Origin: Pseudorhodoferax sp. Leaf267
GTDB taxonomy: Bacteria; Pseudomonadota; Gammaproteobacteria; Burkholderiales; Burkholderiaceae_C
Assembly: GCF_001422405.1 (NCBI RefSeq)
Contig: NZ_LMMV01000012.1
Location: forward strand, 536,830-600,829
Length of the DNA stretch: 64,000 nucleotides
Direction of reading: 5' to 3'
Part shown: piece after piece, positions 1 to 64,000 of the stretch
Position numbering within the stretch: position 1 is the first letter of the stretch
Layout of the letters: the number at the start of each line of letters is the position of its first letter
Program-made: the position numbers and the translations under genes
The notes under the pieces: model-generated
Told to the model about the DNA's origin: nothing
Seen by the model: only the letters and a program-made list of their open reading frames with translations
Database searches by the model: none

Positions 1-1
1 G

Positions 2-752
2 GGCGGCGAGCTCACGGCCAGCAGCCAGCCCGGCGAGGGCTCGGTGTTCAAGGTGCGCTTGTTCCTGCCCGAGCTGCACGGCACGGCCGGCCGCCCGGTT
101 GCCAAACCCGCGCCTGTCGCGCCGCGCCGCGGTTACGCGGGCACGCGCCGCCGCATCCTGGTCGTCGACAACGAAGAGGCCGACCGCGAACTGCTGGTGC
201 ACCTGCTGGAGCCGCTGGGCTTCGAATTACGCATGGCCGCCAGCGGCCACGACTGCCTGGACCTGCTGGTCGCCGGCTACCGGCCCGACGCCATCCTCAT
301 GGACCTGGCCATGCCCGGCATCGACGGCTGGGAGACCGTGCGCCGCCTGCGCGCGCTGCTGCCCGAGCCGCCGCGCGTGGCCATCGTCTCGGCCAACGCC
401 TTCGACAAGGGGCTGGAGAACGACGTCGGCATCCGGCCCGAAGACTTCATGGTCAAGCCCGTGCGCCATTCCGAGCTGCTGGACTGGCTGGGCCGGCAGC
501 TGGCGTTGACATGGCTGGAGCAGCTGCCCACGCCGGCCTCGGCCGCGGCGCCGCAAATCGCCGCGCTGGTCTACCCCGCGCCCGCACACCTCGATGCGCT
601 GCAGGGCGCGGTCGACCTGGGCTTCGTGCGCGGCATCGCCAACCAGCTCGACCTCATCGCGCGCGAGCAGCCCGAGTGCGCGGGCTTCACCGAAAAGATG
701 CGCGCGCTGGCGCGACAATTCCAGTTCGAGGCCATGGGCCGACTCCTGAACG

Positions 753-772
<20 letters not shown>
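2..772 (+). CDS. Hybrid sensor histidine kinase, C-terminal part (5' truncated)
   Basis: The frame is open from base 2, so the gene enters from outside the window. The first residues (GGELTASS, then PGEGSVFKVRL) are the end of a HATPase_c domain. A receiver domain follows (ILVVDNEEADREL; acceptor Asp in LMDLAMPGIDGW; Lys in MVKPVR), then a roughly 100-residue helical tail. Receiver and tail resemble the end of the NCS1-kinase at 18040-21426, including a LGRQLALTWLEQ / LERQLQLEWVHE match, so the two kinases are paralogues. The stop lies 20 bases inside the downstream LuxR regulator, its presumed partner. Whether the missing N-terminus is also a transporter domain cannot be seen here. Confidence 0.9.
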
Positions 773-1763
<991 letters not shown>

Positions 1764-1875
1764 GGCGGCGCGACGACGGCCCGCCCGCGCAGGGCGTCCG
1801 CCTGCGTCCATCCATGAGCGACCGGGCTTCGTGCAGTTGCTGCCGTCCCCGGCGCGGGCCGACCAGGCGCCGCTG

Positions 1876-3402
1876 TCAGGGCAGCAGGCCGTAGCGGTAG
1901 CACGCCGGCGCCAGCGCCGCGTCGCCGAACGCGTAGGGCAGGGCGATTTCCCTGATCGGCGCGCGCGTTCCCAGCAGTCGCAGCGCGCCGGGATGCTGGG
2001 TGGCGTCCGACGCCGCGGCCTCCGTCATCGTCCCGCAGCGGCTGGTGCTGTCGATCGCGAGCACAGGGCGGCCCAGCGGCGATGCCGTCGTGCCCGTCAC
2101 CAGTTCCACGCGGGCGGCCGGAAACGCCAGGCGCAGGATGCCGCCGAGTGTCGGATCGGACGTCAGGATGGTGCCGCCACCGTTGTAGCCCTGCACGCGC
2201 AGCGCGCGCACGAGCTCACGCGCAGGGACATTGAGTTCATCGGGGCGATTGCGCATGGCGTGGAAGGGCACACGCAGCGTCAGCAGCACCAGGGTCAACA
2301 GCGCCACGACCAGCAGCACGCGCCGCAGCCATGGCAGCCGCGGATGCTCGGCCAGGTGCAGCCGGCTGCTGAACAGCATCAGCGGCGCACAGAACAGGAA
2401 GGGCAGCATCCAGCGGTCCTTGAAGTGCGTGACGCCGCCGAACAGCACCATGCCCAGGAAGGCCAGTGCCAGTGCAACCGCATAGCGGCGCCAAAACGCC
2501 ACGATGTCCAGGGCCGGCGCAGGGCCGGGCCCGCGCGGCCAGCCGGGTGCAGGACGCCACAGCGCGCGGCCGAACAGCGCCAGCATCACCAGCGCCCAAG
2601 GCGCCACGAACGCCGCCAGCGCCAACGGCAGGCTGGCCAGTCCGCGCCCGATGCCGCCTGCGGCGCCGGCCAGTTTGTGGACGGTGCCCTGCGTGGCCTG
2701 CTGCCAATGCGTCAGCAGCCACAGCGCGTGGGGCGCCACGACCAGCAGCGCGACCGCGGCGGTCGCCAGCAGCCAGGGGCTGCGCAGCATGCTGCGCGTG
2801 TCACGGCCGGTGGCCACGGTCAGCAGCAGCAGCACGACGAAGGCCGCGTAGCTGTATTTCGACAGGGCCCCCAGGCCGATCACGAGGCCCAGCAGCAGAT
2901 ACAGCCATGGCGACGGGCGGAACTGCAGGCGCAGCACCACGTACAGCGTGGCCGCTGCCATCGTGGTCAGCAGCACAGAATGCGTCAGATCGCGCGACGA
3001 CTCCCAGCCGATCTGGGGCAGCAGCAGCATGCAGGCCGAAGCCACCGCAGCCAGGCCCGCCGGCATGAGCAGCCGGCCCGCCAGGAACACGAGGACGTAG
3101 GTCAGGCCCAGCAGGGTGTTCTTCAGCAGCGAGAGCGAGAACACCGAGGCACCCAGCAACTGGAAGGTGGCCCATTGCAGCCAGGTGTAGAGCGGCGGCT
3201 GCGCGCCATAGCCGCTTTGCAGCTGCTGGCTCCACAAAGCCTGCTCGGCCTCGTCCAGTTCCAGTGCCGGCGACACCAGTGTGCGGCAGACCACGTGGGC
3301 TGCGAAGTACAGCAGCAGCCATGACCAGCCGGACCTATCCAACACGCTGCGCGCGGGCGCTACGGCATGGGAGACGGGGTTCGTGGGGGACGGTGCGTTC
3401 AC
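1876..3402 (-). CDS. Glycosyltransferase family 39 (ArnT/PMT-like) integral membrane protein
   Basis: Members of this family move a sugar from a polyprenyl-phosphate donor to lipid A, protein or glycan on the periplasmic side. The protein has many hydrophobic helices after a short N-terminus, and the first periplasmic loop carries an acidic motif (ALELDEAEQALW) at the place of the catalytic Asp/Glu of GT39 enzymes. A loop with GGVTHFKDRWMLPFLF precedes the last helices. The start is uncertain. I take the GTG at 3400-3402 (about 508 residues, close to family length). The open frame runs further upstream, but that part is not protein-like and overlaps the divergent GT2 gene. Its neighbour GT2 probably makes the lipid-linked donor. 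Confidence 0.8.
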   Translation of the reverse strand: MNAPSPTNPVSHAVAPARSVLDRSGWSWLLLYFAAHVVCRTLVSPALELDEAEQALWSQQLQSGYGAQPPLYTWLQWATFQLLGASVFSLSLLKNTLLGLTYVLVFLAGRLLMPAGLAAVASACMLLLPQIGWESSRDLTHSVLLTTMAAATLYVVLRLQFRPSPWLYLLLGLVIGLGALSKYSYAAFVVLLLLTVATGRDTRSMLRSPWLLATAAVALLVVAPHALWLLTHWQQATQGTVHKLAGAAGGIGRGLASLPLALAAFVAPWALVMLALFGRALWRPAPGWPRGPGPAPALDIVAFWRRYAVALALAFLGMVLFGGVTHFKDRWMLPFLFCAPLMLFSSRLHLAEHPRLPWLRRVLLVVALLTLVLLTLRVPFHAMRNRPDELNVPARELVRALRVQGYNGGGTILTSDPTLGGILRLAFPAARVELVTGTTASPLGRPVLAIDSTSRCGTMTEAAASDATQHPGALRLLGTRAPIREIALPYAFGDAALAPACYRYGLLP

Positions 3403-3547
3403 AGCTGGAAGCAAGGCGCGCGCATTATGGCTCGCAATTGTTCCTGTGTTCCGAAGCCCCTCGCATCGATTCAGGCCATGGGCGTCGTCTACGATCGGGG
3501 CCCAGAATGCCTCCCCCTCAAGCCCCACCGCGCCCTGCGGCCCGCCC

Positions 3548-4576
3548 ATGCAGACCTTGCACCATACCGAAGCCTCCGCTCCCGCCGCGTCGTCCGCGCC
3601 CGATGTCTCCATCGTCGTGCCCATGTATGACGAGGCCGACAGCGTGGGTGATCTTGTCGATCGCGTCGAGCAGGCGATGCGGCCGACAGGGCGCAGCTTC
3701 GAGTTGATCGCCGTCGACGATGGCTCGCGCGACGGCACGCCCGACCTGCTGCACCAGCTGGCCGGCAGCCGCCCGTGGCTGCGGCCCGTGTGCCTGGCGC
3801 GCAACTACGGGCAGTCGAGCGCCTTGCAGGCCGGGTTCGACCGCGTGCGTGGCTGCTACGTCGTCACCCTGGACGCCGACCTGCAGAACGATCCACTGGA
3901 CATCCCGGCCTTGCTGGACCGCCTGGACGCCGACCCCGGCGTCGACATGCTCTCGGGCTGGCGCCAGCAGCGCAAGGACAAGGCGATGTCGCGGCGCCTG
4001 CCCTCGTTGCTGGCCAACCGGCTGATCTCGCGGTCCACCGGGCTGGTGCTGCACGACTACGGCTGTGCGCTCAAGGCCTACCGGCGTGTCATCGTGGACA
4101 GGATCCGGCTCTACGGCGAACTGCACCGCTTCCTGCCGCTGCTCGCGCACGATGCCGGCGCGCGCGTGGCCGAGGTGCCGGTGCGGCACCATGCGCGCGC
4201 CAAAGGCCAGTCCAAGTACGGCATCGACCGCACCTTTCGCGTGGTGCTGGATCTCGTGTTGATCCTGTTCTTCCTGCGGTACCGGCAGCGCCCCCTGCAC
4301 GCATTCGGCGGCCTGGGGCTGTGGCTTGCACTGCCCGGGTCGGTGGTGCTGCTCTACCTGCTGGCCCTGAAGCTGGGTGGCGAAGCGATCGGCGGGCGGC
4401 CCTTGCTCCTGGCGGGCGTGATGCTGCTGCTGGTCGGCATCCAGCTCATCGTCGCCGGCCTGATCGGCGAGATGATGATGCGCATCTACTACGAGCGCAG
4501 CGGTGGCGTGCAGTACCAGGTGCGTGAGCGTGTGGCCGAGCCCGTGCACCCGCAGACGATGGCGCGCCGGGCTTGA
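3548..4576 (+). CDS. Polyprenyl-phosphate glycosyltransferase, GT2 (DPM1/ArnC-like)
   Basis: A 342-residue GT-A enzyme that should load a sugar from a nucleotide onto undecaprenyl phosphate at the cytoplasmic face. Visible motifs are the N-terminal SIVVPMYDEADSV, the AVDDGSRDGT nucleotide site, VTLDADLQNDP (DxD-type metal site) and the basic RQQRKDKAMSRRLPS stretch typical of ArnC/GtrB. Two C-terminal membrane helices lie at about 255-320. I chose the ATG at 3548 because the alignable protein begins a few residues later. It overlaps the next gene by 4 bases (TTGA), so the two form an operon. Product sugar unknown. Confidence 0.9.
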   Translation: MQTLHHTEASAPAASSAPDVSIVVPMYDEADSVGDLVDRVEQAMRPTGRSFELIAVDDGSRDGTPDLLHQLAGSRPWLRPVCLARNYGQSSALQAGFDRVRGCYVVTLDADLQNDPLDIPALLDRLDADPGVDMLSGWRQQRKDKAMSRRLPSLLANRLISRSTGLVLHDYGCALKAYRRVIVDRIRLYGELHRFLPLLAHDAGARVAEVPVRHHARAKGQSKYGIDRTFRVVLDLVLILFFLRYRQRPLHAFGGLGLWLALPGSVVLLYLLALKLGGEAIGGRPLLLAGVMLLLVGIQLIVAGLIGEMMMRIYYERSGGVQYQVRERVAEPVHPQTMARRA

Positions 4577-5574
4577 GCGCTCGCCGGCGCATTCCGGGCT
4601 GGGCGCGCGTGCTGTGTGCGCTCATGTTGATGGCCGCGGTGCTGTGGGCCGCCGATCTTCCTGCCGTGGCCGACCGTTTGCGCCAGGCCCGCACGCCGTG
4701 GATGCTGGCTTCGCTGGCTTGCGCCGTCGCGGGCAACCTGATCTCGGCGTGGCGCTGGCGCTCGATCGCGCGCTGGCTCGGCCATGAGATGCCGCTCGGG
4801 CAGGCCGCACGGGTCTATTTCCAGGCCGTCGCCCTCAATGCGCTGCTGCCAGGCGCCGTGGTCGGCGGCGACGTCTACCGCGCCGCGGCACTGCGCCGGC
4901 GCGGCCTGGGCATGCTGGAGGCTGGCCTTTCCGTGCTGCTCGATCGCCTGAGCGGCCTGTGGATCCTGGCCGTGCTGGGCCTGTTGGCCGCCGCGTGGGG
5001 CTTGGTGGCCGCACCGGGCGCCGCGCAGGCGCTGGCCGCCATGGGCCTGCCAGCGGTGCCTTTCGGCGTCGTGGCGGCGCTGGCCCTGGCACTGCTGGCC
5101 GCGCCGGCCCTGGCGATCCTCGCCGCGCGGCGCGCCGCGGCCAAGGCTGCCCCAGGCAGCGCGCGGTGGGCGCGCGTGGCAACGGTGGTCCGTCGCCCGC
5201 AGTGGGGCCGCGAATACGGCAGGCAGGTGCTCGGCTCGGCCGTCGTGCAGATCCTGTCGGTGGCTGCGCTCGCCTGCGCGGCGCTTGCGCTGGGCCTCGA
5301 TCTGCCCTACTGGGCCTGGCTGGTGTCGGCCGTTCCGATCTTCGTCATGGCGACCTTGCCCATCAGTTTCGGTGGCTGGGGCACGCGCGAGGCTGCTGCT
5401 GCGCTGACGCTGTCGGCGTTCGGCGTTGCGCCGTCGGCCGGCGTGGCCGTCGGGATCCTGGTGGGATTGCTGGGACTGGTCCAGGCCTGCGCCGGCGCGG
5501 TGCTGCTCGTGCTGGACGCCGCGCCCAGGCAGGACGATGCATCGCGCGGCGAGCGGGGTGCGCCAGAGCGCTGA
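4573..5574 (+). CDS. Lysylphosphatidylglycerol-synthase-TM / AglD-like flippase domain protein
   Basis: A 333-residue protein that is almost entirely membrane helices, matching the family of MprF flippase domains and AglD-type membrane proteins. Conserved-looking features are the early LISAWRWRSIARWLG, the loop LNALLPGAVVGGDVYRA, and a late FVMATLPISFGGWGTREAAA segment. The TTG start overlaps the stop of the GT2 gene. With the GT2 and the divergent GT39 it completes a plausible charge, flip and transfer set for a lipid-linked sugar. Substrate and direction of flipping are not readable from sequence. Confidence 0.82.
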   Translation: MSARRRIPGWARVLCALMLMAAVLWAADLPAVADRLRQARTPWMLASLACAVAGNLISAWRWRSIARWLGHEMPLGQAARVYFQAVALNALLPGAVVGGDVYRAAALRRRGLGMLEAGLSVLLDRLSGLWILAVLGLLAAAWGLVAAPGAAQALAAMGLPAVPFGVVAALALALLAAPALAILAARRAAAKAAPGSARWARVATVVRRPQWGREYGRQVLGSAVVQILSVAALACAALALGLDLPYWAWLVSAVPIFVMATLPISFGGWGTREAAAALTLSAFGVAPSAGVAVGILVGLLGLVQACAGAVLLVLDAAPRQDDASRGERGAPER

Positions 5575-5589
5575 CGCATGGGCCGGCCC

Positions 5590-5604
5590 GCAGCCACAGG
5601 CTGC
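5590..5604. terminator. Short hairpin between convergent genes
   Basis: GCAGCC, a 3-base loop (ACA), then GGCTGC lies in the 46-base gap between the convergent flippase-like gene and eptA. It could end transcription from both sides. No T-run follows, so this is a weak call. Confidence 0.4.
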
Positions 5605-5620
5605 AGGCGCGGTGCGTCCT

Positions 5621-7303
5621 TCAGGTCGGCGCGCAGGATGCGTAGGCATCGAGGTCCTGGCGGTAGACCTGCGTCTGCACCCCCGCCAGGCCCAGCATGG
5701 AATGGAACAGGTGGTCGTGCGTGATGTGCGCGCCGGCCTGGGCGCGCAGGCAGTCCATGGCCACGCCGCGGCGTGCCTGGAAGCCGGGCGACAGCCAGGT
5801 GATCCAGGGCACGTGCTTTTGCACGTCGGGCGCCATGGCGTAGGGCAGGCCGTGCAGATACAGGTTGTTCTCACCCAGCGACTCACCGTGGTCGGCCACG
5901 TAGACCATGGCCGGGTCGTACTGGGCGGTCTGCGTCTTGAGCCAGCCGATCGCGCCCGCCAGCACCTCGTCGGTGTAGGCGATGGAGTTGTCGTAGGCGT
6001 TCACGATGGCCTCGCGCGCGCAGTGCTGCAGGTCGTTGCCGATGCATTCGGGCGTGAAGCGCTTGCTGGCGGCCGGTGAGCGCTCGGCATAGGCTGGGCC
6101 ATGGCTGCCCATCTGGTGCAGCACCAGCACCACGCCGCGCGCGCGGCGCTCGGCCGGCATCGCGGCGATGCGCGCGTCCAGGTCCTTGAGCAAGATGCCG
6201 TCCAGGCACTGGCCGCCCTTGCACAGCAACGGGTCGGCGAGGCCGGCCGTCTCCACATGCGGCACGCGGGCGCACACCCCCTTGCAGCCGGACTGGTTGT
6301 CCAGCCACAGCACGGCTAGCCCGGCGCGCTGCAGCACGTCGAGCAGGTTCTCGTGCTCGCCGCTGCGCGCCTCGAAGCCCTGCTTGCCCAGGTGCGAGAA
6401 CATGCAGGGCACGGACGCGGCGGTGCTGGTGCCGCATGACCAGGCGTCGCGAAAGCTCGCCACGTCCTCGCGCGCCAGGGCCGGCGTGGTGTCGCGGGCG
6501 TAGCCGTTCAGGCCGAAGTTGCCGGCGCGGCCGGTCTCGCCCAGCACCAGCATCACGAGCGGCGGGCGGGCCAGGGGCGGGGCCAGGTGCGCGTCCAGCG
6601 CCACGGCCTGCAGCGGCCCGGGCGGGCGGCGCAGGGGCTGCACCGCCAGCGCGCCGGCGGCATAGACGGTGTTGAGCGGGTTGATCAGGTAGCGCAGCTG
6701 CTTGTGGTTGCGCCAGTTCGAGGCCAGCGGCTGGTAGCTGGCCAGCAGCGTGCCGCCCAGCACCGCCAGAGCGGCCAAGGCCAGCAGCAGGTTGCGCCCG
6801 GCGCGGCGCGGCCAGCGGCCGTACTGCACGGGCCAGCGCCAGACCGCCCAGGCCGGCAGCACGCCCAGGCCGCCCAGCGTCATCAACAGCGGCCAGGACG
6901 CGAGGTCGGCGGCCTCGTGCGGGTCGGTCTGCAGCACGTTGGTCAGCATGCTGGCGTCGATGGCGATGCCGTAGCGCCACATGAAGTGGCAGCCGATGGC
7001 CGAGACCATCAGCAGCGCGATCAGCGCCGGCTTGAAGGTCCAGCGCCACGCCAGCAGGCTGCCCAGCAGCACCAGGATGGCCGTGACCGCCAGGCCCAGC
7101 GCCCCGGCGAAGAACAGGCCGCCCGGCGCCTGCAGGATGGACACGGTGCGCAGCTCGCGCCACAGCGCCGGGTTGGTGGCCGCGGCCATCCACAGGCTGG
7201 CGATCACCAGCACGGCGCCGGGCGTGCGCAGCCAGGCGGGCACGGAGCTGCGGGCCGGCTCGGCCCGCGGCGCCGTCAGGACGGGGGGCCAGACGGCGCT
7301 CAC
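5621..7303 (-). CDS. eptA: Phosphoethanolamine--lipid A transferase
   Basis: A 560-residue inner-membrane enzyme that adds phosphoethanolamine to lipid A in the periplasm, lowering surface charge and giving resistance to cationic peptides. The N-terminal half has five hydrophobic helices. The sulfatase-like domain begins at VMLVLGETGRAGNFGLNGY. The catalytic Thr lies in SCGTSTAASVPCMFS, and metal ligands in VADHGESLGE and HGLPYAMAP. Paired Cys (SGCKGVC, LLCKGGQC, DLQHC) fit the family's disulfides. The GTG start overlaps the PAP2 gene by 4 bases (GTGA), which fixes the start. Probably under PmrAB control with its neighbour. Confidence 0.95.
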   Translation of the reverse strand: MSAVWPPVLTAPRAEPARSSVPAWLRTPGAVLVIASLWMAAATNPALWRELRTVSILQAPGGLFFAGALGLAVTAILVLLGSLLAWRWTFKPALIALLMVSAIGCHFMWRYGIAIDASMLTNVLQTDPHEAADLASWPLLMTLGGLGVLPAWAVWRWPVQYGRWPRRAGRNLLLALAALAVLGGTLLASYQPLASNWRNHKQLRYLINPLNTVYAAGALAVQPLRRPPGPLQAVALDAHLAPPLARPPLVMLVLGETGRAGNFGLNGYARDTTPALAREDVASFRDAWSCGTSTAASVPCMFSHLGKQGFEARSGEHENLLDVLQRAGLAVLWLDNQSGCKGVCARVPHVETAGLADPLLCKGGQCLDGILLKDLDARIAAMPAERRARGVVLVLHQMGSHGPAYAERSPAASKRFTPECIGNDLQHCAREAIVNAYDNSIAYTDEVLAGAIGWLKTQTAQYDPAMVYVADHGESLGENNLYLHGLPYAMAPDVQKHVPWITWLSPGFQARRGVAMDCLRAQAGAHITHDHLFHSMLGLAGVQTQVYRQDLDAYASCAPT

Positions 7304-8007
7304 GACTGCACCCCCATCGCGGCAGACGGCGCACCGCGCGCGTTGCGCCAGCGCACGGTGTCCACGGCCAGCGCCGCCGCGCAGGCGATCCAGCCCGACC
7401 ACAGCGTGTGGCTCATGAAATGTGCGCCGCGCAGTTGCTGGCCCACGCCCAGCAGCAGCCCGGCGCCCAGTGCGGCCGCCAGCCAGATGCGCGCCAGGCG
7501 CGGCTCCTGGTCGCGGAACACCCAGTAGCCGCCCACGAAGCAGAAGCCGGCCATCGCATGGCCGGCCGGGAAGCAGTGCCCGCGCGCGCCGCCGGAGGCC
7601 AGGAAGTCCAGCCAATGCGACTGGTAGGGCGTGATGCCGCCGAACTCGGCCAGGCTCCAGGGACAGCTCGTGCCGCTTTGCGACTTGAGCAGGCCGACCA
7701 GCGCCGTGATGACCATGGGTGTCACGGCCAGCTGCAGCCGGCGCGCGTAAGAAAGGCGCTGCAGCGCGCCGACCGGCCACCACACTGCCAGGACCAGGGC
7801 CAGTGCCAAGGCCCAGGCGATGGCGCGCCCGCCCTGGTGCAGCACGGTCGTCAGCAGCCAGTGCTCGCGCAGTGCGAAGCCCGCGGCCGTGCCGGCGGCA
7901 TGCGCCAGCGTGAGGTCCAGGCCGGACAGGTCCCAGGCGGCGAGCAGGGGCAGCGCGGCGAGCAGCGGCCACAGCGGCGCGCGCGAGGGGAGCGATGGGG
8001 TGTGCAT
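7300..8007 (-). CDS. PAP2-family membrane phosphatase
   Basis: A 235-residue protein with about six membrane helices and a PAP2 (lipid phosphate phosphatase) core. Motif 2 appears as CFPAGHAMAG and motif 3 as LRGAHFMSHTLWSG (His present, no Asp four residues later). Motif 1 is unusual: KSQSGTSCPW instead of K-x6-RP. It sits upstream of eptA in the same operon and divergent from pmrA, so a role in lipid A or undecaprenyl phosphate turnover is likely. I chose ATG 8007 over GTG 8016 because a PmrA-box-like site lies only about 15 bases above the GTG. Confidence 0.85.
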   Translation of the reverse strand: MHTPSLPSRAPLWPLLAALPLLAAWDLSGLDLTLAHAAGTAAGFALREHWLLTTVLHQGGRAIAWALALALVLAVWWPVGALQRLSYARRLQLAVTPMVITALVGLLKSQSGTSCPWSLAEFGGITPYQSHWLDFLASGGARGHCFPAGHAMAGFCFVGGYWVFRDQEPRLARIWLAAALGAGLLLGVGQQLRGAHFMSHTLWSGWIACAAALAVDTVRWRNARGAPSAAMGVQS

Positions 8008-8030
8008 GGCCGGCACTGTCCGGCCGCGTG

Positions 8031-8047
8031 CTTAAGGCTTTCTTAAC
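8031..8047 (+). promoter_or_regulatory. PmrA-box-like direct repeat
   Basis: CTTAAG-N5-CTTAAC fits the known PmrA/BasR site YTTAAK-N5-YTTAAK. It lies in the 63-base region between the PAP2-eptA unit (leftward) and the pmrA-like gene (rightward), so one dimer site could serve both promoters and autoregulate the system. Confidence 0.7.
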
Positions 8048-8070
8048 CGACGGCGCGCCACAATGCCGGC

Positions 8071-8754
8071 ATGCGAGTACTGGTGGTGGAAGACGACGAG
8101 GGCATTGCCGCCGGGCTGCGCGCGCACCTGGCACGCCAGGGCTGGGCGGTGGACCTGTGCGACAGCGTGGCCGCCGGCTGGGCGGCGCTGTGCGCCGAGC
8201 CCTTCGACCTGGTGCTGCTGGACCTGGGCCTGCGCGACGGCGACGGCACCGACCTGCTGCGCCGCCTGCGCCAGGGCCAAGCCCGCTGCGCGTCGGACAC
8301 CGCCACGCCGGTGCTCATCATGACCGCGCGCGACCAGATCGCCTCGCGCATCGCCGGGCTGGACCTGGGCGCCGACGACTACATGACCAAGCCCTTCGAC
8401 CCGGACGAGCTGGCCGCCCGCATGCGCGCGCTGCGCCGGCGCGCGGCCGGGCGCGCGCAGACGCTGGTGCGCTGCGGCGCCCTGGCCATCGATCCGGCGG
8501 CCCGCACGGTGCTGCGCGACGGCGAGCCGGTGGACCTGTCGGGCCGCGAGTTCGGCGTGCTGCTGGCCCTGGTCGAGGCGCGGCCGCGCGTGTTGTCGCG
8601 CGCGCAGATCGAGGCCAAGCTGTACACCTGGAACGAGGTGCTGGAGAGCAACGCCATCGAAGTCCATGTGCACCATCTGCGCAAGAAGCTCGGCGAGGGC
8701 GTGATCCGCACGATGCGGGGCGTCGGCTACTTCATGCCGGAAGATCCTGCGTGA
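8071..8754 (+). CDS. pmrA: OmpR-family response regulator (PmrA/BasR-like)
   Basis: A 227-residue protein with receiver (MRVLVVEDDEGIAAG; acceptor Asp51 in LVLLDLGLRDGDG; Lys in YMTKPFD) and a winged-helix DNA-binding domain (GREFGVLLALVEARPRVLSR, then NAIEVHVHHLRKKLG and RTMRGVGYF). It is divergent from PAP2-eptA, and its stop overlaps the kinase start. Naming as PmrA rests on the eptA neighbour and the PmrA-box-like site; other QseB-type regulators look similar. Confidence 0.85.
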   Translation: MRVLVVEDDEGIAAGLRAHLARQGWAVDLCDSVAAGWAALCAEPFDLVLLDLGLRDGDGTDLLRRLRQGQARCASDTATPVLIMTARDQIASRIAGLDLGADDYMTKPFDPDELAARMRALRRRAAGRAQTLVRCGALAIDPAARTVLRDGEPVDLSGREFGVLLALVEARPRVLSRAQIEAKLYTWNEVLESNAIEVHVHHLRKKLGEGVIRTMRGVGYFMPEDPA

Positions 8755-10091
8755 ATCTGTTGCGCCGATCCCTGCTGCGCCATCTGCTGGGCTGGACGCT
8801 GGGCGCCCTGGTGCTGGTGTGGGCCAGCTTCATCGCGCTGGGCTACATGACGGGCGAACGCGAGGCCGACGAGCTGACCGACGGCCACCTGGCCAGCGTC
8901 GCGTCGCTGCTGCTGGCGCAAAGCGGCTGGCAGTTCAGCGCGCGCAACCCGGCCACTGCCATGCCCAGCATGGGCGAGCTCAAGAGCCACGATTACCAGC
9001 AGTCGCTGAGCATCGTGGTCTGGGACGCGCAGGGCCGCGTGCTCACACGCACGGGCGAGGCGCCGCCGCCGCCGTTCACGCAGGCCGAGGGCTTCGAGAC
9101 CTTGCAGCTCGGCGCGCCGCCCGCGCCCTGGCGCGCGTTCTCGCGCTGGGACCGCACCGAGCACAAGCGCAAGGTCATGGTGCTGCTGAGTGTGCGCGAG
9201 CGCGACGACCTGGCCGAAGACATCGCCGAGCAGGTGGCCGGCCCCGGCGTCTGGCTGCTGCCGGTGGTGGCGCTGGCGCTGGGCCTGGCCATCCGCCGCG
9301 GCCTGCGCCCGCTGTACGCCCTGTCCGAGGACGTGGATGCGCTGGACATCCACGAAGCCGCACCGCTGCGCCATAGCCACCCCGAGCAGGAGTTCAAGGC
9401 CGTCGTGGCCTCCATCAACCTGCTGACCGAGCGCTACCAGGCTGCGCTGGCCAGCGAGCGCGAGCTGGCCAGCGAGCTGGCGCACGAGATGCGCACCCCG
9501 CTGACCTCCGTCACGCTGCAGGCGCGCGGCGTGCGCGAGACCCACGATCCGCAGGAACGCGCCGCGCTGCTGGCCCGCCTGGAGCACGACGCGCAGCGCG
9601 CCGCCCAGGTGCTGGCCGAAGTGCTGGCCCTGGCGCGCGCCAGCCGCGCGCAGTGGGGCGAGGTGGCGGTCCCACTGGAACTGGGCGCCCTCGCGCGCGA
9701 CGTGGTCGCCGGCTTCGCCACCGAGGCGCAGCGCACCGGCCACGAGCTGGCGCTGCAGGCCGAGCACGCCATGCCGGTGCTGGGCCACCCCCTGCTGCTG
9801 GAGCTGCTGCTGCGCAATCTCATTGAGAACGCGCTGCACCACACGCCGGCCGGCACGCTGGTGGAAGTGCAGGTCGACGCGCACGCGCGCTCCCTGCAGG
9901 TCTGCGACAACGGCCCGCGCGTGCCCGGCACGGTGGCCAGCGGGACGATCGCAGGCCTCGGGCTGGGCCATCGCGTGGTGCGCAAGATCGCCGAAGTGCA
10001 CGGCGCGCAGTTCGACCACGCACCGGCGCCGCAGGGCTTCACGCGCTGCTACCGCGTGCGGTTCGGGCCGGCGGCGGCGCTGCCGCATTGA
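8751..10091 (+). CDS. pmrB: Sensor histidine kinase (PmrB/QseC-like)
   Basis: A 446-residue kinase starting at GTG 8751, overlapping the regulator by 4 bases. The order is membrane helix at about 13-33, periplasmic loop to about 165 with the patch RWDRTEHKRK, second helix at about 167-182, HisKA with His245 (SELAHEMRTPL), N-box LLRNLIENALHHTP, and a G-box IAGLGLGHRVVRKIAE. The first G-box region (VCDNGPRVP) is short. Partner of the upstream regulator; the signal cannot be read from sequence. Confidence 0.88.
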   Translation: MNLLRRSLLRHLLGWTLGALVLVWASFIALGYMTGEREADELTDGHLASVASLLLAQSGWQFSARNPATAMPSMGELKSHDYQQSLSIVVWDAQGRVLTRTGEAPPPPFTQAEGFETLQLGAPPAPWRAFSRWDRTEHKRKVMVLLSVRERDDLAEDIAEQVAGPGVWLLPVVALALGLAIRRGLRPLYALSEDVDALDIHEAAPLRHSHPEQEFKAVVASINLLTERYQAALASERELASELAHEMRTPLTSVTLQARGVRETHDPQERAALLARLEHDAQRAAQVLAEVLALARASRAQWGEVAVPLELGALARDVVAGFATEAQRTGHELALQAEHAMPVLGHPLLLELLLRNLIENALHHTPAGTLVEVQVDAHARSLQVCDNGPRVPGTVASGTIAGLGLGHRVVRKIAEVHGAQFDHAPAPQGFTRCYRVRFGPAAALPH

Positions 10092-10112
10092 GGCGCGCCG
10101 GCGCGTCGCGCC
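10092..10112. terminator. GC-rich hairpin between convergent genes
   Basis: GGCGCG and CGCGCC arms with a 9-base loop fill the 25-base gap between the convergent kinase and phospholipase-D genes. A bidirectional terminator is plausible. There is no clear T-run. Confidence 0.35.
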
Positions 10113-10116
10113 CCCG

Positions 10117-11400
10117 TCACAGCTGGGCCGACAGCAACGACGCCAGGCGTTCCATCGCCTTCTCGCGCAGCGGGCGCTCCTGCCAGGCCTGCAGCGTGAT
10201 GCGTTGGGCGTTGCGCAGGTCGGCTTCGAACTGCTGCGTCTGTTCCGCCGCGAAGCGCGCGTCGTAGATGTTCAGGTTGGACTCGTCGTTCAGCCGGAAG
10301 GATCGGTTGTCGAAGTTGGTCGAGCCCACCGAGACCAGCAGACCGTCGACGACGAAGATCTTGCAATGGAACATGGTCGGCTGGTATTCGCTGATCTGCG
10401 CGCCGGCCTCCAGCAGCGGCCCCCAGCTGGCGCGCGACGCCGCGCGCACGGTCTGCGCGTCGATGATCGGCCCCGGCGTGATGATGCGCAGGCGCACGCC
10501 GCGGCGCATCGCCGCCACCAGGGCCTGCACGGTCAGATCGTCCGGCACGAAGTACGCACTCGACAGATCGATGGTCTTGCTGGCCGCCGCGATCGACAGC
10601 AGGTACATGAGGTGCATGCTCTCGCTGCCACCCGAAGGCGAGCTGCTGAACACCTGGGCCCGCCCCTCGCCGACCGCGGGCAGCGCCGGGAAGTAGCGCG
10701 CACCGTGCAGCACCTGGCCCGAGGCCTTGATCCAGTTGTCCATGAACACGGCCTGCATCTGCGCGACCACCGGCCCTTCGACCTTGAAGTGCGAATCGCG
10801 CCAGTGCCCCGGGTCCTGCGCGTTGCCGGTCCATTCGGGGGCGATGCCCACGCCGCCCGTGAAGCCGATACGCCCGTCGACCACCAGCAGCTTGCGGTGG
10901 GTGCGGTTGTTCAAGCGGGCCAGGTCGTACCAGACCGGCTTGTGGAACTTGCGGATGTGCACCCCGGCCGCCTCCATCTCCTCCAGGAATTTCTCGTCGA
11001 TCTTGGCGCTGCCCACCCAGTCCAGCAACACATGCACGGGCACGCCCTGGCGCGCGCGCTCGGCCAGGGCATCGGCGAAGTCGCGGCCGACGTCGCCCGA
11101 CCAGTAGATGTAGGTCTCGAAGGTGATGCTGTGCTGCGCTGCGCGGATGGCGGCCAGCATGGGCGGGAAGATCTGGTCGCCGTTGTGCAGCGCCTCGAAG
11201 CGGTTGCCTTCCAGGATGGGCGGGCCCAGCAGCACGCCCAGGGCGCGCTGGTACTGGGCGTCGCTGAGGGCGTAGGCACGTTCGACCTTCTGGTCCAGCT
11301 TCTTCTCGCCGCTCGTGAAGTTCAGGACCACCAGGGTGGCGACGACGGTCAGAAGGGCGGTCAGGGCGACCAGGAGAAGGGGGCGGCGCGCTGGCTGCAT
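10117..11400 (-). CDS. Cardiolipin synthase-like phospholipase D family protein
   Basis: A 427-residue protein that should condense phosphatidylglycerol-type lipids (cardiolipin synthase) or cleave phospholipids. One N-terminal membrane anchor lies at about 7-27. The two HKD motifs are visible: THRKLLVVDGRIGFTGG at about 175 and FHCKIFVVDGLLVSVGSTNFDNRS near 330. ATG at 11400 is preceded by an AGGAG ribosome site 8 bases upstream. Longer upstream reading frame exists but is shadow sequence. ClsA/ClsC-type assignment is not resolved. Confidence 0.88.
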   Translation of the reverse strand: MQPARRPLLLVALTALLTVVATLVVLNFTSGEKKLDQKVERAYALSDAQYQRALGVLLGPPILEGNRFEALHNGDQIFPPMLAAIRAAQHSITFETYIYWSGDVGRDFADALAERARQGVPVHVLLDWVGSAKIDEKFLEEMEAAGVHIRKFHKPVWYDLARLNNRTHRKLLVVDGRIGFTGGVGIAPEWTGNAQDPGHWRDSHFKVEGPVVAQMQAVFMDNWIKASGQVLHGARYFPALPAVGEGRAQVFSSSPSGGSESMHLMYLLSIAAASKTIDLSSAYFVPDDLTVQALVAAMRRGVRLRIITPGPIIDAQTVRAASRASWGPLLEAGAQISEYQPTMFHCKIFVVDGLLVSVGSTNFDNRSFRLNDESNLNIYDARFAAEQTQQFEADLRNAQRITLQAWQERPLREKAMERLASLLSAQL

Positions 11401-11585
11401 GGCGGTGCTCCTGATGGTTGTTGTTCTTGTCCGCGCGGGCGGGCCTTGGCCGCGCTGCCGGCGTTCGGCACCACGCGGTCGCCCGTCATGCGATGGGATG
11501 GAATCAGAGTGGAAGGCCTGCACGCGGGCTGCGTCGTCGGCCGGCACGCTGACCGCGCGCAGGACAGGGCCGCAACATGCTGCGC

Positions 11586-14396
11586 TTACCGCAGCAGCCC
11601 TGTCGTTTCCCCGGCCGACCGTGCGCCGCCGTAAAGATGGCCCTGCGCGCTGTGGCAGCCACGCGCGGCCAGGAAGCGGTTTTGCGCCTCGGTTTCCACA
11701 CCCTCGGCCACGACCTGCAGGCCCAGGCCGCGTGCCAGCGCGATGGTGGCGTGCACGATGGCCGCATCGTTGCGGCTGTCGGGCAGGGCGCCCACGAAGC
11801 TGCGGTCGATCTTGATCTCGTTCAGCGGGAAGTGCTTGAGGTAGGCCAGCGACGAATAGCCCGTGCCGAAATCGTCCAGCGACAGCCCCACGCCCAGCGC
11901 GCGGATCTCGCGCAGCAGGCCGATCACATGGTCGCCGTCGGTCATGGCGGTGGTCTCGGTGATCTCCAGCTTGAGCAGCTGCGGCGGGATGCCCGTCTCG
12001 CGCAGGGCCGCGCGCACGACCTGCACGATCTCGTGGTTCAGGCACTGGCGGCCGGAGATGTTGACCGCGACCGGCGGCGGCTGCAGCCCGGCGCCCAGCC
12101 AGGCGGCAATCTGGCGCGCCGTCTGCAGCACGGCCCAGCCGCCCATGTCGATGATCAGGCCCGACTCCTCGGCGATGTGGATGAACTCGGCCGGCAGCAC
12201 CAGGTGGCCGGGCCCGCGCTGCCAGCGCATCAGGGCCTCCATGCCGACCAGGCGGCGCCGGTCCAGCGCGTACTGCGGCTGGTAGTGCAACAGCAGCTGG
12301 CCTTCCTGCAGCGCCTGGCGCAGGTCGACCTCCAGCGCCAGGCGGTCGTGCAGGCCCGCGTCGATGTCGCTGGCCCAGATGTGGAAGCTGGCCTTGGGCT
12401 GGGACTTGGCGCGGTACATGGCCATGTCGGCCTTGGACATCAGGTCTTCGATCTGCGTGCCGTCGCGCGGCACCAGCACCACGCCCACGCTGCCGGCGCT
12501 GGGCAGGCGGCGGTCGTTGAAGTCGGGGCCCAGCGCGATGTCCCAGGACAGCGCCTCGACGATCTTGGCCGCGGCCATGGCGGCGCCCTCGGGGCTGCCC
12601 ACGTCTTCGAGGATGAGCACGAACTCGTCGCCGCCCCAGCGCGCCACGGTATCGGTGTCACGGCACGTGTCGCGCAGCCGCTGCGCGAGCACCTTGAGCA
12701 CCTCCTCGCCGGTGCGGTGGCCCAGGCTGTCGTTCACATGCTTGAAGCGGTCCAGGTCCACGAACAGGATGGCCGCCATGCTGCCCTGGCGCTGCACGCG
12801 CGCCAGCGTGCGTTGCAGCCGCTCGTGCAGCAGCGCGCGGTTGGGCAGGCCTGTCAGCGTGTCGTGCGTGGCCGCGTGCTCGCGCTCGCGCGCGGCAGCC
12901 AGCGCGCTGGTCACGTCGGCGAAGACCAGGACCACGCCGTCGATGCGCCCGTCGGCGCTGCGCAGCGGGCTGGCTGTGGCGCGCAGGCTGCGCGGCCCGT
13001 CGGGGGCCCGCAGGTGCAGCAACTCCAGCACGTGCACGCTGTGGGCCTGGGCCAGGCAGGTCGTGATGGCGGCCTGCAGCGGCTCCAGGCTGTCCTCGGT
13101 CAGCGGGTAGGCGTCGGCCAGGCGCGCGCCCTCCAGCACCTGGGGCGATGCCTGCAGAAGGGCCGTGGGGTTGGCGAAGCGGATGGTCTGGTGCTGCGCG
13201 TCCAGCGTGATCACGGCGTCGTCGATGGCCTGCAGCGCGGCCTGGGCGTGCTGGCGCGAGCGCTGCAGCTGGCGGTTGATCGCGCGCAGCTTGCCGGCTT
13301 CGCGGAAGGCCAGCGCCACGGCCAGCGCCAGCATCGACAGCGCGGGCGGCAGCCAGAGCCGCTGCAAGGCGAGCAGCCCGGCGCTGGCCAGCAGCGGCAG
13401 GCACAGCACGGTGCCGCCCAGCAAGACGCGCGCGGGCAGTGGCCCACGGCCCTCGCCGCGCGGCCACAGGGCCAGGCTGCTGATGGCCAGCAGGGCGAAG
13501 GCCAGCGCCAGCGGCGCCGACACGCGCGCGATCAGCGCGTCCGTCTGCAGGGCCTCGAAGGTCTGGGCATGGAACACGATGGCGGGCAGGGGCGTGTGGG
13601 CCGCAGGCGCCAGCGGCGTGGCCAGGTAGGCGCCCAGACCGCTGGCGGTCACGCCGATGAAGACGCTGCGCCCGCGCACGGCATCGGCCAGCGCCGGGTT
13701 GTCCAGCGCGTCGGCGAACGACAGGCGCGGCAGGCCTTCCATGCGCGGCGGGAAGGCTTCGTCGCGCCGCACCCATGCCACCTGGTCGCTGGCCGCGGGA
13801 GGCGTCAGCAGCGGCGGAGCCGCCGACTGGTCGTGCGTGGGCGCGGCGAGTTCGTGCACCGCCAGGGCCAGGGCCGGCAGGCTGGGCGCGTTGAGCCCGG
13901 CGCGCAGGAACAGGCTGCGCGACTGGCCGTCCAGGTCGATCTCCACGTCCACGTGGCCCAGCCAGTAGGCGAGCGGGCCATCGCCCAGGCGCGGCTGCAG
14001 CAGCTCGCGCGCGATGCTGCCGTCCGGTTGGCGCGAGGGCGCGACGGCCAGCGCCACCCGGCCATGGCGTGCGATGGCCGCCTGCAGCGCGGCGTCGCCG
14101 GCGGGGTCGCGCCGGTCGGGTTCGGCAAACAGCACGGCGATGCCGATGCTGCTGGCACCCGCTTGCGTCAGCTGGTCCAGCATGCGCGCATGCAGCGCGC
14201 GCGGCCAGGGCCAGCTGCCCAGGCGGGCCAGGCTGGCGTCGTCGATGGCCAGCACCATGGGCGCCCGGGCCGAAGGCTTGCTGTCGGGCAACAGGAGGTC
14301 GTAGGCCAGCAGGTCCAGGCGCTGCAGCCCGGGTGGATGCCACCAGGCCAGCAGCAGCACCGTGGCGGCGCCCGCCCACCACCAGGTGGCGCGCAC
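11586..14396 (-). CDS. CHASE2-PAS-GGDEF-EAL signalling protein
   Basis: A protein of about 936 residues for cyclic-di-GMP turnover with an extracytoplasmic sensor. A first membrane helix is followed by a CHASE2 domain (DLLLPDSKPSARAPMVLAIDD, SWPWPRALHARMLDQL), then about three helices (about 290-370), a PAS domain (about 385-500), GGDEF with intact WGGDEFVLIL, and EAL with GMEALMRW, DDFGTGYSSL and EIKIDRSFV. Both catalytic signatures look intact, so synthase, phosphodiesterase or bifunctional activity is possible. The EAL end (GHLYGGARSAGETTGLLR) is short. The GTG start is the first good one after the LysM-FecR gene. A longer N-terminus from CTG cannot be excluded. Confidence 0.88.
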   Translation of the reverse strand: MRATWWWAGAATVLLLAWWHPPGLQRLDLLAYDLLLPDSKPSARAPMVLAIDDASLARLGSWPWPRALHARMLDQLTQAGASSIGIAVLFAEPDRRDPAGDAALQAAIARHGRVALAVAPSRQPDGSIARELLQPRLGDGPLAYWLGHVDVEIDLDGQSRSLFLRAGLNAPSLPALALAVHELAAPTHDQSAAPPLLTPPAASDQVAWVRRDEAFPPRMEGLPRLSFADALDNPALADAVRGRSVFIGVTASGLGAYLATPLAPAAHTPLPAIVFHAQTFEALQTDALIARVSAPLALAFALLAISSLALWPRGEGRGPLPARVLLGGTVLCLPLLASAGLLALQRLWLPPALSMLALAVALAFREAGKLRAINRQLQRSRQHAQAALQAIDDAVITLDAQHQTIRFANPTALLQASPQVLEGARLADAYPLTEDSLEPLQAAITTCLAQAHSVHVLELLHLRAPDGPRSLRATASPLRSADGRIDGVVLVFADVTSALAAAREREHAATHDTLTGLPNRALLHERLQRTLARVQRQGSMAAILFVDLDRFKHVNDSLGHRTGEEVLKVLAQRLRDTCRDTDTVARWGGDEFVLILEDVGSPEGAAMAAAKIVEALSWDIALGPDFNDRRLPSAGSVGVVLVPRDGTQIEDLMSKADMAMYRAKSQPKASFHIWASDIDAGLHDRLALEVDLRQALQEGQLLLHYQPQYALDRRRLVGMEALMRWQRGPGHLVLPAEFIHIAEESGLIIDMGGWAVLQTARQIAAWLGAGLQPPPVAVNISGRQCLNHEIVQVVRAALRETGIPPQLLKLEITETTAMTDGDHVIGLLREIRALGVGLSLDDFGTGYSSLAYLKHFPLNEIKIDRSFVGALPDSRNDAAIVHATIALARGLGLQVVAEGVETEAQNRFLAARGCHSAQGHLYGGARSAGETTGLLR

Positions 14397-14464
14397 GAAT
14401 GCCCTGGCCAGTCGACGCAGCAGCGGTGCGCGGGGCGGCGGGGCGTTGGAGGCGATCAGGAAGC

Positions 14465-16102
14465 TCAGAGCAACACCAAGGGGAGCAGCAACATCAGCCA
14501 GGGCCAGCGCGACCCGCGCGGCTCGGCCACGGTGAAGGTGTGCGTGCCGCCCCAGGCGCCGGTCTCCCCGGTCGTGGCGATGGCCTGCACGCGCACGTAA
14601 TAGATGCCGGGTGCCAGCGCAGTCAGCCCGTACTGTGGCGCTTCGCTGAGCACGTCGAGCTCCGGCTGCTCGAAGCGCGCGTCGCGCGCGACCTGCAGCC
14701 GGTAGCGCGCGGCCTCGGTCTGCGCGCTCCAGCGCAGTCGCAGGCCGTCGTCGTCGCTGGCCGTTTGGGTGTCAGGGCCGGGCAGCGTGCGGCGAAACGC
14801 CTGGGCATCGCTGAACGGGCCCTGGCCCCGCGCGCCATCGATGCTGGCCACGCGCCACTGGTAACTGCCCGGCGCCAGGTCCTGCGCGGGTGTGGCCCGG
14901 CCGCCGTCCACCACCTGTTCGACGATGGGCTCGAACCGGCCGGCCCGGCTGAGCTGCAGCCGGTAGGCGCCGTCGGCGGCGCGCTCGGTCCAGCGGAACT
15001 GCGGGCGCGCGTCCGCCGTGACGGCACCGGGCACGGGCTCGATCAGCAGCGGCGGCTCGGGCCGCGCGTGCAATTCGAGCCGGCGTTCCTGCGGCAGGCC
15101 TTCGAGTCCCTGGGCGTCGATGGCGCGCACGCGCAGCATGTAGTGGCCGTCGGCCAGTTCGCGCACGCCCAGGCGCGGTGCGCGGGTGGTGGCGTCGGCG
15201 ATCGTCACGTCGAAGGCCGGCCCGGGCGCGATCTGCACGCGGTAGCTGGTGGCGCCGTCGAGCGCCGGGAAAAACAGGTCGAAGGGCAGGCGTTCGACGC
15301 GCGTGGGCACGCAGGACAGGTCCGGCGGGGGCAGCAGCGCCACCGGCGGCTGCGGCGCCAGCCGCACGCGCACCACACTGCCCTGGGCTGCCTCGGCCGT
15401 CACCTGGCCGTCCGAGTTGAACAGCCGCACCGCACCGGTCAGCACCTCGGCGCGGGTCTGCAGGGCATCGCCAACGTCCGCGTGCACCCGAAAGCGCGTG
15501 CCACGCACCGCCGCGACCGCCGCGGGCGTGCGGATCTCGAAGCGCCCGCCCTGCGGCTTGCGCGGCTGCACGTCGTTCTCCAGCCCGCCGCGCAGCAGCT
15601 CCAGCGTGACCATGCCGGCCTGGTCCACGAGCCGGGTCAGGCTGTCGTGCAGCCGCAGTTCCGAGTCGCGCAGCACCATGACGTGCGAGCCGTCGCTGAA
15701 CTGCAGCTTGGCGCTGCCGCCGGGGCCGGTGCGCAGCACGGCCGGTGCCTGCAGCCACTCGCCCGCCACGGCCGCCCGCAGGCCGGCCGCGGGTGTCTCG
15801 ATGCTGACCTCGCCCACCAGCGCGGCCAGTTGCACGCTGGCCGTCTGCAGGCGCAGCCACTGCTGCGGGATGTGCAGGCGGGTGCCGGGCTGCAGGCGCC
15901 GCGCGTCGGCGATGTGGTGGCGGCGCAGCAGATCCAGGGCCTGCGTGGGCCGCTGCAGGTAGCGCTGCGCGATGTTCCAGAGATGGTCGCCGGGCTGTAC
16001 GACGTAGACGAATTCGGCAGCGCGGGCCGGGGCGCTCCACAGCAGTGCCCAACACAGCAAAGCCCACGCCAGAGGGATGAGGCACGGGAAGCGGATGGGC
16101 AT
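14465..16102 (-). CDS. Exported LysM + FecR domain protein with Ig/FN3-like repeats
   Basis: A 545-residue protein. A signal peptide (about 1-28, ending APARAAE) precedes a LysM domain (YVVQPGDHLWNIAQRYL), which binds peptidoglycan. A FecR-type beta domain follows at about 90-200 (SDGSHVMVLRDSELRL, AVAAVRGTRFRVH). Next come two or three fibronectin-like repeats (YRVQIAPGPAFD, YRLQLSRAGRFEP, YRLQVARDARFEQ) and a final hydrophobic helix. It lies 68 bases upstream of the CHASE2 protein on the same strand. FecR-domain proteins are often paired with CHASE2 cyclases, so it is a likely periplasmic partner. Confidence 0.85.
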   Translation of the reverse strand: MPIRFPCLIPLAWALLCWALLWSAPARAAEFVYVVQPGDHLWNIAQRYLQRPTQALDLLRRHHIADARRLQPGTRLHIPQQWLRLQTASVQLAALVGEVSIETPAAGLRAAVAGEWLQAPAVLRTGPGGSAKLQFSDGSHVMVLRDSELRLHDSLTRLVDQAGMVTLELLRGGLENDVQPRKPQGGRFEIRTPAAVAAVRGTRFRVHADVGDALQTRAEVLTGAVRLFNSDGQVTAEAAQGSVVRVRLAPQPPVALLPPPDLSCVPTRVERLPFDLFFPALDGATSYRVQIAPGPAFDVTIADATTRAPRLGVRELADGHYMLRVRAIDAQGLEGLPQERRLELHARPEPPLLIEPVPGAVTADARPQFRWTERAADGAYRLQLSRAGRFEPIVEQVVDGGRATPAQDLAPGSYQWRVASIDGARGQGPFSDAQAFRRTLPGPDTQTASDDDGLRLRWSAQTEAARYRLQVARDARFEQPELDVLSEAPQYGLTALAPGIYYVRVQAIATTGETGAWGGTHTFTVAEPRGSRWPWLMLLLPLVLL

Positions 16103-16200
16103 GCGGTTGTCTTGTCGTGATTCTTGTCCTGTATGCGATTCTAAATAGCGTGAATATTCGAGCGCACGGTTTGCGTGCGTACAAACTTAACCGACTGGCA

Positions 16201-16677
16201 TCACGCCGGGCTGGAGCGCAGCCCGTAGGTCTGGTCGTCCACGAACAGGTATTCCACACGCATGACGGCCTCGCCTTTTTCGTCCTTGAAGGTGAATCCC
16301 ACCGCCGCGATCTGGGCGCCGGCCCTGATCTCCTGCACCTTCCAGGCCTGCATGCGCGTGAGCGGCGCAAGCTCCAGCTCCCAGCGCCGGTCCTTTCGCG
16401 TGGGCACCACGGCCTTGCCCAGCAGTGCAGCGCCGTCGACGCCGGCGCTTTGGGCCGGCAGCGCGCGCTGCTTCAGGTCGGCCGGCAGGGCCAGCGCGGC
16501 AGGCGTCTCCACGACGAGCTCGGCATGCGGGTTGCGCCACTTGCTCTCGATGACCTTGCCCTCCAGGTAGATCGGCCGGTCCTGGTCGAAGCTGCTCCAG
16601 CCATGGTGGGCGAAGGCGTGGGGCGCGAGCGGGCCGAGCGCGGCGGCGGCGACCAGCTGGCGGCGTGAAAGAGTCAT
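16201..16677 (-). CDS. Exported DUF6152-like protein
   Basis: A 158-residue protein with an N-terminal signal (MTLSRRQLVAAAALGPLAPHAFA; the twin Arg fits a Tat-like leader). The mature part begins HHGWSSFDQDRPIYLEGKV and reads like a small beta-rich domain (NPHAELVVE, ILVxGFTFKDEKGEAVMRVEYLFV-type pattern). ATG 16677 has an excellent AAGGAGAA ribosome site, which fixes the start over a longer frame. It follows a membrane-protein gene of the family that usually accompanies it. Function unknown. Confidence 0.75.
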   Translation of the reverse strand: MTLSRRQLVAAAALGPLAPHAFAHHGWSSFDQDRPIYLEGKVIESKWRNPHAELVVETPAALALPADLKQRALPAQSAGVDGAALLGKAVVPTRKDRRWELELAPLTRMQAWKVQEIRAGAQIAAVGFTFKDEKGEAVMRVEYLFVDDQTYGLRSSPA

Positions 16678-16700
16678 GGCGGTTCTCCTTGGGTAAGAGG

Positions 16701-17123
16701 TCAGTAGGCGATCCATCGGCCGCAGACGACGACCGTGAGCCAGATCGCAGTGGACAGCAGCATCTGCACTCGTGCAAGCCGGTCCAATTTCCTCAGCGAA
16801 TCCCGGCCATGGAACCAGCCCGCGTTGCAGCCCGCCAGCGCCAGCAGGCCCATCTTCACCACGAAGAAGCGGTTGGCGATCAACTCCAGCGGCTGCGTGG
16901 CGAACATCAGCAGCCCGCTCGCTGCGGCCAGGCCGAAGCCGGCCAGCGCCAGGCCCAGCGACAGCCGAGCCAGCGCCTCGGCCGGCAGGGCGGCGGCGAA
17001 GCCGAACACGCGCATTTCCAGCGCCACCAGGTTGCCCAGCAGCAGCGCGATGCCCACGATGTGCACGGCCTCCAGCGCGGGGTAGGCCCAGGGATGGCTA
17101 GCCAGCGGAGCGAAGAAGTCCAT
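16701..17123 (-). CDS. Small integral membrane protein (DUF6644-like)
   Basis: A 140-residue protein with four hydrophobic segments (AVHIVGIALLLGNLVALEMR; LALAGFGLAAASGLLMFA; FFVVKMGLLALAGCN; MLLSTAIWLTVVVCG). Regular His and Arg in the helices (PALEAVHIVG) recall small haem- or quinone-associated membrane subunits, but no ligand set is clear. It is 23 bases upstream of the DUF6152-like gene and 2 bases downstream of the LuxR regulator, so all three may be co-transcribed. Function unknown. Confidence 0.7.
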   Translation of the reverse strand: MDFFAPLASHPWAYPALEAVHIVGIALLLGNLVALEMRVFGFAAALPAEALARLSLGLALAGFGLAAASGLLMFATQPLELIANRFFVVKMGLLALAGCNAGWFHGRDSLRKLDRLARVQMLLSTAIWLTVVVCGRWIAY

Positions 17124-17125
17124 GC

Positions 17126-18058
17126 TCAGCCCGCGGGTGGCAGCACGCCCTCGCGCGACATCAGCGCGGCGGCCGAGGCGCGCGTCTCCACGCCCAGCTT
17201 GGCGTAGACATGCTCCAGGTGCTTGTTCACGGTGCGCGGCGACAGGCCCAGGATCTCGCCGATGTCGCGGTTGGTCTTGCCCTTGGCCAGCCAGGACAGC
17301 ACCTCGATCTCGCGCCGCGTGAGGTCGGCCTCGCGCACGCGCGTATCGGCCACCGGCCGCACCTGCAGCAGCGCCATGGCCTCGCCCAGGCCGCTCTCGC
17401 CGATCCAGTGCAGGCGCAGCTCGTCGCTGCCGCGGGCGCCCAGCAGGGCCGAGCCGCTGCCGGCGGCGCGCAGCGGCGCGGCCAGCGGCTGCAGGTGGGA
17501 TGGCAGGCGCTCGGCCGGCAGGTCGACGAACTGGCGCAGCCAGTCGGCCGCGCGCGGCGAGCGCCAGGCGATGCGGTACTGCGCATCGAGCACCAGCACG
17601 CCCATGCCGCCCACGTCCATGGCCTCGCGCGCCAGCCGCGACACGCGCGCATTGCGCACATGCGTGGCCAGCCGCGCCAGCACTTCGTCGATCTTGACCG
17701 GCTTGACCACGTAGTCCACGCCGCCGGCCTCGAAGCCGGCCACGATGTGCGCCGTCTCCGACAGCGCGGTCATGAAGATGATGGGCACGTGGGCGCGCTC
17801 GGGCAGGGCCTTGATGCGCTTGCAGGTCTCAAAGCCATCCAGCCCCGGCATCAGCGCGTCGAGCAGGATCGCGTCGGGGATCACCCATTCCAGGCTCTGC
17901 AGCGCGGCCTCGCCGCTGCGCGCGACCAGCACGCCGTAGCCCGCGGCCTCCAGCGCGTCCACCAGGAAGCCCAGCGTGTCCGGCGCGTCGTCCACCACCT
18001 GGATCACCAGGCGCGGCGGCTCGGCCGCAGGCGTCGTCGTCACTCCCGTTGCAACCAT
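17126..18058 (-). CDS. Two-component response regulator, receiver + PAS-like + LuxR-type HTH
   Basis: About 310 residues. The receiver (about 15-130) has Asp23-Asp24, acceptor Asp67 (AILLDALMPGLDG) and the Lys of YVVKPVK. A PAS-like segment follows (GGMGVLVLDAQYRIAWRS). The C-terminal LuxR/NarL HTH is LTRREIEVLSWLAKGKTNRDIGEIL, then SPRTVNKHLEHVYAKLGVETR. ATG 18058 lies inside the last 19 bases of the kinase gene, so expression is coupled to it. It is a paralogue of the regulator at 753-1763. With its NCS1-kinase it is the best candidate activator for the amide/urea genes that follow, by context and operator type only. Confidence 0.92.
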   Translation of the reverse strand: MVATGVTTTPAAEPPRLVIQVVDDAPDTLGFLVDALEAAGYGVLVARSGEAALQSLEWVIPDAILLDALMPGLDGFETCKRIKALPERAHVPIIFMTALSETAHIVAGFEAGGVDYVVKPVKIDEVLARLATHVRNARVSRLAREAMDVGGMGVLVLDAQYRIAWRSPRAADWLRQFVDLPAERLPSHLQPLAAPLRAAGSGSALLGARGSDELRLHWIGESGLGEAMALLQVRPVADTRVREADLTRREIEVLSWLAKGKTNRDIGEILGLSPRTVNKHLEHVYAKLGVETRASAAALMSREGVLPPAG

Positions 18059-21000
18059 CTCAACAAGCTCTCCAGATCGACCCGCGCGACCAGCGTGCGC
18101 AGGTAATTGCATTCATGGTGGGTGGCGGCGTCGGCCGCCTCGATGCGCGCGATGCCGCGCTTGAGTGAGCCCAGGTCGCCGATGCGGGCGAGCCAGATCA
18201 GCTCGGCCGTGGCCTCGTTGGACAGTGTATGTTCCAGTGGCGGCGCCGGGCCTGCCCTTGCGGGCGTGGGGGGCTCTTCGTGCACCCACTCCAGTTGCAG
18301 CTGGCGCTCCAACTGCCCCAGCAATTCGGACTCGGCCACGGGCTTGGTCACGAAGCCGTTGCAGCCGCTGCCGGCCAGCTGCTCGGGTGCATGGAACACG
18401 TTGGCCGACACCATCACCACCGGCAGCTGCGCATCGCCGTCGCGCAGCTGGCGGCAGGTGGCCCAGCCGTCCATGACGCCCATGTTCACGTCCAGCAGCA
18501 CCATGTCGGGCCGGCGCTGGGCCACGGCCTGCAGGCATTCAGGGCCGCTGGCGGCCTCCTGCACCGAAAAGCCCAGCGGGATCAGGATCGCGGCCAGCAG
18601 CTGGCGCTGCTCGGGCTGGTCGTCCACCACCAGCAGGTGCCGGCGCGCGCCGGTGTGGCCGATGATGCGGCGGTGGTTGTCCACCGCGTGCTCGTCGATG
18701 GCGGTCAGCTCGCGCATGTACAGCCGCAGCTTGAAGCGGCTGCCCACGTCGACCTCGCTCTCCAGCGAAATTTCGCCGCCCATCAGCTCGGTCAGGAGCT
18801 GCGTGATCGCCAGGCCCAGCCCGGTGCCGGGCTCGTGCGCCTGCCGGCCCGAGGCGCCGCGCTCGAACGGCAAGAAGATGCGCGTGAGGTCGTGCGGCGC
18901 GATGCCGGCGCCCGTGTCCTCCACCTCGAAGCGCGCCACCTCCATGCGGTGCGACACGCGCAGCACCACGTGGCCGCGCACCGTGAACTTGATGGCGTTG
19001 CTCAGCAGGTTCAGCAGGATCTGCCGCAGCCGCTTGGCATCGGCCTGCACATAGGCGGGCAGGCGCTTGGGGCATTCCAGCCGGAACGCCAGCCCCTTGG
19101 CCTGCGCCTGCGGCTCCACCATCTTCACGATGTCGTCCAGGAAGTCGCGCAGCGAGATCGCGGCCGTCTCGATGCGCATGCGGCCAGCCTCGATGCGCGC
19201 CAGGACCAGCATGCCGTCGATGAGGCTGGACAAATGCTGCCCGCTGCGCTGGATGGTGAGCACGGGCACGCGCACGGCCTCGGTGTCGGCATTGCGCAGC
19301 AGCACCTGCGAATAGCCCAGGATGCTGTTGAGCGGCGTGCGGAACTCGTGGCTCATGCCGGTCACAAAGCGGGTCTTGGCCAGGTTGGCCGCCTCGGCCA
19401 CTTCCTTGGCTTTTTGCAGCGCCGCGTCGGTGCGCTTGTGCGCGTCGATCTCGCGCAGCAGCAGCTGGTTCTGGTGGTTGGACTCGTCCTGCGCCACCTG
19501 CCGGCTCTCCACGCCCAGCACGATCCACCAGGCCGCCACGGCCAGCACCAGCAGCAGCAGCGTGTAGCTCTTCTGGAAGCCCTGCCACAGCCCGGCGCGG
19601 GCCGCGTCGTCCAGCCCCGCGGCCATGCCCTCCTGGTAGTAGACCAGCCCCATCACGGTGGTCAGCAGCAGCACCAGCGCGCTCAGCACCACGAGGTAAT
19701 GCGTGAGCCGGAAGTTGATGCGCAACGCCAGCTTGCCGGGCAGCAGCTTGTGCAGCAGGTCCTGCGTCTGCTCGGCCGCGCTGGAGCGCGTCTTGCAGCG
19801 GTCGTGGCAGCGCGATTCCAGCGTGCAGCACAGCGAGCAGATGGCTGCGCCATAGGCCGGGCAGAAGGCCATGTCCTCCGCCTCGAAACGGTTCTCGCAG
19901 ATCGAGCAGGCCACGGTCTCGCCGGGCTGCCACAGCGGCGGGCTCTGCCGCGCGATGTACCAGCGCCCGCGCGTGGCCCAGGCCAGCAGCGGCGAGACAG
20001 CCAGCGCGGTCAGCAGCGCCAGCAGCGGCGAGAAGGCGCGCGCCTGCGGGCCCAGCGCGCCCGCATAGCCCGCCACGCCGACGATGGCGGCCAACAGCGT
20101 CGCGCCCACGCCCACGGGGTTGATGTCGTACAGATGCGCGCGCTTGAACTCGATGCCCTTGGGCGAGAAGCCCAGCGGCTTGTTGATGACCAGGTCGGCC
20201 ACCAGCGCGCCCACCCAGGCGATGGCCACGTTGGCGTACAGGCCCAGCACTTCTTCGAGCGCGCGGAACACGCCCAGCGTCAGCAGCAGGATGGCGATCA
20301 CCACGTTGAACACCAGCCAGGCCACGCGGCCCGGGTGGCTGTGCGTGAGCCGCGCGAAGAAGTTCGACCAGGCCAGCGAGCCGGCGTAGGCATTGGTCAC
20401 GTTGATCTTGATCTGCGAGACCACGACGAACAGCACCGTCACGGCGATGGCCCAGGCCGGGTCGCGAAACAGGTAGCCGAAGGCCGCCAGGTACATCTGC
20501 GTCGGGTCCAGCGCCTTGTCCAGCGGCAGCTGGAGCTGCAGCACCAGGTAGGCCAGCAGCACGCCGCCCAGCATCTTGAGCATGCCCGGCACCACCCAGC
20601 CCGGCCCCGCGGCCAGCACCGCGCCCCACCAGCGCCAGCGGTTGGCGGCCGTCTTCTCCGGCAGGAAGCGCAGGAAGTCCACCTGCTCGCCCACCTGCAT
20701 CACGAGCGCGAAGGCCATGGTGGCGGCCGAGCCGAACATCAGCCACGAGAAGCTGCTCTCGCCCGAGGTGAAGCCCGACAGCCCGGGCAGCTGCGCGAAC
20801 ACGCCCGGGTTCTGCACGAGGATGGCGATGTAGGGCGCGATCAGCAGCACCAGCCACAGCGGCTGCGTCCACGACTGCAGCCGGCTGATAAAGGTGATGC
20901 CGTAGGTGACCAGCGGGATGATGATCAGCGAGGACAGCAGGTAGCACACCACCAGCGGCCAGCGCGTGAAATACAGCTGCAGCGCCGAGGCCATGATGGC

Positions 21001-21426
21001 CGCCTCCAGCGCGAAGAAGATGAAAGTGAAGCTGGCGTAGATCAGCGAGGTGATGGTCGAGCCCAGGTAGCCGAAGCCCGCGCCGCGCGTGAGCAGGTCC
21101 ATGTCCACCGCGTAGCGCGCGGCGTAGTAGCTGATGGGCAGGGCTGTGAGGAAGGTCACCACGCCGACCAGCACGATGGCCCAGACCGCGTTGGCAAAGC
21201 CGTAGTTCAGCGCCATGGCCGCGCCGATGGCCTCCAGCGCCAGGAACGAGACCGCGCCCAGCGCCGTGTTGGCCACGCGGAACTCCGACCAGTGCCGCCG
21301 CGCGCGCGGCGTGTAGCGCAGCGAGAAGTCCTCCATGGTCTCGTTGGCCACCCAGGTGTTGTACTCGCGGCGGATGCGGAAGATCTTCTGGGCGGGGGCT
21401 GGGGCGGCGGCCTCGGGGTGGTGCAT
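18040..21426 (-). CDS. NCS1 permease - Cys knuckle - hybrid histidine kinase fusion
   Basis: A 1128-residue fusion. Residues 1-490 resemble an NCS1 nucleobase/allantoin:cation symporter (about 12 helices; motifs LALEAIGAAMALNYGF, MQVGEQVDFLRFLPEKT, INVTNAYAGSLAWSNFF). Residues 507-544 hold eight Cys (507, 510, 522, 530, 533, 534, 540, 544), a probable zinc or iron knuckle. Two further helices (about 575-640), a short coiled coil and HisKA with His693 (GMSHEFRTPLN) follow. Then come HATPase (N810; DTGAGIAP; GTGLGLAI), a receiver with Asp979, and a helical tail. The transporter module probably senses a nitrogenous ligand. It overlaps its response regulator gene. Whether it still transports is unknown. 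Confidence 0.93.
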   Translation of the reverse strand: MHHPEAAAPAPAQKIFRIRREYNTWVANETMEDFSLRYTPRARRHWSEFRVANTALGAVSFLALEAIGAAMALNYGFANAVWAIVLVGVVTFLTALPISYYAARYAVDMDLLTRGAGFGYLGSTITSLIYASFTFIFFALEAAIMASALQLYFTRWPLVVCYLLSSLIIIPLVTYGITFISRLQSWTQPLWLVLLIAPYIAILVQNPGVFAQLPGLSGFTSGESSFSWLMFGSAATMAFALVMQVGEQVDFLRFLPEKTAANRWRWWGAVLAAGPGWVVPGMLKMLGGVLLAYLVLQLQLPLDKALDPTQMYLAAFGYLFRDPAWAIAVTVLFVVVSQIKINVTNAYAGSLAWSNFFARLTHSHPGRVAWLVFNVVIAILLLTLGVFRALEEVLGLYANVAIAWVGALVADLVINKPLGFSPKGIEFKRAHLYDINPVGVGATLLAAIVGVAGYAGALGPQARAFSPLLALLTALAVSPLLAWATRGRWYIARQSPPLWQPGETVACSICENRFEAEDMAFCPAYGAAICSLCCTLESRCHDRCKTRSSAAEQTQDLLHKLLPGKLALRINFRLTHYLVVLSALVLLLTTVMGLVYYQEGMAAGLDDAARAGLWQGFQKSYTLLLLVLAVAAWWIVLGVESRQVAQDESNHQNQLLLREIDAHKRTDAALQKAKEVAEAANLAKTRFVTGMSHEFRTPLNSILGYSQVLLRNADTEAVRVPVLTIQRSGQHLSSLIDGMLVLARIEAGRMRIETAAISLRDFLDDIVKMVEPQAQAKGLAFRLECPKRLPAYVQADAKRLRQILLNLLSNAIKFTVRGHVVLRVSHRMEVARFEVEDTGAGIAPHDLTRIFLPFERGASGRQAHEPGTGLGLAITQLLTELMGGEISLESEVDVGSRFKLRLYMRELTAIDEHAVDNHRRIIGHTGARRHLLVVDDQPEQRQLLAAILIPLGFSVQEAASGPECLQAVAQRRPDMVLLDVNMGVMDGWATCRQLRDGDAQLPVVMVSANVFHAPEQLAGSGCNGFVTKPVAESELLGQLERQLQLEWVHEEPPTPARAGPAPPLEHTLSNEATAELIWLARIGDLGSLKRGIARIEAADAATHHECNYLRTLVARVDLESLLRWLQRE

Positions 21427-21543
21427 GAGGGCCAGGGCTCATGCAATAAGCGTACCCCTGCAACGCACGGCGTCGGACAGCCAGCGCGGCGCATGGGCCT
21501 GCGGTCCGACGCGCCGGGCCGCCCGCGCGGGCCATGATGGCGC

Positions 21544-22314
21544 ATGCGCATCGCCAGCTTCAACATCAACGACATCCGGCGCCGCCTGCCGCTGCTGCTG
21601 GCCTGGCTGGACGTGACGCGGCCCGACGTCGTGGCCCTGCAGGAGCTCAAGGCGACCGAGGCGCAGTTCCCGCATGAGGAGATTCGGCAGGCCGGCTACG
21701 AAGGCCTGGTGGTGGGCGAGAAGACCTGGAACGGCGTGGCGCTGCTGGCGCGCGGCGCGGCGCCGCTGGAGATCCGGCGTGCGCTGCCGGGCGATGCGCA
21801 GGACCGCCAGGCGCGCTATCTGGAGGCTGCTGTGCAGGGCCTGGTCGTCGCCGCGCTGTATGTGCCCAACGGCAACCCGCAGCCCGGTCCCAAGTTCGAC
21901 TACAAGCTGGCCTGGTGCGAGCGCCTGCGCGTGCACGCGCGCGAGCTCAAGAAGACCGGCCACCCCGTGGTGCTGGCCGGCGACTTCAACGTGGTGCCCA
22001 AGGACGTGGACATCTACGACCCTGCGCACTGGCAGGACAACGCGTTGCTGCAACCGCAGGTGCGCGCCGCCTACGCGCGGCTGCTGCGCCAGGGCTGGAC
22101 CGATGCGCTGCGCGCCACGCACCCACGCGAGCGCATCTACACCTTCTGGTCCTACATGCGCAACCGCTGGCCGCGCGATGCCGGGCTGCGCATCGACCAC
22201 CTGCTGCTGAGCCCCAGCCTGAAGCCGCGCCTCACGGGGGCGGGCGTGGACCGGGAACTGCGTGGCTTCGAGAACGCCAGCGACCATGCGCCGGTGTGGG
22301 TGGAGTTGGGGTAG
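21544..22314 (+). CDS. xthA: Exodeoxyribonuclease III
   Basis: A 256-residue AP endonuclease/3' exonuclease for base-excision repair. Diagnostic motifs are ASFNINDIRRRLP (Asn), ALQELK (metal Glu), LYVPNG, the active-site GDFNVVPKDVDIYD, WTDALR, YTFWSY, and the final LRIDHLLLS and SDHAPVWVEL. Length fits the family. It is divergent from the NCS1-kinase across a 117-base gap in which I see no operator like those of the nitrogen genes. Confidence 0.96.
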   Translation: MRIASFNINDIRRRLPLLLAWLDVTRPDVVALQELKATEAQFPHEEIRQAGYEGLVVGEKTWNGVALLARGAAPLEIRRALPGDAQDRQARYLEAAVQGLVVAALYVPNGNPQPGPKFDYKLAWCERLRVHARELKKTGHPVVLAGDFNVVPKDVDIYDPAHWQDNALLQPQVRAAYARLLRQGWTDALRATHPRERIYTFWSYMRNRWPRDAGLRIDHLLLSPSLKPRLTGAGVDRELRGFENASDHAPVWVELG

Positions 22315-22361
22315 GGCCTGCTGCTGCGCCCGGACGCCCGCCCCCGGTCAGCGCGGGCAAC

Positions 22362-23876
22362 CTAGCGCCCCAGCACCGTGCGCTGCAGCCGCTCCGCGGT
22401 CGTCACGGCGCCGAGCAGATGCAGGCAGGCCGCGCCGAACACAGGGCACAGCTCCGCCCAGCCGCTTGCATCCGGCGTGACGCAGCGCGCGTGCACACCG
22501 GCCGCGCGCAGCGCGTCCACGGCGTGCCGCGCATCGTGCAGCAGGTGGCCGGCTTCGTAGACGTCGATGTCCCAGGGCTGCCCGTCGCTGAACAGCAGCA
22601 GGCTGCGGCGTGGGCCGGGCTCTGCGGCCAGCAGCGTGTGGGCATGGCGCAGGGCTGCGCCCAGGCGCGTGGAGTGGCGCACCGGCAGGGCGGCCAGGGC
22701 TTGCGCGTCGCAAGGTGCGCCGAAGGCTACGGCGCGCCAGTAGGCGACCGCCGCCCGCCCGTTCGACGAGAAGCCGTGCACGGCCACGCGCGCGCCCTGT
22801 GCCGCGAGCTGGCGGGCCAGCCGCAGCGCGGCCTGCTGCTGGGCCGCCTGCACGGTCTGCCGGCCGGCGCCCCAGGGCGCCAGGGTGGATTGCGACAGGT
22901 CGAGCAGCAGCAGCACGCTGGCGCGCGTGGCGCGGGCCGGGCGGTGGAACAGGCGCGTGTCCCAGGCCTGGGCGCGGCGCCGGTCCACCAGCGCGGCCAC
23001 GGCGGCCTGCAGGTCCAGCGTCTCGCCTTCGGTACCGAGCGCGGGCCGCGCGCGGGGCGGCGCTGGTGGGCGCGCGTGCAGCGTGCGCTCCTGCACGCGG
23101 CACCAGTCCGGGCGCCACAGGCCCGCTCGCGCGTGCCATTCGCCATACGGCAGTTCGCGCAGGACGGCGGCGGTCGGCGCGGCAGGGGCTTGCACGGCGG
23201 CGCCAGCCTGCGCCGGCAGCGGCTCGGCGTCCGTGCAGCGGCCGTGGTCCCACAGGTAGCTGTGGTCGTCGCGGTAGGCGGCCTGCGGGCGGTAGGCCGT
23301 GTCGAAGGGCACGCGCATCTGGCCCAGCATGTTGGCCAGCACCAGCGCGCACTGGGCGAAGTCGGCCGCCGGCGCCCCGGCAGGCAGCGACCAGAACGCC
23401 TGTTGCGCGCGCTGCACCCAGTGGTGGCCGTCCCGGGCCTGCGGGTCGGCCAGCACACGGTCGAGCCGGTTCATCAAGGCCGTGAAGCCCAGGCCCTGCG
23501 GGGCCTCGCGCGGCAGTCCGGCGGCAAACCAGCGGCGCACGCCGGGCAGGGCGGCGACCAGCAGCCGTTCGACGCGCGCGTCCTCGACGGCGGACAGCAC
23601 GGCCAGGGCCAGCGGCTTGCGGCCGCGTGCGTCCTGTCCGGCGCGTGAATGCAGCAAATGCGCCGCGGCGTGGGCGATGGCGGCCTGGCGCTCGGCGGGT
23701 GCGGCGCTCGCTGGCAGCAGCAACTGCGTGGGCGCCAACACGGGCTGGGCCAGGCCGGCGTGTTCGGCGACCGGCGTGTCGCGCCCTGCCAGCGCGCGCA
23801 GCAGCAGGCAAAGCATCTCAGGCCTGCCTTGCTCCCTCTCGCACAGGGCGGGGGGCCGCATCGCGCCGCCACTCAC
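22362..23876 (-). CDS. VWA-domain protein, NorD/CbbO-like
   Basis: About 504 residues. The C-terminal von Willebrand A domain has the MIDAS motif LLLDLSQST with a downstream Thr (HSTRLGAALRHA) and SDGQPWDID, as in NorD/CoxE-type partners of MoxR ATPases. The N-terminal half is helical and unassigned. GTG 23876 overlaps the end of the ATPase gene (GTGA). NorD pairs with NorQ to activate nitric-oxide reductase, but no norCB is in this window. Here the pair follows amiE, so amidase maturation is the contextual guess. Confidence 0.8.
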   Translation of the reverse strand: MSGGAMRPPALCEREQGRPEMLCLLLRALAGRDTPVAEHAGLAQPVLAPTQLLLPASAAPAERQAAIAHAAAHLLHSRAGQDARGRKPLALAVLSAVEDARVERLLVAALPGVRRWFAAGLPREAPQGLGFTALMNRLDRVLADPQARDGHHWVQRAQQAFWSLPAGAPAADFAQCALVLANMLGQMRVPFDTAYRPQAAYRDDHSYLWDHGRCTDAEPLPAQAGAAVQAPAAPTAAVLRELPYGEWHARAGLWRPDWCRVQERTLHARPPAPPRARPALGTEGETLDLQAAVAALVDRRRAQAWDTRLFHRPARATRASVLLLLDLSQSTLAPWGAGRQTVQAAQQQAALRLARQLAAQGARVAVHGFSSNGRAAVAYWRAVAFGAPCDAQALAALPVRHSTRLGAALRHAHTLLAAEPGPRRSLLLFSDGQPWDIDVYEAGHLLHDARHAVDALRAAGVHARCVTPDASGWAELCPVFGAACLHLLGAVTTAERLQRTVLGR

Positions 23877-24688
23877 GGATACAACGCATCCACCAGCGCC
23901 CGCAGCGCCTGCACGCGCTCGGGCGCATCGGACCAGGCCTGCACCAGCGCCAGCTCGCAGGCCCAGCGTGGCGCCAGGCCCTGCACCATGAGCTGTGCCG
24001 TGCGCACCAGCATGCGCGTGGACAAGGCCTCGGCCGCCTCGGCGTCCAGCGCGCGCGTGCGTTCGGCCAGGCCCACCAGGCGCATGGCGGCCTCGTGCGC
24101 CAGGCCCGACTCGTGCACCACGATGGCGACCTCGGCCACGACGGGCGGGGGCGTGAAGGCCAGCGCCACCAAGCGCTGCCGCGTGGCCGGCCGCAGGTCG
24201 CGGCCTGGCTGCGGGTTGTACGAGACCACGAGCTGGAAGCGCGGATGCGCCGCCAACAGCTCGCCGTTGCGCTCCAGCGGCAGCACGCGCCGCGTATCGG
24301 CCAGCGGGTGCAGCACGGTCAGCGCATCGGGCCGGGCCTCGATGAGTTCGTCCAGGTAGCACAGGCCGCCGTGACGCACGGCCAGCGTGAGCGGGCCGTC
24401 CTGCCAGCGCGTGCCATCGGCGTCGATGAGCCAGCGGCCCAGCAGGTCGCCGGCCGTCATGTCCTCGTGGCAGGCCACCGTGACGAGCGGCAGGCCCAGC
24501 GCATGCGCCATGTGCTCCACGAAGCGCGTCTTGCCGCAGCCGGCCGGGCCCTTGAGCAAGAGCGGCAGGCGCAGCGCATGGGCCGCGCGGAACTGCGCCA
24601 CCTCGTCGCCCACGGCCAGGTAGTAGGGCGCGCGCGCCACGCGCCACTCGGCCAGCGCGTCCGCCTCCACTTCGGCCAGCGCGCTCAC
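23873..24688 (-). CDS. MoxR-family AAA+ ATPase, NorQ/CbbQ-like
   Basis: A 271-residue ATPase of the length usual for NorQ/CbbQ. Walker A is GPAGCGKT, Walker B is LCYLDELIEARPD, and sensor-1 is VVSYNPQPGRDLRPATRQRL. It would remodel or insert cofactors in a client enzyme, together with the VWA protein it overlaps. GTG 24688 (VSALAEVEADALAEW) is chosen because the sequence upstream is not protein-like and overlaps amiE. A 73-base gap separates it from amiE on the same strand. Confidence 0.87.
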   Translation of the reverse strand: MSALAEVEADALAEWRVARAPYYLAVGDEVAQFRAAHALRLPLLLKGPAGCGKTRFVEHMAHALGLPLVTVACHEDMTAGDLLGRWLIDADGTRWQDGPLTLAVRHGGLCYLDELIEARPDALTVLHPLADTRRVLPLERNGELLAAHPRFQLVVSYNPQPGRDLRPATRQRLVALAFTPPPVVAEVAIVVHESGLAHEAAMRLVGLAERTRALDAEAAEALSTRMLVRTAQLMVQGLAPRWACELALVQAWSDAPERVQALRALVDALYP

Positions 24689-24761
24689 GGTTGCACCCTG
24701 CGGCCTGCGGCCCGTCCTGCCAAGCGGGAGCGCGCTGGCCTGGGGCGGCCCGGCGCGGCGC

Positions 24762-25799
24762 TCAACGGTGCTCCGGCAGGCTGTGCGGAATGCCCTCGAT
24801 CGGGCATTCCGGCGTGCCCGGCGTGCCGCGCGTGAAGGCCTCCACCTTCTTGCGCGTGCCCTCGGGGTCGTTGATCCAGTCCGCGTAGAAGCCATACGGG
24901 CAGGCTGCCACGCCGTGCATGTCCTCGCCCGAATTTATCTTGCCGGTATAGCCGCGGTGCAGCAGCTTGTAGAGGTGGTTCTGCGACTGGCCGTTCCTGC
25001 GCGCGTCGCGGATCAGGTGCATCGACAGCTCGGCGTAGTTGATGCCCATCTCTTCCTCGCCGCACTCGCCCAGCGTGCGGCCGTCGAAGCCGATCAGCGC
25101 CGAGTGGCCGAAATACGAGTACACGCCGTCGAAGCCCGTGGCGTTGGCCACGGCCACGTAGCAGTTGTTCATGAAGGCCATGGCCTTGGCCACCAGCACC
25201 TGCTGCTCCTTGGCCGGGTACATGTAGCCCTGGCAGCGCACGATGAGCTCGGCGCCCTTCATCGCGCAGTCGCGCCAGATCTCGGGGTAGTTGCCGTCGT
25301 CGCAGATGATGAGGCTGATCTTCAGGCCCTTGGGGCCGTCGCTCACGTAGGTGCAGTCGCCGGGGTACCAGCCCTCCACCGGCACCCAGGGCATGATCTT
25401 GCGGTACTTCTGCACGATCTCGCCCTGGTCGTTCATGAGGATCAGGGTGTTGTAGGGCGCCTTGTTCGGGTGCTCTTCATGGCGCTCGCCGGTCAGCGAG
25501 AACACGCCCCACACCTTGGCCTGGCGGCAGGCCGCGGCAAAGATCTCGGTCTCTTCTCCCGGGATCGTCGCGGCGGTCTCGTACATCTCCTGGGCGTCGT
25601 ACATGATGCCGTGCGTCGAGTACTCGGGGAACACCACCAGGTCCATGCCCGGCAGGCCGCGCTTCATGCCGACCAGCATCTCGGCGATCTTGCGCGCATT
25701 GGCCAGCACCTCCGCCTTGGTGTGCAGCCGCGGCATCTTGTAGTTGACGACGGCCACGCCGACGCCGTCCTTGCTGCTCGAAATGTCGCCGTGGCGCAT
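24762..25799 (-). CDS. amiE: Aliphatic amidase
   Basis: A 345-residue cytoplasmic nitrilase-superfamily enzyme that hydrolyses short aliphatic amides to acid plus ammonia. The catalytic triad is in the same numbering as Pseudomonas AmiE: Glu59 ([10 protein letters not shown]), Lys134 (KYRKIMPW) and Cys166 ([10 protein letters not shown]). ATG 25799 follows a clear AGGAG site. It diverges from the amide-binding protein gene. The shared gap holds a TACG-N8-CGTA operator 60 bases above this start. First gene of an amiE-MoxR-VWA unit. Confidence 0.97.
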
Positions 25800-25859
25800 G
25801 CGTGACTCCTGCGGTTGAGATCGGGCAGCCAGTGTTGGGCCGCGCGCTGCAAAGCGCAC

Positions 25860-25875
25860 TACGTTGAATGACGTA
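25860..25875 (+). promoter_or_regulatory. NarL-type palindromic operator, site 1 (amiE / fmdD)
   Basis: TACGTTGAATGACGTA: heptamers TACGTTG and (reverse complement) TACGTCA separated by 2 bases. The -10-like TACCTT begins exactly 23 bases after the site on the rightward side. The site would then sit just above the -35 position, as for an activator of the downstream ABC operon; amiE can share it leftward. The same architecture recurs at 32859 and 34703. Confidence 0.7.
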
Positions 25876-25963
25876 TTCGTCCGACGCGCCGCACCGCATA
25901 CCTTCTGTTGCACCGCAGCACACCACCTTCCGTGCTGCCCCGTTCAACCAAAGGAGTGTGTCG

Positions 25964-27217
25964 ATGTCCGCTGATTCCCGTCCCGATTCCGTCCTGCGCC
26001 GGCGCATGCTGCAGATGGCGGCCATGTCGCCGCTGGCCGGCCTGTCGGCTGCCGCGCTCGCGCAGCAGTTCCCCACGGCCAAGGTCAACACCACCAAGCT
26101 GGCCGTCACCGACACCGAGGTCACCGTCGGCCAGCTGCATTCGGCCAGCGGCACCATGGCGATCTCCGAGACCGGCTCGATCCAGGCCGAGCAGCTCGCC
26201 ATCGACCAGATCAACGCCATGGGCGGCATCCTGGGCCGCAAGATCAAGGTGATCAAGGAAGACGGCGCGTCCGACTGGCCCACCTTCGCCGAGAAGAGCA
26301 AGAAGCTGCTCGTCAACGACAAGACCGCCTGCGTCTTCGGCTGCTGGACCAGCGCGTCGCGCAAGGCCGTGCTGCCGGTGTTCGAGAAGGAGAACGGCCT
26401 CCTGTACTACCCCACCTTCTACGAAGGCCTGGAGCAGAGCAAGAACGTGATCTACACCGGCCAGGAGGCCACGCAGCAGATCATCTGGAGCCTGGACTGG
26501 GGTGCGAAGGAGAAGAAGGCCAAGACCTTCTTCTTGGTCGGCTCCGACTACATCTGGCCGCGCACCTCGATGAAGATCGCGCGCAAGCACATCGAGACGG
26601 TGGGCAAGCTGGGCAGCGTGAAGGGCGAGGAGTACTACCCGCTGGGCCACACCAACTTCAACTCGCTGATCAACAAGATCAAGGTGGCCAAGCCCGACTG
26701 CATCTTCGCGGCCGTGGTGGGTGGCTCCAACGTGGCCTTCTACAAGCAGCTCAAGGCCGCCGGCATCACGGGCGACAAGCAGTTCCTGCTGACGCTGTCG
26801 GTCACCGAGGACGAGATGACCGGCGTGGGCGGCGAGAACTTCGCCGGCTTCTACTCGTCGATGAAGTACTTCCAGTCGCTGGACAACGAGAACAACAAGA
26901 AGTTCGTCGAGGCCTTCAAGGCCAAGTACGGCAAGGACGCCGTGATCGGTGACGTGACGCAGGCCGGCTACCTCGGCCCCTGGCTGTGGAAGGCCGCGGT
27001 CGAGAAGGCCGGCAGCTTCGACGTGGACAAGGTCGTCGCCGCATCGCCCGGCATCGAGCTCAAGACCGCGCCCGAAGGCTACGTGAAGCTGGACGCCAAC
27101 CACCACCTGTGGAGCAAGGCGCGCATCGGCCAGGGCCAGAAGGACGCGAGCTTCAAGGTCGTGGCCGAGTCGTCGGAGCTGATCAAGCCCGATCCCTTCC
27201 CCAAGGGCTACCAGTAA
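25964..27217 (+). CDS. fmdD: Amide/urea ABC transporter substrate-binding protein (FmdD/UrtA-like)
   Basis: A 417-residue periplasmic binding protein for short-chain amides or urea. The leader LRRRMLQMAAMSPLAGLSAAALAQ resembles a Tat signal. Mature motifs match the UrtA/AmiC fold: TVGQLHSASGTMAISE, LAIDQINAMGGILGRKI, VFGCWTSASRKAVLPVFE, GSDYIWPR. ATG 25964 follows AAAGGAG; a longer in-frame start runs into the operator and is rejected. It is a paralogue of UrtA at 34824 and heads a five-gene importer ending at formamidase. Confidence 0.9.
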   Translation: MSADSRPDSVLRRRMLQMAAMSPLAGLSAAALAQQFPTAKVNTTKLAVTDTEVTVGQLHSASGTMAISETGSIQAEQLAIDQINAMGGILGRKIKVIKEDGASDWPTFAEKSKKLLVNDKTACVFGCWTSASRKAVLPVFEKENGLLYYPTFYEGLEQSKNVIYTGQEATQQIIWSLDWGAKEKKAKTFFLVGSDYIWPRTSMKIARKHIETVGKLGSVKGEEYYPLGHTNFNSLINKIKVAKPDCIFAAVVGGSNVAFYKQLKAAGITGDKQFLLTLSVTEDEMTGVGGENFAGFYSSMKYFQSLDNENNKKFVEAFKAKYGKDAVIGDVTQAGYLGPWLWKAAVEKAGSFDVDKVVAASPGIELKTAPEGYVKLDANHHLWSKARIGQGQKDASFKVVAESSELIKPDPFPKGYQ

Positions 27218-27226
27218 GCACCGAGA

Positions 27227-27311
27227 CCCTCACCCCGACCCTCTGCCGCGAGCGGGAGAGGGAGCGACTCCAGAATCCTCGCCCCCTCGGGGGAGAGGGC
27301 AGGGTGAGGGG
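27227..27311. repeat. REP-like imperfect palindrome, family A
   Basis: The stretch begins CCCTCACCCCGACCCTCT and ends AGAGGGCAGGGTGAGGG, so its ends are inverted copies. An inner CCGCGAGCGGGAGAGGG and CCCCCTCGGGGGAGAGG form hairpins. The same family occurs at 32370-32488 and 40028-40064. All lie between genes of the amide/urea transport block. Confidence 0.7.
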
Positions 27312-27341
27312 GCAGCCCCGCCAACCGACAGAGATCCACAC

Positions 27342-28256
27342 ATGACCCTTTCCGACATGTTCAACATCGGCCTGATGCAGGGCTTCGCGGGCCTGTCGCT
27401 GTTCGCCGTGCTGCTGCTGATGGGGCTGGGCCTGGCCATCATCTTCGGCCAGATGGGCGTCATCAACATGGCGCATGGCGAGTTCATGGCGATTGGCGCC
27501 TACACCATCTACATGGCTTCGACCTTCACCGAGAGCCACTGGCCCGGGGCCATCGCGGTGTACTTCCCGATCGCCATCGTGCTGGCCTTCTTCGTCGCCT
27601 TCTTCTTCGGCTGGATCATGGAATGGGCCCTGATCCGCCACCTGTACAAGCGCCCGCTGGACACGCTGCTGGCCACCTGGGGCGTGAGCCTGGGCCTGCA
27701 GCAGTGCTTTCGCACCTTCATCGGCCCCAAGGAGGTCAGCCCCACGCTGCCCGAGTGGCTGATGGGCGCCTGGGCCCCCATCGAGGGCGTGGACATCCCG
27801 CTCAACGGCCTGTTCGTGCTGGCGCTCACGGCGCTGGCCACGGGCGGCGTGCTGCTGGCCATGCACAAGAGCCGCTGGGGTTTGCGCGTGCGCGCCACGG
27901 TCAGCAACCGCGTGATGGCCAACGCCACGGGCATCGACACCATGAAGACCGACCGGCTCACCTTTGCCATCGGCTGCGGCATCGCCGGCGTGGCGGGCGC
28001 GGCCTTCACCACCATCGGCTCCACGGGGCCGACCTCTGGCTCGCTCTACATCGTCGACGCCTTCCTGGTCGTCACCTTCGGCGGCGCGGCCAGCCTGTTG
28101 GGCACGGTGGTCTCGGCCTTCGGCATCGCGCAGACGCAGTCCATCACCGAGTTCTTCATGACCGGCTCCATGGCCAAGGTGCTGACGCTGTCCTTGATCG
28201 TGCTGATTCTGATGATGCGGCCGCAGGGTCTCTTCGCTTCCAAAGTCCGTCGGTAG
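27342..28256 (+). CDS. fmdE: Amide/urea ABC transporter permease (UrtB/LivH-like)
   Basis: A 304-residue permease of the branched-chain amino-acid/urea family. The core motif GLGLAIIFGQMGVINMAHGEFMAIGAY and the loop LYKRPLDTLLATWGVSLGLQQ are plain, with about eight helices. Unlike UrtB at 36311 it has no N-terminal exported extension. It follows fmdD after a repeat-containing gap and should pair with the next permease. Confidence 0.88.
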   Translation: MTLSDMFNIGLMQGFAGLSLFAVLLLMGLGLAIIFGQMGVINMAHGEFMAIGAYTIYMASTFTESHWPGAIAVYFPIAIVLAFFVAFFFGWIMEWALIRHLYKRPLDTLLATWGVSLGLQQCFRTFIGPKEVSPTLPEWLMGAWAPIEGVDIPLNGLFVLALTALATGGVLLAMHKSRWGLRVRATVSNRVMANATGIDTMKTDRLTFAIGCGIAGVAGAAFTTIGSTGPTSGSLYIVDAFLVVTFGGAASLLGTVVSAFGIAQTQSITEFFMTGSMAKVLTLSLIVLILMMRPQGLFASKVRR

Positions 28257-28319
28257 CCATGACCCACCCTCGTTTCTTGCGCACTGCGTGTAGCCGAATC
28301 CTCCCCCAGGGGAGCAACA

Positions 28320-28352
28320 CCAGCGGCCCGGCAAAGCCGCTTCCGCGGTGTT
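28320..28352. repeat. Dispersed intergenic repeat, family B
   Basis: CCAGCGGCCCGGCAAAGCCG and the following CTTCCGCGGTGTTC, preceded by CTCCCCCAGGGGAG, closely match 36142-36174. It lies in the 156-base gap between the two permease genes. The two copies share a CCAGCGGCCyGGCArAGCC core. Confidence 0.6.
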
Positions 28353-28412
28353 CTCCGCATGGCTCGGCTGTGTGGTCCATGCCGTTTCCTTTGATCTGAA
28401 TTGGAGCCACAG

Positions 28413-29621
28413 ATGGACTCTCTCAAAGCACTGATCCACCGCTACCAGCTCGGCAGCGTGCTGTTGCTCACGCTGTTCCTGGCGGTCGTGCTGCCGCTGT
28501 CGCTGGACATCTTCCGGCTCAACCTGGTCGGCAAATACCTGACCTATGCCTTCGTCGCCGTGGGCCTGGTCATGGTCTGGGGCTATGGCGGCGTGCTGAG
28601 CCTGGGGCAGGGCGTGTTCTTCGGCCTGGGCGGCTACGCCATGGCCATGTTCTTGAAGCTCGAAGCCTCGGACCCGGAGACCACCAAGATCCAGTCCACC
28701 CCCGGCATTCCGGACTTCATGGACTGGAACCAGATCACCGAGCTGCCGCTGATGTGGCTGCCGTTCAAGAGCCTGCCGCTGACCTTGATCCTGGTCGTGG
28801 CCGTGCCCATGGCGCTGGCCTGGCTCATCAGCTTTGCGATGTTCAAGCGGCGCGTGGGCGGGGTCTACTTCGCCATCATCACGCAGGCCGTGGCGCTGAT
28901 CCTCACGGTGCTGATCGTGGGCCAGCAGGGCTACACGGGCGGCGTGAACGGCATGACCGACCTGAAGACCCTGGCCGGCTGGGACACGCGCACCGACAGC
29001 GCCAAGACCATCCTGTACTTCGTGTGCGTGGCGCTGTTGATCGCCAGCATCGTGCTGTGCCGCTGGATCCAGACCAGCAAGCTCGGCACGCTGCTCCTGG
29101 CCATGCGCGACAAGGAAGACCGTGTGCGCTTCTCGGGCTACGACGTGGCCAACTTCAAGGTGTTCACGTTCTGCCTGGCGGCTGCTCTGTCGGGCATCGG
29201 TGGGGCGCTGTTCACGCTGCAGGTGGGCTTCATGTCGCCCACGCTGGTCGGCATCGTGCCCTCCATCGAGATGGTGATCTACGCGGCGGTGGGCGGGCGC
29301 ATGAGCCTGGTCGGTGCGGTGTATGGCGCGATCCTCGTCAACGCCGGCAAGACGCTGTTCTCCGAGAGCTTTCCCGACCTGTGGCTGTTCCTCATGGCAG
29401 CCCTGTTCATCGGCGTGACCATGGCCTTCCCGATGGGCCTGGCCGGGCTGTGGGACGAGAAGATCCGCCCCTGGTGGCGCGAGCGCAGTGCGGCGCGCAA
29501 GGCCTATGGCGACAAGGTCGTGGCCGCCAAGACGGCGCCGCACGCTGCATCGGTGGCCGCGGCCGTGGCCGTGGCCGAGCAGGCCCAACCCGAAGCCGGC
29601 CTGCATGGCCAGCGCGCCTGA
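28413..29621 (+). CDS. fmdF: Amide/urea ABC transporter permease (UrtC/LivM-like)
   Basis: A 402-residue second permease with about ten helices. Family motifs: YAFVAVGLVMVWGYGGVLSLG, GVYFAIITQAVALILT, GYTGGVNGMTDLKTL, AMRDKEDRVRFSGYDVANFK and EMVIYAAVGGRMSLVGAVYG. ATG 28413 follows TTGGAG. The last 30 residues are Ala/Val-rich and variable. It would form the membrane channel with the preceding permease. Confidence 0.9.
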   Translation: MDSLKALIHRYQLGSVLLLTLFLAVVLPLSLDIFRLNLVGKYLTYAFVAVGLVMVWGYGGVLSLGQGVFFGLGGYAMAMFLKLEASDPETTKIQSTPGIPDFMDWNQITELPLMWLPFKSLPLTLILVVAVPMALAWLISFAMFKRRVGGVYFAIITQAVALILTVLIVGQQGYTGGVNGMTDLKTLAGWDTRTDSAKTILYFVCVALLIASIVLCRWIQTSKLGTLLLAMRDKEDRVRFSGYDVANFKVFTFCLAAALSGIGGALFTLQVGFMSPTLVGIVPSIEMVIYAAVGGRMSLVGAVYGAILVNAGKTLFSESFPDLWLFLMAALFIGVTMAFPMGLAGLWDEKIRPWWRERSAARKAYGDKVVAAKTAPHAASVAAAVAVAEQAQPEAGLHGQRA

Positions 29622-29638
29622 CCCTCCGAAAGCCCCCC

Positions 29639-30382
<744 letters not shown>

Positions 30383-30383
30383 C

Positions 30384-31085
30384 ATGACCATTGAAATTCT
30401 CAAGGTCGAAGACATCCACACAGCCTACGGCCAGAGCGAGGCGCTGCACGGCATCTCGTTCGTGGGCCACGCCAACGAGACGGTCGCCATCATGGGCCGC
30501 AACGGCATGGGCAAGACCACGCTGTTCAAGAGCCTGATGGGCATCCTGCCGCTCAAGAGCGGGCGCGTCGAAGTGGCGGGGCAGGACGTGTCCAAGGACG
30601 AGAGCTTTCGCCGCGTGGCCAAGGGCATCGCCTACGTGCCGCAGGGCCGCATGATCTTTCCCACGCTGACGGTGGAAGAGAACATCCAGACCGGCCTGCA
30701 GAGCAGCCCCAGCCTGCGCGTGCCCGACGAGATCTACGCGCTGTTCCCCGTGCTGTTCGACATGAAGGGCCGCAAAGGCGGCAACCTGTCGGGTGGGCAG
30801 CAGCAGCAGCTGGCGATTGCGCGCGCACTCGTCACCAACCCCAAGGTGCTGCTGCTCGACGAGCCGACCGAGGGCATCCAGCCTTCCATCATCAAGGACA
30901 TCGCCAAGGCGCTGAACGAGATCCGGCGCATGAAGGGCATCACGATCGTGGTGTCCGAGCAGGTGCTGAGCTTCGCGATGGACGTGGCCGACCGCTTGTT
31001 CGTGATCGAGGGCGGCCGACTCGTGCACGAGACCGCGCGCGACAAGACCGACATCGCGCACATCAAGAAATACCTTTCCGTCTGA
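30384..31085 (+). CDS. Amide/urea ABC transporter ATP-binding protein (UrtE/LivF-like)
   Basis: A 233-residue ATPase with Walker A GRNGMGKTT, signature NLSGGQQQQLAIARAL, Walker B VLLLDEPTEGIQPS and a VVSEQVLSF H-loop in which Gln replaces His, as in LivF/UrtE proteins. It completes the five-gene importer and lies 22 bases ahead of fmdA, so uptake and hydrolysis are one unit. Confidence 0.92.
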   Translation: MTIEILKVEDIHTAYGQSEALHGISFVGHANETVAIMGRNGMGKTTLFKSLMGILPLKSGRVEVAGQDVSKDESFRRVAKGIAYVPQGRMIFPTLTVEENIQTGLQSSPSLRVPDEIYALFPVLFDMKGRKGGNLSGGQQQQLAIARALVTNPKVLLLDEPTEGIQPSIIKDIAKALNEIRRMKGITIVVSEQVLSFAMDVADRLFVIEGGRLVHETARDKTDIAHIKKYLSV

Positions 31086-31107
31086 ACGTCAACCAAGGAG
31101 AAATGAC

Positions 31108-32337
31108 ATGGCCGAAACCCTGATCAAGGTCGACCTGACCCAGCCCGCACCCAGCAACGAGAACGTGCACAACCGCTGGCATCCCGACATTCCCATGGCC
31201 TGCTGGGTCAAGCCCGGTGACGACTTCATCCTGGAAACCTACGACTGGACCGGCGGCTTCATCCAGAACAACGACAGCGCCGACGACGTGCGCGACATCG
31301 ACCTGACGACGGTGCACTACCTGAGCGGCCCGGTGGGCGTGAAGGGCGCGCAGCGCGGCGACCTGCTGGTGGTGGAGCTGCTGGACATCGGCGCCAAGGA
31401 CGACAGCCCCTGGGGCTTCAACGGCTTCTTCAGCAAGAAGAACGGCGGCGGCTTCCTGACCGAGCACTTTCCGCAGGCGCAGAAGTCGATCTGGGACTTC
31501 CACGGCATGTTCACCACTTCGCGCCACATCCCCGGCGTGAAGTACGCGGGCCTGATCCACCCCGGCCTCATCGGCTGCCTGCCCGACCCGGCCATGCTGG
31601 AGACCTGGAACACGCGCGAACAGGCGCTGATCGATTCCGACCCCGCCACCAGCGGCCTGGCCAACCCGCCCTTTGCGGGCACGGCACACATGGGCAAGCT
31701 GACCGGCGACGCCGCCGCCAAGGCCGCGGCCACGGGCGCGCGCACCGTGCCACCGCGCGAGCACGGCGGCAACTGCGACATCAAGGACTTGTCGCGCGGC
31801 TCCAAGATCTTCTTCCCGGTCTACGTGGACGGCGCGGGCCTGTCGGTGGGCGACCTGCACTTCAGCCAGGGCGACGGCGAGATCACCTTCTGCGGCGCGA
31901 TCGAGATGGCCGGCTGGGTACACATGAAGGTCAGCCTGATCAAGGGCGGCATGGCCATGTACGGCATCAAGAACCCGATCTTCAAGCCCAGCCCCATCGT
32001 GCCGACCTACAACGACTACGTGATCTTCGAAGGCATCAGCGTGGACGAGAGCGGCAAGCAGTACTACCTGGATGTGAACGTGGCCTACCGCCAGGCCTGT
32101 TTGAATGCCATCGAGTACCTGAAGAAGTTCGGCTACTCGGGCGCGCAGGCTTATTCCATCCTGGGCACTGCGCCCGTGCAGGGCCATATCAGTGGCGTGG
32201 TCGACGTGCCCAACGCCTGCGCCACGCTGTGGCTGCCGACGCAGATCTTCGAGTTCGACATCAACCCTAGTGCTGCTGGGCCTACGAAGTTCATCGATGG
32301 GTCGGTGCAGATGCCGCTGTCGCCGGATCTGAGCTGA
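31108..32337 (+). CDS. fmdA: Formamidase / acetamidase
   Basis: A 409-residue cytoplasmic enzyme of the FmdA/AmdA family that hydrolyses formamide to formate and ammonia. Family features include HNRWHPDIPMACWVKPGDDF, GVKGAQRGDLLVVELLDIG, the metal-site-like PREHGGNCDIKDLSRGSK, and DLHFSQGDGEITFCGAIEM. Length matches Methylophilus FmdA. The start has AAGGAG 8 bases upstream. It closes the amide-transport operon. Confidence 0.96.
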   Translation: MAETLIKVDLTQPAPSNENVHNRWHPDIPMACWVKPGDDFILETYDWTGGFIQNNDSADDVRDIDLTTVHYLSGPVGVKGAQRGDLLVVELLDIGAKDDSPWGFNGFFSKKNGGGFLTEHFPQAQKSIWDFHGMFTTSRHIPGVKYAGLIHPGLIGCLPDPAMLETWNTREQALIDSDPATSGLANPPFAGTAHMGKLTGDAAAKAAATGARTVPPREHGGNCDIKDLSRGSKIFFPVYVDGAGLSVGDLHFSQGDGEITFCGAIEMAGWVHMKVSLIKGGMAMYGIKNPIFKPSPIVPTYNDYVIFEGISVDESGKQYYLDVNVAYRQACLNAIEYLKKFGYSGAQAYSILGTAPVQGHISGVVDVPNACATLWLPTQIFEFDINPSAAGPTKFIDGSVQMPLSPDLS

Positions 32338-32369
32338 CTCCGACCCTGCTCCACGGGCGCCGCTGTCGT

Positions 32370-32488
32370 GCTCCCCTCCCCCCTCGCGGGGGAGGGGCCG
32401 GGGGAGAGGGGGCCGCAGAACAGGCGCAGTGCTTGCGGCCGATGCCGACCCCCCTCTCCCCAACCCTCTCCCGCGAGGGGAGAGGGAG
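32370..32488. repeat. REP-like composite palindrome, family A
   Basis: Two hairpins (CTCCCCTCCCCCCTCGCGGG with GGAGGGG; CCCTCTCCCGCGAGGGGAGA) flank a centre, and the outer arms GGGGGAGAGGGGG and CCCCCCTCTCCCC are inverted copies. It fills the gap between fmdA and the GIY-YIG-like gene and could end the fmd transcript. Confidence 0.7.
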
Positions 32489-32532
32489 CAAGACAGGCCC
32501 GGGTCTCAACCGCCACGGCATGATCTGCGCCC

Positions 32533-32856
32533 ATGCCCCGGCCCCACTACCACGTCTACGTCGTCCAGCTTGCCGACCCGGTGTGGAACAGCGCGCGCTT
32601 TCGGCGCGCCAACCCCGGCTACCAGCTCGGCAAACCCTTCGTCTACGTCGGCATGACAGGCCTGGACCCGGACATCCGCTTCGACAAGCACAAGGCCGGC
32701 ATCCAGGCCAACCGCTTCGTGATGCTGTATGGCGAACGCCTGCTGCCCACGCTGTACGAGCGCTACAACCCCATGGCCTACGAGCCCGCGCGCGAGATGG
32801 AGGTGGAGCTCGGCATCCGGCTTCGTGCGCTCGGCTACGGCGTCTGGCAGGGTTGA
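32533..32856 (+). CDS. Small GIY-YIG-like protein
   Basis: A 107-residue protein whose order of motifs fits a GIY-YIG nuclease fold: HVYVVQL, then PFVYVGMTG, RFDKHKAG and a Glu-rich helix EPAREMEVELGIRLRALGYG. The GIY and YIG strands are approximate, so activity is uncertain. No clear ribosome site is seen. It lies between the fmdA repeat and operator site 2 and may be a bystander. Confidence 0.6.
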   Translation: MPRPHYHVYVVQLADPVWNSARFRRANPGYQLGKPFVYVGMTGLDPDIRFDKHKAGIQANRFVMLYGERLLPTLYERYNPMAYEPAREMEVELGIRLRALGYGVWQG

Positions 32857-32858
32857 AC

Positions 32859-32874
32859 TACGTTGTTTGACGTA
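32859..32874 (+). promoter_or_regulatory. NarL-type palindromic operator, site 2 (fmdB)
   Basis: TACGTTGTTTGACGTA differs from site 1 at only two bases, both in the centre. The -10-like CAGAAT starts 23 bases after it, and fmdB starts 63 bases after it. This marks a separate promoter for fmdB and probably the antiporter. Confidence 0.7.
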
Positions 32875-32936
32875 GTGCCTGTCGCCGCCGTACTGCGCAG
32901 AATGTTCCTGACTTCCCCACAGAACTGGACCTGCCG

Positions 32937-33281
32937 ATGCCCACTTACGACTACGACTGCCCCGGCTGTGGCGGCTTCGACGCCATCCGCAGCCTAAGCC
33001 AGCGCAATGAGCCTGCCGCCTGCCCGGATTGCGGCGCGGCTTCCCTGCGCGTGTTCGTGAGCGCGCCGCGCCTGGCCCTGATGGACGGCGGCACGCGCGC
33101 CGCCATCGGTGTGAACGAGCGCGCGCGCCACGAGCCCAAGAGCTCGCGCGACTACCAGCGCATGCGGCATCCGGCCGGATGTGGCTGCTGCAGCACCAGC
33201 GGCAAGCGCTCGGCCACGGTGACGGCGCCGAGCGGGGCCAAGGCGTTCCCGAGCAAGCGGCCCTGGATGATCAGCCACTGA
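32937..33281 (+). CDS. fmdB: FmdB-family zinc-ribbon protein
   Basis: A 114-residue protein with the FmdB zinc ribbon at its start (MPTYDYDCPGCGGFDAI ... ACPDCG), a proposed regulator in the formamidase regulon of methylotrophs. An extra Cys cluster (HPAGCGCCSTSG) lies near residue 80. The protein has its own operator-type promoter. Its exact role in FmdA expression or assembly is not known. Confidence 0.88.
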   Translation: MPTYDYDCPGCGGFDAIRSLSQRNEPAACPDCGAASLRVFVSAPRLALMDGGTRAAIGVNERARHEPKSSRDYQRMRHPAGCGCCSTSGKRSATVTAPSGAKAFPSKRPWMISH

Positions 33282-33428
33282 GCGGCTGCGCGGGCCTGGC
33301 GGCTTGTCCCTGGCCCGGTAGGGTGCAATGGCGCGTTGCCTATGATGTGCGTCGGGTGGCGTGCCATGTCGGCGGGTCAGGTTCATGCGAAGGTCGGGCC
33401 GCCTCGCGGATCGTTGACGCCCGACCCC

Positions 33429-34688
33429 ATGGAACACACCACCATCCAGACCATCGCCGCGACCCTGTTCGCGCTCGCCCTGGTCCACACCTTCGCCGCC
33501 AAGCAGTTCGAGCGGCTGTCGCACCGTTACCCCCGCCATGCCGGCCTGTTCCACCTGCTCGGCGAGGTCGAGGTGGTATTTGGCTTCTGGGCCATCGTGC
33601 TGGTGCTCGCCATGGCCGTGGTGGCAGGAGGTGGGCCGGCGCTGCAATACGCCGAGTCGCGCAACTACACCGAGCCGCTGTTCGTCTTCGTCGTGATGGT
33701 GGTGGCCGCGTCGCGGCCCATTCTGCTGACCGTGGTCGCCGTGGTCGACCGGCTGGCGCGGCTGTCGCCGTTGCCCACGCCGCTGGCCACGGCCTGGCTG
33801 GGCCTGGCGGCCGTGCCGCTGCTGGGCTCGCTGATCACCGAGCCGGCGGCCATGACCATCGCTGCGCTGATGCTGGCGCCGCAGATCTTCCGCCCGCAGG
33901 TGCCCGAGCCCGTGAAGTACCTGGCGCTCGGCGTGCTGTTCGTGAACGTGTCCATCGGCGGCACGCTGACCTCGTACGCGGCGCCGCCCGTGCTGATGGT
34001 GGCCCAGACCTGGAACTGGGACAGCGCCTTCATGTTCGCGCAGTTCGGCTGGAAGGCGGCCATCGCAGTGCTCATCAACGCCACGGTAGCGGCGTGGGCG
34101 CTGCGTCAGCACCTGGCCGGTGTGGCGCTGCCCAAGGATTCGTCCCCGGCGAGCGGCATGCCGTTGACGGTGGTGGCGGTGCACATCGCGCTCCTGGCCG
34201 GCATCGTGCTCATGGCGCACCACCCGGTCGCGTTCCTGGCGCTGTTCCTGATGTTCATGGGCTACACGCAGGCCTACGACAAGCACCAGAGCCCGCCGAT
34301 CCTGAAGGAGGCGCTGCTGGTGGCCTTCTTCCTGGCCGGTCTGGTGGTGCTGGGCGGCATGCAGGCGTGGTGGCTGCAGCCGCTGGTCTCCAGCCTGGAG
34401 CCGCTGGCGCTGTTCTTCGGCGCGCTGGGGCTGACCGCCATCACAGACAACGCCGCGCTGACCTACCTGGGCTCGCTGATCGTCGGCATTTCCGACGAAT
34501 CCAAGTACATGCTGGTGGCTGGTGCCGTAGCCGGTGGCGGCCTGACCGTGATCGCCAACGCGCCCAACCCGGCGGGCGTGGCGCTGCTCAAGCGCGGCTT
34601 CGCCGACGAAACGGTCAGCGCCGGCGGGCTGCTGCTGGGCGCGCTGGGACCGACGCTGGTGGCGGCGGCGGCGTTCATGTTGCTTTGA
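33429..34688 (+). CDS. Putative Na+/H+ antiporter
   Basis: A 419-residue membrane protein with about 11 helices, matching the putative Na+/H+ antiporter family by segments such as GSLITEPAAMTIAALMLAPQIF, NVSIGGTLTSYAAPPVLMVA and GALGLTAITDNAALTYLGSLI. Acidic and Asn residues lie inside helices (TEPAAMT, TDNAALT). It follows fmdB by 147 bases on the same strand. A pH or cation role during ammonia release is a contextual guess. Start ATG 33429. Confidence 0.8.
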   Translation: MEHTTIQTIAATLFALALVHTFAAKQFERLSHRYPRHAGLFHLLGEVEVVFGFWAIVLVLAMAVVAGGGPALQYAESRNYTEPLFVFVVMVVAASRPILLTVVAVVDRLARLSPLPTPLATAWLGLAAVPLLGSLITEPAAMTIAALMLAPQIFRPQVPEPVKYLALGVLFVNVSIGGTLTSYAAPPVLMVAQTWNWDSAFMFAQFGWKAAIAVLINATVAAWALRQHLAGVALPKDSSPASGMPLTVVAVHIALLAGIVLMAHHPVAFLALFLMFMGYTQAYDKHQSPPILKEALLVAFFLAGLVVLGGMQAWWLQPLVSSLEPLALFFGALGLTAITDNAALTYLGSLIVGISDESKYMLVAGAVAGGGLTVIANAPNPAGVALLKRGFADETVSAGGLLLGALGPTLVAAAAFMLL

Positions 34689-34702
34689 AGGCCTGCCAGC
34701 CG

Positions 34703-34718
34703 TACGCCACCTGGCGTA
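34703..34718 (+). promoter_or_regulatory. NarL-type palindromic operator, site 3 (urtA)
   Basis: TACGCCACCTGGCGTA is a perfect palindrome outside the central CACCTG region: heptamer TACGCCA, spacer CC, heptamer TACGCCA inverted. TAGGAT (-10-like) begins 23 bases later, as at sites 1 and 2. urtA starts 105 bases after the site, leaving a leader of about 70 bases. Confidence 0.7.
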
Positions 34719-34823
34719 TAGGCCCGCCACCGGGTTCTCCCTAGGATCACCCCTGTCCGTCAGACACCGCCCACAGCGCTGTAGGACGAACCAGATCCAT
34801 CCAACCACCGGGAGCTTTTCCAG

Positions 34824-36086
34824 ATGCAACGTCGCTTCACCCTCAAGGCCGTCACTGCGGCTGCCGTCTTCGCTGGCTTTGCCGCCGTTCCCGCCTTCGC
34901 CCAGGACACGATCAAGGTCGGCGTGCTGCACAGCTTGTCGGGCACCATGGCGATCTCCGAGACCGTGCTCAAGGACACGGTGCTGATGGCCATCGACGAG
35001 ATCAACGCCAAGGGCGGCGTGCTCGGCAAGAAGCTCGAGCCCGTGGTCGTCGACCCCGCCTCCAACTGGCCGCTGTTCGCCGAGAAGACCAAGCAGCTGC
35101 TCGGCCAGGACAAGGTGGCCGTGATGTTCGGCTGCTGGACCTCCGTGTCGCGCAAGTCCGTGCTGCCCGTCGTCGAGGAAATGAACGGCCTCTTGTTCTA
35201 CCCCGTGCAGTACGAGGGCGAAGAGCTGTCCAAGAACGTGTTCTACACGGGCGCAGCCCCCAACCAGCAAGCCATCCCCGCGGTGGACTACCTGATGAGC
35301 AAGGCCGGTGGCGGCGCCAAGCGCTGGGTGCTGCTGGGCACCGACTACGTGTACCCCCGCACCACCAACAAGATCCTGCGCGCGTACTTGAAGAGCAAGG
35401 GCGTGGCCGACAAGGACATCGACGAGAAGTACACCCCGTTCGGCCACAGCGATTACCAGACCATCGTGGCCGACATCAAGAAGTTCTCTGCCGGCGGCAA
35501 GACGGCGGTGGTCTCCACCATCAACGGCGACTCCAACGTGCCGTTCTACAAGGAACTGGGCAACGCGGGCCTGAAGGCCAAGGACGTGCCGGTCGTCGCC
35601 TTCTCCGTGGGTGAAGAAGAGCTGCGCGGCGTGGACACCAAGCCGCTGGTGGGCCACCTGGCCGCCTGGAACTACTTCCAGTCGATCAAGAACCCCGAGA
35701 ACACTGCCTTCATCAAGAAGTGGAGCGACTACGCCAAGGCCAAGAACATCGCCGGCCACAAGGACAAGCCGCTGACCAACGACCCGATGGAAGCCACCTA
35801 CATCGGCGTCTACATGTGGAAGCAGGCCGTCGAGAAGGCCAAGTCCACCGACGTGGACAAGGTCATCGCCGCCATGGCCGGCCAGACCTTCAAGGCACCG
35901 TCGGGCATCGTGTCCAAGATGGACGAGAAGAACCACCACCTGCACAAGTCGGTGTTCATCGGCGAGATCAAGGCCGATGGCCAGTTCAACGTGGTGTGGA
36001 AGACGCCCGGCCCTGTGCAGGCCAAGCCCTGGAGCCCGTACATCGAAGGCAACGACAAGAAGAAGGACGAGCCAGAAAAGAAGTAA
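34824..36086 (+). CDS. urtA: Urea ABC transporter substrate-binding protein
   Basis: A 420-residue periplasmic urea-binding protein. The leader (MQRRFTLKAVTAAAVFAGFA, cleavage near AFAQ) has an RRFTLK Tat-like core. Hallmarks are VLHSLSGTMAISETVLKDT, FGCWTSVSRKSVLPVVEE, NGLLFYPVQYEGEE, LLGTDYVYPRTTN and a Lys-rich end. Paralogue of the FmdD-like protein. First gene of a complete urtABCDE set; no urease genes lie in this window. Confidence 0.96.
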   Translation: MQRRFTLKAVTAAAVFAGFAAVPAFAQDTIKVGVLHSLSGTMAISETVLKDTVLMAIDEINAKGGVLGKKLEPVVVDPASNWPLFAEKTKQLLGQDKVAVMFGCWTSVSRKSVLPVVEEMNGLLFYPVQYEGEELSKNVFYTGAAPNQQAIPAVDYLMSKAGGGAKRWVLLGTDYVYPRTTNKILRAYLKSKGVADKDIDEKYTPFGHSDYQTIVADIKKFSAGGKTAVVSTINGDSNVPFYKELGNAGLKAKDVPVVAFSVGEEELRGVDTKPLVGHLAAWNYFQSIKNPENTAFIKKWSDYAKAKNIAGHKDKPLTNDPMEATYIGVYMWKQAVEKAKSTDVDKVIAAMAGQTFKAPSGIVSKMDEKNHHLHKSVFIGEIKADGQFNVVWKTPGPVQAKPWSPYIEGNDKKKDEPEKK

Positions 36087-36177
36087 CACCCCCCAGGCGG
36101 CTCCGCCGCTCCCCCCTCCTGCTGCGCGAAGGGGGGCACACCCAGCGGCCTGGCAGAGCCAGTTCCGCGGGTGTCCA
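36087..36177. repeat. Dispersed intergenic repeat, family B
   Basis: The urtA-urtB gap opens with CACCCCCCAGGCGGCTCCGC and a C-rich/G-rich hairpin, then the CCAGCGGCCTGGCAGAGCCA core shared with 28320-28352. The rest of the 224-base gap (to 36310) shows no gene. A short GGGAG ribosome site precedes urtB. Confidence 0.6.
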
Positions 36178-36310
36178 CGAACGGGCTTCGCTGCGCTCGC
36201 CTTGGACGGTGTGTTCATGGCAGCTGCTGGCGATTGCGCGTCGCGGAGATGGCATCGCACGGCACGAAAAGGGGCTTTGCGCCCCTTTCTCACAACAGGG
36301 AGTACTTCAA

Positions 36311-37912
36311 TTGCGACGCTGGACACGAAAGCTATGCGCCGGGCTGGCGCTGTGGGGGGCGGCCATGCTGCCGGCCCACGCACTGACGGATGCGCAGGCC
36401 CATGCGATGGCGGCCGGCGAAGCCGAGACGCGCATCGAGGCCATCGCCAAGGCCGTGACGGCCGCGGTGGAGCAGGCCGACGAGAAGACCGCCGCCTTCC
36501 TGCAGGCGCTGTCGGACGACGCGGTCAAGACCACGGCGGACAAGGCCATCGTGCTCAAGGACGACAAGGGCTATGACCCCGTGACCGGTGCCGAAGTGAA
36601 GGTGCCCGACGACGCCGAAGACGTCATCAACAACAACCTGATGCGCAGCGAGCTCGAAGTCGCGCTGGCCGCGCTGCAGATCGTGAACCCCGACGAGCAG
36701 GTGCGCGGCGACGCCGTGAACGCACTGCTGAAGGCGCCATCCGAGGCGCGCCTGCCGCTCATCGAGAAAGCCCTGGCTGCCGAGAAGAACGCCGCGATCC
36801 GCGCCAAGCTGGAACTTGCCCGCTCGGCCTCGCAGCTCGGCAGCGCCGACCCGGCCAAGCGCCTGATCGCTGCCAAGGCCCTGGCCGACAGCAAGACGCC
36901 CGACACCAAGCTGCTGCTCAACGAGCGCATGGCCGAGGAAGAGGACGCGGCCGTCAAGAAGCAGCTCGAGGCCTCGATCAGGAGCATCGACGAAGGCCTG
37001 GTCTGGGGCGAGCGCCTGGGCCAGGCGTTCACGGGCATCAGCCTGGGCAGCATCCTGCTGCTGGTGGCGCTGGGCCTGGCCATCACCTACGGGCTGATGG
37101 GCGTGATCAACATGGCGCATGGCGAGCTCATGATGATCGGCGCCTACGCCACCTACCTCATGCAGGGCGTGTTCCAGCGCTGGCTGCCCGAGTCGGCGTT
37201 CGGCTGGTACCTGGTGGCTGCGATCCCGGTGTCGTTCCTCGCGTCGGCCCTGGTGGGCGCGGCGCTGGAGCGCAGCGTGATCCGCTTCCTGTACGGCCGC
37301 CCGCTCGAAACACTGCTGGCCACCTGGGGCATCAGCCTGATGCTGATGCAGCTGGTGCGCAACCTGTTCGGCGCGCAGAACGTCGGCGTGGAAAACCCCG
37401 CCTGGATGAGCGGCGGCATCCAGCTGCTGCCCAATTTGATGCTGCCCTGGAACCGCGTGCTCATCATCCTGTTCGCGGCCCTGGTGCTGGCCGGCGTGGC
37501 CTTCCTGATCGGCAAGACGCGGCTGGGCCTGTTCGTGCGCGGCGTCACGCAGAACCGGCCCATCGCCTCCTGCATGGGCGTGAATACGGCGCGCATCGAC
37601 ACCTATGCGTTCGCGCTGGGCTCGGGCATCGCCGGGCTGGCCGGCTGCGCGCTGAGCCAGGTCGGCAACGTGGGGCCCGACCTGGGCCAGAGCTACATCG
37701 TCGACTCGTTCATGGTCGTGGTGGTCGGCGGCGTGGGCCAGCTGGCCGGCACCGTGTACGCGGCCATGGGCCTCGGAATCCTGAACAAACTGTTCGAAGG
37801 CTGGGCCGGCGCCGTGCTGGCCAAGATCGCGGTGCTCGTGTTGATCATCGTCTTCATCCAGAAGCGCCCGCAGGGCATCTTCGCGATGAAGGGCCGCAGC
37901 GCGGAGGCATGA
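36311..37912 (+). CDS. urtB: Urea ABC transporter permease UrtB
   Basis: A 533-residue protein. A signal peptide (RRWTRKLCAGLALWGAAMLPAHA) is followed by a helical, HEAT-like exported region of about 200 residues (repeated NALLKAPSEARLPLIEKAL-type helices), which is the known UrtB extension. The LivH-type permease follows (about 235-530): GLAITYGLMGVINMAHGELMM and GRPLETLLATWGISLMLMQ. TTG 36311 is chosen from a GGGAG site and the signal peptide right behind it; upstream frame is repeat sequence. Confidence 0.93.
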   Translation: MRRWTRKLCAGLALWGAAMLPAHALTDAQAHAMAAGEAETRIEAIAKAVTAAVEQADEKTAAFLQALSDDAVKTTADKAIVLKDDKGYDPVTGAEVKVPDDAEDVINNNLMRSELEVALAALQIVNPDEQVRGDAVNALLKAPSEARLPLIEKALAAEKNAAIRAKLELARSASQLGSADPAKRLIAAKALADSKTPDTKLLLNERMAEEEDAAVKKQLEASIRSIDEGLVWGERLGQAFTGISLGSILLLVALGLAITYGLMGVINMAHGELMMIGAYATYLMQGVFQRWLPESAFGWYLVAAIPVSFLASALVGAALERSVIRFLYGRPLETLLATWGISLMLMQLVRNLFGAQNVGVENPAWMSGGIQLLPNLMLPWNRVLIILFAALVLAGVAFLIGKTRLGLFVRGVTQNRPIASCMGVNTARIDTYAFALGSGIAGLAGCALSQVGNVGPDLGQSYIVDSFMVVVVGGVGQLAGTVYAAMGLGILNKLFEGWAGAVLAKIAVLVLIIVFIQKRPQGIFAMKGRSAEA

Positions 37913-39143
37913 ACACCATGGACACATCGACTTCCTCCCTCGAAAAAGCCATGGCCGCCGAGGCCGGTGCCGAAGTGGCCGTGGCACCACCGGAGCGCAT
38001 CGAGCGGCCCGCCGGTGTCTCCGGCGCCGCGGCGCGCGCCAACCTGCCGCAGCGGCCCCCGCTGCTGAGCGGCAAGGGCTGGGCCGGCTTCCTGGTGGCG
38101 CTGATCGTGATCTGCGCCGTGGCGCCGCTCATGAACCTGGTCGTGCCCGCCGGCAGCCCGCTGCACATGAGCGACTACGCGGTTGCCCTGGTCGGCAAGA
38201 TCATGTGCTTTGCCATCGCCGCGCTGGCCATGGACCTGATCTGGGGCTACACCGGCATCCTGTCGCTGGGCCATGGGCTGTTCTTCGCGCTGGGCGGCTA
38301 CATGATGGGCATGTACCTCATGCGCCAGATCGGGCTGGACGGCAACTACAAGAGCGAGCTGCCGGACTTCATGGTCTTCCTGGACTGGAAGGAACTGCCC
38401 TGGCACTGGACCTTCAGCGGCTCCTTCGTCGCCCAGATGATCCTGGTGGTGGCGGTGCCGGGCCTGCTGGCCTTCGTGTTCGGCTTCTTCGCGTTCCGCT
38501 CGCGCATCAAGGGCGTGTACTTCTCCATCATCACGCAGGCGATGACGTTCGCGGCCATGCTGCTGTTCTTCCGCAACGAGACGGGCTTTGGCGGCAACAA
38601 CGGCTTCACCGACTTCAAGCGCATCCTCGACGTGCCGATCGCCACGCCCCACATGCGCATGATCCTGTTCGTGACCACGGGGCTGGTGCTGCTGGGCTTC
38701 TTCCTGTTCGCGCGCTGGCTGGTGCAGAGCAAGTTCGGCCGCGTGCTGCAGGCCATCCGCGACGCGGAAACGCGCGTGATGTTCTCGGGCTACAACCCGG
38801 TGGCCTACAAGCTCACCATCTGGACCATCTCGGCCATGATGTGCGGCGTGGCCGGCGCGCTGTACGTGCCGCAGGTCGGCATCATCAACCCCGGCGAGAT
38901 GAGCCCGCCCAACTCCATCGAGATCGCCATCTGGGCCGCCGTGGGCGGGCGCGCCACGCTGATCGGCCCCATTCTGGGTGCCTTCATCGTCAACGGCGCC
39001 AAGAGCTGGTTCACGGTCGCGTTCCCCGAGTACTGGCTGTACTTCCTGGGCGCGATCTTCATCGGCGTCACGCTGTGGCTGCCGCAGGGCGTGGTGGGCC
39101 TGATCCGCAAGATCGCGGCCCGTGGCAAGACGGGAGAGCGCGC

Positions 39144-39147
<4 letters not shown>
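37909..39147 (+). CDS. urtC: Urea ABC transporter permease UrtC
   Basis: A 412-residue permease with about ten helices after a 60-residue cytoplasmic start. Motifs: IAALAMDLIWGYTGILSLGHGLFFALG, GVYFSIITQAMTFAAMLLFFRNETGFGGNNG, AIRDAETRVMFSGYNPVAYK. The ATG overlaps the urtB stop by 4 bases, and its own stop overlaps urtD. Confidence 0.95.
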
Positions 39148-40016
<869 letters not shown>

Positions 40017-40027
40017 ATTTTCTTGTT

Positions 40028-40064
40028 CCCTCTCCCGCGAGCGGGAGAGGGCTAGGGTGAGGGC
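40028..40064. repeat. REP-like hairpin between urtD and urtE, family A
   Basis: CCCTCTCCCGC and GCGGGAGAGGG are perfect 11-base inverted arms around a GA loop, followed by CTAGGGTGAGGG. It occupies nearly all of the 54-base gap and could reduce urtE expression relative to urtD, or protect the upstream mRNA. Confidence 0.75.
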
Positions 40065-40070
40065 TCTTCC

Positions 40071-40763
40071 ATGCTGAATGTCAACAACGTCAACCAGTAC
40101 TACGGCGGCTCGCACATCCTGCGCGACGTGAGCCTCAAGGCCGAGCTCGGCAAGGTCACCGTGCTGCTGGGCCGCAACGGCGTGGGCAAGACCACGCTGC
40201 TCAAGTCGCTGATGGGCCTGGTGCCCATCAAGACCGGCAGCATCCAGTTCGACGGCAAGTCCATCGAGCGCACCACGCCCTACGAACGCGCGCGCGCCGG
40301 CATCGGCTTCGTGCCCCAGGGCCGCGAGATCTTCGCGCGCCTCACGGTCGAGGAAAACCTGCGCATGGGCCTGGCCTACAAGAGCGGCAGCACGCCCGTG
40401 CCGGCCGAACTGTACGAGCTGTTCCCGGTCCTGAAGCAGATGCTGAACCGCCGAGGCGGCGACCTCTCGGGCGGCCAGCAGCAGCAACTGGCCATCGCGC
40501 GCGCCCTGGCGCCCAAGCCCAAGCTCTTGATCCTGGACGAGCCCACCGAAGGCATCCAGCCCAGCATCATCAAGGACATCGGCCGCGTGATCCGCATGCT
40601 GGCCGACTGCGGCGACATGGCCATCCTGCTGGTGGAGCAGTACTACGACTTCGCCGAGGAACTGGCGGACGAGTACCTGGTGATGGAGCGTGGCGTGTTC
40701 ATCGCGCGTGGGCCGGGGAGTGAGATGCAGGAGAAGGGGATTCGGCAGCTGGTGGCGATTTGA
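40071..40763 (+). CDS. urtE: Urea ABC transporter ATP-binding protein UrtE
   Basis: A 230-residue ATPase: Walker A GRNGVGKTT, signature DLSGGQQQQLAIARAL, Walker B LLILDEPTEGIQPS, and VEQYYDFA with Gln in the H-loop position. Begins MLNVNNVNQYYGGSHILRDV, typical of UrtE. Last gene of the urea importer. The 231 bases that follow contain no gene or clear terminator. Confidence 0.95.
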   Translation: MLNVNNVNQYYGGSHILRDVSLKAELGKVTVLLGRNGVGKTTLLKSLMGLVPIKTGSIQFDGKSIERTTPYERARAGIGFVPQGREIFARLTVEENLRMGLAYKSGSTPVPAELYELFPVLKQMLNRRGGDLSGGQQQQLAIARALAPKPKLLILDEPTEGIQPSIIKDIGRVIRMLADCGDMAILLVEQYYDFAEELADEYLVMERGVFIARGPGSEMQEKGIRQLVAI

Positions 40764-40994
40764 GGGGGTGCTCTGCCAGTTCGTGTCACGGCCCGCGTTC
40801 GCGTTTGCCTGGTGACCTGAGCCGACCCGCTTCGGGATTGACCACCACGCACGCGCGATAGCGAAGGCCGACGCATGGCTGTGCAGGGCGGCTCTGCCAC
40901 ACAGCGCTAGTCATGGCCTGCGCGCCTGCTGCCGCGTTGAAGCCACACGCAACTGACGATCTGCTGTCTGTCGGCGGCGCAGGTCGTGCGTGCG

Positions 40995-42866
40995 CTACGC
41001 AGGGAGCTGCGTGCGTTCGAACGCGCGCAAGAACAGCGCGAGGTCTGCCCGCTTCTGCACCGCATAAGAGCCCTCGAAGCGAGCAATTCGAAACGTTGGC
41101 TCTGCACGCAGCATTCTTGCGGCCAAGGTGCAGGCCTCCTGCTCTCGACCGCCATGCACAAGAGCCGTGATGAGCATGCGATGCCCGGCAGTGAAGTTCG
41201 GGTTGACCTGCAACATCCGTTGCCCCCACTGCACCGCGCTGTCGAACCTTCGCCCGAGCAGGTTCGCCAGCGTCAGTGATGCACAAACATACATGTTGGC
41301 GTGCGGATCGGTCGAGCCGACTTTCAGCGCCAGACGGCTGCTCTTCAGCGCTGCTTCGGGGTGCCCGCTGTAGCACTGCGCCAAGCCCATGACACTCCAT
41401 CCAAGCATCGATGCGGGATTTTTGTGGAGAGCCCGACCCATTAGGTCCATGGCGAGTTTGCTGTCACGGAGCAAAAAGCCGGTCACATGTCCCGAGATCG
41501 TCAACGCGAGAGGATTTCCAGGATCGTGATCCAGGGCCTTGTCAATCAACCGACTGGCAGCAGCCGTATCGGCTGCGGGGTTGGGCGACATGCCCTGGCC
41601 TACCTTGAGCAAATACCACCAGGCGTGCCATGCATACGCGTCTGCGCAAGCTGGATTCAATTTGTACGCTCGGCGAAGGAAGGTCGGCGCGGACAGGAAC
41701 TCCCTCGTGGTGAGTTTCTGGATCAGGGGCATGGCTCGGACAATGCAGTCCTTGGGTTCCAGTTCGTCGAAAGGCCGTTGCACCACTCGGGCCCGCTCGG
41801 CGCCTTGGATGACTGACTGGATAACGCGTGTCACGCCGCGCACGATCTTGTCCTCCAGGCCGAACGGGTCGTCGAAGTGCCCTTCGAACGTCTCTGCCCA
41901 GATGATGCTGAGCGTTCCCGATTCGAAGATTTCCATCGTCACGCGGATGCGTCCGTCGCTGCGCCGCGCAACGCCGCTGATGCCGTACTGGGCGTCCAGA
42001 CCTTTGAGAAGCGACCAGACATCCGCGGGACTGCTGGGAGCATCGCGCAGCTCCGCCGTGGAGCAGACGCGCAGGTCATGGGCGCGCGACAGCGCAGACG
42101 TCAGTTCTGCCACGATGCTCTCGCCGATGGGTTCGAGATCTGCCCCCGCTGCGGCCGATCTGATGCGCACGATCGCAATCCGATGCTTCAGATATTCGTT
42201 GGACGCGACACACGAATTCAGTCCAGCATGGACGACTCGCCCGGGCGTGGTTCTGAGTCGAAACACGTGCACGGGACGGGCGAGATTCTTCAGCCGGTGC
42301 GGCCCCAGATCTTCGAACCGGAAGGGCAGCAAGCGCTCGGCTTCGTCGCGGACTGGTTTGGAGACCAGCACACCGCCGACCGGCGACAGGGTTTCCAGGC
42401 GGAATGCCACGTTCACGCCATGCCCTTCGAACTGCGTGCCAGCCACCAGCGGCACATCGCCCAGATGGATGCCGATCCGCAACTGGATGGAGGGCCCGGT
42501 GGAGCGTGTCGCGCTGCCCGCAAATTTCGCCTGGAGGTCAGCCGCACACTGGACCGCATGGACGGCGCTGTCGAACGTGATCAGCAGACCGTCGCCGCGC
42601 CGCTCCAGTACCGTGCCGCGGTGTTCGGACACCGAAGCCTCCAGTACTTCGCAGCGCAGCCGGTGCCAGGCTTCGAGCGTGCCCGGCTCGTCAAGTTCGA
42701 CGAGCTTGCTGTAGCCGGCGACATCGACTGCCATGATGGCGAACAGACGGCGAGGGAAACTCACAATCTTCGCAGCTGTCTCGGGAAGGTTGGCAAGCTG
42801 AGTGTTCACCTTTGCATCCCGACAGCTTGACTTTGGGCACATGGTCAACTCTTGAGGCTGGGCCAC
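40995..42866 (-). CDS. Class III nucleotidyl cyclase-domain protein with TPR repeats
   Basis: About 623 residues. A cyclase homology domain (about 40-195) carries both metal Asp (MAVDVAGYSKL; RRGDGLLITF) and the transition-state Asn/Arg (GVNVAFRLE). The residues that choose the purine are changed: the Lys of the usual V-V-K-x-x-G-D is Glu (VLERRGD), and the Asp of G-D-G-V-N is His (EGHGVN). A middle domain (about 230-330) may bind ligand. TPR-like helices fill about 370-620. Starts at GTG 42866 or ATG 42842. It could be a guanylate cyclase, an altered cyclase or inactive. Confidence 0.8.
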   Translation of the reverse strand: MAQPQELTMCPKSSCRDAKVNTQLANLPETAAKIVSFPRRLFAIMAVDVAGYSKLVELDEPGTLEAWHRLRCEVLEASVSEHRGTVLERRGDGLLITFDSAVHAVQCAADLQAKFAGSATRSTGPSIQLRIGIHLGDVPLVAGTQFEGHGVNVAFRLETLSPVGGVLVSKPVRDEAERLLPFRFEDLGPHRLKNLARPVHVFRLRTTPGRVVHAGLNSCVASNEYLKHRIAIVRIRSAAAGADLEPIGESIVAELTSALSRAHDLRVCSTAELRDAPSSPADVWSLLKGLDAQYGISGVARRSDGRIRVTMEIFESGTLSIIWAETFEGHFDDPFGLEDKIVRGVTRVIQSVIQGAERARVVQRPFDELEPKDCIVRAMPLIQKLTTREFLSAPTFLRRAYKLNPACADAYAWHAWWYLLKVGQGMSPNPAADTAAASRLIDKALDHDPGNPLALTISGHVTGFLLRDSKLAMDLMGRALHKNPASMLGWSVMGLAQCYSGHPEAALKSSRLALKVGSTDPHANMYVCASLTLANLLGRRFDSAVQWGQRMLQVNPNFTAGHRMLITALVHGGREQEACTLAARMLRAEPTFRIARFEGSYAVQKRADLALFLRAFERTQLPA

Positions 42867-42917
42867 GGCTTCAAATTCGTCGCCAGGTTGGTTGGCCGGT
42901 GGCGCTGAGCCGTGGAT

Positions 42918-43586
42918 CTACACCGGATCGTCGAGCAATTCCTGACGAGCCCGCAGCATGATCTTCGCGATGGCTGGGCATTGCCCAGAATCCGAGATGA
43001 TCGGCCAAGCTTGACTGGCGAGGTCTTTACCAGCAGTCGTGTCACTTTCGTAGTGCACCCCCGCGACCTGCCTGTTGAAGGCGATCTCCTGTGCTACAGC
43101 GAATATTGCCTTCTGCGCATTCGGAAATAGAGAGGTCAAACCATGCGCGATCAGGTGGGACTGCAATGAATGGCCGCTCGGGTAAGCAGGATGCCCGGGC
43201 ACGGGGATGACGGGCGCAACGCTGGAATCGACGCTGTCGGGACGAGGGCGTTCAAACACGTCCTTGTAGTACATGACGAGGTACCGACCAAGTTCCTTGA
43301 GCATGGTCGCCAGTTCATGAACGTTCGTGTGTCGATCTTTCGTGAACGGGACTACGGCTTGAAAAGGAGAAATGATGTCGGTGGCTTGCGCCTTGATGGC
43401 ATCTAGCCTCGCTGCCCGTTGGGCAAAGAGGCCTTTCATATCGGCAATTTCGGCGCGGGTGTTGTATTTGCGTGGATCAGGCAACCGAAATTTCGTGAAG
43501 CCCGCATTCGCTACAAATTGCGAGATGCACAGCCAACGGTATGGTTCCGCTGCCCACGGATATTCTGCGCTTTCGTTCATCGTCAT
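42918..43586 (-). CDS. PAP2 / vanadium-haloperoxidase-like phosphatase
   Basis: A 222-residue protein with the three PAP2 signatures: KDVFERPRP, PAYPSGHSLQSHL and NRQVAGVHYESD. They are arranged as in soluble vanadium haloperoxidases and class A acid phosphatases. No signal peptide or membrane helix is evident. ATG 43586 follows a strong GAGGAGG site, so a longer upstream frame is rejected. Activity (phosphatase or haloperoxidase) cannot be told apart here. Confidence 0.8.
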   Translation of the reverse strand: MTMNESAEYPWAAEPYRWLCISQFVANAGFTKFRLPDPRKYNTRAEIADMKGLFAQRAARLDAIKAQATDIISPFQAVVPFTKDRHTNVHELATMLKELGRYLVMYYKDVFERPRPDSVDSSVAPVIPVPGHPAYPSGHSLQSHLIAHGLTSLFPNAQKAIFAVAQEIAFNRQVAGVHYESDTTAGKDLASQAWPIISDSGQCPAIAKIMLRARQELLDDPV

Positions 43587-43889
43587 GACATCCTCCTCGA
43601 AATTGAACACGGCCCGTCCGCTTTGCGCCAGAGCACAGCCGCGACGGATCGTCCGCCCCCACACGTGTGTCGTCATCATCCGATTTGATGACCAGGTCGC
43701 TGGGTACGGCGTCCAGCCGATCGCACGGCGAGTTTTGAGAAGCCGCAGGCCGCCGGCTTGCGCATGCCCAGTCGAAGGTTGCCGGCACGTTCGTTTCGTA
43801 ACGAGGCCACGGATGCGCCCCGCAGAGCGATGCAGGAAAAGCCATCGTGCAGTCGCTGGCGATCTCACGGCGGCGGTCGCGCCAGCCCT
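43587..43889. other. 303-base stretch without a recognisable gene
   Basis: Both neighbours read leftward. The part next to 43586 must hold the promoter of the PAP2-like gene. Base composition is lower in GC than the flanks. I see no RNA gene, repeat or convincing open frame. Confidence 0.5.
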
Positions 43890-45698
43890 TTACGCCACCG
43901 AAAACGCAACCCGGAACAACGCTCTCGCCACCGGATCGAGCGCGGCTGCGCTGCCGATGCGCAGCACCGCGAGCACCGGCTCTGCCGTCGACGCATTCGG
44001 CGAACTGCCAGGCAAGCCAGCCCAGGCGGCATCGGCCACCGCCCGCAGGGCCGCCATGTCCGTCGTGCCGTCGCACAGCACGACGACCCGGTCCAGCGGC
44101 ACCTGCCAGACCAGGTGCGTCAGCTCGAACGCGCAGCCCAGGTTGTCGCGCTGGAAGCCGCGCAGGTCGAGCAGCACGGCGTCCGATCCCTGCGCCAGCT
44201 GCATCACCGCCAACGACCACGTGTCGGCGTAGCAGAACACCTCGTTCACCGGGAACCGCAGGTCGCCTTCGAGCCGCGTCCGAAGCCGGGACAAACGGCG
44301 TTCAACGTCCGTGGCCGAGCGCAGGAACTCGGCGTCGACCCGCTGCAGCAGGAAGCACTCCAGCATCCAGGAGCCGAGCGTGCGGGTCGCCAGGTCGGTC
44401 CCGGCGATGAGGTCCACGCGGCCGATGCGTCGCCACGTGTCGTCCAAGGTGTCCATCACGCGCTCGCTCCTGTTCGTGTTGCCGAACACCCGAAGGAACA
44501 GCAGTCGCTTGGGCGCATGGCTTTGTTGCGACATGCGGGCCCGGCGCAGCAAGCCGAACAGCAAGGCAGCGTAAGCCACCATGGCGACCCAGGCCGCGAC
44601 GCGTGAGCTCGGCTCCAGCAGCCACATGGCATAGAGCGCCAGCACAGCCCAGCACAGATGGAACTGCAGTGCCTGTGTCGACATCCAGCCTCGGCCTTCG
44701 GTGGCCACGGTCGTCTTGAACAGGAGCCAGACCACGAAGCACTGCAAAACGGCGCTGGGCAGGGCGTTGGCGAGTGGCCCGAGCGGGAAGCCGGGTTGTG
44801 TCCAGTTGTCGATGGCGGCTCCGGCGATGCCGATGGCCGCCAGTGCCCCGATGGCTTCGGGCTTGCGATGGCCGCGCATGATGCGCAGAAAAAGCCAGGC
44901 GCCCAGCGGCACCACAGCCAGGCCCAGACCGTACATGACGGGGGCCGGCCAGCGCATGTCGGTCCTGGGCTTGAGCTGATCCAGGTCGGGCGGAAGGATG
45001 CCGGCGCCCATCGCCCACATGACGGCAGCGCCTCCGACCGCCAGGAACAGCAGCACCGGCACCACGGCGACGACCAGCGCCCGCAAGCGCGCCTGCATCA
45101 GCAGCAGCACGGCGACGGCCGGTGGCAGGTACAGGCTGGCGAGCGACGCGGCTGCGCCCAGCGCCCGCGGGACATCACCGAAGTGCCAGGCCAGCGCCCC
45201 CACCGACACGAGGAGGACCACGCCATAGGCCGCCGCGGCCCGCAGCCGGCTGCGCCATGAGCGGGCCACTGCGCTGACCAACACGACCGCGCCGGGCAGC
45301 GCCGCCCACAGGGCCCACAGCCACAGGCTGGTGGCGTGCGCGTTGGCCGGGACCGAGAGCACCTGAAGCGCCACCATCGCAGCCCAGAACATGCCGCCGG
45401 CCAGCAGGAAGCAACGCTCGTAGCGGCGCGTGGCGTGCAGCGCGTGTTCAAACGCGATCGCGGCTTCGCCCTGCAGCGTGGGGTGGTCGTCAGCGGCCAG
45501 CGTCTCGATGCGCAGCAGGGGCCGCGTGTCGGCGCGAAGCGGCTGCACAGGAGCCGGTGCGGGGACCGCAACCGAGGCGCCGCGTCGCATCATCGAGGCC
45601 TGGACGGCTCGCCGGTAGCGCCGGCCCAGCAGCGTGACGGCGGCCAACATCGTTGCCGGCAAGCCGAGCAGGTAGAGCCAGAGTGTCCAGTCGGTCAT
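43890..45698 (-). CDS. Polytopic membrane protein with C-terminal Rossmann/TIR-like domain
   Basis: About 602 residues, function unknown. One helix at the start, then a cytoplasmic stretch, then about nine helices between residues 100 and 400. The soluble C-terminus (about 415-600) alternates strands and helices: KRLLFLRVFG, RVDLIAGTDLATR, SDAVLLDLRGFQRDNLGCAFELTHLV, DRVVVLCDG. This resembles TIR- or SLOG-type folds that bind nucleotides, but no catalytic residue is clear. ATG 45698 chosen because the first helix starts there. It stands alone, so context gives no role. Confidence 0.65.
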   Translation of the reverse strand: MTDWTLWLYLLGLPATMLAAVTLLGRRYRRAVQASMMRRGASVAVPAPAPVQPLRADTRPLLRIETLAADDHPTLQGEAAIAFEHALHATRRYERCFLLAGGMFWAAMVALQVLSVPANAHATSLWLWALWAALPGAVVLVSAVARSWRSRLRAAAAYGVVLLVSVGALAWHFGDVPRALGAAASLASLYLPPAVAVLLLMQARLRALVVAVVPVLLFLAVGGAAVMWAMGAGILPPDLDQLKPRTDMRWPAPVMYGLGLAVVPLGAWLFLRIMRGHRKPEAIGALAAIGIAGAAIDNWTQPGFPLGPLANALPSAVLQCFVVWLLFKTTVATEGRGWMSTQALQFHLCWAVLALYAMWLLEPSSRVAAWVAMVAYAALLFGLLRRARMSQQSHAPKRLLFLRVFGNTNRSERVMDTLDDTWRRIGRVDLIAGTDLATRTLGSWMLECFLLQRVDAEFLRSATDVERRLSRLRTRLEGDLRFPVNEVFCYADTWSLAVMQLAQGSDAVLLDLRGFQRDNLGCAFELTHLVWQVPLDRVVVLCDGTTDMAALRAVADAAWAGLPGSSPNASTAEPVLAVLRIGSAAALDPVARALFRVAFSVA

Positions 45699-45926
45699 GG
45701 TATGGCTCAGAGTAGCCACACTGACGGCCGTTTGGGTATGCGCTTGGCAACCGTCGCCGTGCAGGTATTGTCCGGCGCCGCATGCCTGGCCGTGGCAACT
45801 CGCCACGGGTGCATCTTTGCCGAAATGGCAACCCGGTACCTGGGGCCGACGCAGGGATCGATCAGGTCAGATGATCGCGGATGACGACCTGGGCCGGCGC
45901 GTTGAACTCTTCTACGGCAAGTCAGT

Positions 45927-46326
45927 TCAGGGCGCGACAACCGACAGACGCGCGACGTAGCTCTTGTACGGCTTCGGGTCCCGCGTCAGCACGCTCAGGT
46001 TTGCCACGGCGGCATGCGCGCCAATGAAGAAGTCCGGCAGCGGCTTCTGTCTCGATCCGCCCTGGCGCCGGTACACCCCATACGCCGCAGCGACCAGTGA
46101 CGCGGACTTCCAGGGCGCAGCGTCTCGTACACATCGAACAGCGTGTGCCATGCGCCGAGGCCAGGGATCAGCAGTTTTGTGTAGATGACGATGTTGATGT
46201 GCAGTGGCGATCGCTCGCTGCATGCCTGCATTGCTCCACGGCCCCAGTCGTGCCACGGGCTGTTGGTATCGATGCAGTCGATCCAGATGTTCGCATCGAC
46301 CAGCGTGCCGGCCGTGCCGTCGTAAC
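45927..46326 (-). pseudogene. vapC: vapC-like PIN-domain toxin, frameshifted
   Basis: One frame carries the start of a PIN domain (TLVDANIWIDCIDTNSPWHD, then NIVIYTKLLIPG). The end lies in another frame (SLVAAAYGVYRRQGGSR, then PDFFIGAHAAVANLSVLTRDP). The join is near the ETLRP/PWKSA region, so a frameshift breaks the gene, and the segment between looks shorter than usual. Metal-site acids (VDAN, PDFFIGAH) are still readable. No start codon joins the parts. A sequencing error could also produce this. Confidence 0.75.
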
Positions 46327-46339
46327 GGGCCAGGCTAGC

Positions 46340-46496
46340 GGCGGCCACGGCGTACGGGGGCCTTGCGGGGGCTCGTCGCCCCTGATGAACTGCATGATCT
46401 CGTCGGCGCCGAGGCCACCTCGCTGCCTGGCGTAACGCCCGCGGCTGTCCGGATGTGCTTGGGGATGGTGACCTGTCTCTTCTCGGTAACGAGCAT
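46340..46496 (-). pseudogene. vapB: vapB-like AbrB-type antitoxin, disrupted
   Basis: From ATG 46496 the frame reads MLVTEKRQVTIPKHIRTAAG and VTPGSEV, a clear SpoVT/AbrB N-terminus. It then shifts, and the usual tail appears in another frame as GADEIMQFIRGDEP. The middle of the antitoxin seems deleted. It lies directly upstream of the broken toxin gene. Confidence 0.7.
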
Positions 46497-46683
46497 GGCG
46501 GCCTCGCAAATAGGAATTGAAAGTAGGAATCTTGGCGCCGCTGCACACCAGTGCGGTGCCGCTGGCGGCACTCGCGAATGAATGGGGTCTGCGAACAGCG
46601 CAGCGTTCCAGCGTGCGTTCAAAGGCTGGACCGGCAGTGCGCCGGGGGCCTACCGGCGCGGCGGTGCGTGACCGCGGCCGGTG

Positions 46684-46710
46684 GGTGCTGCCATCATGGA
46701 CGGCAGCACC
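46684..46710 (-). terminator. Hairpin terminator of the HU-like gene
   Basis: GGTGCTGCC and GGCAGCACC are perfect 9-base arms with a 9-base loop, ending 11 bases beyond the stop of the HU-like gene. There is no strong T-run, as is common in such GC-rich genomes. Confidence 0.6.
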
Positions 46711-46721
46711 GGGGGCGGGCG

Positions 46722-47159
46722 TTACAGCGCCGCGTCCTTCAGCTTCTTGAGCGAACGCACCTTCACACGCACGGTGGCGGGCTTGGCGGCGAACTCGCGC
46801 TCGACCTTGGTGAAGGGGTCGATGCCGCGGCGCTTCTTCTTCGCGGGGATGGCCTGCGACGTGACCTTGAGCAGGCCGGGCAGCGTGAACTCGCCCAGGC
46901 CCTTCTTGTGCAGCGAGGCGACCATGGTGGCTTCGAGTGCGGTCAGCACGGCCTTGACCGTCTTGGGCTCGGCGCCCGACAGCTCGGCCAGGTGCGCCTG
47001 CAGCGAGGTCTTGTTGAACGCGGTCTTGATGGGCTTGAGCGCTGCGGGCGCGGCCTTCACGGGTGCAGCCTTCTTGGCGGGAGCGGCCTTCTTCGCGGGC
47101 GCCGCCGTCTTGGCGGTGGAGGCCTTCTTCACGGGAGCAGTTTTCTTGGCAGTTGCCAT
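46722..47159 (-). CDS. HU-like DNA-binding protein with histone-H1-like tail
   Basis: A 145-residue nucleoid protein. Residues 1-45 are a Lys/Ala/Pro tail (PAKKAAPAKKAAPVKAAP) like histone H1 or AlgP tails. Residues 46-145 form an HU/IHF domain: KTSLQAHLAELSGAEPKTVKAVLTALEAT, then GEFTLPGLLKV and PFTKVEREFAAKPATVRVKV. The DNA-arm motif GRNPxT of HU appears as GIDPFTK. Monocistronic, with its own terminator-like hairpin. Confidence 0.9.
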   Translation of the reverse strand: MATAKKTAPVKKASTAKTAAPAKKAAPAKKAAPVKAAPAALKPIKTAFNKTSLQAHLAELSGAEPKTVKAVLTALEATMVASLHKKGLGEFTLPGLLKVTSQAIPAKKKRRGIDPFTKVEREFAAKPATVRVKVRSLKKLKDAAL

Positions 47160-47355
47160 GTCGGGATACTTCTTTCTAATCGGAGATGCGCAACGTCGCG
47201 CCGCGCGATTCTAGGAATGTCGGCGTCGTGGCCCGAGAACCTCGGGTTGGCGAGAGGCTGTTGCGCGGCGCCACTGCGCTAGCATCGCCCCGGGCCGGCC
47301 CCATTGCCGGCCACGTCGCTCGGACGGTTCCGGGCGCTTACGTGAGAGTTCAACG

Positions 47356-48561
47356 ATGTCAGCATCTGCTGCAGGCAAGCGCCGTTTCGCGCGCATCGAC
47401 CGCCTTCCCCCCTACGTGTTCAACATCACGGCCGAGCGCAAGCTGGCGGCGCGGCGCGCGGGCGTCGACGTGATCGACATGAGCATGGGCAACCCCGACG
47501 GCGCCACGCCGCCGCACATCGTGGCCAAGCTGGTCGAGGCCGCGCAGCGACCCGACACGCACGGCTATTCGGCCAGCAAGGGCATCCCGCGGCTGCGCCG
47601 CGCGATCTGCCACTGGTACCAGGACCGCTACGGCGTCGCGTTCGACGCCGACAGCGAGGCCATCGTGACCATCGGCTCCAAGGAGGGGCTGGCGCACCTG
47701 ATGCTGGCCACGCTCGACCGCGGCGACACCGTGCTCGTGCCCGACCCGAGCTACCCCATCCACATCTACGGCGCCGTGATCGCGGGCGCCGACATCCGCT
47801 CGGTGCCCATGGCGCCCGACATCGACTTCTTCGGCGAGTTGGAGAAGGCGATCCGCGGCAGCTACCCCAAGCCCAAGATGATCGTGCTGGGCTTTCCGTC
47901 CAACCCCACGGCGCAGTGCGTGGAGCTGGACTTCTTCGAGCGCGTGGTGGCGCTGGCCAAGAAGCACGACATCTTCGTGGTGCACGACCTGGCCTATGCC
48001 GACATCGTGTTCGACGGCTGGAAGGCGCCGTCCATCATGCAGGTGAAGGGCGCGCGCGACATCGCAGTGGAGTTCTTCACGCTGTCCAAGAGCTACAACA
48101 TGGCGGGCTGGCGCATCGGCTTCATGGTGGGCAACGCCGACCTCGTGGCAGCGCTGGCGCGCATCAAGAGCTACCACGACTACGGCACCTTCACGCCGCT
48201 GCAGGTGGCGGCCATCGCCGCGCTGGAGGGCGACCAGCAGTGCGTGAAGGACATCGCCCTGCAGTACCAGCGCCGGCGCGACGTGCTCTACAAGGGGCTG
48301 ATCGAGGCGGGCTGGCAGGTCGACTGCCCCAAGGCCTCGATGTACATCTGGGCGCGCATTCCGGAGCCTTACCGCAAGCTGGGCTCGCTGGAGTTCACCA
48401 GGCAGCTGCTGGACAACGCCAAGGTCAGCGTGTCGCCCGGCATCGGCTTCGGCGACCACGGCGACGAGCATGTGCGCTTTGCGCTCATCGAGAACGAGGC
48501 CCGCATCCGCCAGGCGGTGCGCGGCATCAAGACCATGTTCAAGGCCGACGGGCTGATGTAG
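47356..48561 (+). CDS. alaC: Class I aminotransferase, AlaC-like (glutamate-pyruvate)
   Basis: A 401-residue PLP enzyme. Landmarks are [15 protein letters not shown], the [13 protein letters not shown] substrate region, [42 protein letters not shown], and the PLP lysine in [16 protein letters not shown]. These match AlaC-type alanine transaminases, which link alanine, pyruvate and glutamate. Exact amino donor is inferred from family. Confidence 0.88.
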
Positions 48562-48583
48562 ACCGGCGCTGCCAATAGTGAGC

Positions 48584-48604
48584 ATGCGTTATCATTAGAG
48601 GCAT
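48584..48604 (+). promoter_or_regulatory. Possible Zur/promoter element above the zinc operon
   Basis: ATGCGTTATCATTAGAGGCAT is an AT-rich, partly palindromic stretch (outer ATGC/GCAT arms) in the 95-base gap before the ZIP gene. The GTTATCATTA core recalls Zur sites, but the inner match to the known palindrome is poor. Confidence 0.3.
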
Positions 48605-48656
48605 CAGGGTGGCCTTGTCCGGGGCTGCCCTCGCTTCTTTCTGATCTCGCATCTCC

Positions 48657-49589
48657 ATGAACCTGCTTGGCATCCTGATCGCCACCCTGGTGGCCGGCGT
48701 CGGCAGCGTGTGGCTCGCCGCGCTGGTGCTGCGGCTGGCCACGCGCGGCCCGAAGCTGATCGCCGACCGCCGCTACCTGCTGAGCCTAGCGGCCGGCGCG
48801 CTGCTGGCCACGGCCTTCATGCACCTGCTGCCCGAGGCCTTCGAGAGCGGCGCCAGGCCCGCAGCCCTGTTCGCCGTGCTTCTGGGCGGGCTGGTCGTGT
48901 TCTTCCTGCTCGACAAGGTGGAGCTGTGGCACCACGGCCACGAGCATGCGCATCCGCATGCCCATGGCGATGCGCACGACCACGGCCACCACCACCACGG
49001 GCATGCCCACGCCACGCGCCGCGGCGGCGCCTGGGCCGTGCTGGCGGGCGACAGCCTGCACTGCTTCGGCGACGGCATCGTGATCGCGGCCGCCTTCACG
49101 GCCGACCCGGCGCTGGGCGTGGTCGCGGCGCTGGCCGTGCTGGCGCACGAGGTGCCGCACCACATCGGCGACCTGGTGGTGCTGGACGCTGCCGAGCGCG
49201 CGCCGCAGGCGGCACTGGTCAAGCTGAGCCTGGCTGGCCTCGTGACCTCGCTGGGTGGGCTCATGGGCTGGTGGTTGACGGGCCAGCTTGCCGAGTGGCT
49301 GCCGTACTTCCTCGTGGCGGCCGGCAGCAGCTTCGTGTATGTGGCGCTGGCCGATTTGATCCCGCAGCTGCAGGTGCGCATGACCAAGCGCCAGACTGCG
49401 GCGCAGGTGGCCTGGCTGGTGGTCGGCATCGCGGTGGTGACGGTGGTGAGCCAGCTCGCGCATGGCGAGCACGACCATGGGCATGCAGGCCACGCGCACG
49501 GCGCCGCCCAGGGCACGGACGCCCACGATGACCATGGCCACGACAAGGACCATGACCATGCGCACACGTCGGCCCCCGCCTTCAAGTAG
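48657..49589 (+). CDS. ZIP-family zinc transporter, His-rich
   Basis: A 310-residue membrane importer with about eight helices. ZIP metal-site motifs are HCFGDGIVIAAAF and LAHEVPHHIGDLV. A long His-rich cytoplasmic loop (HHGHEHAHPHAHGDAHDHGH and more, residues about 82-116) and a His/Asp-rich C-terminus would hold metal. First gene of a six-gene set ending in a Zur-like repressor, which points to zinc uptake. Confidence 0.9.
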   Translation: MNLLGILIATLVAGVGSVWLAALVLRLATRGPKLIADRRYLLSLAAGALLATAFMHLLPEAFESGARPAALFAVLLGGLVVFFLLDKVELWHHGHEHAHPHAHGDAHDHGHHHHGHAHATRRGGAWAVLAGDSLHCFGDGIVIAAAFTADPALGVVAALAVLAHEVPHHIGDLVVLDAAERAPQAALVKLSLAGLVTSLGGLMGWWLTGQLAEWLPYFLVAAGSSFVYVALADLIPQLQVRMTKRQTAAQVAWLVVGIAVVTVVSQLAHGEHDHGHAGHAHGAAQGTDAHDDHGHDKDHDHAHTSAPAFK

Positions 49590-49661
49590 CTGGAACTCTG
49601 CGCCGCGCTGGCGGACCAACCCGGCGCGCGATCGTCGCGCCCACCCATCAGGAGTCATTGC

Positions 49662-50216
49662 ATGCACCGTTCGTTTTTCGCCGGCCTCGCGCTGTCGCTG
49701 CTCGCTGCCGCCGCGCCAGCCATGGCCCAGGGCCATGCCCACAGCCACGGCCAGCTGTCGCTGGATGTCGCGGTCGACGCCCAGGACATCACGGTGCGGC
49801 TCGACGCGCCGCTGCACGACCTGGTGGGCTTCGAGCGCGCGCCGCGTTCGGTGGCCGAGCGCGGCCGCGTGACGGCGCTGCTCGAGCAGCTCAAGCTCGC
49901 CGACAAGCTGTTCGTGCTCGACCCGGCCGGCGGCTGCAAGCTGGGCGATGTGCAGATCGCGTCCGCCGTGCTGGGCCTGGGCAGCGCGCCGGCGCCGGCC
50001 AAGGACGAGGCCGCGCCCGAGCATGCCGACCTGGACATGACGGTCACCTTCGCCTGCGACAAGGCCGCGGCGGCGCGCTTCATCGATGTGAAGCTGTTCG
50101 ACGCCTTCAAGGGCGTGCGCAGCGTGGATGCGCAGGTCGCCACGGCCAAGGGCCAGTCGCGCGTGAGCCTGCGCCGGGCGGCCAGCCGGCTGCCGCTGGA
50201 CGGCTCGGCCCAGTGA
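49662..50216 (+). CDS. DUF2796 (ZrgA-type) periplasmic protein
   Basis: A 184-residue exported protein: signal peptide to about AMAQ (residue 23), then GHAHSHGQLSLDVAVDAQDI, the His-rich start typical of DUF2796. Proteins of this family are encoded with Zur-regulated ABC transporters in Vibrio (zrg genes) and Pseudomonas. Its stop overlaps the ATPase gene by 4 bases. Probably the metal-handling periplasmic component. Confidence 0.87.
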   Translation: MHRSFFAGLALSLLAAAAPAMAQGHAHSHGQLSLDVAVDAQDITVRLDAPLHDLVGFERAPRSVAERGRVTALLEQLKLADKLFVLDPAGGCKLGDVQIASAVLGLGSAPAPAKDEAAPEHADLDMTVTFACDKAAAARFIDVKLFDAFKGVRSVDAQVATAKGQSRVSLRRAASRLPLDGSAQ

Positions 50217-50929
50217 GCGAGCCGGTCCTGTCCGTGAAGGGCCTGCGCTTCGCCTGGCCCGGCAGCCGCAGCGACTGCCTGGACATCGCGGCCTTCGACG
50301 TGGCGCCGGGCGAGACCGTGTTCGTGCACGGCCCCAGCGGCTGCGGCAAGAGCAGCCTGCTTGCGCTGCTGGCCGGCGTGCTGCTGCCGCAGCAGGGCCA
50401 GGTGGTGCTGGCCGGTCGCGACTGGCAGCGCCTGGGCCGCGCCGGCCGCGACCGCTGGCGCGTGGAGCACGTGGGCTACATCTTCCAGCAGTTCAACCTG
50501 CTGCCTTACCTCAGCGTGCGCGACAACGTGCTGCTGCCGTGCCGCTTCTCGGCCACGCGGCGCGCGGCGGCTGCGGCGTCGGCCGGCTCGGCCGAGCACG
50601 AGGCCGAGCGCTGGCTGGCTGCGATGGGCCTGGCGCCGGCGCTGTGGCAGCGCACGCCGGGCACGCTGTCGGTGGGCCAGCAGCAGCGCGTGGCCGCGGC
50701 GCGCGCGCTGATCGGCGCGCCCGCGCTGGTGATCGCCGACGAGCCGACCTCGGCGCTGGACGAAGACCTGCGCAATGCCTTCGTCGACCTGCTGCTGGAC
50801 GCCTGCGCCCAGGCCCGCAGCGCGCTGGTGTTCGTGAGCCACGACCGGCGCATCGCCGAGCGCTTCGCGCGCCAGGTGGCGCTGCCGCAGATCAACCGCG
50901 CCGCCGGCGTGGCGGAGTCCGTTGCATGA
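50213..50929 (+). CDS. ABC transporter ATP-binding protein (LolD/MacB type)
   Basis: A 238-residue ATPase: Walker A GPSGCGKSS, Q-loop YIFQQFNLLPYL, signature LSVGQQQRVAAARAL, Walker B LVIADEPTSALD, H-loop FVSHDRRI. GTG 50213 overlaps the DUF2796 stop, and its end overlaps the permease. The family pairs with FtsX-type permeases. Confidence 0.9.
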   Translation: MSEPVLSVKGLRFAWPGSRSDCLDIAAFDVAPGETVFVHGPSGCGKSSLLALLAGVLLPQQGQVVLAGRDWQRLGRAGRDRWRVEHVGYIFQQFNLLPYLSVRDNVLLPCRFSATRRAAAAASAGSAEHEAERWLAAMGLAPALWQRTPGTLSVGQQQRVAAARALIGAPALVIADEPTSALDEDLRNAFVDLLLDACAQARSALVFVSHDRRIAERFARQVALPQINRAAGVAESVA

Positions 50930-52191
50930 GGGCCTTTTTGCTGACGCTGGCGCTGCGCAGCGCCTGGAACCGTCGCTTCACCCTGAGCCTGACGCTGGTG
51001 TCGATCGCGCTGTCCACCTTCATGCTGCTGGGTGTGGACCGCATCCGCGGCGACGTGCGCGACAGCTTCTCGTCGGCCGTGTCGGGCACCGACCTCATCG
51101 TCGGCGCGCGCACGGGCTCGGTGCAACTGCTGCTGTACGCGGTGTTTCATGTGGGCGCGGCCAGCAACAACATCCGCTGGTCCAGCGTGCAGGCGCTGCG
51201 CCAGCAGCCCTCGGTGGCCTGGGTCGTGCCGCTGTCGCTGGGCGATGCGCACCGCGGCTTCCCGGTCATGGGCACGAGCGCCGAGCTGTTCGAGCGCTTC
51301 CGGCATGGCGAGCGCCAGCCGCTGCAGTTCCAGGCCGGCAAGCCCTTCGGCCAGTTGTTCGACGCCGTGCTGGGCGCCGAGGTGGCCCAGCGCCTGGGCT
51401 ATGGCCTGGGCACGCGCATCACGCTGTCGCACGGCGGCGGCGAGCTGCAGGTGGCCGACCACGCCGACAAGCCCTTCCAGGTCGTCGGCGTGCTGGCGCG
51501 CACCGGCACGCCCATGGACCGCAGCGTGCTCGTGAGCCTGGAGGCCATCGAGGCGCTACATGTGGACTGGATCGGTGGCATGCCCATGCCGGGCCAGCGC
51601 ACCGCGGTCGATGCGCTGACAGCCGCGCAGCTGCAGCCCAAGGCCGTCACGGCCGCGCTGGTGGGGCTCAAGAGCCGGGCCGCCGTGTTCTCGGCGCAGC
51701 GCTGGGTCAACGGCTACCGCGACGAGCCGCTGATGGCCATCCTGCCCGGCGTGGCGATGGACGAGCTGTGGAGCGTGATCGGCCCGGGCGAGCAGGCGCT
51801 GCTGCTGATGTCAGGCTTGGTCGCGCTGGTCAGCATGGCGGGCCTCATGGCCGTGGTGCTGGCCGGGCTCAACGAACGGCGGCGCGAGCTGGCCGTGCTG
51901 CGCAGCGTGGGCGCCAGCCCCTGGCATGTGCTGGCGCTGCTCGCGTTTGAAGGCCTGTGGGTCACGCTGGCCGGCATGGTACTGGGCGTGGTGGCGCTCG
52001 TGGCCGTGACAGTGGCGGCTGCGCCCTGGCTGCAATCGGCCATCGGCCTCACGCTGCAGCTGGCCGCGCCCACGGCTTTCCAATGGGCGCTACTGGGCGC
52101 GCTGCTGGCCACCGGGCTGCTGGCCAGCGTGCTGCCGGGCTGGCGCGCCTACCGCTTGTCGCTGTCCGATGGACTTTCTCCGAGAATCTGA
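50926..52191 (+). CDS. FtsX/MacB-type ABC permease
   Basis: A 421-residue permease with one N-terminal helix (FTLSLTLVSIALSTFMLLGV), a large periplasmic domain of about 230 residues (AVSGTDLIVGARTGSVQLLL; FPVMGTSAELFERF) and three C-terminal helices (LLLMSGLVALVSMAGLMAVVLAGLNERRRELAVLRSVGAS). This is the FtsX/MacB plan, unlike classic ZnuB. With the ATPase it may move a zinc-binding or envelope component. Confidence 0.9.
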   Translation: MRAFLLTLALRSAWNRRFTLSLTLVSIALSTFMLLGVDRIRGDVRDSFSSAVSGTDLIVGARTGSVQLLLYAVFHVGAASNNIRWSSVQALRQQPSVAWVVPLSLGDAHRGFPVMGTSAELFERFRHGERQPLQFQAGKPFGQLFDAVLGAEVAQRLGYGLGTRITLSHGGGELQVADHADKPFQVVGVLARTGTPMDRSVLVSLEAIEALHVDWIGGMPMPGQRTAVDALTAAQLQPKAVTAALVGLKSRAAVFSAQRWVNGYRDEPLMAILPGVAMDELWSVIGPGEQALLLMSGLVALVSMAGLMAVVLAGLNERRRELAVLRSVGASPWHVLALLAFEGLWVTLAGMVLGVVALVAVTVAAAPWLQSAIGLTLQLAAPTAFQWALLGALLATGLLASVLPGWRAYRLSLSDGLSPRI

Positions 52192-52193
52192 CC

Positions 52194-52748
52194 ATGTCGC
52201 ACACATCCATTTCCCTCGCCCGGCCCACGCGCCGCACCTGGCTGGCCATGGGCGCGGCCCTGGCCCTGCCGCTGCCGGCCCTGGCTGCGCCGTTCAACGA
52301 AATCGCCTGGACCGACCTCGTGCCCCAGGGATGGGACCCGGCCAAGAGCATGCGCGACCAGCCTGGCCTGGCCGGCCTGAGCGACACCGACCCGCGCGCG
52401 CAGGAGATGCTCGACGAGCTGCGCAAGATCTGGGACAACGCGCCCACCGTGCCGACCATGGCCGGCCGCTCGGTCAAGCTGCCCGGCTACCTGGTGCCGC
52501 TGGAGGAGGGCAAGGACGGCATCCGAGAGTTCCTGCTGGTGCCGTACTTCGGTGCCTGCATCCACACGCCGCCGCCGCCGTCCAACCAGATCGTGCTGGG
52601 CCGCGCCGCCAAGCCGTTCAAGGGCCTGCGCACCATGGACGCCGTGTGGGCCAGCGGCACGCTGCAGATCGAGCGCGCCGCCTCGTCCATGGGCGTGGCC
52701 AGCTATGTGATGCAGGTCGAGCGCGTGGTGAAGTACCAGGGCAGCTGA
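52194..52748 (+). CDS. DUF3299 exported protein
   Basis: A 184-residue protein. Signal peptide RRTWLAMGAALALPLPALA, then FNEIAWTDLVPQGWDP, RSVKLPGYLVPLE and REFLLVPYFGACIHTPPPPSNQIV, the DUF3299 signature with Cys and His that could bind metal. It follows the permease by 2 bases and precedes zur by 3. Function unknown beyond this operon association. Confidence 0.88.
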   Translation: MSHTSISLARPTRRTWLAMGAALALPLPALAAPFNEIAWTDLVPQGWDPAKSMRDQPGLAGLSDTDPRAQEMLDELRKIWDNAPTVPTMAGRSVKLPGYLVPLEEGKDGIREFLLVPYFGACIHTPPPPSNQIVLGRAAKPFKGLRTMDAVWASGTLQIERAASSMGVASYVMQVERVVKYQGS

Positions 52749-52751
52749 GCG

Positions 52752-53168
52752 ATGGAGCGCGCGAGCCGGCAACGCGATGCGATCCGCCAGGCGCTGGAGG
52801 CGGCCGGCCGCCCCTTGCTGCCCGGCGAGATCCTGGCTGCCGCGCAACGGGAGGTGCCGGCGCTGGGCATGGCCACCGTCTACCGCAACCTCAAGCAACT
52901 GGCCGACGCCGGCGAGATCCAGTCCGTCGAGCTGCCCGGCGAGGCGCCGCGCTTCGAGGTGGCAGGCCACCACCATCACCACCACTTCAGCTGCAGCGTC
53001 TGCCAGCGCGTGTTCGACGTGCACGCCTGCCCGGGCGACATGCAGAAACTGGCGCCGGCCGGCTTCATGGTCGAGCGGCACGAACTCACGCTGTACGGCC
53101 GCTGCGGCGACTGCAGTGCCGCGCCACCACGCCGCGCGCGCCGGGCTGCCGCAAAGACGTCCGCCTGA
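52752..53168 (+). CDS. zur: Fur-family regulator, Zur-like
   Basis: A 138-residue repressor. The winged helix reads RDAIRQALEAAGRPLLPGEI, then GMATVYRNLKQLADAGEI. The metal-binding domain has a six-His run (HHHHHHF), CSVC and CGDC, typical Fur/Zur structural zinc sites. Placement at the end of a zinc-transport operon supports Zur over Fur. Autoregulation is likely but the operator is unproven. Confidence 0.88.
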   Translation: MERASRQRDAIRQALEAAGRPLLPGEILAAAQREVPALGMATVYRNLKQLADAGEIQSVELPGEAPRFEVAGHHHHHHFSCSVCQRVFDVHACPGDMQKLAPAGFMVERHELTLYGRCGDCSAAPPRRARRAAAKTSA

Positions 53169-53288
53169 GACGGGATCGCCCAGCGGTTCAGCATTTGTCC
53201 CACAATGGGCCGACGGGCGGCTCGCGACAATGGCGTTGTCCCACAGCCCCGTCCGTTCCCTGGACTGCGACAGACACAGGAGAACCCC

Positions 53289-53891
53289 ATGAACAGCTTG
53301 CGATCGTGTGCCGGCCTTGCCGCCCTGCTGCTGGCGGGGACGGCGATGGCCCAGACTTCCGGCAGCCCTTCGCCCTATGACCTGCGCCGCGGTTCCTGGT
53401 TGCCCTACACGACCAACGGCTATGCCGGCCTGAGCCTGGGCCGCCCGAGCTACCGGCTCGATTGCGGTGTGGGCGGCTGCGACCAGCCGCAGCTGGCGGG
53501 CCGGGCCTACGTGGGCGGCATGTTCAGCCCCTTCTTTGGGGCCGAGGTCGGCTACCTGCACATGGGCGAGGCCGAGCGCGGCGGTGGTGACACGCGCGCC
53601 GAGGGCGTCAACTTCAGCCTGGTCGGCCGCGCCGATGTGGGCGCCGGTTTTGGCGTGTTCGGCCGCCTGGGCACCACCTACGGGCGCACGCGCGTCGCGT
53701 CCTCGGCCAGCAGCGGCATCACGCCCGGGCGTGCCAGCGGCTGGGGGCCGGCCTATGGCCTGGGCGTGGACTGGGCATTCAGCGACCACTGGTCGGCCGT
53801 GCTCGACTGGCAGCGCCACCGTTTCGATTTCGCGGGCGACGACAACGGCTGGGTGCGGTCCACCAGCGTCGGGCTCAAATACCGTTTCTGA
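53289..53891 (+). CDS. Outer-membrane beta-barrel protein
   Basis: A 200-residue protein with signal peptide (cleavage near AMAQTSG) and alternating amphipathic strands (GYAGLSLGRPSYRLDCG; GAEVGYLHMGEAE; AVLDWQRHRFDFA) ending in SVGLKYRF, whose terminal Phe is the usual barrel-assembly signal. Resembles small OmpA/Opa-type eight-strand barrels. ATG 53289 follows AGGAG. It may be separate from the signalling genes 14 bases downstream. Confidence 0.85.
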   Translation: MNSLRSCAGLAALLLAGTAMAQTSGSPSPYDLRRGSWLPYTTNGYAGLSLGRPSYRLDCGVGGCDQPQLAGRAYVGGMFSPFFGAEVGYLHMGEAERGGGDTRAEGVNFSLVGRADVGAGFGVFGRLGTTYGRTRVASSASSGITPGRASGWGPAYGLGVDWAFSDHWSAVLDWQRHRFDFAGDDNGWVRSTSVGLKYRF

Positions 53892-53905
53892 CTTCTTCCC
53901 AACTG

Positions 53906-54277
53906 ATGACGCCCACCAGCATTCTGTACGTCGAGGACAACGACGACCTGCGCGACTCCATTGCCATGGCCCTGGAATCACCCACCCGGGAAATCACCGT
54001 GTGCGCGACCGGCGAGGAAGCCTTGACGGCCCTGGCGCAGCGCGACTGGGACATCCTGATGACCGACGTCGGCCTGCCCGGCATCAACGGCACGGATCTG
54101 GCGCGCCAGCTCACCACCAGCAAGCCGCAGCAGTGGGTGGTGCTGTGCTCGGGCTACGACATGGGCGCGCAACTGGCGGCGCTGGGCCCGAACGTGCGGG
54201 CGCTGACCAAACCATTCGACCTGGACGCGCTCGAGCGCATCCTGGACACCATCGAGGACGCCTTGAAGGCGCGCTGA
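53906..54277 (+). CDS. Single-domain response regulator
   Basis: A 123-residue stand-alone receiver: ILYVEDNDDLRDS, acceptor Asp in ILMTDVGLPGINGTD, and Lys in RALTKPFD. No output domain. It ends 1 base before the hybrid kinase gene, so it is probably a phosphotransfer or shuttle partner of that kinase. Confidence 0.9.
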   Translation: MTPTSILYVEDNDDLRDSIAMALESPTREITVCATGEEALTALAQRDWDILMTDVGLPGINGTDLARQLTTSKPQQWVVLCSGYDMGAQLAALGPNVRALTKPFDLDALERILDTIEDALKAR

Positions 54278-54278
54278 G

Positions 54279-56921
54279 GTGGCGCCGGCCGTGCGCGAGC
54301 GCTATGCCGACATCTTCGTCGGCACCAGCGAGATGGCGCAGCTGATGCGCGCCCACGACTGGGCCGCCACACCGCTGGGGCCGCCCGAGCACTGGCCCGA
54401 GGGCCTGAAGGTGGCCTTGCGCATCCTGCTGACTTCGCGCTTCGAGATGTGGCTGGGCTGGGGGCCGGACATCTGCTTCTTCTACAACGATGCCTACCGG
54501 CCCACGCTGGGCCGCAAGCACCCGCAGGGCCTGGGCCAGCCCTGCCACGTGCTGTGGGCCGAGATCTGGGACGACATCAAGGACCGCATGCAGACGGTCT
54601 ACCGCGACGGCCAGTCGACCTGGGACCGGGCGCTGCTGCTGATCCTGGAGCGCTCGGGCTACCGCGAGGAGACTTACCACACCTTTTCGTACAGCCCGCT
54701 GCTGGGCGACACCGGCCAGGTCGAGGGCTTGTTCTGTGCCGTGTCCGAAGAGACGGAACGCGTGCTCAGCGAGCGCCGCATGGCCGTGCTGAGCCGCCTG
54801 TCGGCCGGGCTGGCCGCCAGCGGCACGCGCGCGAGTGCCCTGCAGGCCATCGAGCATGGGCTGGCTGGCGCCGCGCACGACCTGCCGTTCGCCATGGTCT
54901 ACCTGTTCGATGCCCAGGGCCGGGCGCAGCTGGCCTGCAGCGTGGGCATCGCCGCCAGCCATGGCCTGGCCGACGCCGGGCACTGGGGCGCCGAACGCAT
55001 CTTGTCCGGCCTGGCCGAAGCCCATGTCGCGCTGGACCCGTCGGCCGATGCACCCACCGGCCCCTGGGCCATGGCGCCGCAGACGGCCATGGTGCGCGCC
55101 GTCGGCGGCCGCGGTGGCGTGCGGCCCAGTGGCTTCCTGGTGGCGGCGCTGAACCCGCACCGGCCCGGCGACGTACTGGCGCAGGACTTCGTGCGCCTGC
55201 TCGCCGGCCCCATCGGTGCCAGCCTGGACAACGCCGACGCCTACGAGGCCGAGCGCCAGCATGCCGAGTCGCTGGCCGAGGCGGTGCAGACGCGCACGGC
55301 CGAGCGTGACCGGCTCCATATGCTGTTCCGCCAGGCGCCCGGCTTCATGTGCGTGCTGCGCGGGCCGACCCACGTGTACGAGCTGTACAACGAGTCCTAC
55401 CAGCAGCTGGTGGGGCACCGCGTGCTGGCCGGCCAGTCGATCGAGCAGGCTTTGCCCGAGCTGGCGGGCCAGGGCTTTCTGGAGCTGCTGGACAAGGTGC
55501 GCCGCAGCGGCGCGCCCTTCGTCGGCCGCGGCGTGCGCGTCATGCTGGAGCGCCGGCCCGGCGCCGCGCTGGAAGAGCGCTTCGTCAACTTCGTCTACCA
55601 GCCGATCTTCGACGGCAGCGGCCATGTGGACGGCATCTTCGCCGAGGGCAACGACGTGACCGAGCAAGTGCGGGCCGAGCGCGCGCTCAAGGAGCTCAAC
55701 GGCCATCTGGAGATGCGCATCGCCGAGCGCACCGAGGAACTCGCCAGCACGCTGGACCGGCTGCGCGCCGAGTCGGCCGAGCGCGCGGCGGCCGAGGAGG
55801 CCCTGCGCCATGCGCAGAAGATGGAGGCCGTGGGCCAGCTCACCGGTGGCATCGCGCACGACTTCAACAACTTCCTGCAAGGCATCACCGGCGCGCTGGA
55901 CCTAATCCAGCGCCGCATCGCGCAGGGCCGCATCGACGAGGTCGGCCGCTTCCTGGGCGACGCCGGCAGCTCGGCCCGGCGCGCGGCCGCGCTGACGCAC
56001 CGCCTGCTGGCCTTCTCGCGGCGCCAACCCCTGGCCCCGCGCGGCCTGGACGTCAACGCGCTCGTGCTGTCGATGGAGGGGCTGATCCACCGCTCGATGG
56101 ACGAGCGGCTGCAACTGCGGCTGGACCTGGCACCCGACCTGTGGCCCACGCTGTGCGACCCCAACCAGCTCGAAAGCGCGGTACTGAACCTGTGCATCAA
56201 TGCGCGCGACGCCATGCCCGACGGCGGCGTGCTGACGGTTGCGACACGCAACCTGGCGGCCGATGGCGTGCACGATGGCGACTACGTGCAGATCTGCGTG
56301 CAGGACAACGGCCTGGGCATGGCGCCCGATGTGCTGGAGCGGGCCTTCGAGCCGTTTTTCACGACCAAGCCGCTGGGCCAGGGCACGGGGCTGGGGCTGT
56401 CCATGATCTACGGATTTGCGCGCCAGTCCGAGGGCTACGCCAGCATCGACAGCACGCCCGGGCAGGGCACGCGCGTGCAGCTGTGCCTGCCGCGCCACCT
56501 GGGTCCGGTGGGCCCGGCCCCTGCAGCGCCGGCACCCGCGCTGGCCCCTGGCGGCGGGCACACCGTGCTGGTGGTGGAGGACGAGGAGGTCGTGCGCCGC
56601 ATGGTGGTGGAGCTGCTGCAGGAACTGGGCTACCGCACGCTGCAGGCGGCCGATGGGCCGGCGGGCCTGGCCCTGCTGACGGGGCCTGAGACGATCGACC
56701 TGCTGGTGACCGACATCGGCCTGCCGGGACTGAACGGGCGCCAGGTGGCGGATGCGGCCCGGCTGCACCGGCCGGGGCTCAAGGTGCTGCTGATGACGGG
56801 TTATGCCGAGAGCGCGACGCGGGCCGATGGGGTGCTGGACAGCGGCATGGAGTTGCTGACCAAGCCCTTCGCCGTGGACGACCTGCTGGCGCAGGTGCAG
56901 CGCATGCTGCCGGCTGGCTGA
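54279..56921 (+). CDS. Soluble hybrid histidine kinase (PAS-GAF-PAS-HisKA-HATPase-REC)
   Basis: An 880-residue protein without membrane helices. PAS at about 15-155 (WAATPLGPPEHWPEGLK, FFYNDAYRPTLGRKHP), GAF at about 170-320, PAS at about 345-465 (FRQAPGFMCVLRGPTHVYELYN), coiled coil, HisKA with His527 (TGGIAHDFNNFL), HATPase (LCINARDAMPDGG; DNGLGMAPDV; GTGLGLSM), and a receiver near 765-880 (LLVTDIGLPGLNG). GTG 54279 is directly after the single-domain regulator. The first PAS type is common in light or redox sensing kinases, but no cofactor residue is obvious. Confidence 0.9.
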   Translation: MAPAVRERYADIFVGTSEMAQLMRAHDWAATPLGPPEHWPEGLKVALRILLTSRFEMWLGWGPDICFFYNDAYRPTLGRKHPQGLGQPCHVLWAEIWDDIKDRMQTVYRDGQSTWDRALLLILERSGYREETYHTFSYSPLLGDTGQVEGLFCAVSEETERVLSERRMAVLSRLSAGLAASGTRASALQAIEHGLAGAAHDLPFAMVYLFDAQGRAQLACSVGIAASHGLADAGHWGAERILSGLAEAHVALDPSADAPTGPWAMAPQTAMVRAVGGRGGVRPSGFLVAALNPHRPGDVLAQDFVRLLAGPIGASLDNADAYEAERQHAESLAEAVQTRTAERDRLHMLFRQAPGFMCVLRGPTHVYELYNESYQQLVGHRVLAGQSIEQALPELAGQGFLELLDKVRRSGAPFVGRGVRVMLERRPGAALEERFVNFVYQPIFDGSGHVDGIFAEGNDVTEQVRAERALKELNGHLEMRIAERTEELASTLDRLRAESAERAAAEEALRHAQKMEAVGQLTGGIAHDFNNFLQGITGALDLIQRRIAQGRIDEVGRFLGDAGSSARRAAALTHRLLAFSRRQPLAPRGLDVNALVLSMEGLIHRSMDERLQLRLDLAPDLWPTLCDPNQLESAVLNLCINARDAMPDGGVLTVATRNLAADGVHDGDYVQICVQDNGLGMAPDVLERAFEPFFTTKPLGQGTGLGLSMIYGFARQSEGYASIDSTPGQGTRVQLCLPRHLGPVGPAPAAPAPALAPGGGHTVLVVEDEEVVRRMVVELLQELGYRTLQAADGPAGLALLTGPETIDLLVTDIGLPGLNGRQVADAARLHRPGLKVLLMTGYAESATRADGVLDSGMELLTKPFAVDDLLAQVQRMLPAG

Positions 56922-56931
56922 ACGCACCGCG

Positions 56932-56948
56932 CGGGCCGTGGCGGCCCG
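56932..56948. terminator. Bidirectional hairpin terminator
   Basis: CGGGCCG and CGGCCCG are perfect 7-base arms around TGG in the 33-base gap between convergent genes. It probably ends both transcripts. Confidence 0.5.
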
Positions 56949-56954
56949 GCGGGC

Positions 56955-57245
56955 TCAGCGGATGTAGGAGAGGTGTTCGACGCTACCCATGGCCTGGTCG
57001 CGCAGCTGCGAAATGCGCGACCAGCTCACGCACATGCGTGCGTAGGCACGCACCATGTCGTCGCTGACTTCCTGCACCTTCAGGTCGGCGGCAAGGGGCT
57101 GCTGCGCCACGGTCTGGAACTCGCTCGTGGCACTCAGCCACTGGTCGGCCAGCTCACCGTAGCCGGAGTCCTGCAAGACGGTCTTGATGTCGTCGGGCCG
57201 GCTTTCTTCCATGCTGGCCAACGCGTGTGTTTGATTCAGGTCCAT
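56955..57245 (-). CDS. Small hypothetical protein, 96 residues
   Basis: Not recognised. Acidic and helical, with no membrane segment or signal (MDLNQTHALASMEESRPDD; DMVRAYARMCVSWSRISQLR). Met and Cys are sparse, and Gln/Ser are common in the middle. A GGAG site stands 9 bases above the ATG, supporting real translation. It is convergent with the hybrid kinase. No function can be assigned. Confidence 0.55.
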   Translation of the reverse strand: MDLNQTHALASMEESRPDDIKTVLQDSGYGELADQWLSATSEFQTVAQQPLAADLKVQEVSDDMVRAYARMCVSWSRISQLRDQAMGSVEHLSYIR

Positions 57246-57396
57246 GTTCGTGTGCTCCGTTGCGCCTCAGATTCAGGGCTGTGCCGGCCGCAGCCGTTCA
57301 CAACGCGAGCGAATCATCGATGCACAACGCACGCAGCAGTGTAGGAATGCGGCGCGTGCGGCTGTGCGCAGCATCCGGTTCCGTCCTACAGACGCG

Positions 57397-57780
57397 TCAT
57401 CCGAGCTGGAAGTGGGGGCGCACCGAAACCGGCACCTGTCGAAAGCGCAGGGCGACGGCGGCGTGGTAGCGGTGCAGGCCGTGGCGCAGCGTCAGGCGCG
57501 GCGCGCCGGCCTCCTGAGAGCACCACAGCGGCGCGAGCGGCTGCCCGGTGGCCATGGCGCGCAACGTGTCGACCATGCGCTGCTCGGCGAACGGCGCCGG
57601 CGCCATGCAGCCCGGCGGCAGGCCCACCTGGAAGATGCCGACGGTGGCGGTGGGCCATTGCGGTTCATGCGTGTGCGCGTAGCACAGTCGCCGCGGCATG
57701 AAGCGCAGCACGCCAGCGGCCTGCAGCCAGTCGTCGGGGATCTCGAAGCGGTACTGCGCGCCGGGATGGAAGAACATCAT
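57397..57780 (-). CDS. Hypothetical protein with ParB-like HGLHRY motif
   Basis: A 127-residue protein starting [19 protein letters not shown]. The end reads [24 protein letters not shown], close in pattern to the G-x-H-R-x-x-A-A stretch of ParB/Srx-like domains. The rest is unlike ParB. It may be co-transcribed with the 76-residue gene upstream (22-base gap). Function unknown. Confidence 0.55.
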
Positions 57781-57802
57781 GGCGGGGCCGCCTCGTCGTG
57801 GC

Positions 57803-58033
57803 CTATCCCGGCTTGACGGCCGTGTATTCCGAGAACAAGCCCTGTTCGGTGTGGCGCTGCATCCGGTCGAAGCCGGCCGTGCGCAACGCGGCGCGCACGC
57901 GCTCATGGTCGGGCGTGGTGTCGTCGAAGAAGCGGCGCAGGGTGCGCTGGTGCTCGGCCTCGTATGCGTCGTCGTCGGGTTGCGGCGTGAGGGGTGCCAG
58001 CACCTCGGCGCTGGCGGGGCGGGTCTCCTGCAT
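57803..58033 (-). CDS. Small hypothetical protein, 76 residues
   Basis: Not recognised. Polar and probably helical ([37 protein letters not shown]). ATG 58033 is 10 bases after the stop of the upstream kinase gene and 22 bases before the next gene, so the three could share a transcript. No signal peptide or membrane helix. Confidence 0.5.
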
Positions 58034-58043
58034 GCCGGCATTA

Positions 58044-60350
<2,307 letters not shown>

Positions 60351-60489
60351 GGGTGGACTCCATTGGGGCGGCCGGCAGCGTGCCGGCACGCGGGAATTAT
60401 CAGAACGCCGTCAGGGGCGATTGCGTCGCGAGTGTGTCGTTGTGCGCTAGCGGGCGCTGCGGTCGTGAACGGCTTCACGCCGAGGGGCG

Positions 60490-61260
60490 TCAGGCTGCCG
60501 CCGAAGGAGCTGCCTGGCCTGCAGCGGGCGGCACCATGCGCGGGGCGGTCAGCGTCATGAGGATGTCGGCGTACCAGGCCGAGTTCAGGCCCAGCGACTC
60601 GTCGAGCACCAGGTCGCGCCCGCCCATGTCCATGCGTGCCGAGTGGACGCCCAGCAGGCGCCAGGGCAGGGTCTTGCCCATGGATTCGTCGCGCCGCACG
60701 ACGCAGGCGCCGCTGGTGCCGCGGTGCGTGCGCCCGTCCGTCAGGAAGATGCCTTGCCCCTGGAAGCGCACCCCGAACGAGGATGCGATGACGGCATGCC
60801 GCACCACCGGCAGGTGGTGCGTGGTGTCGTGGAATCCGAGTGGAAAGCCGATGATCAGCAGCTTGCTGCCGACTTCGACGGCATCGAACGAGGCCTGCAG
60901 ATGCGCCGGCGTGAAGCAGCGCAGGTCCGCGCCGGCAGGCAGCAACGCGCGCGGGATTTCGATCGCCGCGACGTCGATGTCGCCGCCGGAATCGCCGCCC
61001 TGGCGCCATTGGCTCTTGCCGTCCTCGTAAAGCGCCAGCGTGATCTGCTCGGAGCGTGTCAGGTTCACGGCGTCCGTGTGCACCTCGATCGCGATATGCG
61101 TGGGGTGGTGCCCCGTGGGCGCGTCGATCACCACATGGCGGCTGGTCACGAAGAACAGCTGCGCGTCGCGCTCGAAGAAGAAGCCACTGGCGCCGGTCAG
61201 CAGGCGCCCGCCGTCGAAGGTGGTCACCCGCGCGGTCGTCAAGAGAATCGATTCGGCCAT
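60490..61260 (-). CDS. Trypsin-like (S1-fold) serine peptidase-like protein
   Basis: A 256-residue protein with an apparent catalytic triad in the order His (FFVTSRHVVID), Asp (DIDVAAIEIP) and Ser (RTHRGTSGACVV). No signal peptide, so it is probably cytoplasmic or exported another way. The C-terminus is Pro/Ala-rich. It could be an inactive or regulatory peptidase; GTSG instead of GDSG is seen in HtrA-like variants. Confidence 0.75.
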   Translation of the reverse strand: MAESILLTTARVTTFDGGRLLTGASGFFFERDAQLFFVTSRHVVIDAPTGHHPTHIAIEVHTDAVNLTRSEQITLALYEDGKSQWRQGGDSGGDIDVAAIEIPRALLPAGADLRCFTPAHLQASFDAVEVGSKLLIIGFPLGFHDTTHHLPVVRHAVIASSFGVRFQGQGIFLTDGRTHRGTSGACVVRRDESMGKTLPWRLLGVHSARMDMGGRDLVLDESLGLNSAWYADILMTLTAPRMVPPAAGQAAPSAAA

Positions 61261-61324
61261 GGGGTTCCCTGGTGATGTGCTGGAGCCCCACTGTAGGCGC
61301 CAGCGGGCCGGCAGACCGGATGGA

Positions 61325-62434
61325 TCAGGCCGGCGCGAGCGCGGGGGCCGGCTCGGCCAGCTGGAAGTTCATCGGCGCTTCGCCGCGGCGCGCGGCCTGC
61401 ACCACGCGGTGGATGAAGTCCAGCTTGCTGACGACGGGCGCGATCACGATGAAGGGGTAGCTGTCGTGCGAGCCCAGGCTGCGGTCCATCGCGTTGATGA
61501 ACTGCGAGACCGGCAGCCATTGCTCGATCACGGTCGCGCCGATCTGGCTGGCCTGCAGGTCGAGCGGCTGGGCCACCAGGCTCGGGCCCGAGGGAATGGC
61601 ATGGTCCAGATGCAGACCCCACGCGGCTGCGGTCTCCAGCCCGTCGACCATGTGCAGGTAGTGCGCCCAGGTTTCGGCCCAGTCCTCCCAGGGATGGGAG
61701 CTTGCGTAGACGCTGATGAAATTCTGCGGCCAGTCGGCCGGCGGGTTGGCGTAGTGGCGCTGTAGCGATTGCGCGTAGTCGATGGATTCATCGCCGAACA
61801 GTGCGCGGCATTCCTGGATCCAGTTCGTGCCGCGGATCAGGCGGTCCCAGTAGTAGTGGCCGATCTCGTGGCGGAAATGGCCCAACAACGTGCGGTAGGG
61901 CTCGTGCATGGACAAGCGGATCTGCTCGCGCCGCGCGTCGTCGGCCTCGGCGATGTTGAGCGTGATCACGCCCTCGTCATGGCCCGTGAGCACGCGCGCC
62001 TCGGTGCTGGTGTCTTCCAGGAATTCAAACGACAGGCCGTTGGCCGGGTCCTCCAGCTTGTTCGGCACCGGCAGGCCCAGTTCCAGCAGCGTGAAGAACA
62101 GCCGGCGCTTGGCCTGCTCCAACTGGCCCCAGTACAGCCGGTTCTCGGGCTTGCTCAGGGCGGGAATGGTGTGCGTGGTACGGCAGGAGACGCAATGCTG
62201 GTGCGCGCTGTCGACGGGCACGAGCCAATTGCACACCCCTTCCGCGGTGTTGATGCAGGGGCGGTAGGCCAGCCCATCGGAGCCGGCGCGATTCCAGATG
62301 CCTTCCGGTGTGACCTGGAACGCAACCATGGCGCGCTCCTCGGTCGAATAACCCAGCGTGCTCTTGCAGGCCTCGCAGCTCAGGTTTTCGAAAAAGACGC
62401 GGTTGCCGCAATTCGTGCAGTTGAAGAGTTTCAT
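61325..62434 (-). CDS. Putative zinc-binding metallopeptidase with N-terminal zinc ribbon
   Basis: A 369-residue protein. A short zinc ribbon opens it (CTNCGNRVFFENLSCEACKS), and another Cys pair follows (QHCVSC). The catalytic motif is LLGHFRHEIGHYYWDRLI (HExxH), with a downstream acidic region (HPWEDWAETWAHYLHM) that can supply the third ligand. This is the architecture of the 'putative zinc-binding metallopeptidase' family. ATG 62434 precedes the ribbon. Substrate unknown. Confidence 0.85.
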   Translation of the reverse strand: MKLFNCTNCGNRVFFENLSCEACKSTLGYSTEERAMVAFQVTPEGIWNRAGSDGLAYRPCINTAEGVCNWLVPVDSAHQHCVSCRTTHTIPALSKPENRLYWGQLEQAKRRLFFTLLELGLPVPNKLEDPANGLSFEFLEDTSTEARVLTGHDEGVITLNIAEADDARREQIRLSMHEPYRTLLGHFRHEIGHYYWDRLIRGTNWIQECRALFGDESIDYAQSLQRHYANPPADWPQNFISVYASSHPWEDWAETWAHYLHMVDGLETAAAWGLHLDHAIPSGPSLVAQPLDLQASQIGATVIEQWLPVSQFINAMDRSLGSHDSYPFIVIAPVVSKLDFIHRVVQAARRGEAPMNFQLAEPAPALAPA

Positions 62435-62793
62435 GGTGGCGATCGGGATGGGCGGGCTGCGCGCGCTGGCAGCCCCGGGATGTGAGGTGACGATTCTTCC
62501 TGCTGGCGCCCCGAGCGATGTCATGTAGTCGCCAGACTTGGCGTAGGCCATGGCGCGCACCTTGTGTTGGTCGCACCGTAGCAAAACATTGCATGGATAG
62601 GCCCGTATTGCACACAGATACAAGTTTGCACCATGGATGTGCCGAAAGGCATGCAGACATCGGGCCGCCGGTGTCGAGCTGGCTTACACACCCGAAGCCA
62701 TACCCATGGTTGAGCCGCCAAACGCTTGTTTAGTAAGGGAAAAGCTGGATGGCGCAGATCGTGCTTGGTGTTACGGATTCAAAGGAACCGGCC
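62435..62793. other. 359-base divergent intergenic region
   Basis: It lies between the leftward metallopeptidase and the rightward small exported-protein gene, so it should hold two promoters. It is AT-richer than the rest (for example ACATTGCATGGATAGGC and TTGTTTAGTAAGGGAAAAG). I found no RNA gene, riboswitch consensus or operator that I can name. Confidence 0.5.
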
Positions 62794-63177
62794 ATGCACA
62801 AAACATATCGTTCGACCCATGCCGCAGCTCTCGCGGGCTTGCTGCTCGCCGCAGCTTTCCTCTGCCAGGGCGCTCAGGCGTCCGTCATCTCTCTCGGTGG
62901 CGCGGAGCGCGATCCGATTCCCATGGGCCTGAACTACCAACCTCTGGCACAGCTGGAGGCCCTGCACGGCCAGTTCCAGCGTTCGGCCGCGCAGTGGACC
63001 ACGGTGCCGACCGCGTTTGTCCAGACGCCTTACGGCAACGCGGGCCGGTCCAACATCTGGACCAGCCAGGATCGCCAGACCACACCAGCGTGGACATCGA
63101 ACAGCACGGCGCTCCAGGTGCTCATGGGCCTGGCGCTGTGTGCGGTGGTCGTGCGCCGCCGACGCCACCGCATCTGA
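62794..63177 (+). CDS. Small exported protein with C-terminal anchor
   Basis: A 127-residue protein of unknown function. Signal peptide (AALAGLLLAAAFLCQGAQA), a polar Thr/Gln/Asn-rich middle, then a hydrophobic helix and a basic end (LMGLALCAVVVRRRRHRI). That tripartite end resembles protein-sorting tails, but no PEP or other sorting motif precedes the helix. ATG 62794 follows AAAGGA. Confidence 0.6.
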   Translation: MHKTYRSTHAAALAGLLLAAAFLCQGAQASVISLGGAERDPIPMGLNYQPLAQLEALHGQFQRSAAQWTTVPTAFVQTPYGNAGRSNIWTSQDRQTTPAWTSNSTALQVLMGLALCAVVVRRRRHRI

Positions 63178-63191
63178 TCCTGCCGGGCGCC

Positions 63192-64000
63192 TCAGTGCGC
63201 TGGATACACGCGGTTGCGGCCGTTCTTCTTGGCTTGGTACAGCGCAGCGTCCGCGGCCTTCAGTAGCGCATTGGGCGTGTCTGCAGGCCCGGGCATGCAG
63301 GCCGCCACCCCCAGGCTGACCGACACCTTGCCAAGCGCGGTGGCCACATGGGGAATGTTCTGGTCCACCACGGCACGCCGGGCGGCCTGCGCGAGCAGCA
63401 CCGCGCCGGCTGCATCGGTTCCTGGCAGCAGCAGCACCATCTCCTCGCCACCGTAGCGTGCGACCAGGTCGATCGGCCGTTGGGCCGTTGCACTGAGGGC
63501 CTCGGCGACGCGCTTGAGGCATTGGTCGCCCTCCACGTGGCCGTAGTGGTCGTTGTATTTCTTGAACTCGTCCACATCCACCATCACGACGGCAATGCAG
63601 CTGCGCTCGCGCTGCGCCTGTTTGAAATACTTGATCAGGCGTGAGTCGAAGTAGCGCCGGTTGGGCAGGCCGGTCAGTCCGTCGTACTGCGCCATGTGGG
63701 CCAGCCGCGCATTGGCCTGCGCCAGCGCGTCGCGCGTCGCGCGCAACCCGGATTCGGCCTTGAGGCGGCGGCGCATGGAGCGGTTGACGTAAAGCCCTGC
63801 CAGCCCGAGGACCAGGCACAGGAACAGCGCCCAGCCGGTCTGCAACATGGACGCTGTCCGCCAGCTGCGCAGCACCTCTTCCTTGCTGACGGCCACCGTC
63901 ACGAGGATCGGATAGTTGCGCGTGCGTTCGAAGCTGATCAGTCGCCACACGCCATCCAGCGTCGAACGTGCGTCCGCCGTGCCGGCCGGGGTGGCGTCGA
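63192..64000 (-). CDS. Diguanylate cyclase with extracytoplasmic sensor (5' truncated)
   Basis: The frame runs off the window end. The visible part starts in what looks like the end of a Cache-type periplasmic sensor (LDGVWRLISFERTRNYPILV). A membrane helix (LQTGWALFLCLVLGLAGLYV), a short coil and a GGDEF domain follow. The active loop is YGGEEMVLLLP, where Met replaces the usual Phe. Other cyclase motifs are present (DGLTGLPNRRYFD; MVDVDEFKKYNDHYGH). Activity is likely; an inhibitory RxxD site is not evident before the loop. Confidence 0.88.
   Translation of the reverse strand, partial: DATPAGTADARSTLDGVWRLISFERTRNYPILVTVAVSKEEVLRSWRTASMLQTGWALFLCLVLGLAGLYVNRSMRRRLKAESGLRATRDALAQANARLAHMAQYDGLTGLPNRRYFDSRLIKYFKQAQRERSCIAVVMVDVDEFKKYNDHYGHVEGDQCLKRVAEALSATAQRPIDLVARYGGEEMVLLLPGTDAAGAVLLAQAARRAVVDQNIPHVATALGKVSVSLGVAACMPGPADTPNALLKAADAALYQAKKNGRNRVYPAH

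What the first reader, a model, noticed from the sequence alone, without database searches (positions are those of the whole stretch)
25860..34718. Three matched NarL-type operators define an amide/urea regulon
Sites at 25860-25875, 32859-32874 and 34703-34718 share the form TACG-N8-CGTA and read as 7-2-7 inverted heptamers (consensus TACGYYR-NN-TGRCGTA), the geometry known for NarL. Each is followed after exactly 23 bases by a -10-like hexamer (TACCTT, CAGAAT, TAGGAT), placing the site just above -35 as for an activator. Each precedes a unit of one pathway: amiE/fmdD, fmdB plus antiporter, urtA. The base pattern and spacing are seen directly; joint control is inference.
Basis: partly seen in the sequence, partly recalled or inferred. 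Interest (0 to 1): 0.85.

Follow-up and report, generated by a model that had tools for sequence, protein, structure and literature searches.

The report
Paired operators for urea and amide
Three short mirror-image DNA sequences in front of urea- and amide-uptake genes look like real docking sites for two related regulator proteins, each partnered with a membrane sensor predicted to be shaped like a nutrient transporter, but they seem to form two separate sets and not one.

Summary
The three sites are where stated, are the only exact TACGYYRNNYRRCGTA in the 6.53 Mb genome, and each lies 23 bases before a -10-like hexamer. In relatives TANNNT starts exactly there in 51 of 81 amide-side and 17 of 27 urea-side promoters.

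The single regulon does not hold as stated. Sites 1 and 2 (TACGT) go with the amide operon and the kinase/regulator pair at 17126-21426; site 3 (TACGC) goes with the urea operon and the regulator at 753-1763, whose kinase begins before the window. In 150 family genomes, class-T sites and the RR2 helix signature each occur in 30, together in 28. In loci chosen by kinase alone, 62 of 67 kinase/FmdD gaps hold a site. Base 5 tracks a helix residue, but the tree has one or two switches and Methylophilaceae have mixed sites.

Both kinases share a sensor predicted to have the NCS1-transporter fold. A related operator precedes a Methylophilus fmd cluster. Binding, ligands and activation are untested. 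Ten paper searches listed no description.

The parts
25860..25875 (.). Operator 1, class T (TACGTTGAATGACGTA), between divergent amiE and fmdD/urtA1
   Evidence: class T at FmdD in 80 of 81
25899..25904 (+). -10-like hexamer TACCTT, 23 bases after operator 1
   Evidence: offset 23 recurs in relatives
32859..32874 (.). Operator 2, class T (TACGTTGTTTGACGTA), before fmdB
   Evidence: a class-T site about 7 kb from the first in 4 of 5 other genus members; an FmdB-side site was seen only in the window
32898..32903 (+). -10-like hexamer CAGAAT, 23 bases after operator 2
34703..34718 (.). Operator 3, class C (TACGCCACCTGGCGTA), before urtA2
   Evidence: class C at urtA2 in 26 of 27
34742..34747 (+). 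-10-like hexamer TAGGAT, 23 bases after operator 3
   Evidence: TANNNT at offset 23 in 17 of 27
1..772 (+). C-terminal part of hybrid kinase HK1; the gene begins before the window (L059 6195-9302)
   Evidence: 53% to HK2 by tblastn; Response_reg domain
753..1763 (+). RR1: Rec + GerE response regulator, helix SPATVKKHLERV
17126..18112 (-). RR2: Rec + GerE response regulator, helix SPRTVNKHLEHV
18113..21426 (-). HK2: hybrid histidine kinase; residues 1 to about 490 predicted NCS1-fold membrane domain, Cys-rich 507-544, HisKA 683-748, HATPase 796-903, Rec 932-1038
22348..23811 (-). Gene after the CbbQ-like ATPase; NorD/CbbO-like is my guess from gene order (recalled), no Pfam match
23873..24691 (-). 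CbbQ/NirQ/NorQ-like AAA+ ATPase
24762..25799 (-). amiE, aliphatic amidase, 60 bp from operator 1
25964..27217 (+). fmdD/urtA1, periplasmic binding protein; NCBIfam calls it UrtA, the name FmdD comes from its place beside fmdA and fmdB
27342..31085 (+). urtB1-urtC1-urtD1-urtE1, ABC transporter (urtD1 and urtE1 named by position only; their Pfam scan did not run)
31108..32337 (+). fmdA, formamidase
32937..33281 (+). fmdB, zinc-ribbon protein
33336..34688 (+). putative Na+/H+ antiporter
34824..36086 (+). urtA2, urea ABC transporter binding protein
36332..40763 (+). urtB2-urtC2-urtD2-urtE2 region (named by position; urtB2, C2 and E2 recur after urtA2 in relatives)

Best explanation
The sites are operators of two paralogous two-component systems. 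[quoted passage not shown] HK2/RR2 acts through class-T operators (half-site TACGTYR; sites 1 and 2) on the amide cluster: fmdD-urtBCDE-fmdA, probably divergent amiE, and fmdB plus the antiporter. HK1/RR1 acts through the class-C operator (half-site TACGCCR; site 3) on the canonical urea urtABCDE operon. Proposed chain: the membrane domain binds amide or urea, the kinase phosphorylates its regulator, and a regulator dimer binds the 7-2-7 palindrome centred near -43 and recruits polymerase to a promoter with a -10 but no evident -35. In this family the two channels are kept apart mainly by heptamer base 5 and by the recognition helix (Arg..Asn in RR2, Ala/Met..Lys in RR1). Shown by computation: the conserved site, fixed -10 spacing, two classes, co-occurrence with the two regulators, predicted fold. 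Inferred: binding, activation, phosphotransfer, ligand, and which residue reads base 5.
For: Position: of 80 loci chosen by kinase similarity alone, 67 have FmdD divergent to the kinase and 62 of those 67 have TACGYYRNNYRRCGTA in the 700 bases before the kinase; of these 66 sites 65 are class T and 1 mixed. Spacing: TANNNT starts 23 bases after the site in 51 of 81 FmdD-side and 17 of 27 urtA2-side promoters, 0-3 at any other offset from 10 to 49, and in 10 of 10 further sites that I picked by hand from distant genomes, including forms the strict pattern misses. Class by gene: urtA2 26 C, 1 T; FmdD 80 T, 1 mixed; FmdA 12 T; AmiE 11 T; kinase 83 T, 1 mixed; FmdB 1 T (many loci were fetched because they hold the motif). 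Co-occurrence in 150 family genomes: class T with TVNKHLE 28 of 30 and 30 (Fisher 1e-25); class C with TVKKHLE 36 of 50 and 50 (2e-12); crossed pairs p 0.39 and 0.20 (shared ancestry not corrected for). Same-genus genome G002 keeps RR1 (TIKKH) and class C but has no exact class-T site, no RR2 ortholog in the protein search and no amide genes in the 19.9 kb read. Fold: model pTM 0.81; best PDB matches CodB (TM 0.75-0.77 on the target, 0.55-0.56 on the query) and Mhp1. Known biology: in Methylophilus sp. QUAN TACGCAAATTGACGTA lies before porin-like gene-fmdA-fmdB-fmdD with TAAGCT 23 bases on, and the same genome has the kinase/regulator pair (L177); in M. [quoted passage not shown]
Against: No binding or expression data. 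Genome-wide abundance does not beat the reversed pattern: class T 40 against 35, class C 55 against 118. The class/residue link is phylogenetically shallow: the Lys rows (23) are one clade, so the switch happened once or twice, and the residue three places earlier changes too. The base-5 rule is not strict: Asn-type regulators of Methylophilus, Methylotenera and a gammaproteobacterial MAG go with mixed sites having one TACGC half (TACGCAA..TGACGTA), and many Pseudomonas have a TACGCAG..TGACGTA beside the class-T site. In the C/TVKKHLE comparison 28 of 150 genomes disagree; helix variants or one-mismatch sites explain 8 (G002, G040, G058, G073, G049, G113, G123, G131), 20 are unexplained, some of them not examined. 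G023 has a class-T site, and G084 and G128 class-C sites, with no relative of RR2 at E 1e-20. G061 has an extra class-T site before urtA2. In the window HK2/RR2 lie 4-9 kb from site 1 with other genes between, and RR1 33 kb from site 3. Site 2 rests on this genus alone. The sensor has no sequence match to NCS1 in Pfam or PDB, and its model rests on 25 related sequences.
Confidence: 0.74

Rival explanations
1. One regulon: a single regulator (or both without distinction) binds all three sites.
For: The two site classes share TACG...CGTA, geometry and the 23-base spacing; the two regulators are 45% identical with similar helices, so cross-binding is plausible; G061 carries a class-T site as well as a C-type one before urtA2; Asn-type regulators elsewhere go with mixed sites.
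Against: Each class is tied to one operon and one regulator in the family; G002 lacks RR2 and class T together but keeps RR1 and class C.
Confidence: 0.17
2. The palindromes are sites for another factor (for example a repressor or a global nitrogen regulator), and the kinase/regulator pairs are only neighbours.
For: No binding data; a few sites of the same pattern lie near unrelated genes; some genomes have the site and no such regulator was found.
Against: The sites accompany the pair in Betaproteobacteria, Pseudomonas, Chelatococcus and Rhizobium, co-occur with its recognition helix and sit at an activator position; no other regulator gene recurs in all three annotated loci read.
Confidence: 0.08
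3. Chance or composition artefact.
For: The reversed-pattern control is as frequent or more frequent genome-wide.
Against: 62 of 67 gaps chosen without the motif contain it; the -10 offset is fixed.
Confidence: 0.01

Closest known systems
CrbS/CrbR (MxtR/ErdR) of Pseudomonas and Vibrio, with the ACTU motif
   Same: Hybrid kinase with a transporter-like N-terminal domain plus LuxR-type regulator; imperfect palindrome at -52 to -36 (passages of PMC5715377), close to the centre near -43 inferred here.
   Different: Sensor there is SLC5 with a STAC domain and the targets are acetate genes; here the best fold is NCS1, the linker is Cys-rich, the operator is TACGYYR-NN-YRRCGTA and the targets are urea/amide genes.
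CbrA transceptor (SLC5-STAC kinase)
   Same: Transporter domain and histidine kinase in one chain (passages of PMC13022988).
   Different: SLC5, histidine, regulator CbrB; the terms NCS1 and nucleobase do not occur in that paper.
Amt-fused ammonium sensor kinase (Kuenenia)
   Same: Nitrogen-compound transporter domain fused to a kinase (start of abstract of PMC5764959 in a listing).
   Different: Amt/Rh type, ammonium.
PrlS/PrlR of Brucella
   Same: Hybrid kinase with an SSS domain and a LuxR-family regulator (passage of the review PMC7918813).
   Different: SSS domain; ionic strength given as the signal.
fmdCABDEF of Methylophilus methylotrophus
   Same: Same kinds of genes; reported induced by formamide and urea (passage of PMC10781810).
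   Different: There a putative positive regulator is encoded in the cluster (FmdB, by recall of the gene names); the data here point to the kinase/regulator pair.
NarL operator
   Same: 7-2-7 inverted heptamers beginning TAC (recalled).
   Different: Heptamer TACGYYR rather than NarL's TACYYMT (recalled).

Membership tests
NarL/FixJ (LuxR-type) response regulators | Receiver domain plus GerE helix-turn-helix | tested here: met
   PF00072 and PF00196 in both regulators; the roughly 115-140 residues between them have no Pfam match
NarL-type operator | Two heptamers in 7-2-7 inverted arrangement | tested here: met
NarL-type operator | NarL heptamer consensus TACYYMT (recalled) | tested here: not met
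   G at the fourth base in all three sites
Hybrid histidine kinase | HisKA + HATPase_c + receiver | tested here: met
NCS1 transporter family | NCS1 (LeuT-like) fold | tested here: met
   predicted model only: pTM 0.81, top matches CodB and Mhp1
NCS1 transporter family | Sequence match to the family | tested here: not met
   no Pfam transporter match up to E 10; no NCS1 chain in PDB sequence searches
NCS1 transporter family | Transport of a nucleobase-like substrate | not testable with these tools
   needs uptake assay
SLC5/STAC kinases (CbrA, CrbS) | SLC5 membrane domain | tested here: not met
   SLC5-type chains rank below NCS1 chains, though they also match (SiaT TM 0.57-0.58 on the target)
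SLC5/STAC kinases (CbrA, CrbS) | STAC domain between transporter and kinase | tested here: inconclusive
   no Pfam match there other than a weak RING-like one (E 9.1); whether Pfam holds STAC was not checked

The most novel reading that the evidence does not exclude
A widespread, unnamed class of NCS1-fold sensor kinases ('transceptors') directly senses urea and short-chain amides in Proteobacteria; a duplication gave two insulated channels, one for amides and one for urea, and in Comamonadaceae and kin these were kept apart by a matched change in one operator base and the recognition helix (Asn with TACGT, Lys with TACGC, His with TACGC[CA]A-NN-TTGCGTA).
Probability: 0.46. Interest if true: 0.8.

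Novelty: new variant of a known kind. Interest (0 to 1): 0.63.

Why it matters
It gives a concrete candidate for the regulator behind formamide- and urea-induction of the fmd cluster, adds a predicted NCS1-fold member to the transporter-kinase fusions, and offers a natural pair of paralogous regulators whose operators differ at one base per half-site, so insulation after duplication can be tested by single exchanges. In the three annotated records read, the kinase is called 'ATP-binding protein' or 'hybrid sensor histidine kinase/response regulator'.

Tried and rejected
Single shared regulon: rejected as stated, because the classes split by operon and by regulator. G061 as proof that RR2 took over urtA2: first read that way because its only strict-pattern site there is class T, then dropped when a proximal C-type site (TACGCCACCTTGCGTA) was found at the usual position and its RR1 ortholog was found with His in the helix. 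Many independent helix/operator switches: rejected, the tree needs one or two. Rarity of the motif as proof: rejected, reversed controls are as common or commoner. Sites near unrelated genes (L016, L023, L034, second site of L045): no neighbour of this pathway found, left unexplained. Sequence search for the sensor domain in Pfam and PDB: no transporter match. AmiC/AmiR-type antitermination was not pursued: both regulators have GerE and no ANTAR match was listed. Papers: ten searches listed no title or abstract describing this kinase, regulator or operator. The nearest is a genome paper that notes a urtABCDE operon with LuxR-family two-component genes in Ectopseudomonas guguanensis (passages of PMC13296017). 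Most subscription papers are not held.
Full report
Observation. The three palindromes are present exactly as written and each is followed after 23 bases by the stated hexamer. The window has 3 TACGN8CGTA against 0.10 expected. In the 6.53 Mb genome the three are the only exact TACGYYRNNYRRCGTA, within 9 kb of each other; ten further places need one mismatch. Frequency alone is weak evidence. In 150 family genomes class T has 40 sites against 35 for the pattern read backwards, and class C 55 against 118 (sums).

Conservation. In the genus, 5 of 6 genomes have at least three sites with the same layout (about 7 kb, then about 2 kb apart); G002 has one. In 150 family genomes, 73 have an exact match. 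In the 30 loci returned there (L010-L039) tblastn put the site before urtA2 in 17, between FmdD and a large kinase in 8, at AmiE in 1, and found no neighbour of this pathway in 4. Longer stretches, mostly chosen because they hold the motif, agree. In 67 of the 80 FmdD is divergent to the kinase, and 62 of those 67 hold the motif in the 700 bases before the kinase. The five misses are L110, L128, L138, L139 and L149: L128 and L138 have a looser TACGN8CGTA, and L139 has a class-T site just outside the stretch searched (716 bases up). Of the 13 loci without that arrangement, 1 has the motif and 3 a looser form before the kinase.

Promoter geometry. Over 81 FmdD-side and 27 urtA2-side sites, TANNNT begins exactly 23 bases after the site in 51 and 17, and in 0-3 at any other offset from 10 to 49. 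These loci share ancestry. None of the 11 AmiE-side sites has TANNNT there; their consensus is NACAAT at that offset. In ten further sites that I picked from distant genomes, including ones outside the strict pattern, TANNNT stands at offset 23 in 10 of 10. If the start is about seven bases after the hexamer, the site centre is near -43; CrbR's motif lies at -52 to -36 (passage of PMC5715377).

Two classes. Class C (TACGCCR-NN-YGGCGTA) stands before urtA2 in 26 of 27. Class T (TACGTYR-NN-YRACGTA) stands before FmdD in 80 of 81, AmiE 11 of 11, FmdA 12 of 12, the kinase 83 of 84, FmdB 1 of 1. The single class-T urtA2 case, G061, has a second, nearer site TACGCCACCTTGCGTA. One class-T site, in G038, precedes a porin. 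In L188-L190 class-T sites lie 1.2-1.5 kb upstream of urtA2, in L188 and L189 before an outer-membrane-like reading frame between site and urtA2 (the L189 protein has no Pfam match). In the window, sites 1 and 2 are class T and site 3 is class C.

Regulators. The two response regulators share Rec and GerE domains and 45% identity. Their recognition helices read SPATVKKHLERV (RR1) and SPRTVNKHLEHV (RR2). Searching the 150 genomes for the codons of TVKKHLE and TVNKHLE gave: class T in 30, TVNKHLE in 30, both in 28; class C in 50, TVKKHLE in 50, both in 36; crossed combinations not significant. The four T/N misses are G023 (no such regulator found), G073 (350 contigs; an RR1-type found), G037 (partial matches only) and G054 (one-mismatch site). 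In the C/K comparison 28 genomes disagree: helix variants explain G002 and G040 (TIKKH), G058 (TVKKQ) and G073 (TAKKH), one-mismatch sites G049, G113 (before its kinase), G123 and G131; 20 are left unexplained, several of them not examined.

Tree and residue. A tree of 93 regulators puts the Lys-type sequences (23 rows) in one clade (98/91) inside the urtA2-linked group, with His-type ones (L171, L172, L180) next and Asn-type ones (Oxalobacteraceae, Methylophilaceae, L175) outside these. My expression left four rows unlabelled (L076, L147, L173, L180); read they are Asn, Asn, Asn and His. L138 has Thr. His-type genomes have urtA2 sites of the form TACGC[CA]A-NN-TTGCGTA (G061, L191, L192). Three Asn-type urtA2-linked regulators go with class T (L188, L189, L190). 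Against a strict rule: Asn-type regulators of Methylophilus, Methylotenera and a gammaproteobacterial MAG go with TACGCAA-NN-TGACGTA, one half with TACGC, and 14 Pseudomonas or Stutzerimonas loci have a TACGCAG-type site beside the class-T one. So base 5 and the helix change together within this family, with one or two switches; it is a correlation. Arg versus Ala/Met three residues earlier changes too. The equivalence to NarL Lys188 is recalled.

Sensors. HK2 (18113-21426) and HK1 (ends in the window near 772 and starts upstream; L059) align through the membrane domain and the invariant Cys-rich stretch (C507 to C544); HK2 continues with HisKA, HATPase and Rec. The model of HK2 residues 1-570 (pTM 0.81, mean pLDDT 79.7, 25 sequences) matches CodB and Mhp1 best, ahead of SLC5 and amino-acid transporters. 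NCS1 members carry cytosine, hydantoin and allantoin (recalled), which makes urea and amides reasonable ligands; that is inference. Nine positions are fixed but different between 18 HK2-type and 7 HK1-type rows.

Reach. In the plasmid collection 517 records match, 40 over at least 80% of the kinase; the 15 listed, at 46-53% identity, are from Paraburkholderia, Chelatococcus, Azospirillum, Roseomonas, Rhizobium, Sinorhizobium and Ensifer. In three annotated records urtABCDE (with formamidase in two) is divergent to kinase and regulator, with TACGTAGAATGACGTA (two) or TACGTCATATGACGTA (one) in the gap; the Chelatococcus regulator has Asp in the helix. In Methylophilus sp. QUAN the order is porin-like gene, fmdA, fmdB, fmdD, transporter genes, preceded by TACGCAAATTGACGTA and TAAGCT 23 bases later. 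In M. [quoted passage not shown]

Verdict. A real and widely conserved regulatory element; two sister systems rather than one regulon; transporter-like sensors that the finding did not mention. The binding steps are inferred.

Noticed in passing
window 22348-25799: amiE is followed by a CbbQ/NorQ-type AAA+ ATPase gene and a further gene without Pfam match; AmiE next to NorQ recurs in at least 13 fetched loci, which suggests a dedicated activase for the amidase.
   Followed up: partly
HK2 residues 507-544 (window about 19795-19908, minus strand): Eight cysteines between the membrane domain and the kinase are invariant in 25 of 25 aligned kinases, a possible metal site.
   Followed up: no
L127, L129, L130, L132-L137, L143, L144, L155, L157, L163 (Pseudomonas/Stutzerimonas): Two sites 22 bp apart (TACGCAG..TGACGTA and TACGTCA..TGACGTA), about two helical turns, in the kinase/FmdD gap, and in most of these a third site before fmdA.
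   Followed up: no
L016, L023, L034, L045 (16706), L184, L185: Palindromes of the same general form (several TACGCYG..CRGCGTA) near genes with no evident link to urea or amides (COX1, LemA, TauE, GGDEF, TonB receptor; L184 and L185 not scanned).
   Followed up: partly
L087 2406-7012: The kinase gene of G054 appears in two pieces about 1.5 kb apart.
   Followed up: no
L062 9943: A class-T site directly before a Gram-negative porin gene, on a different contig from that genome's amide cluster.
   Followed up: partly
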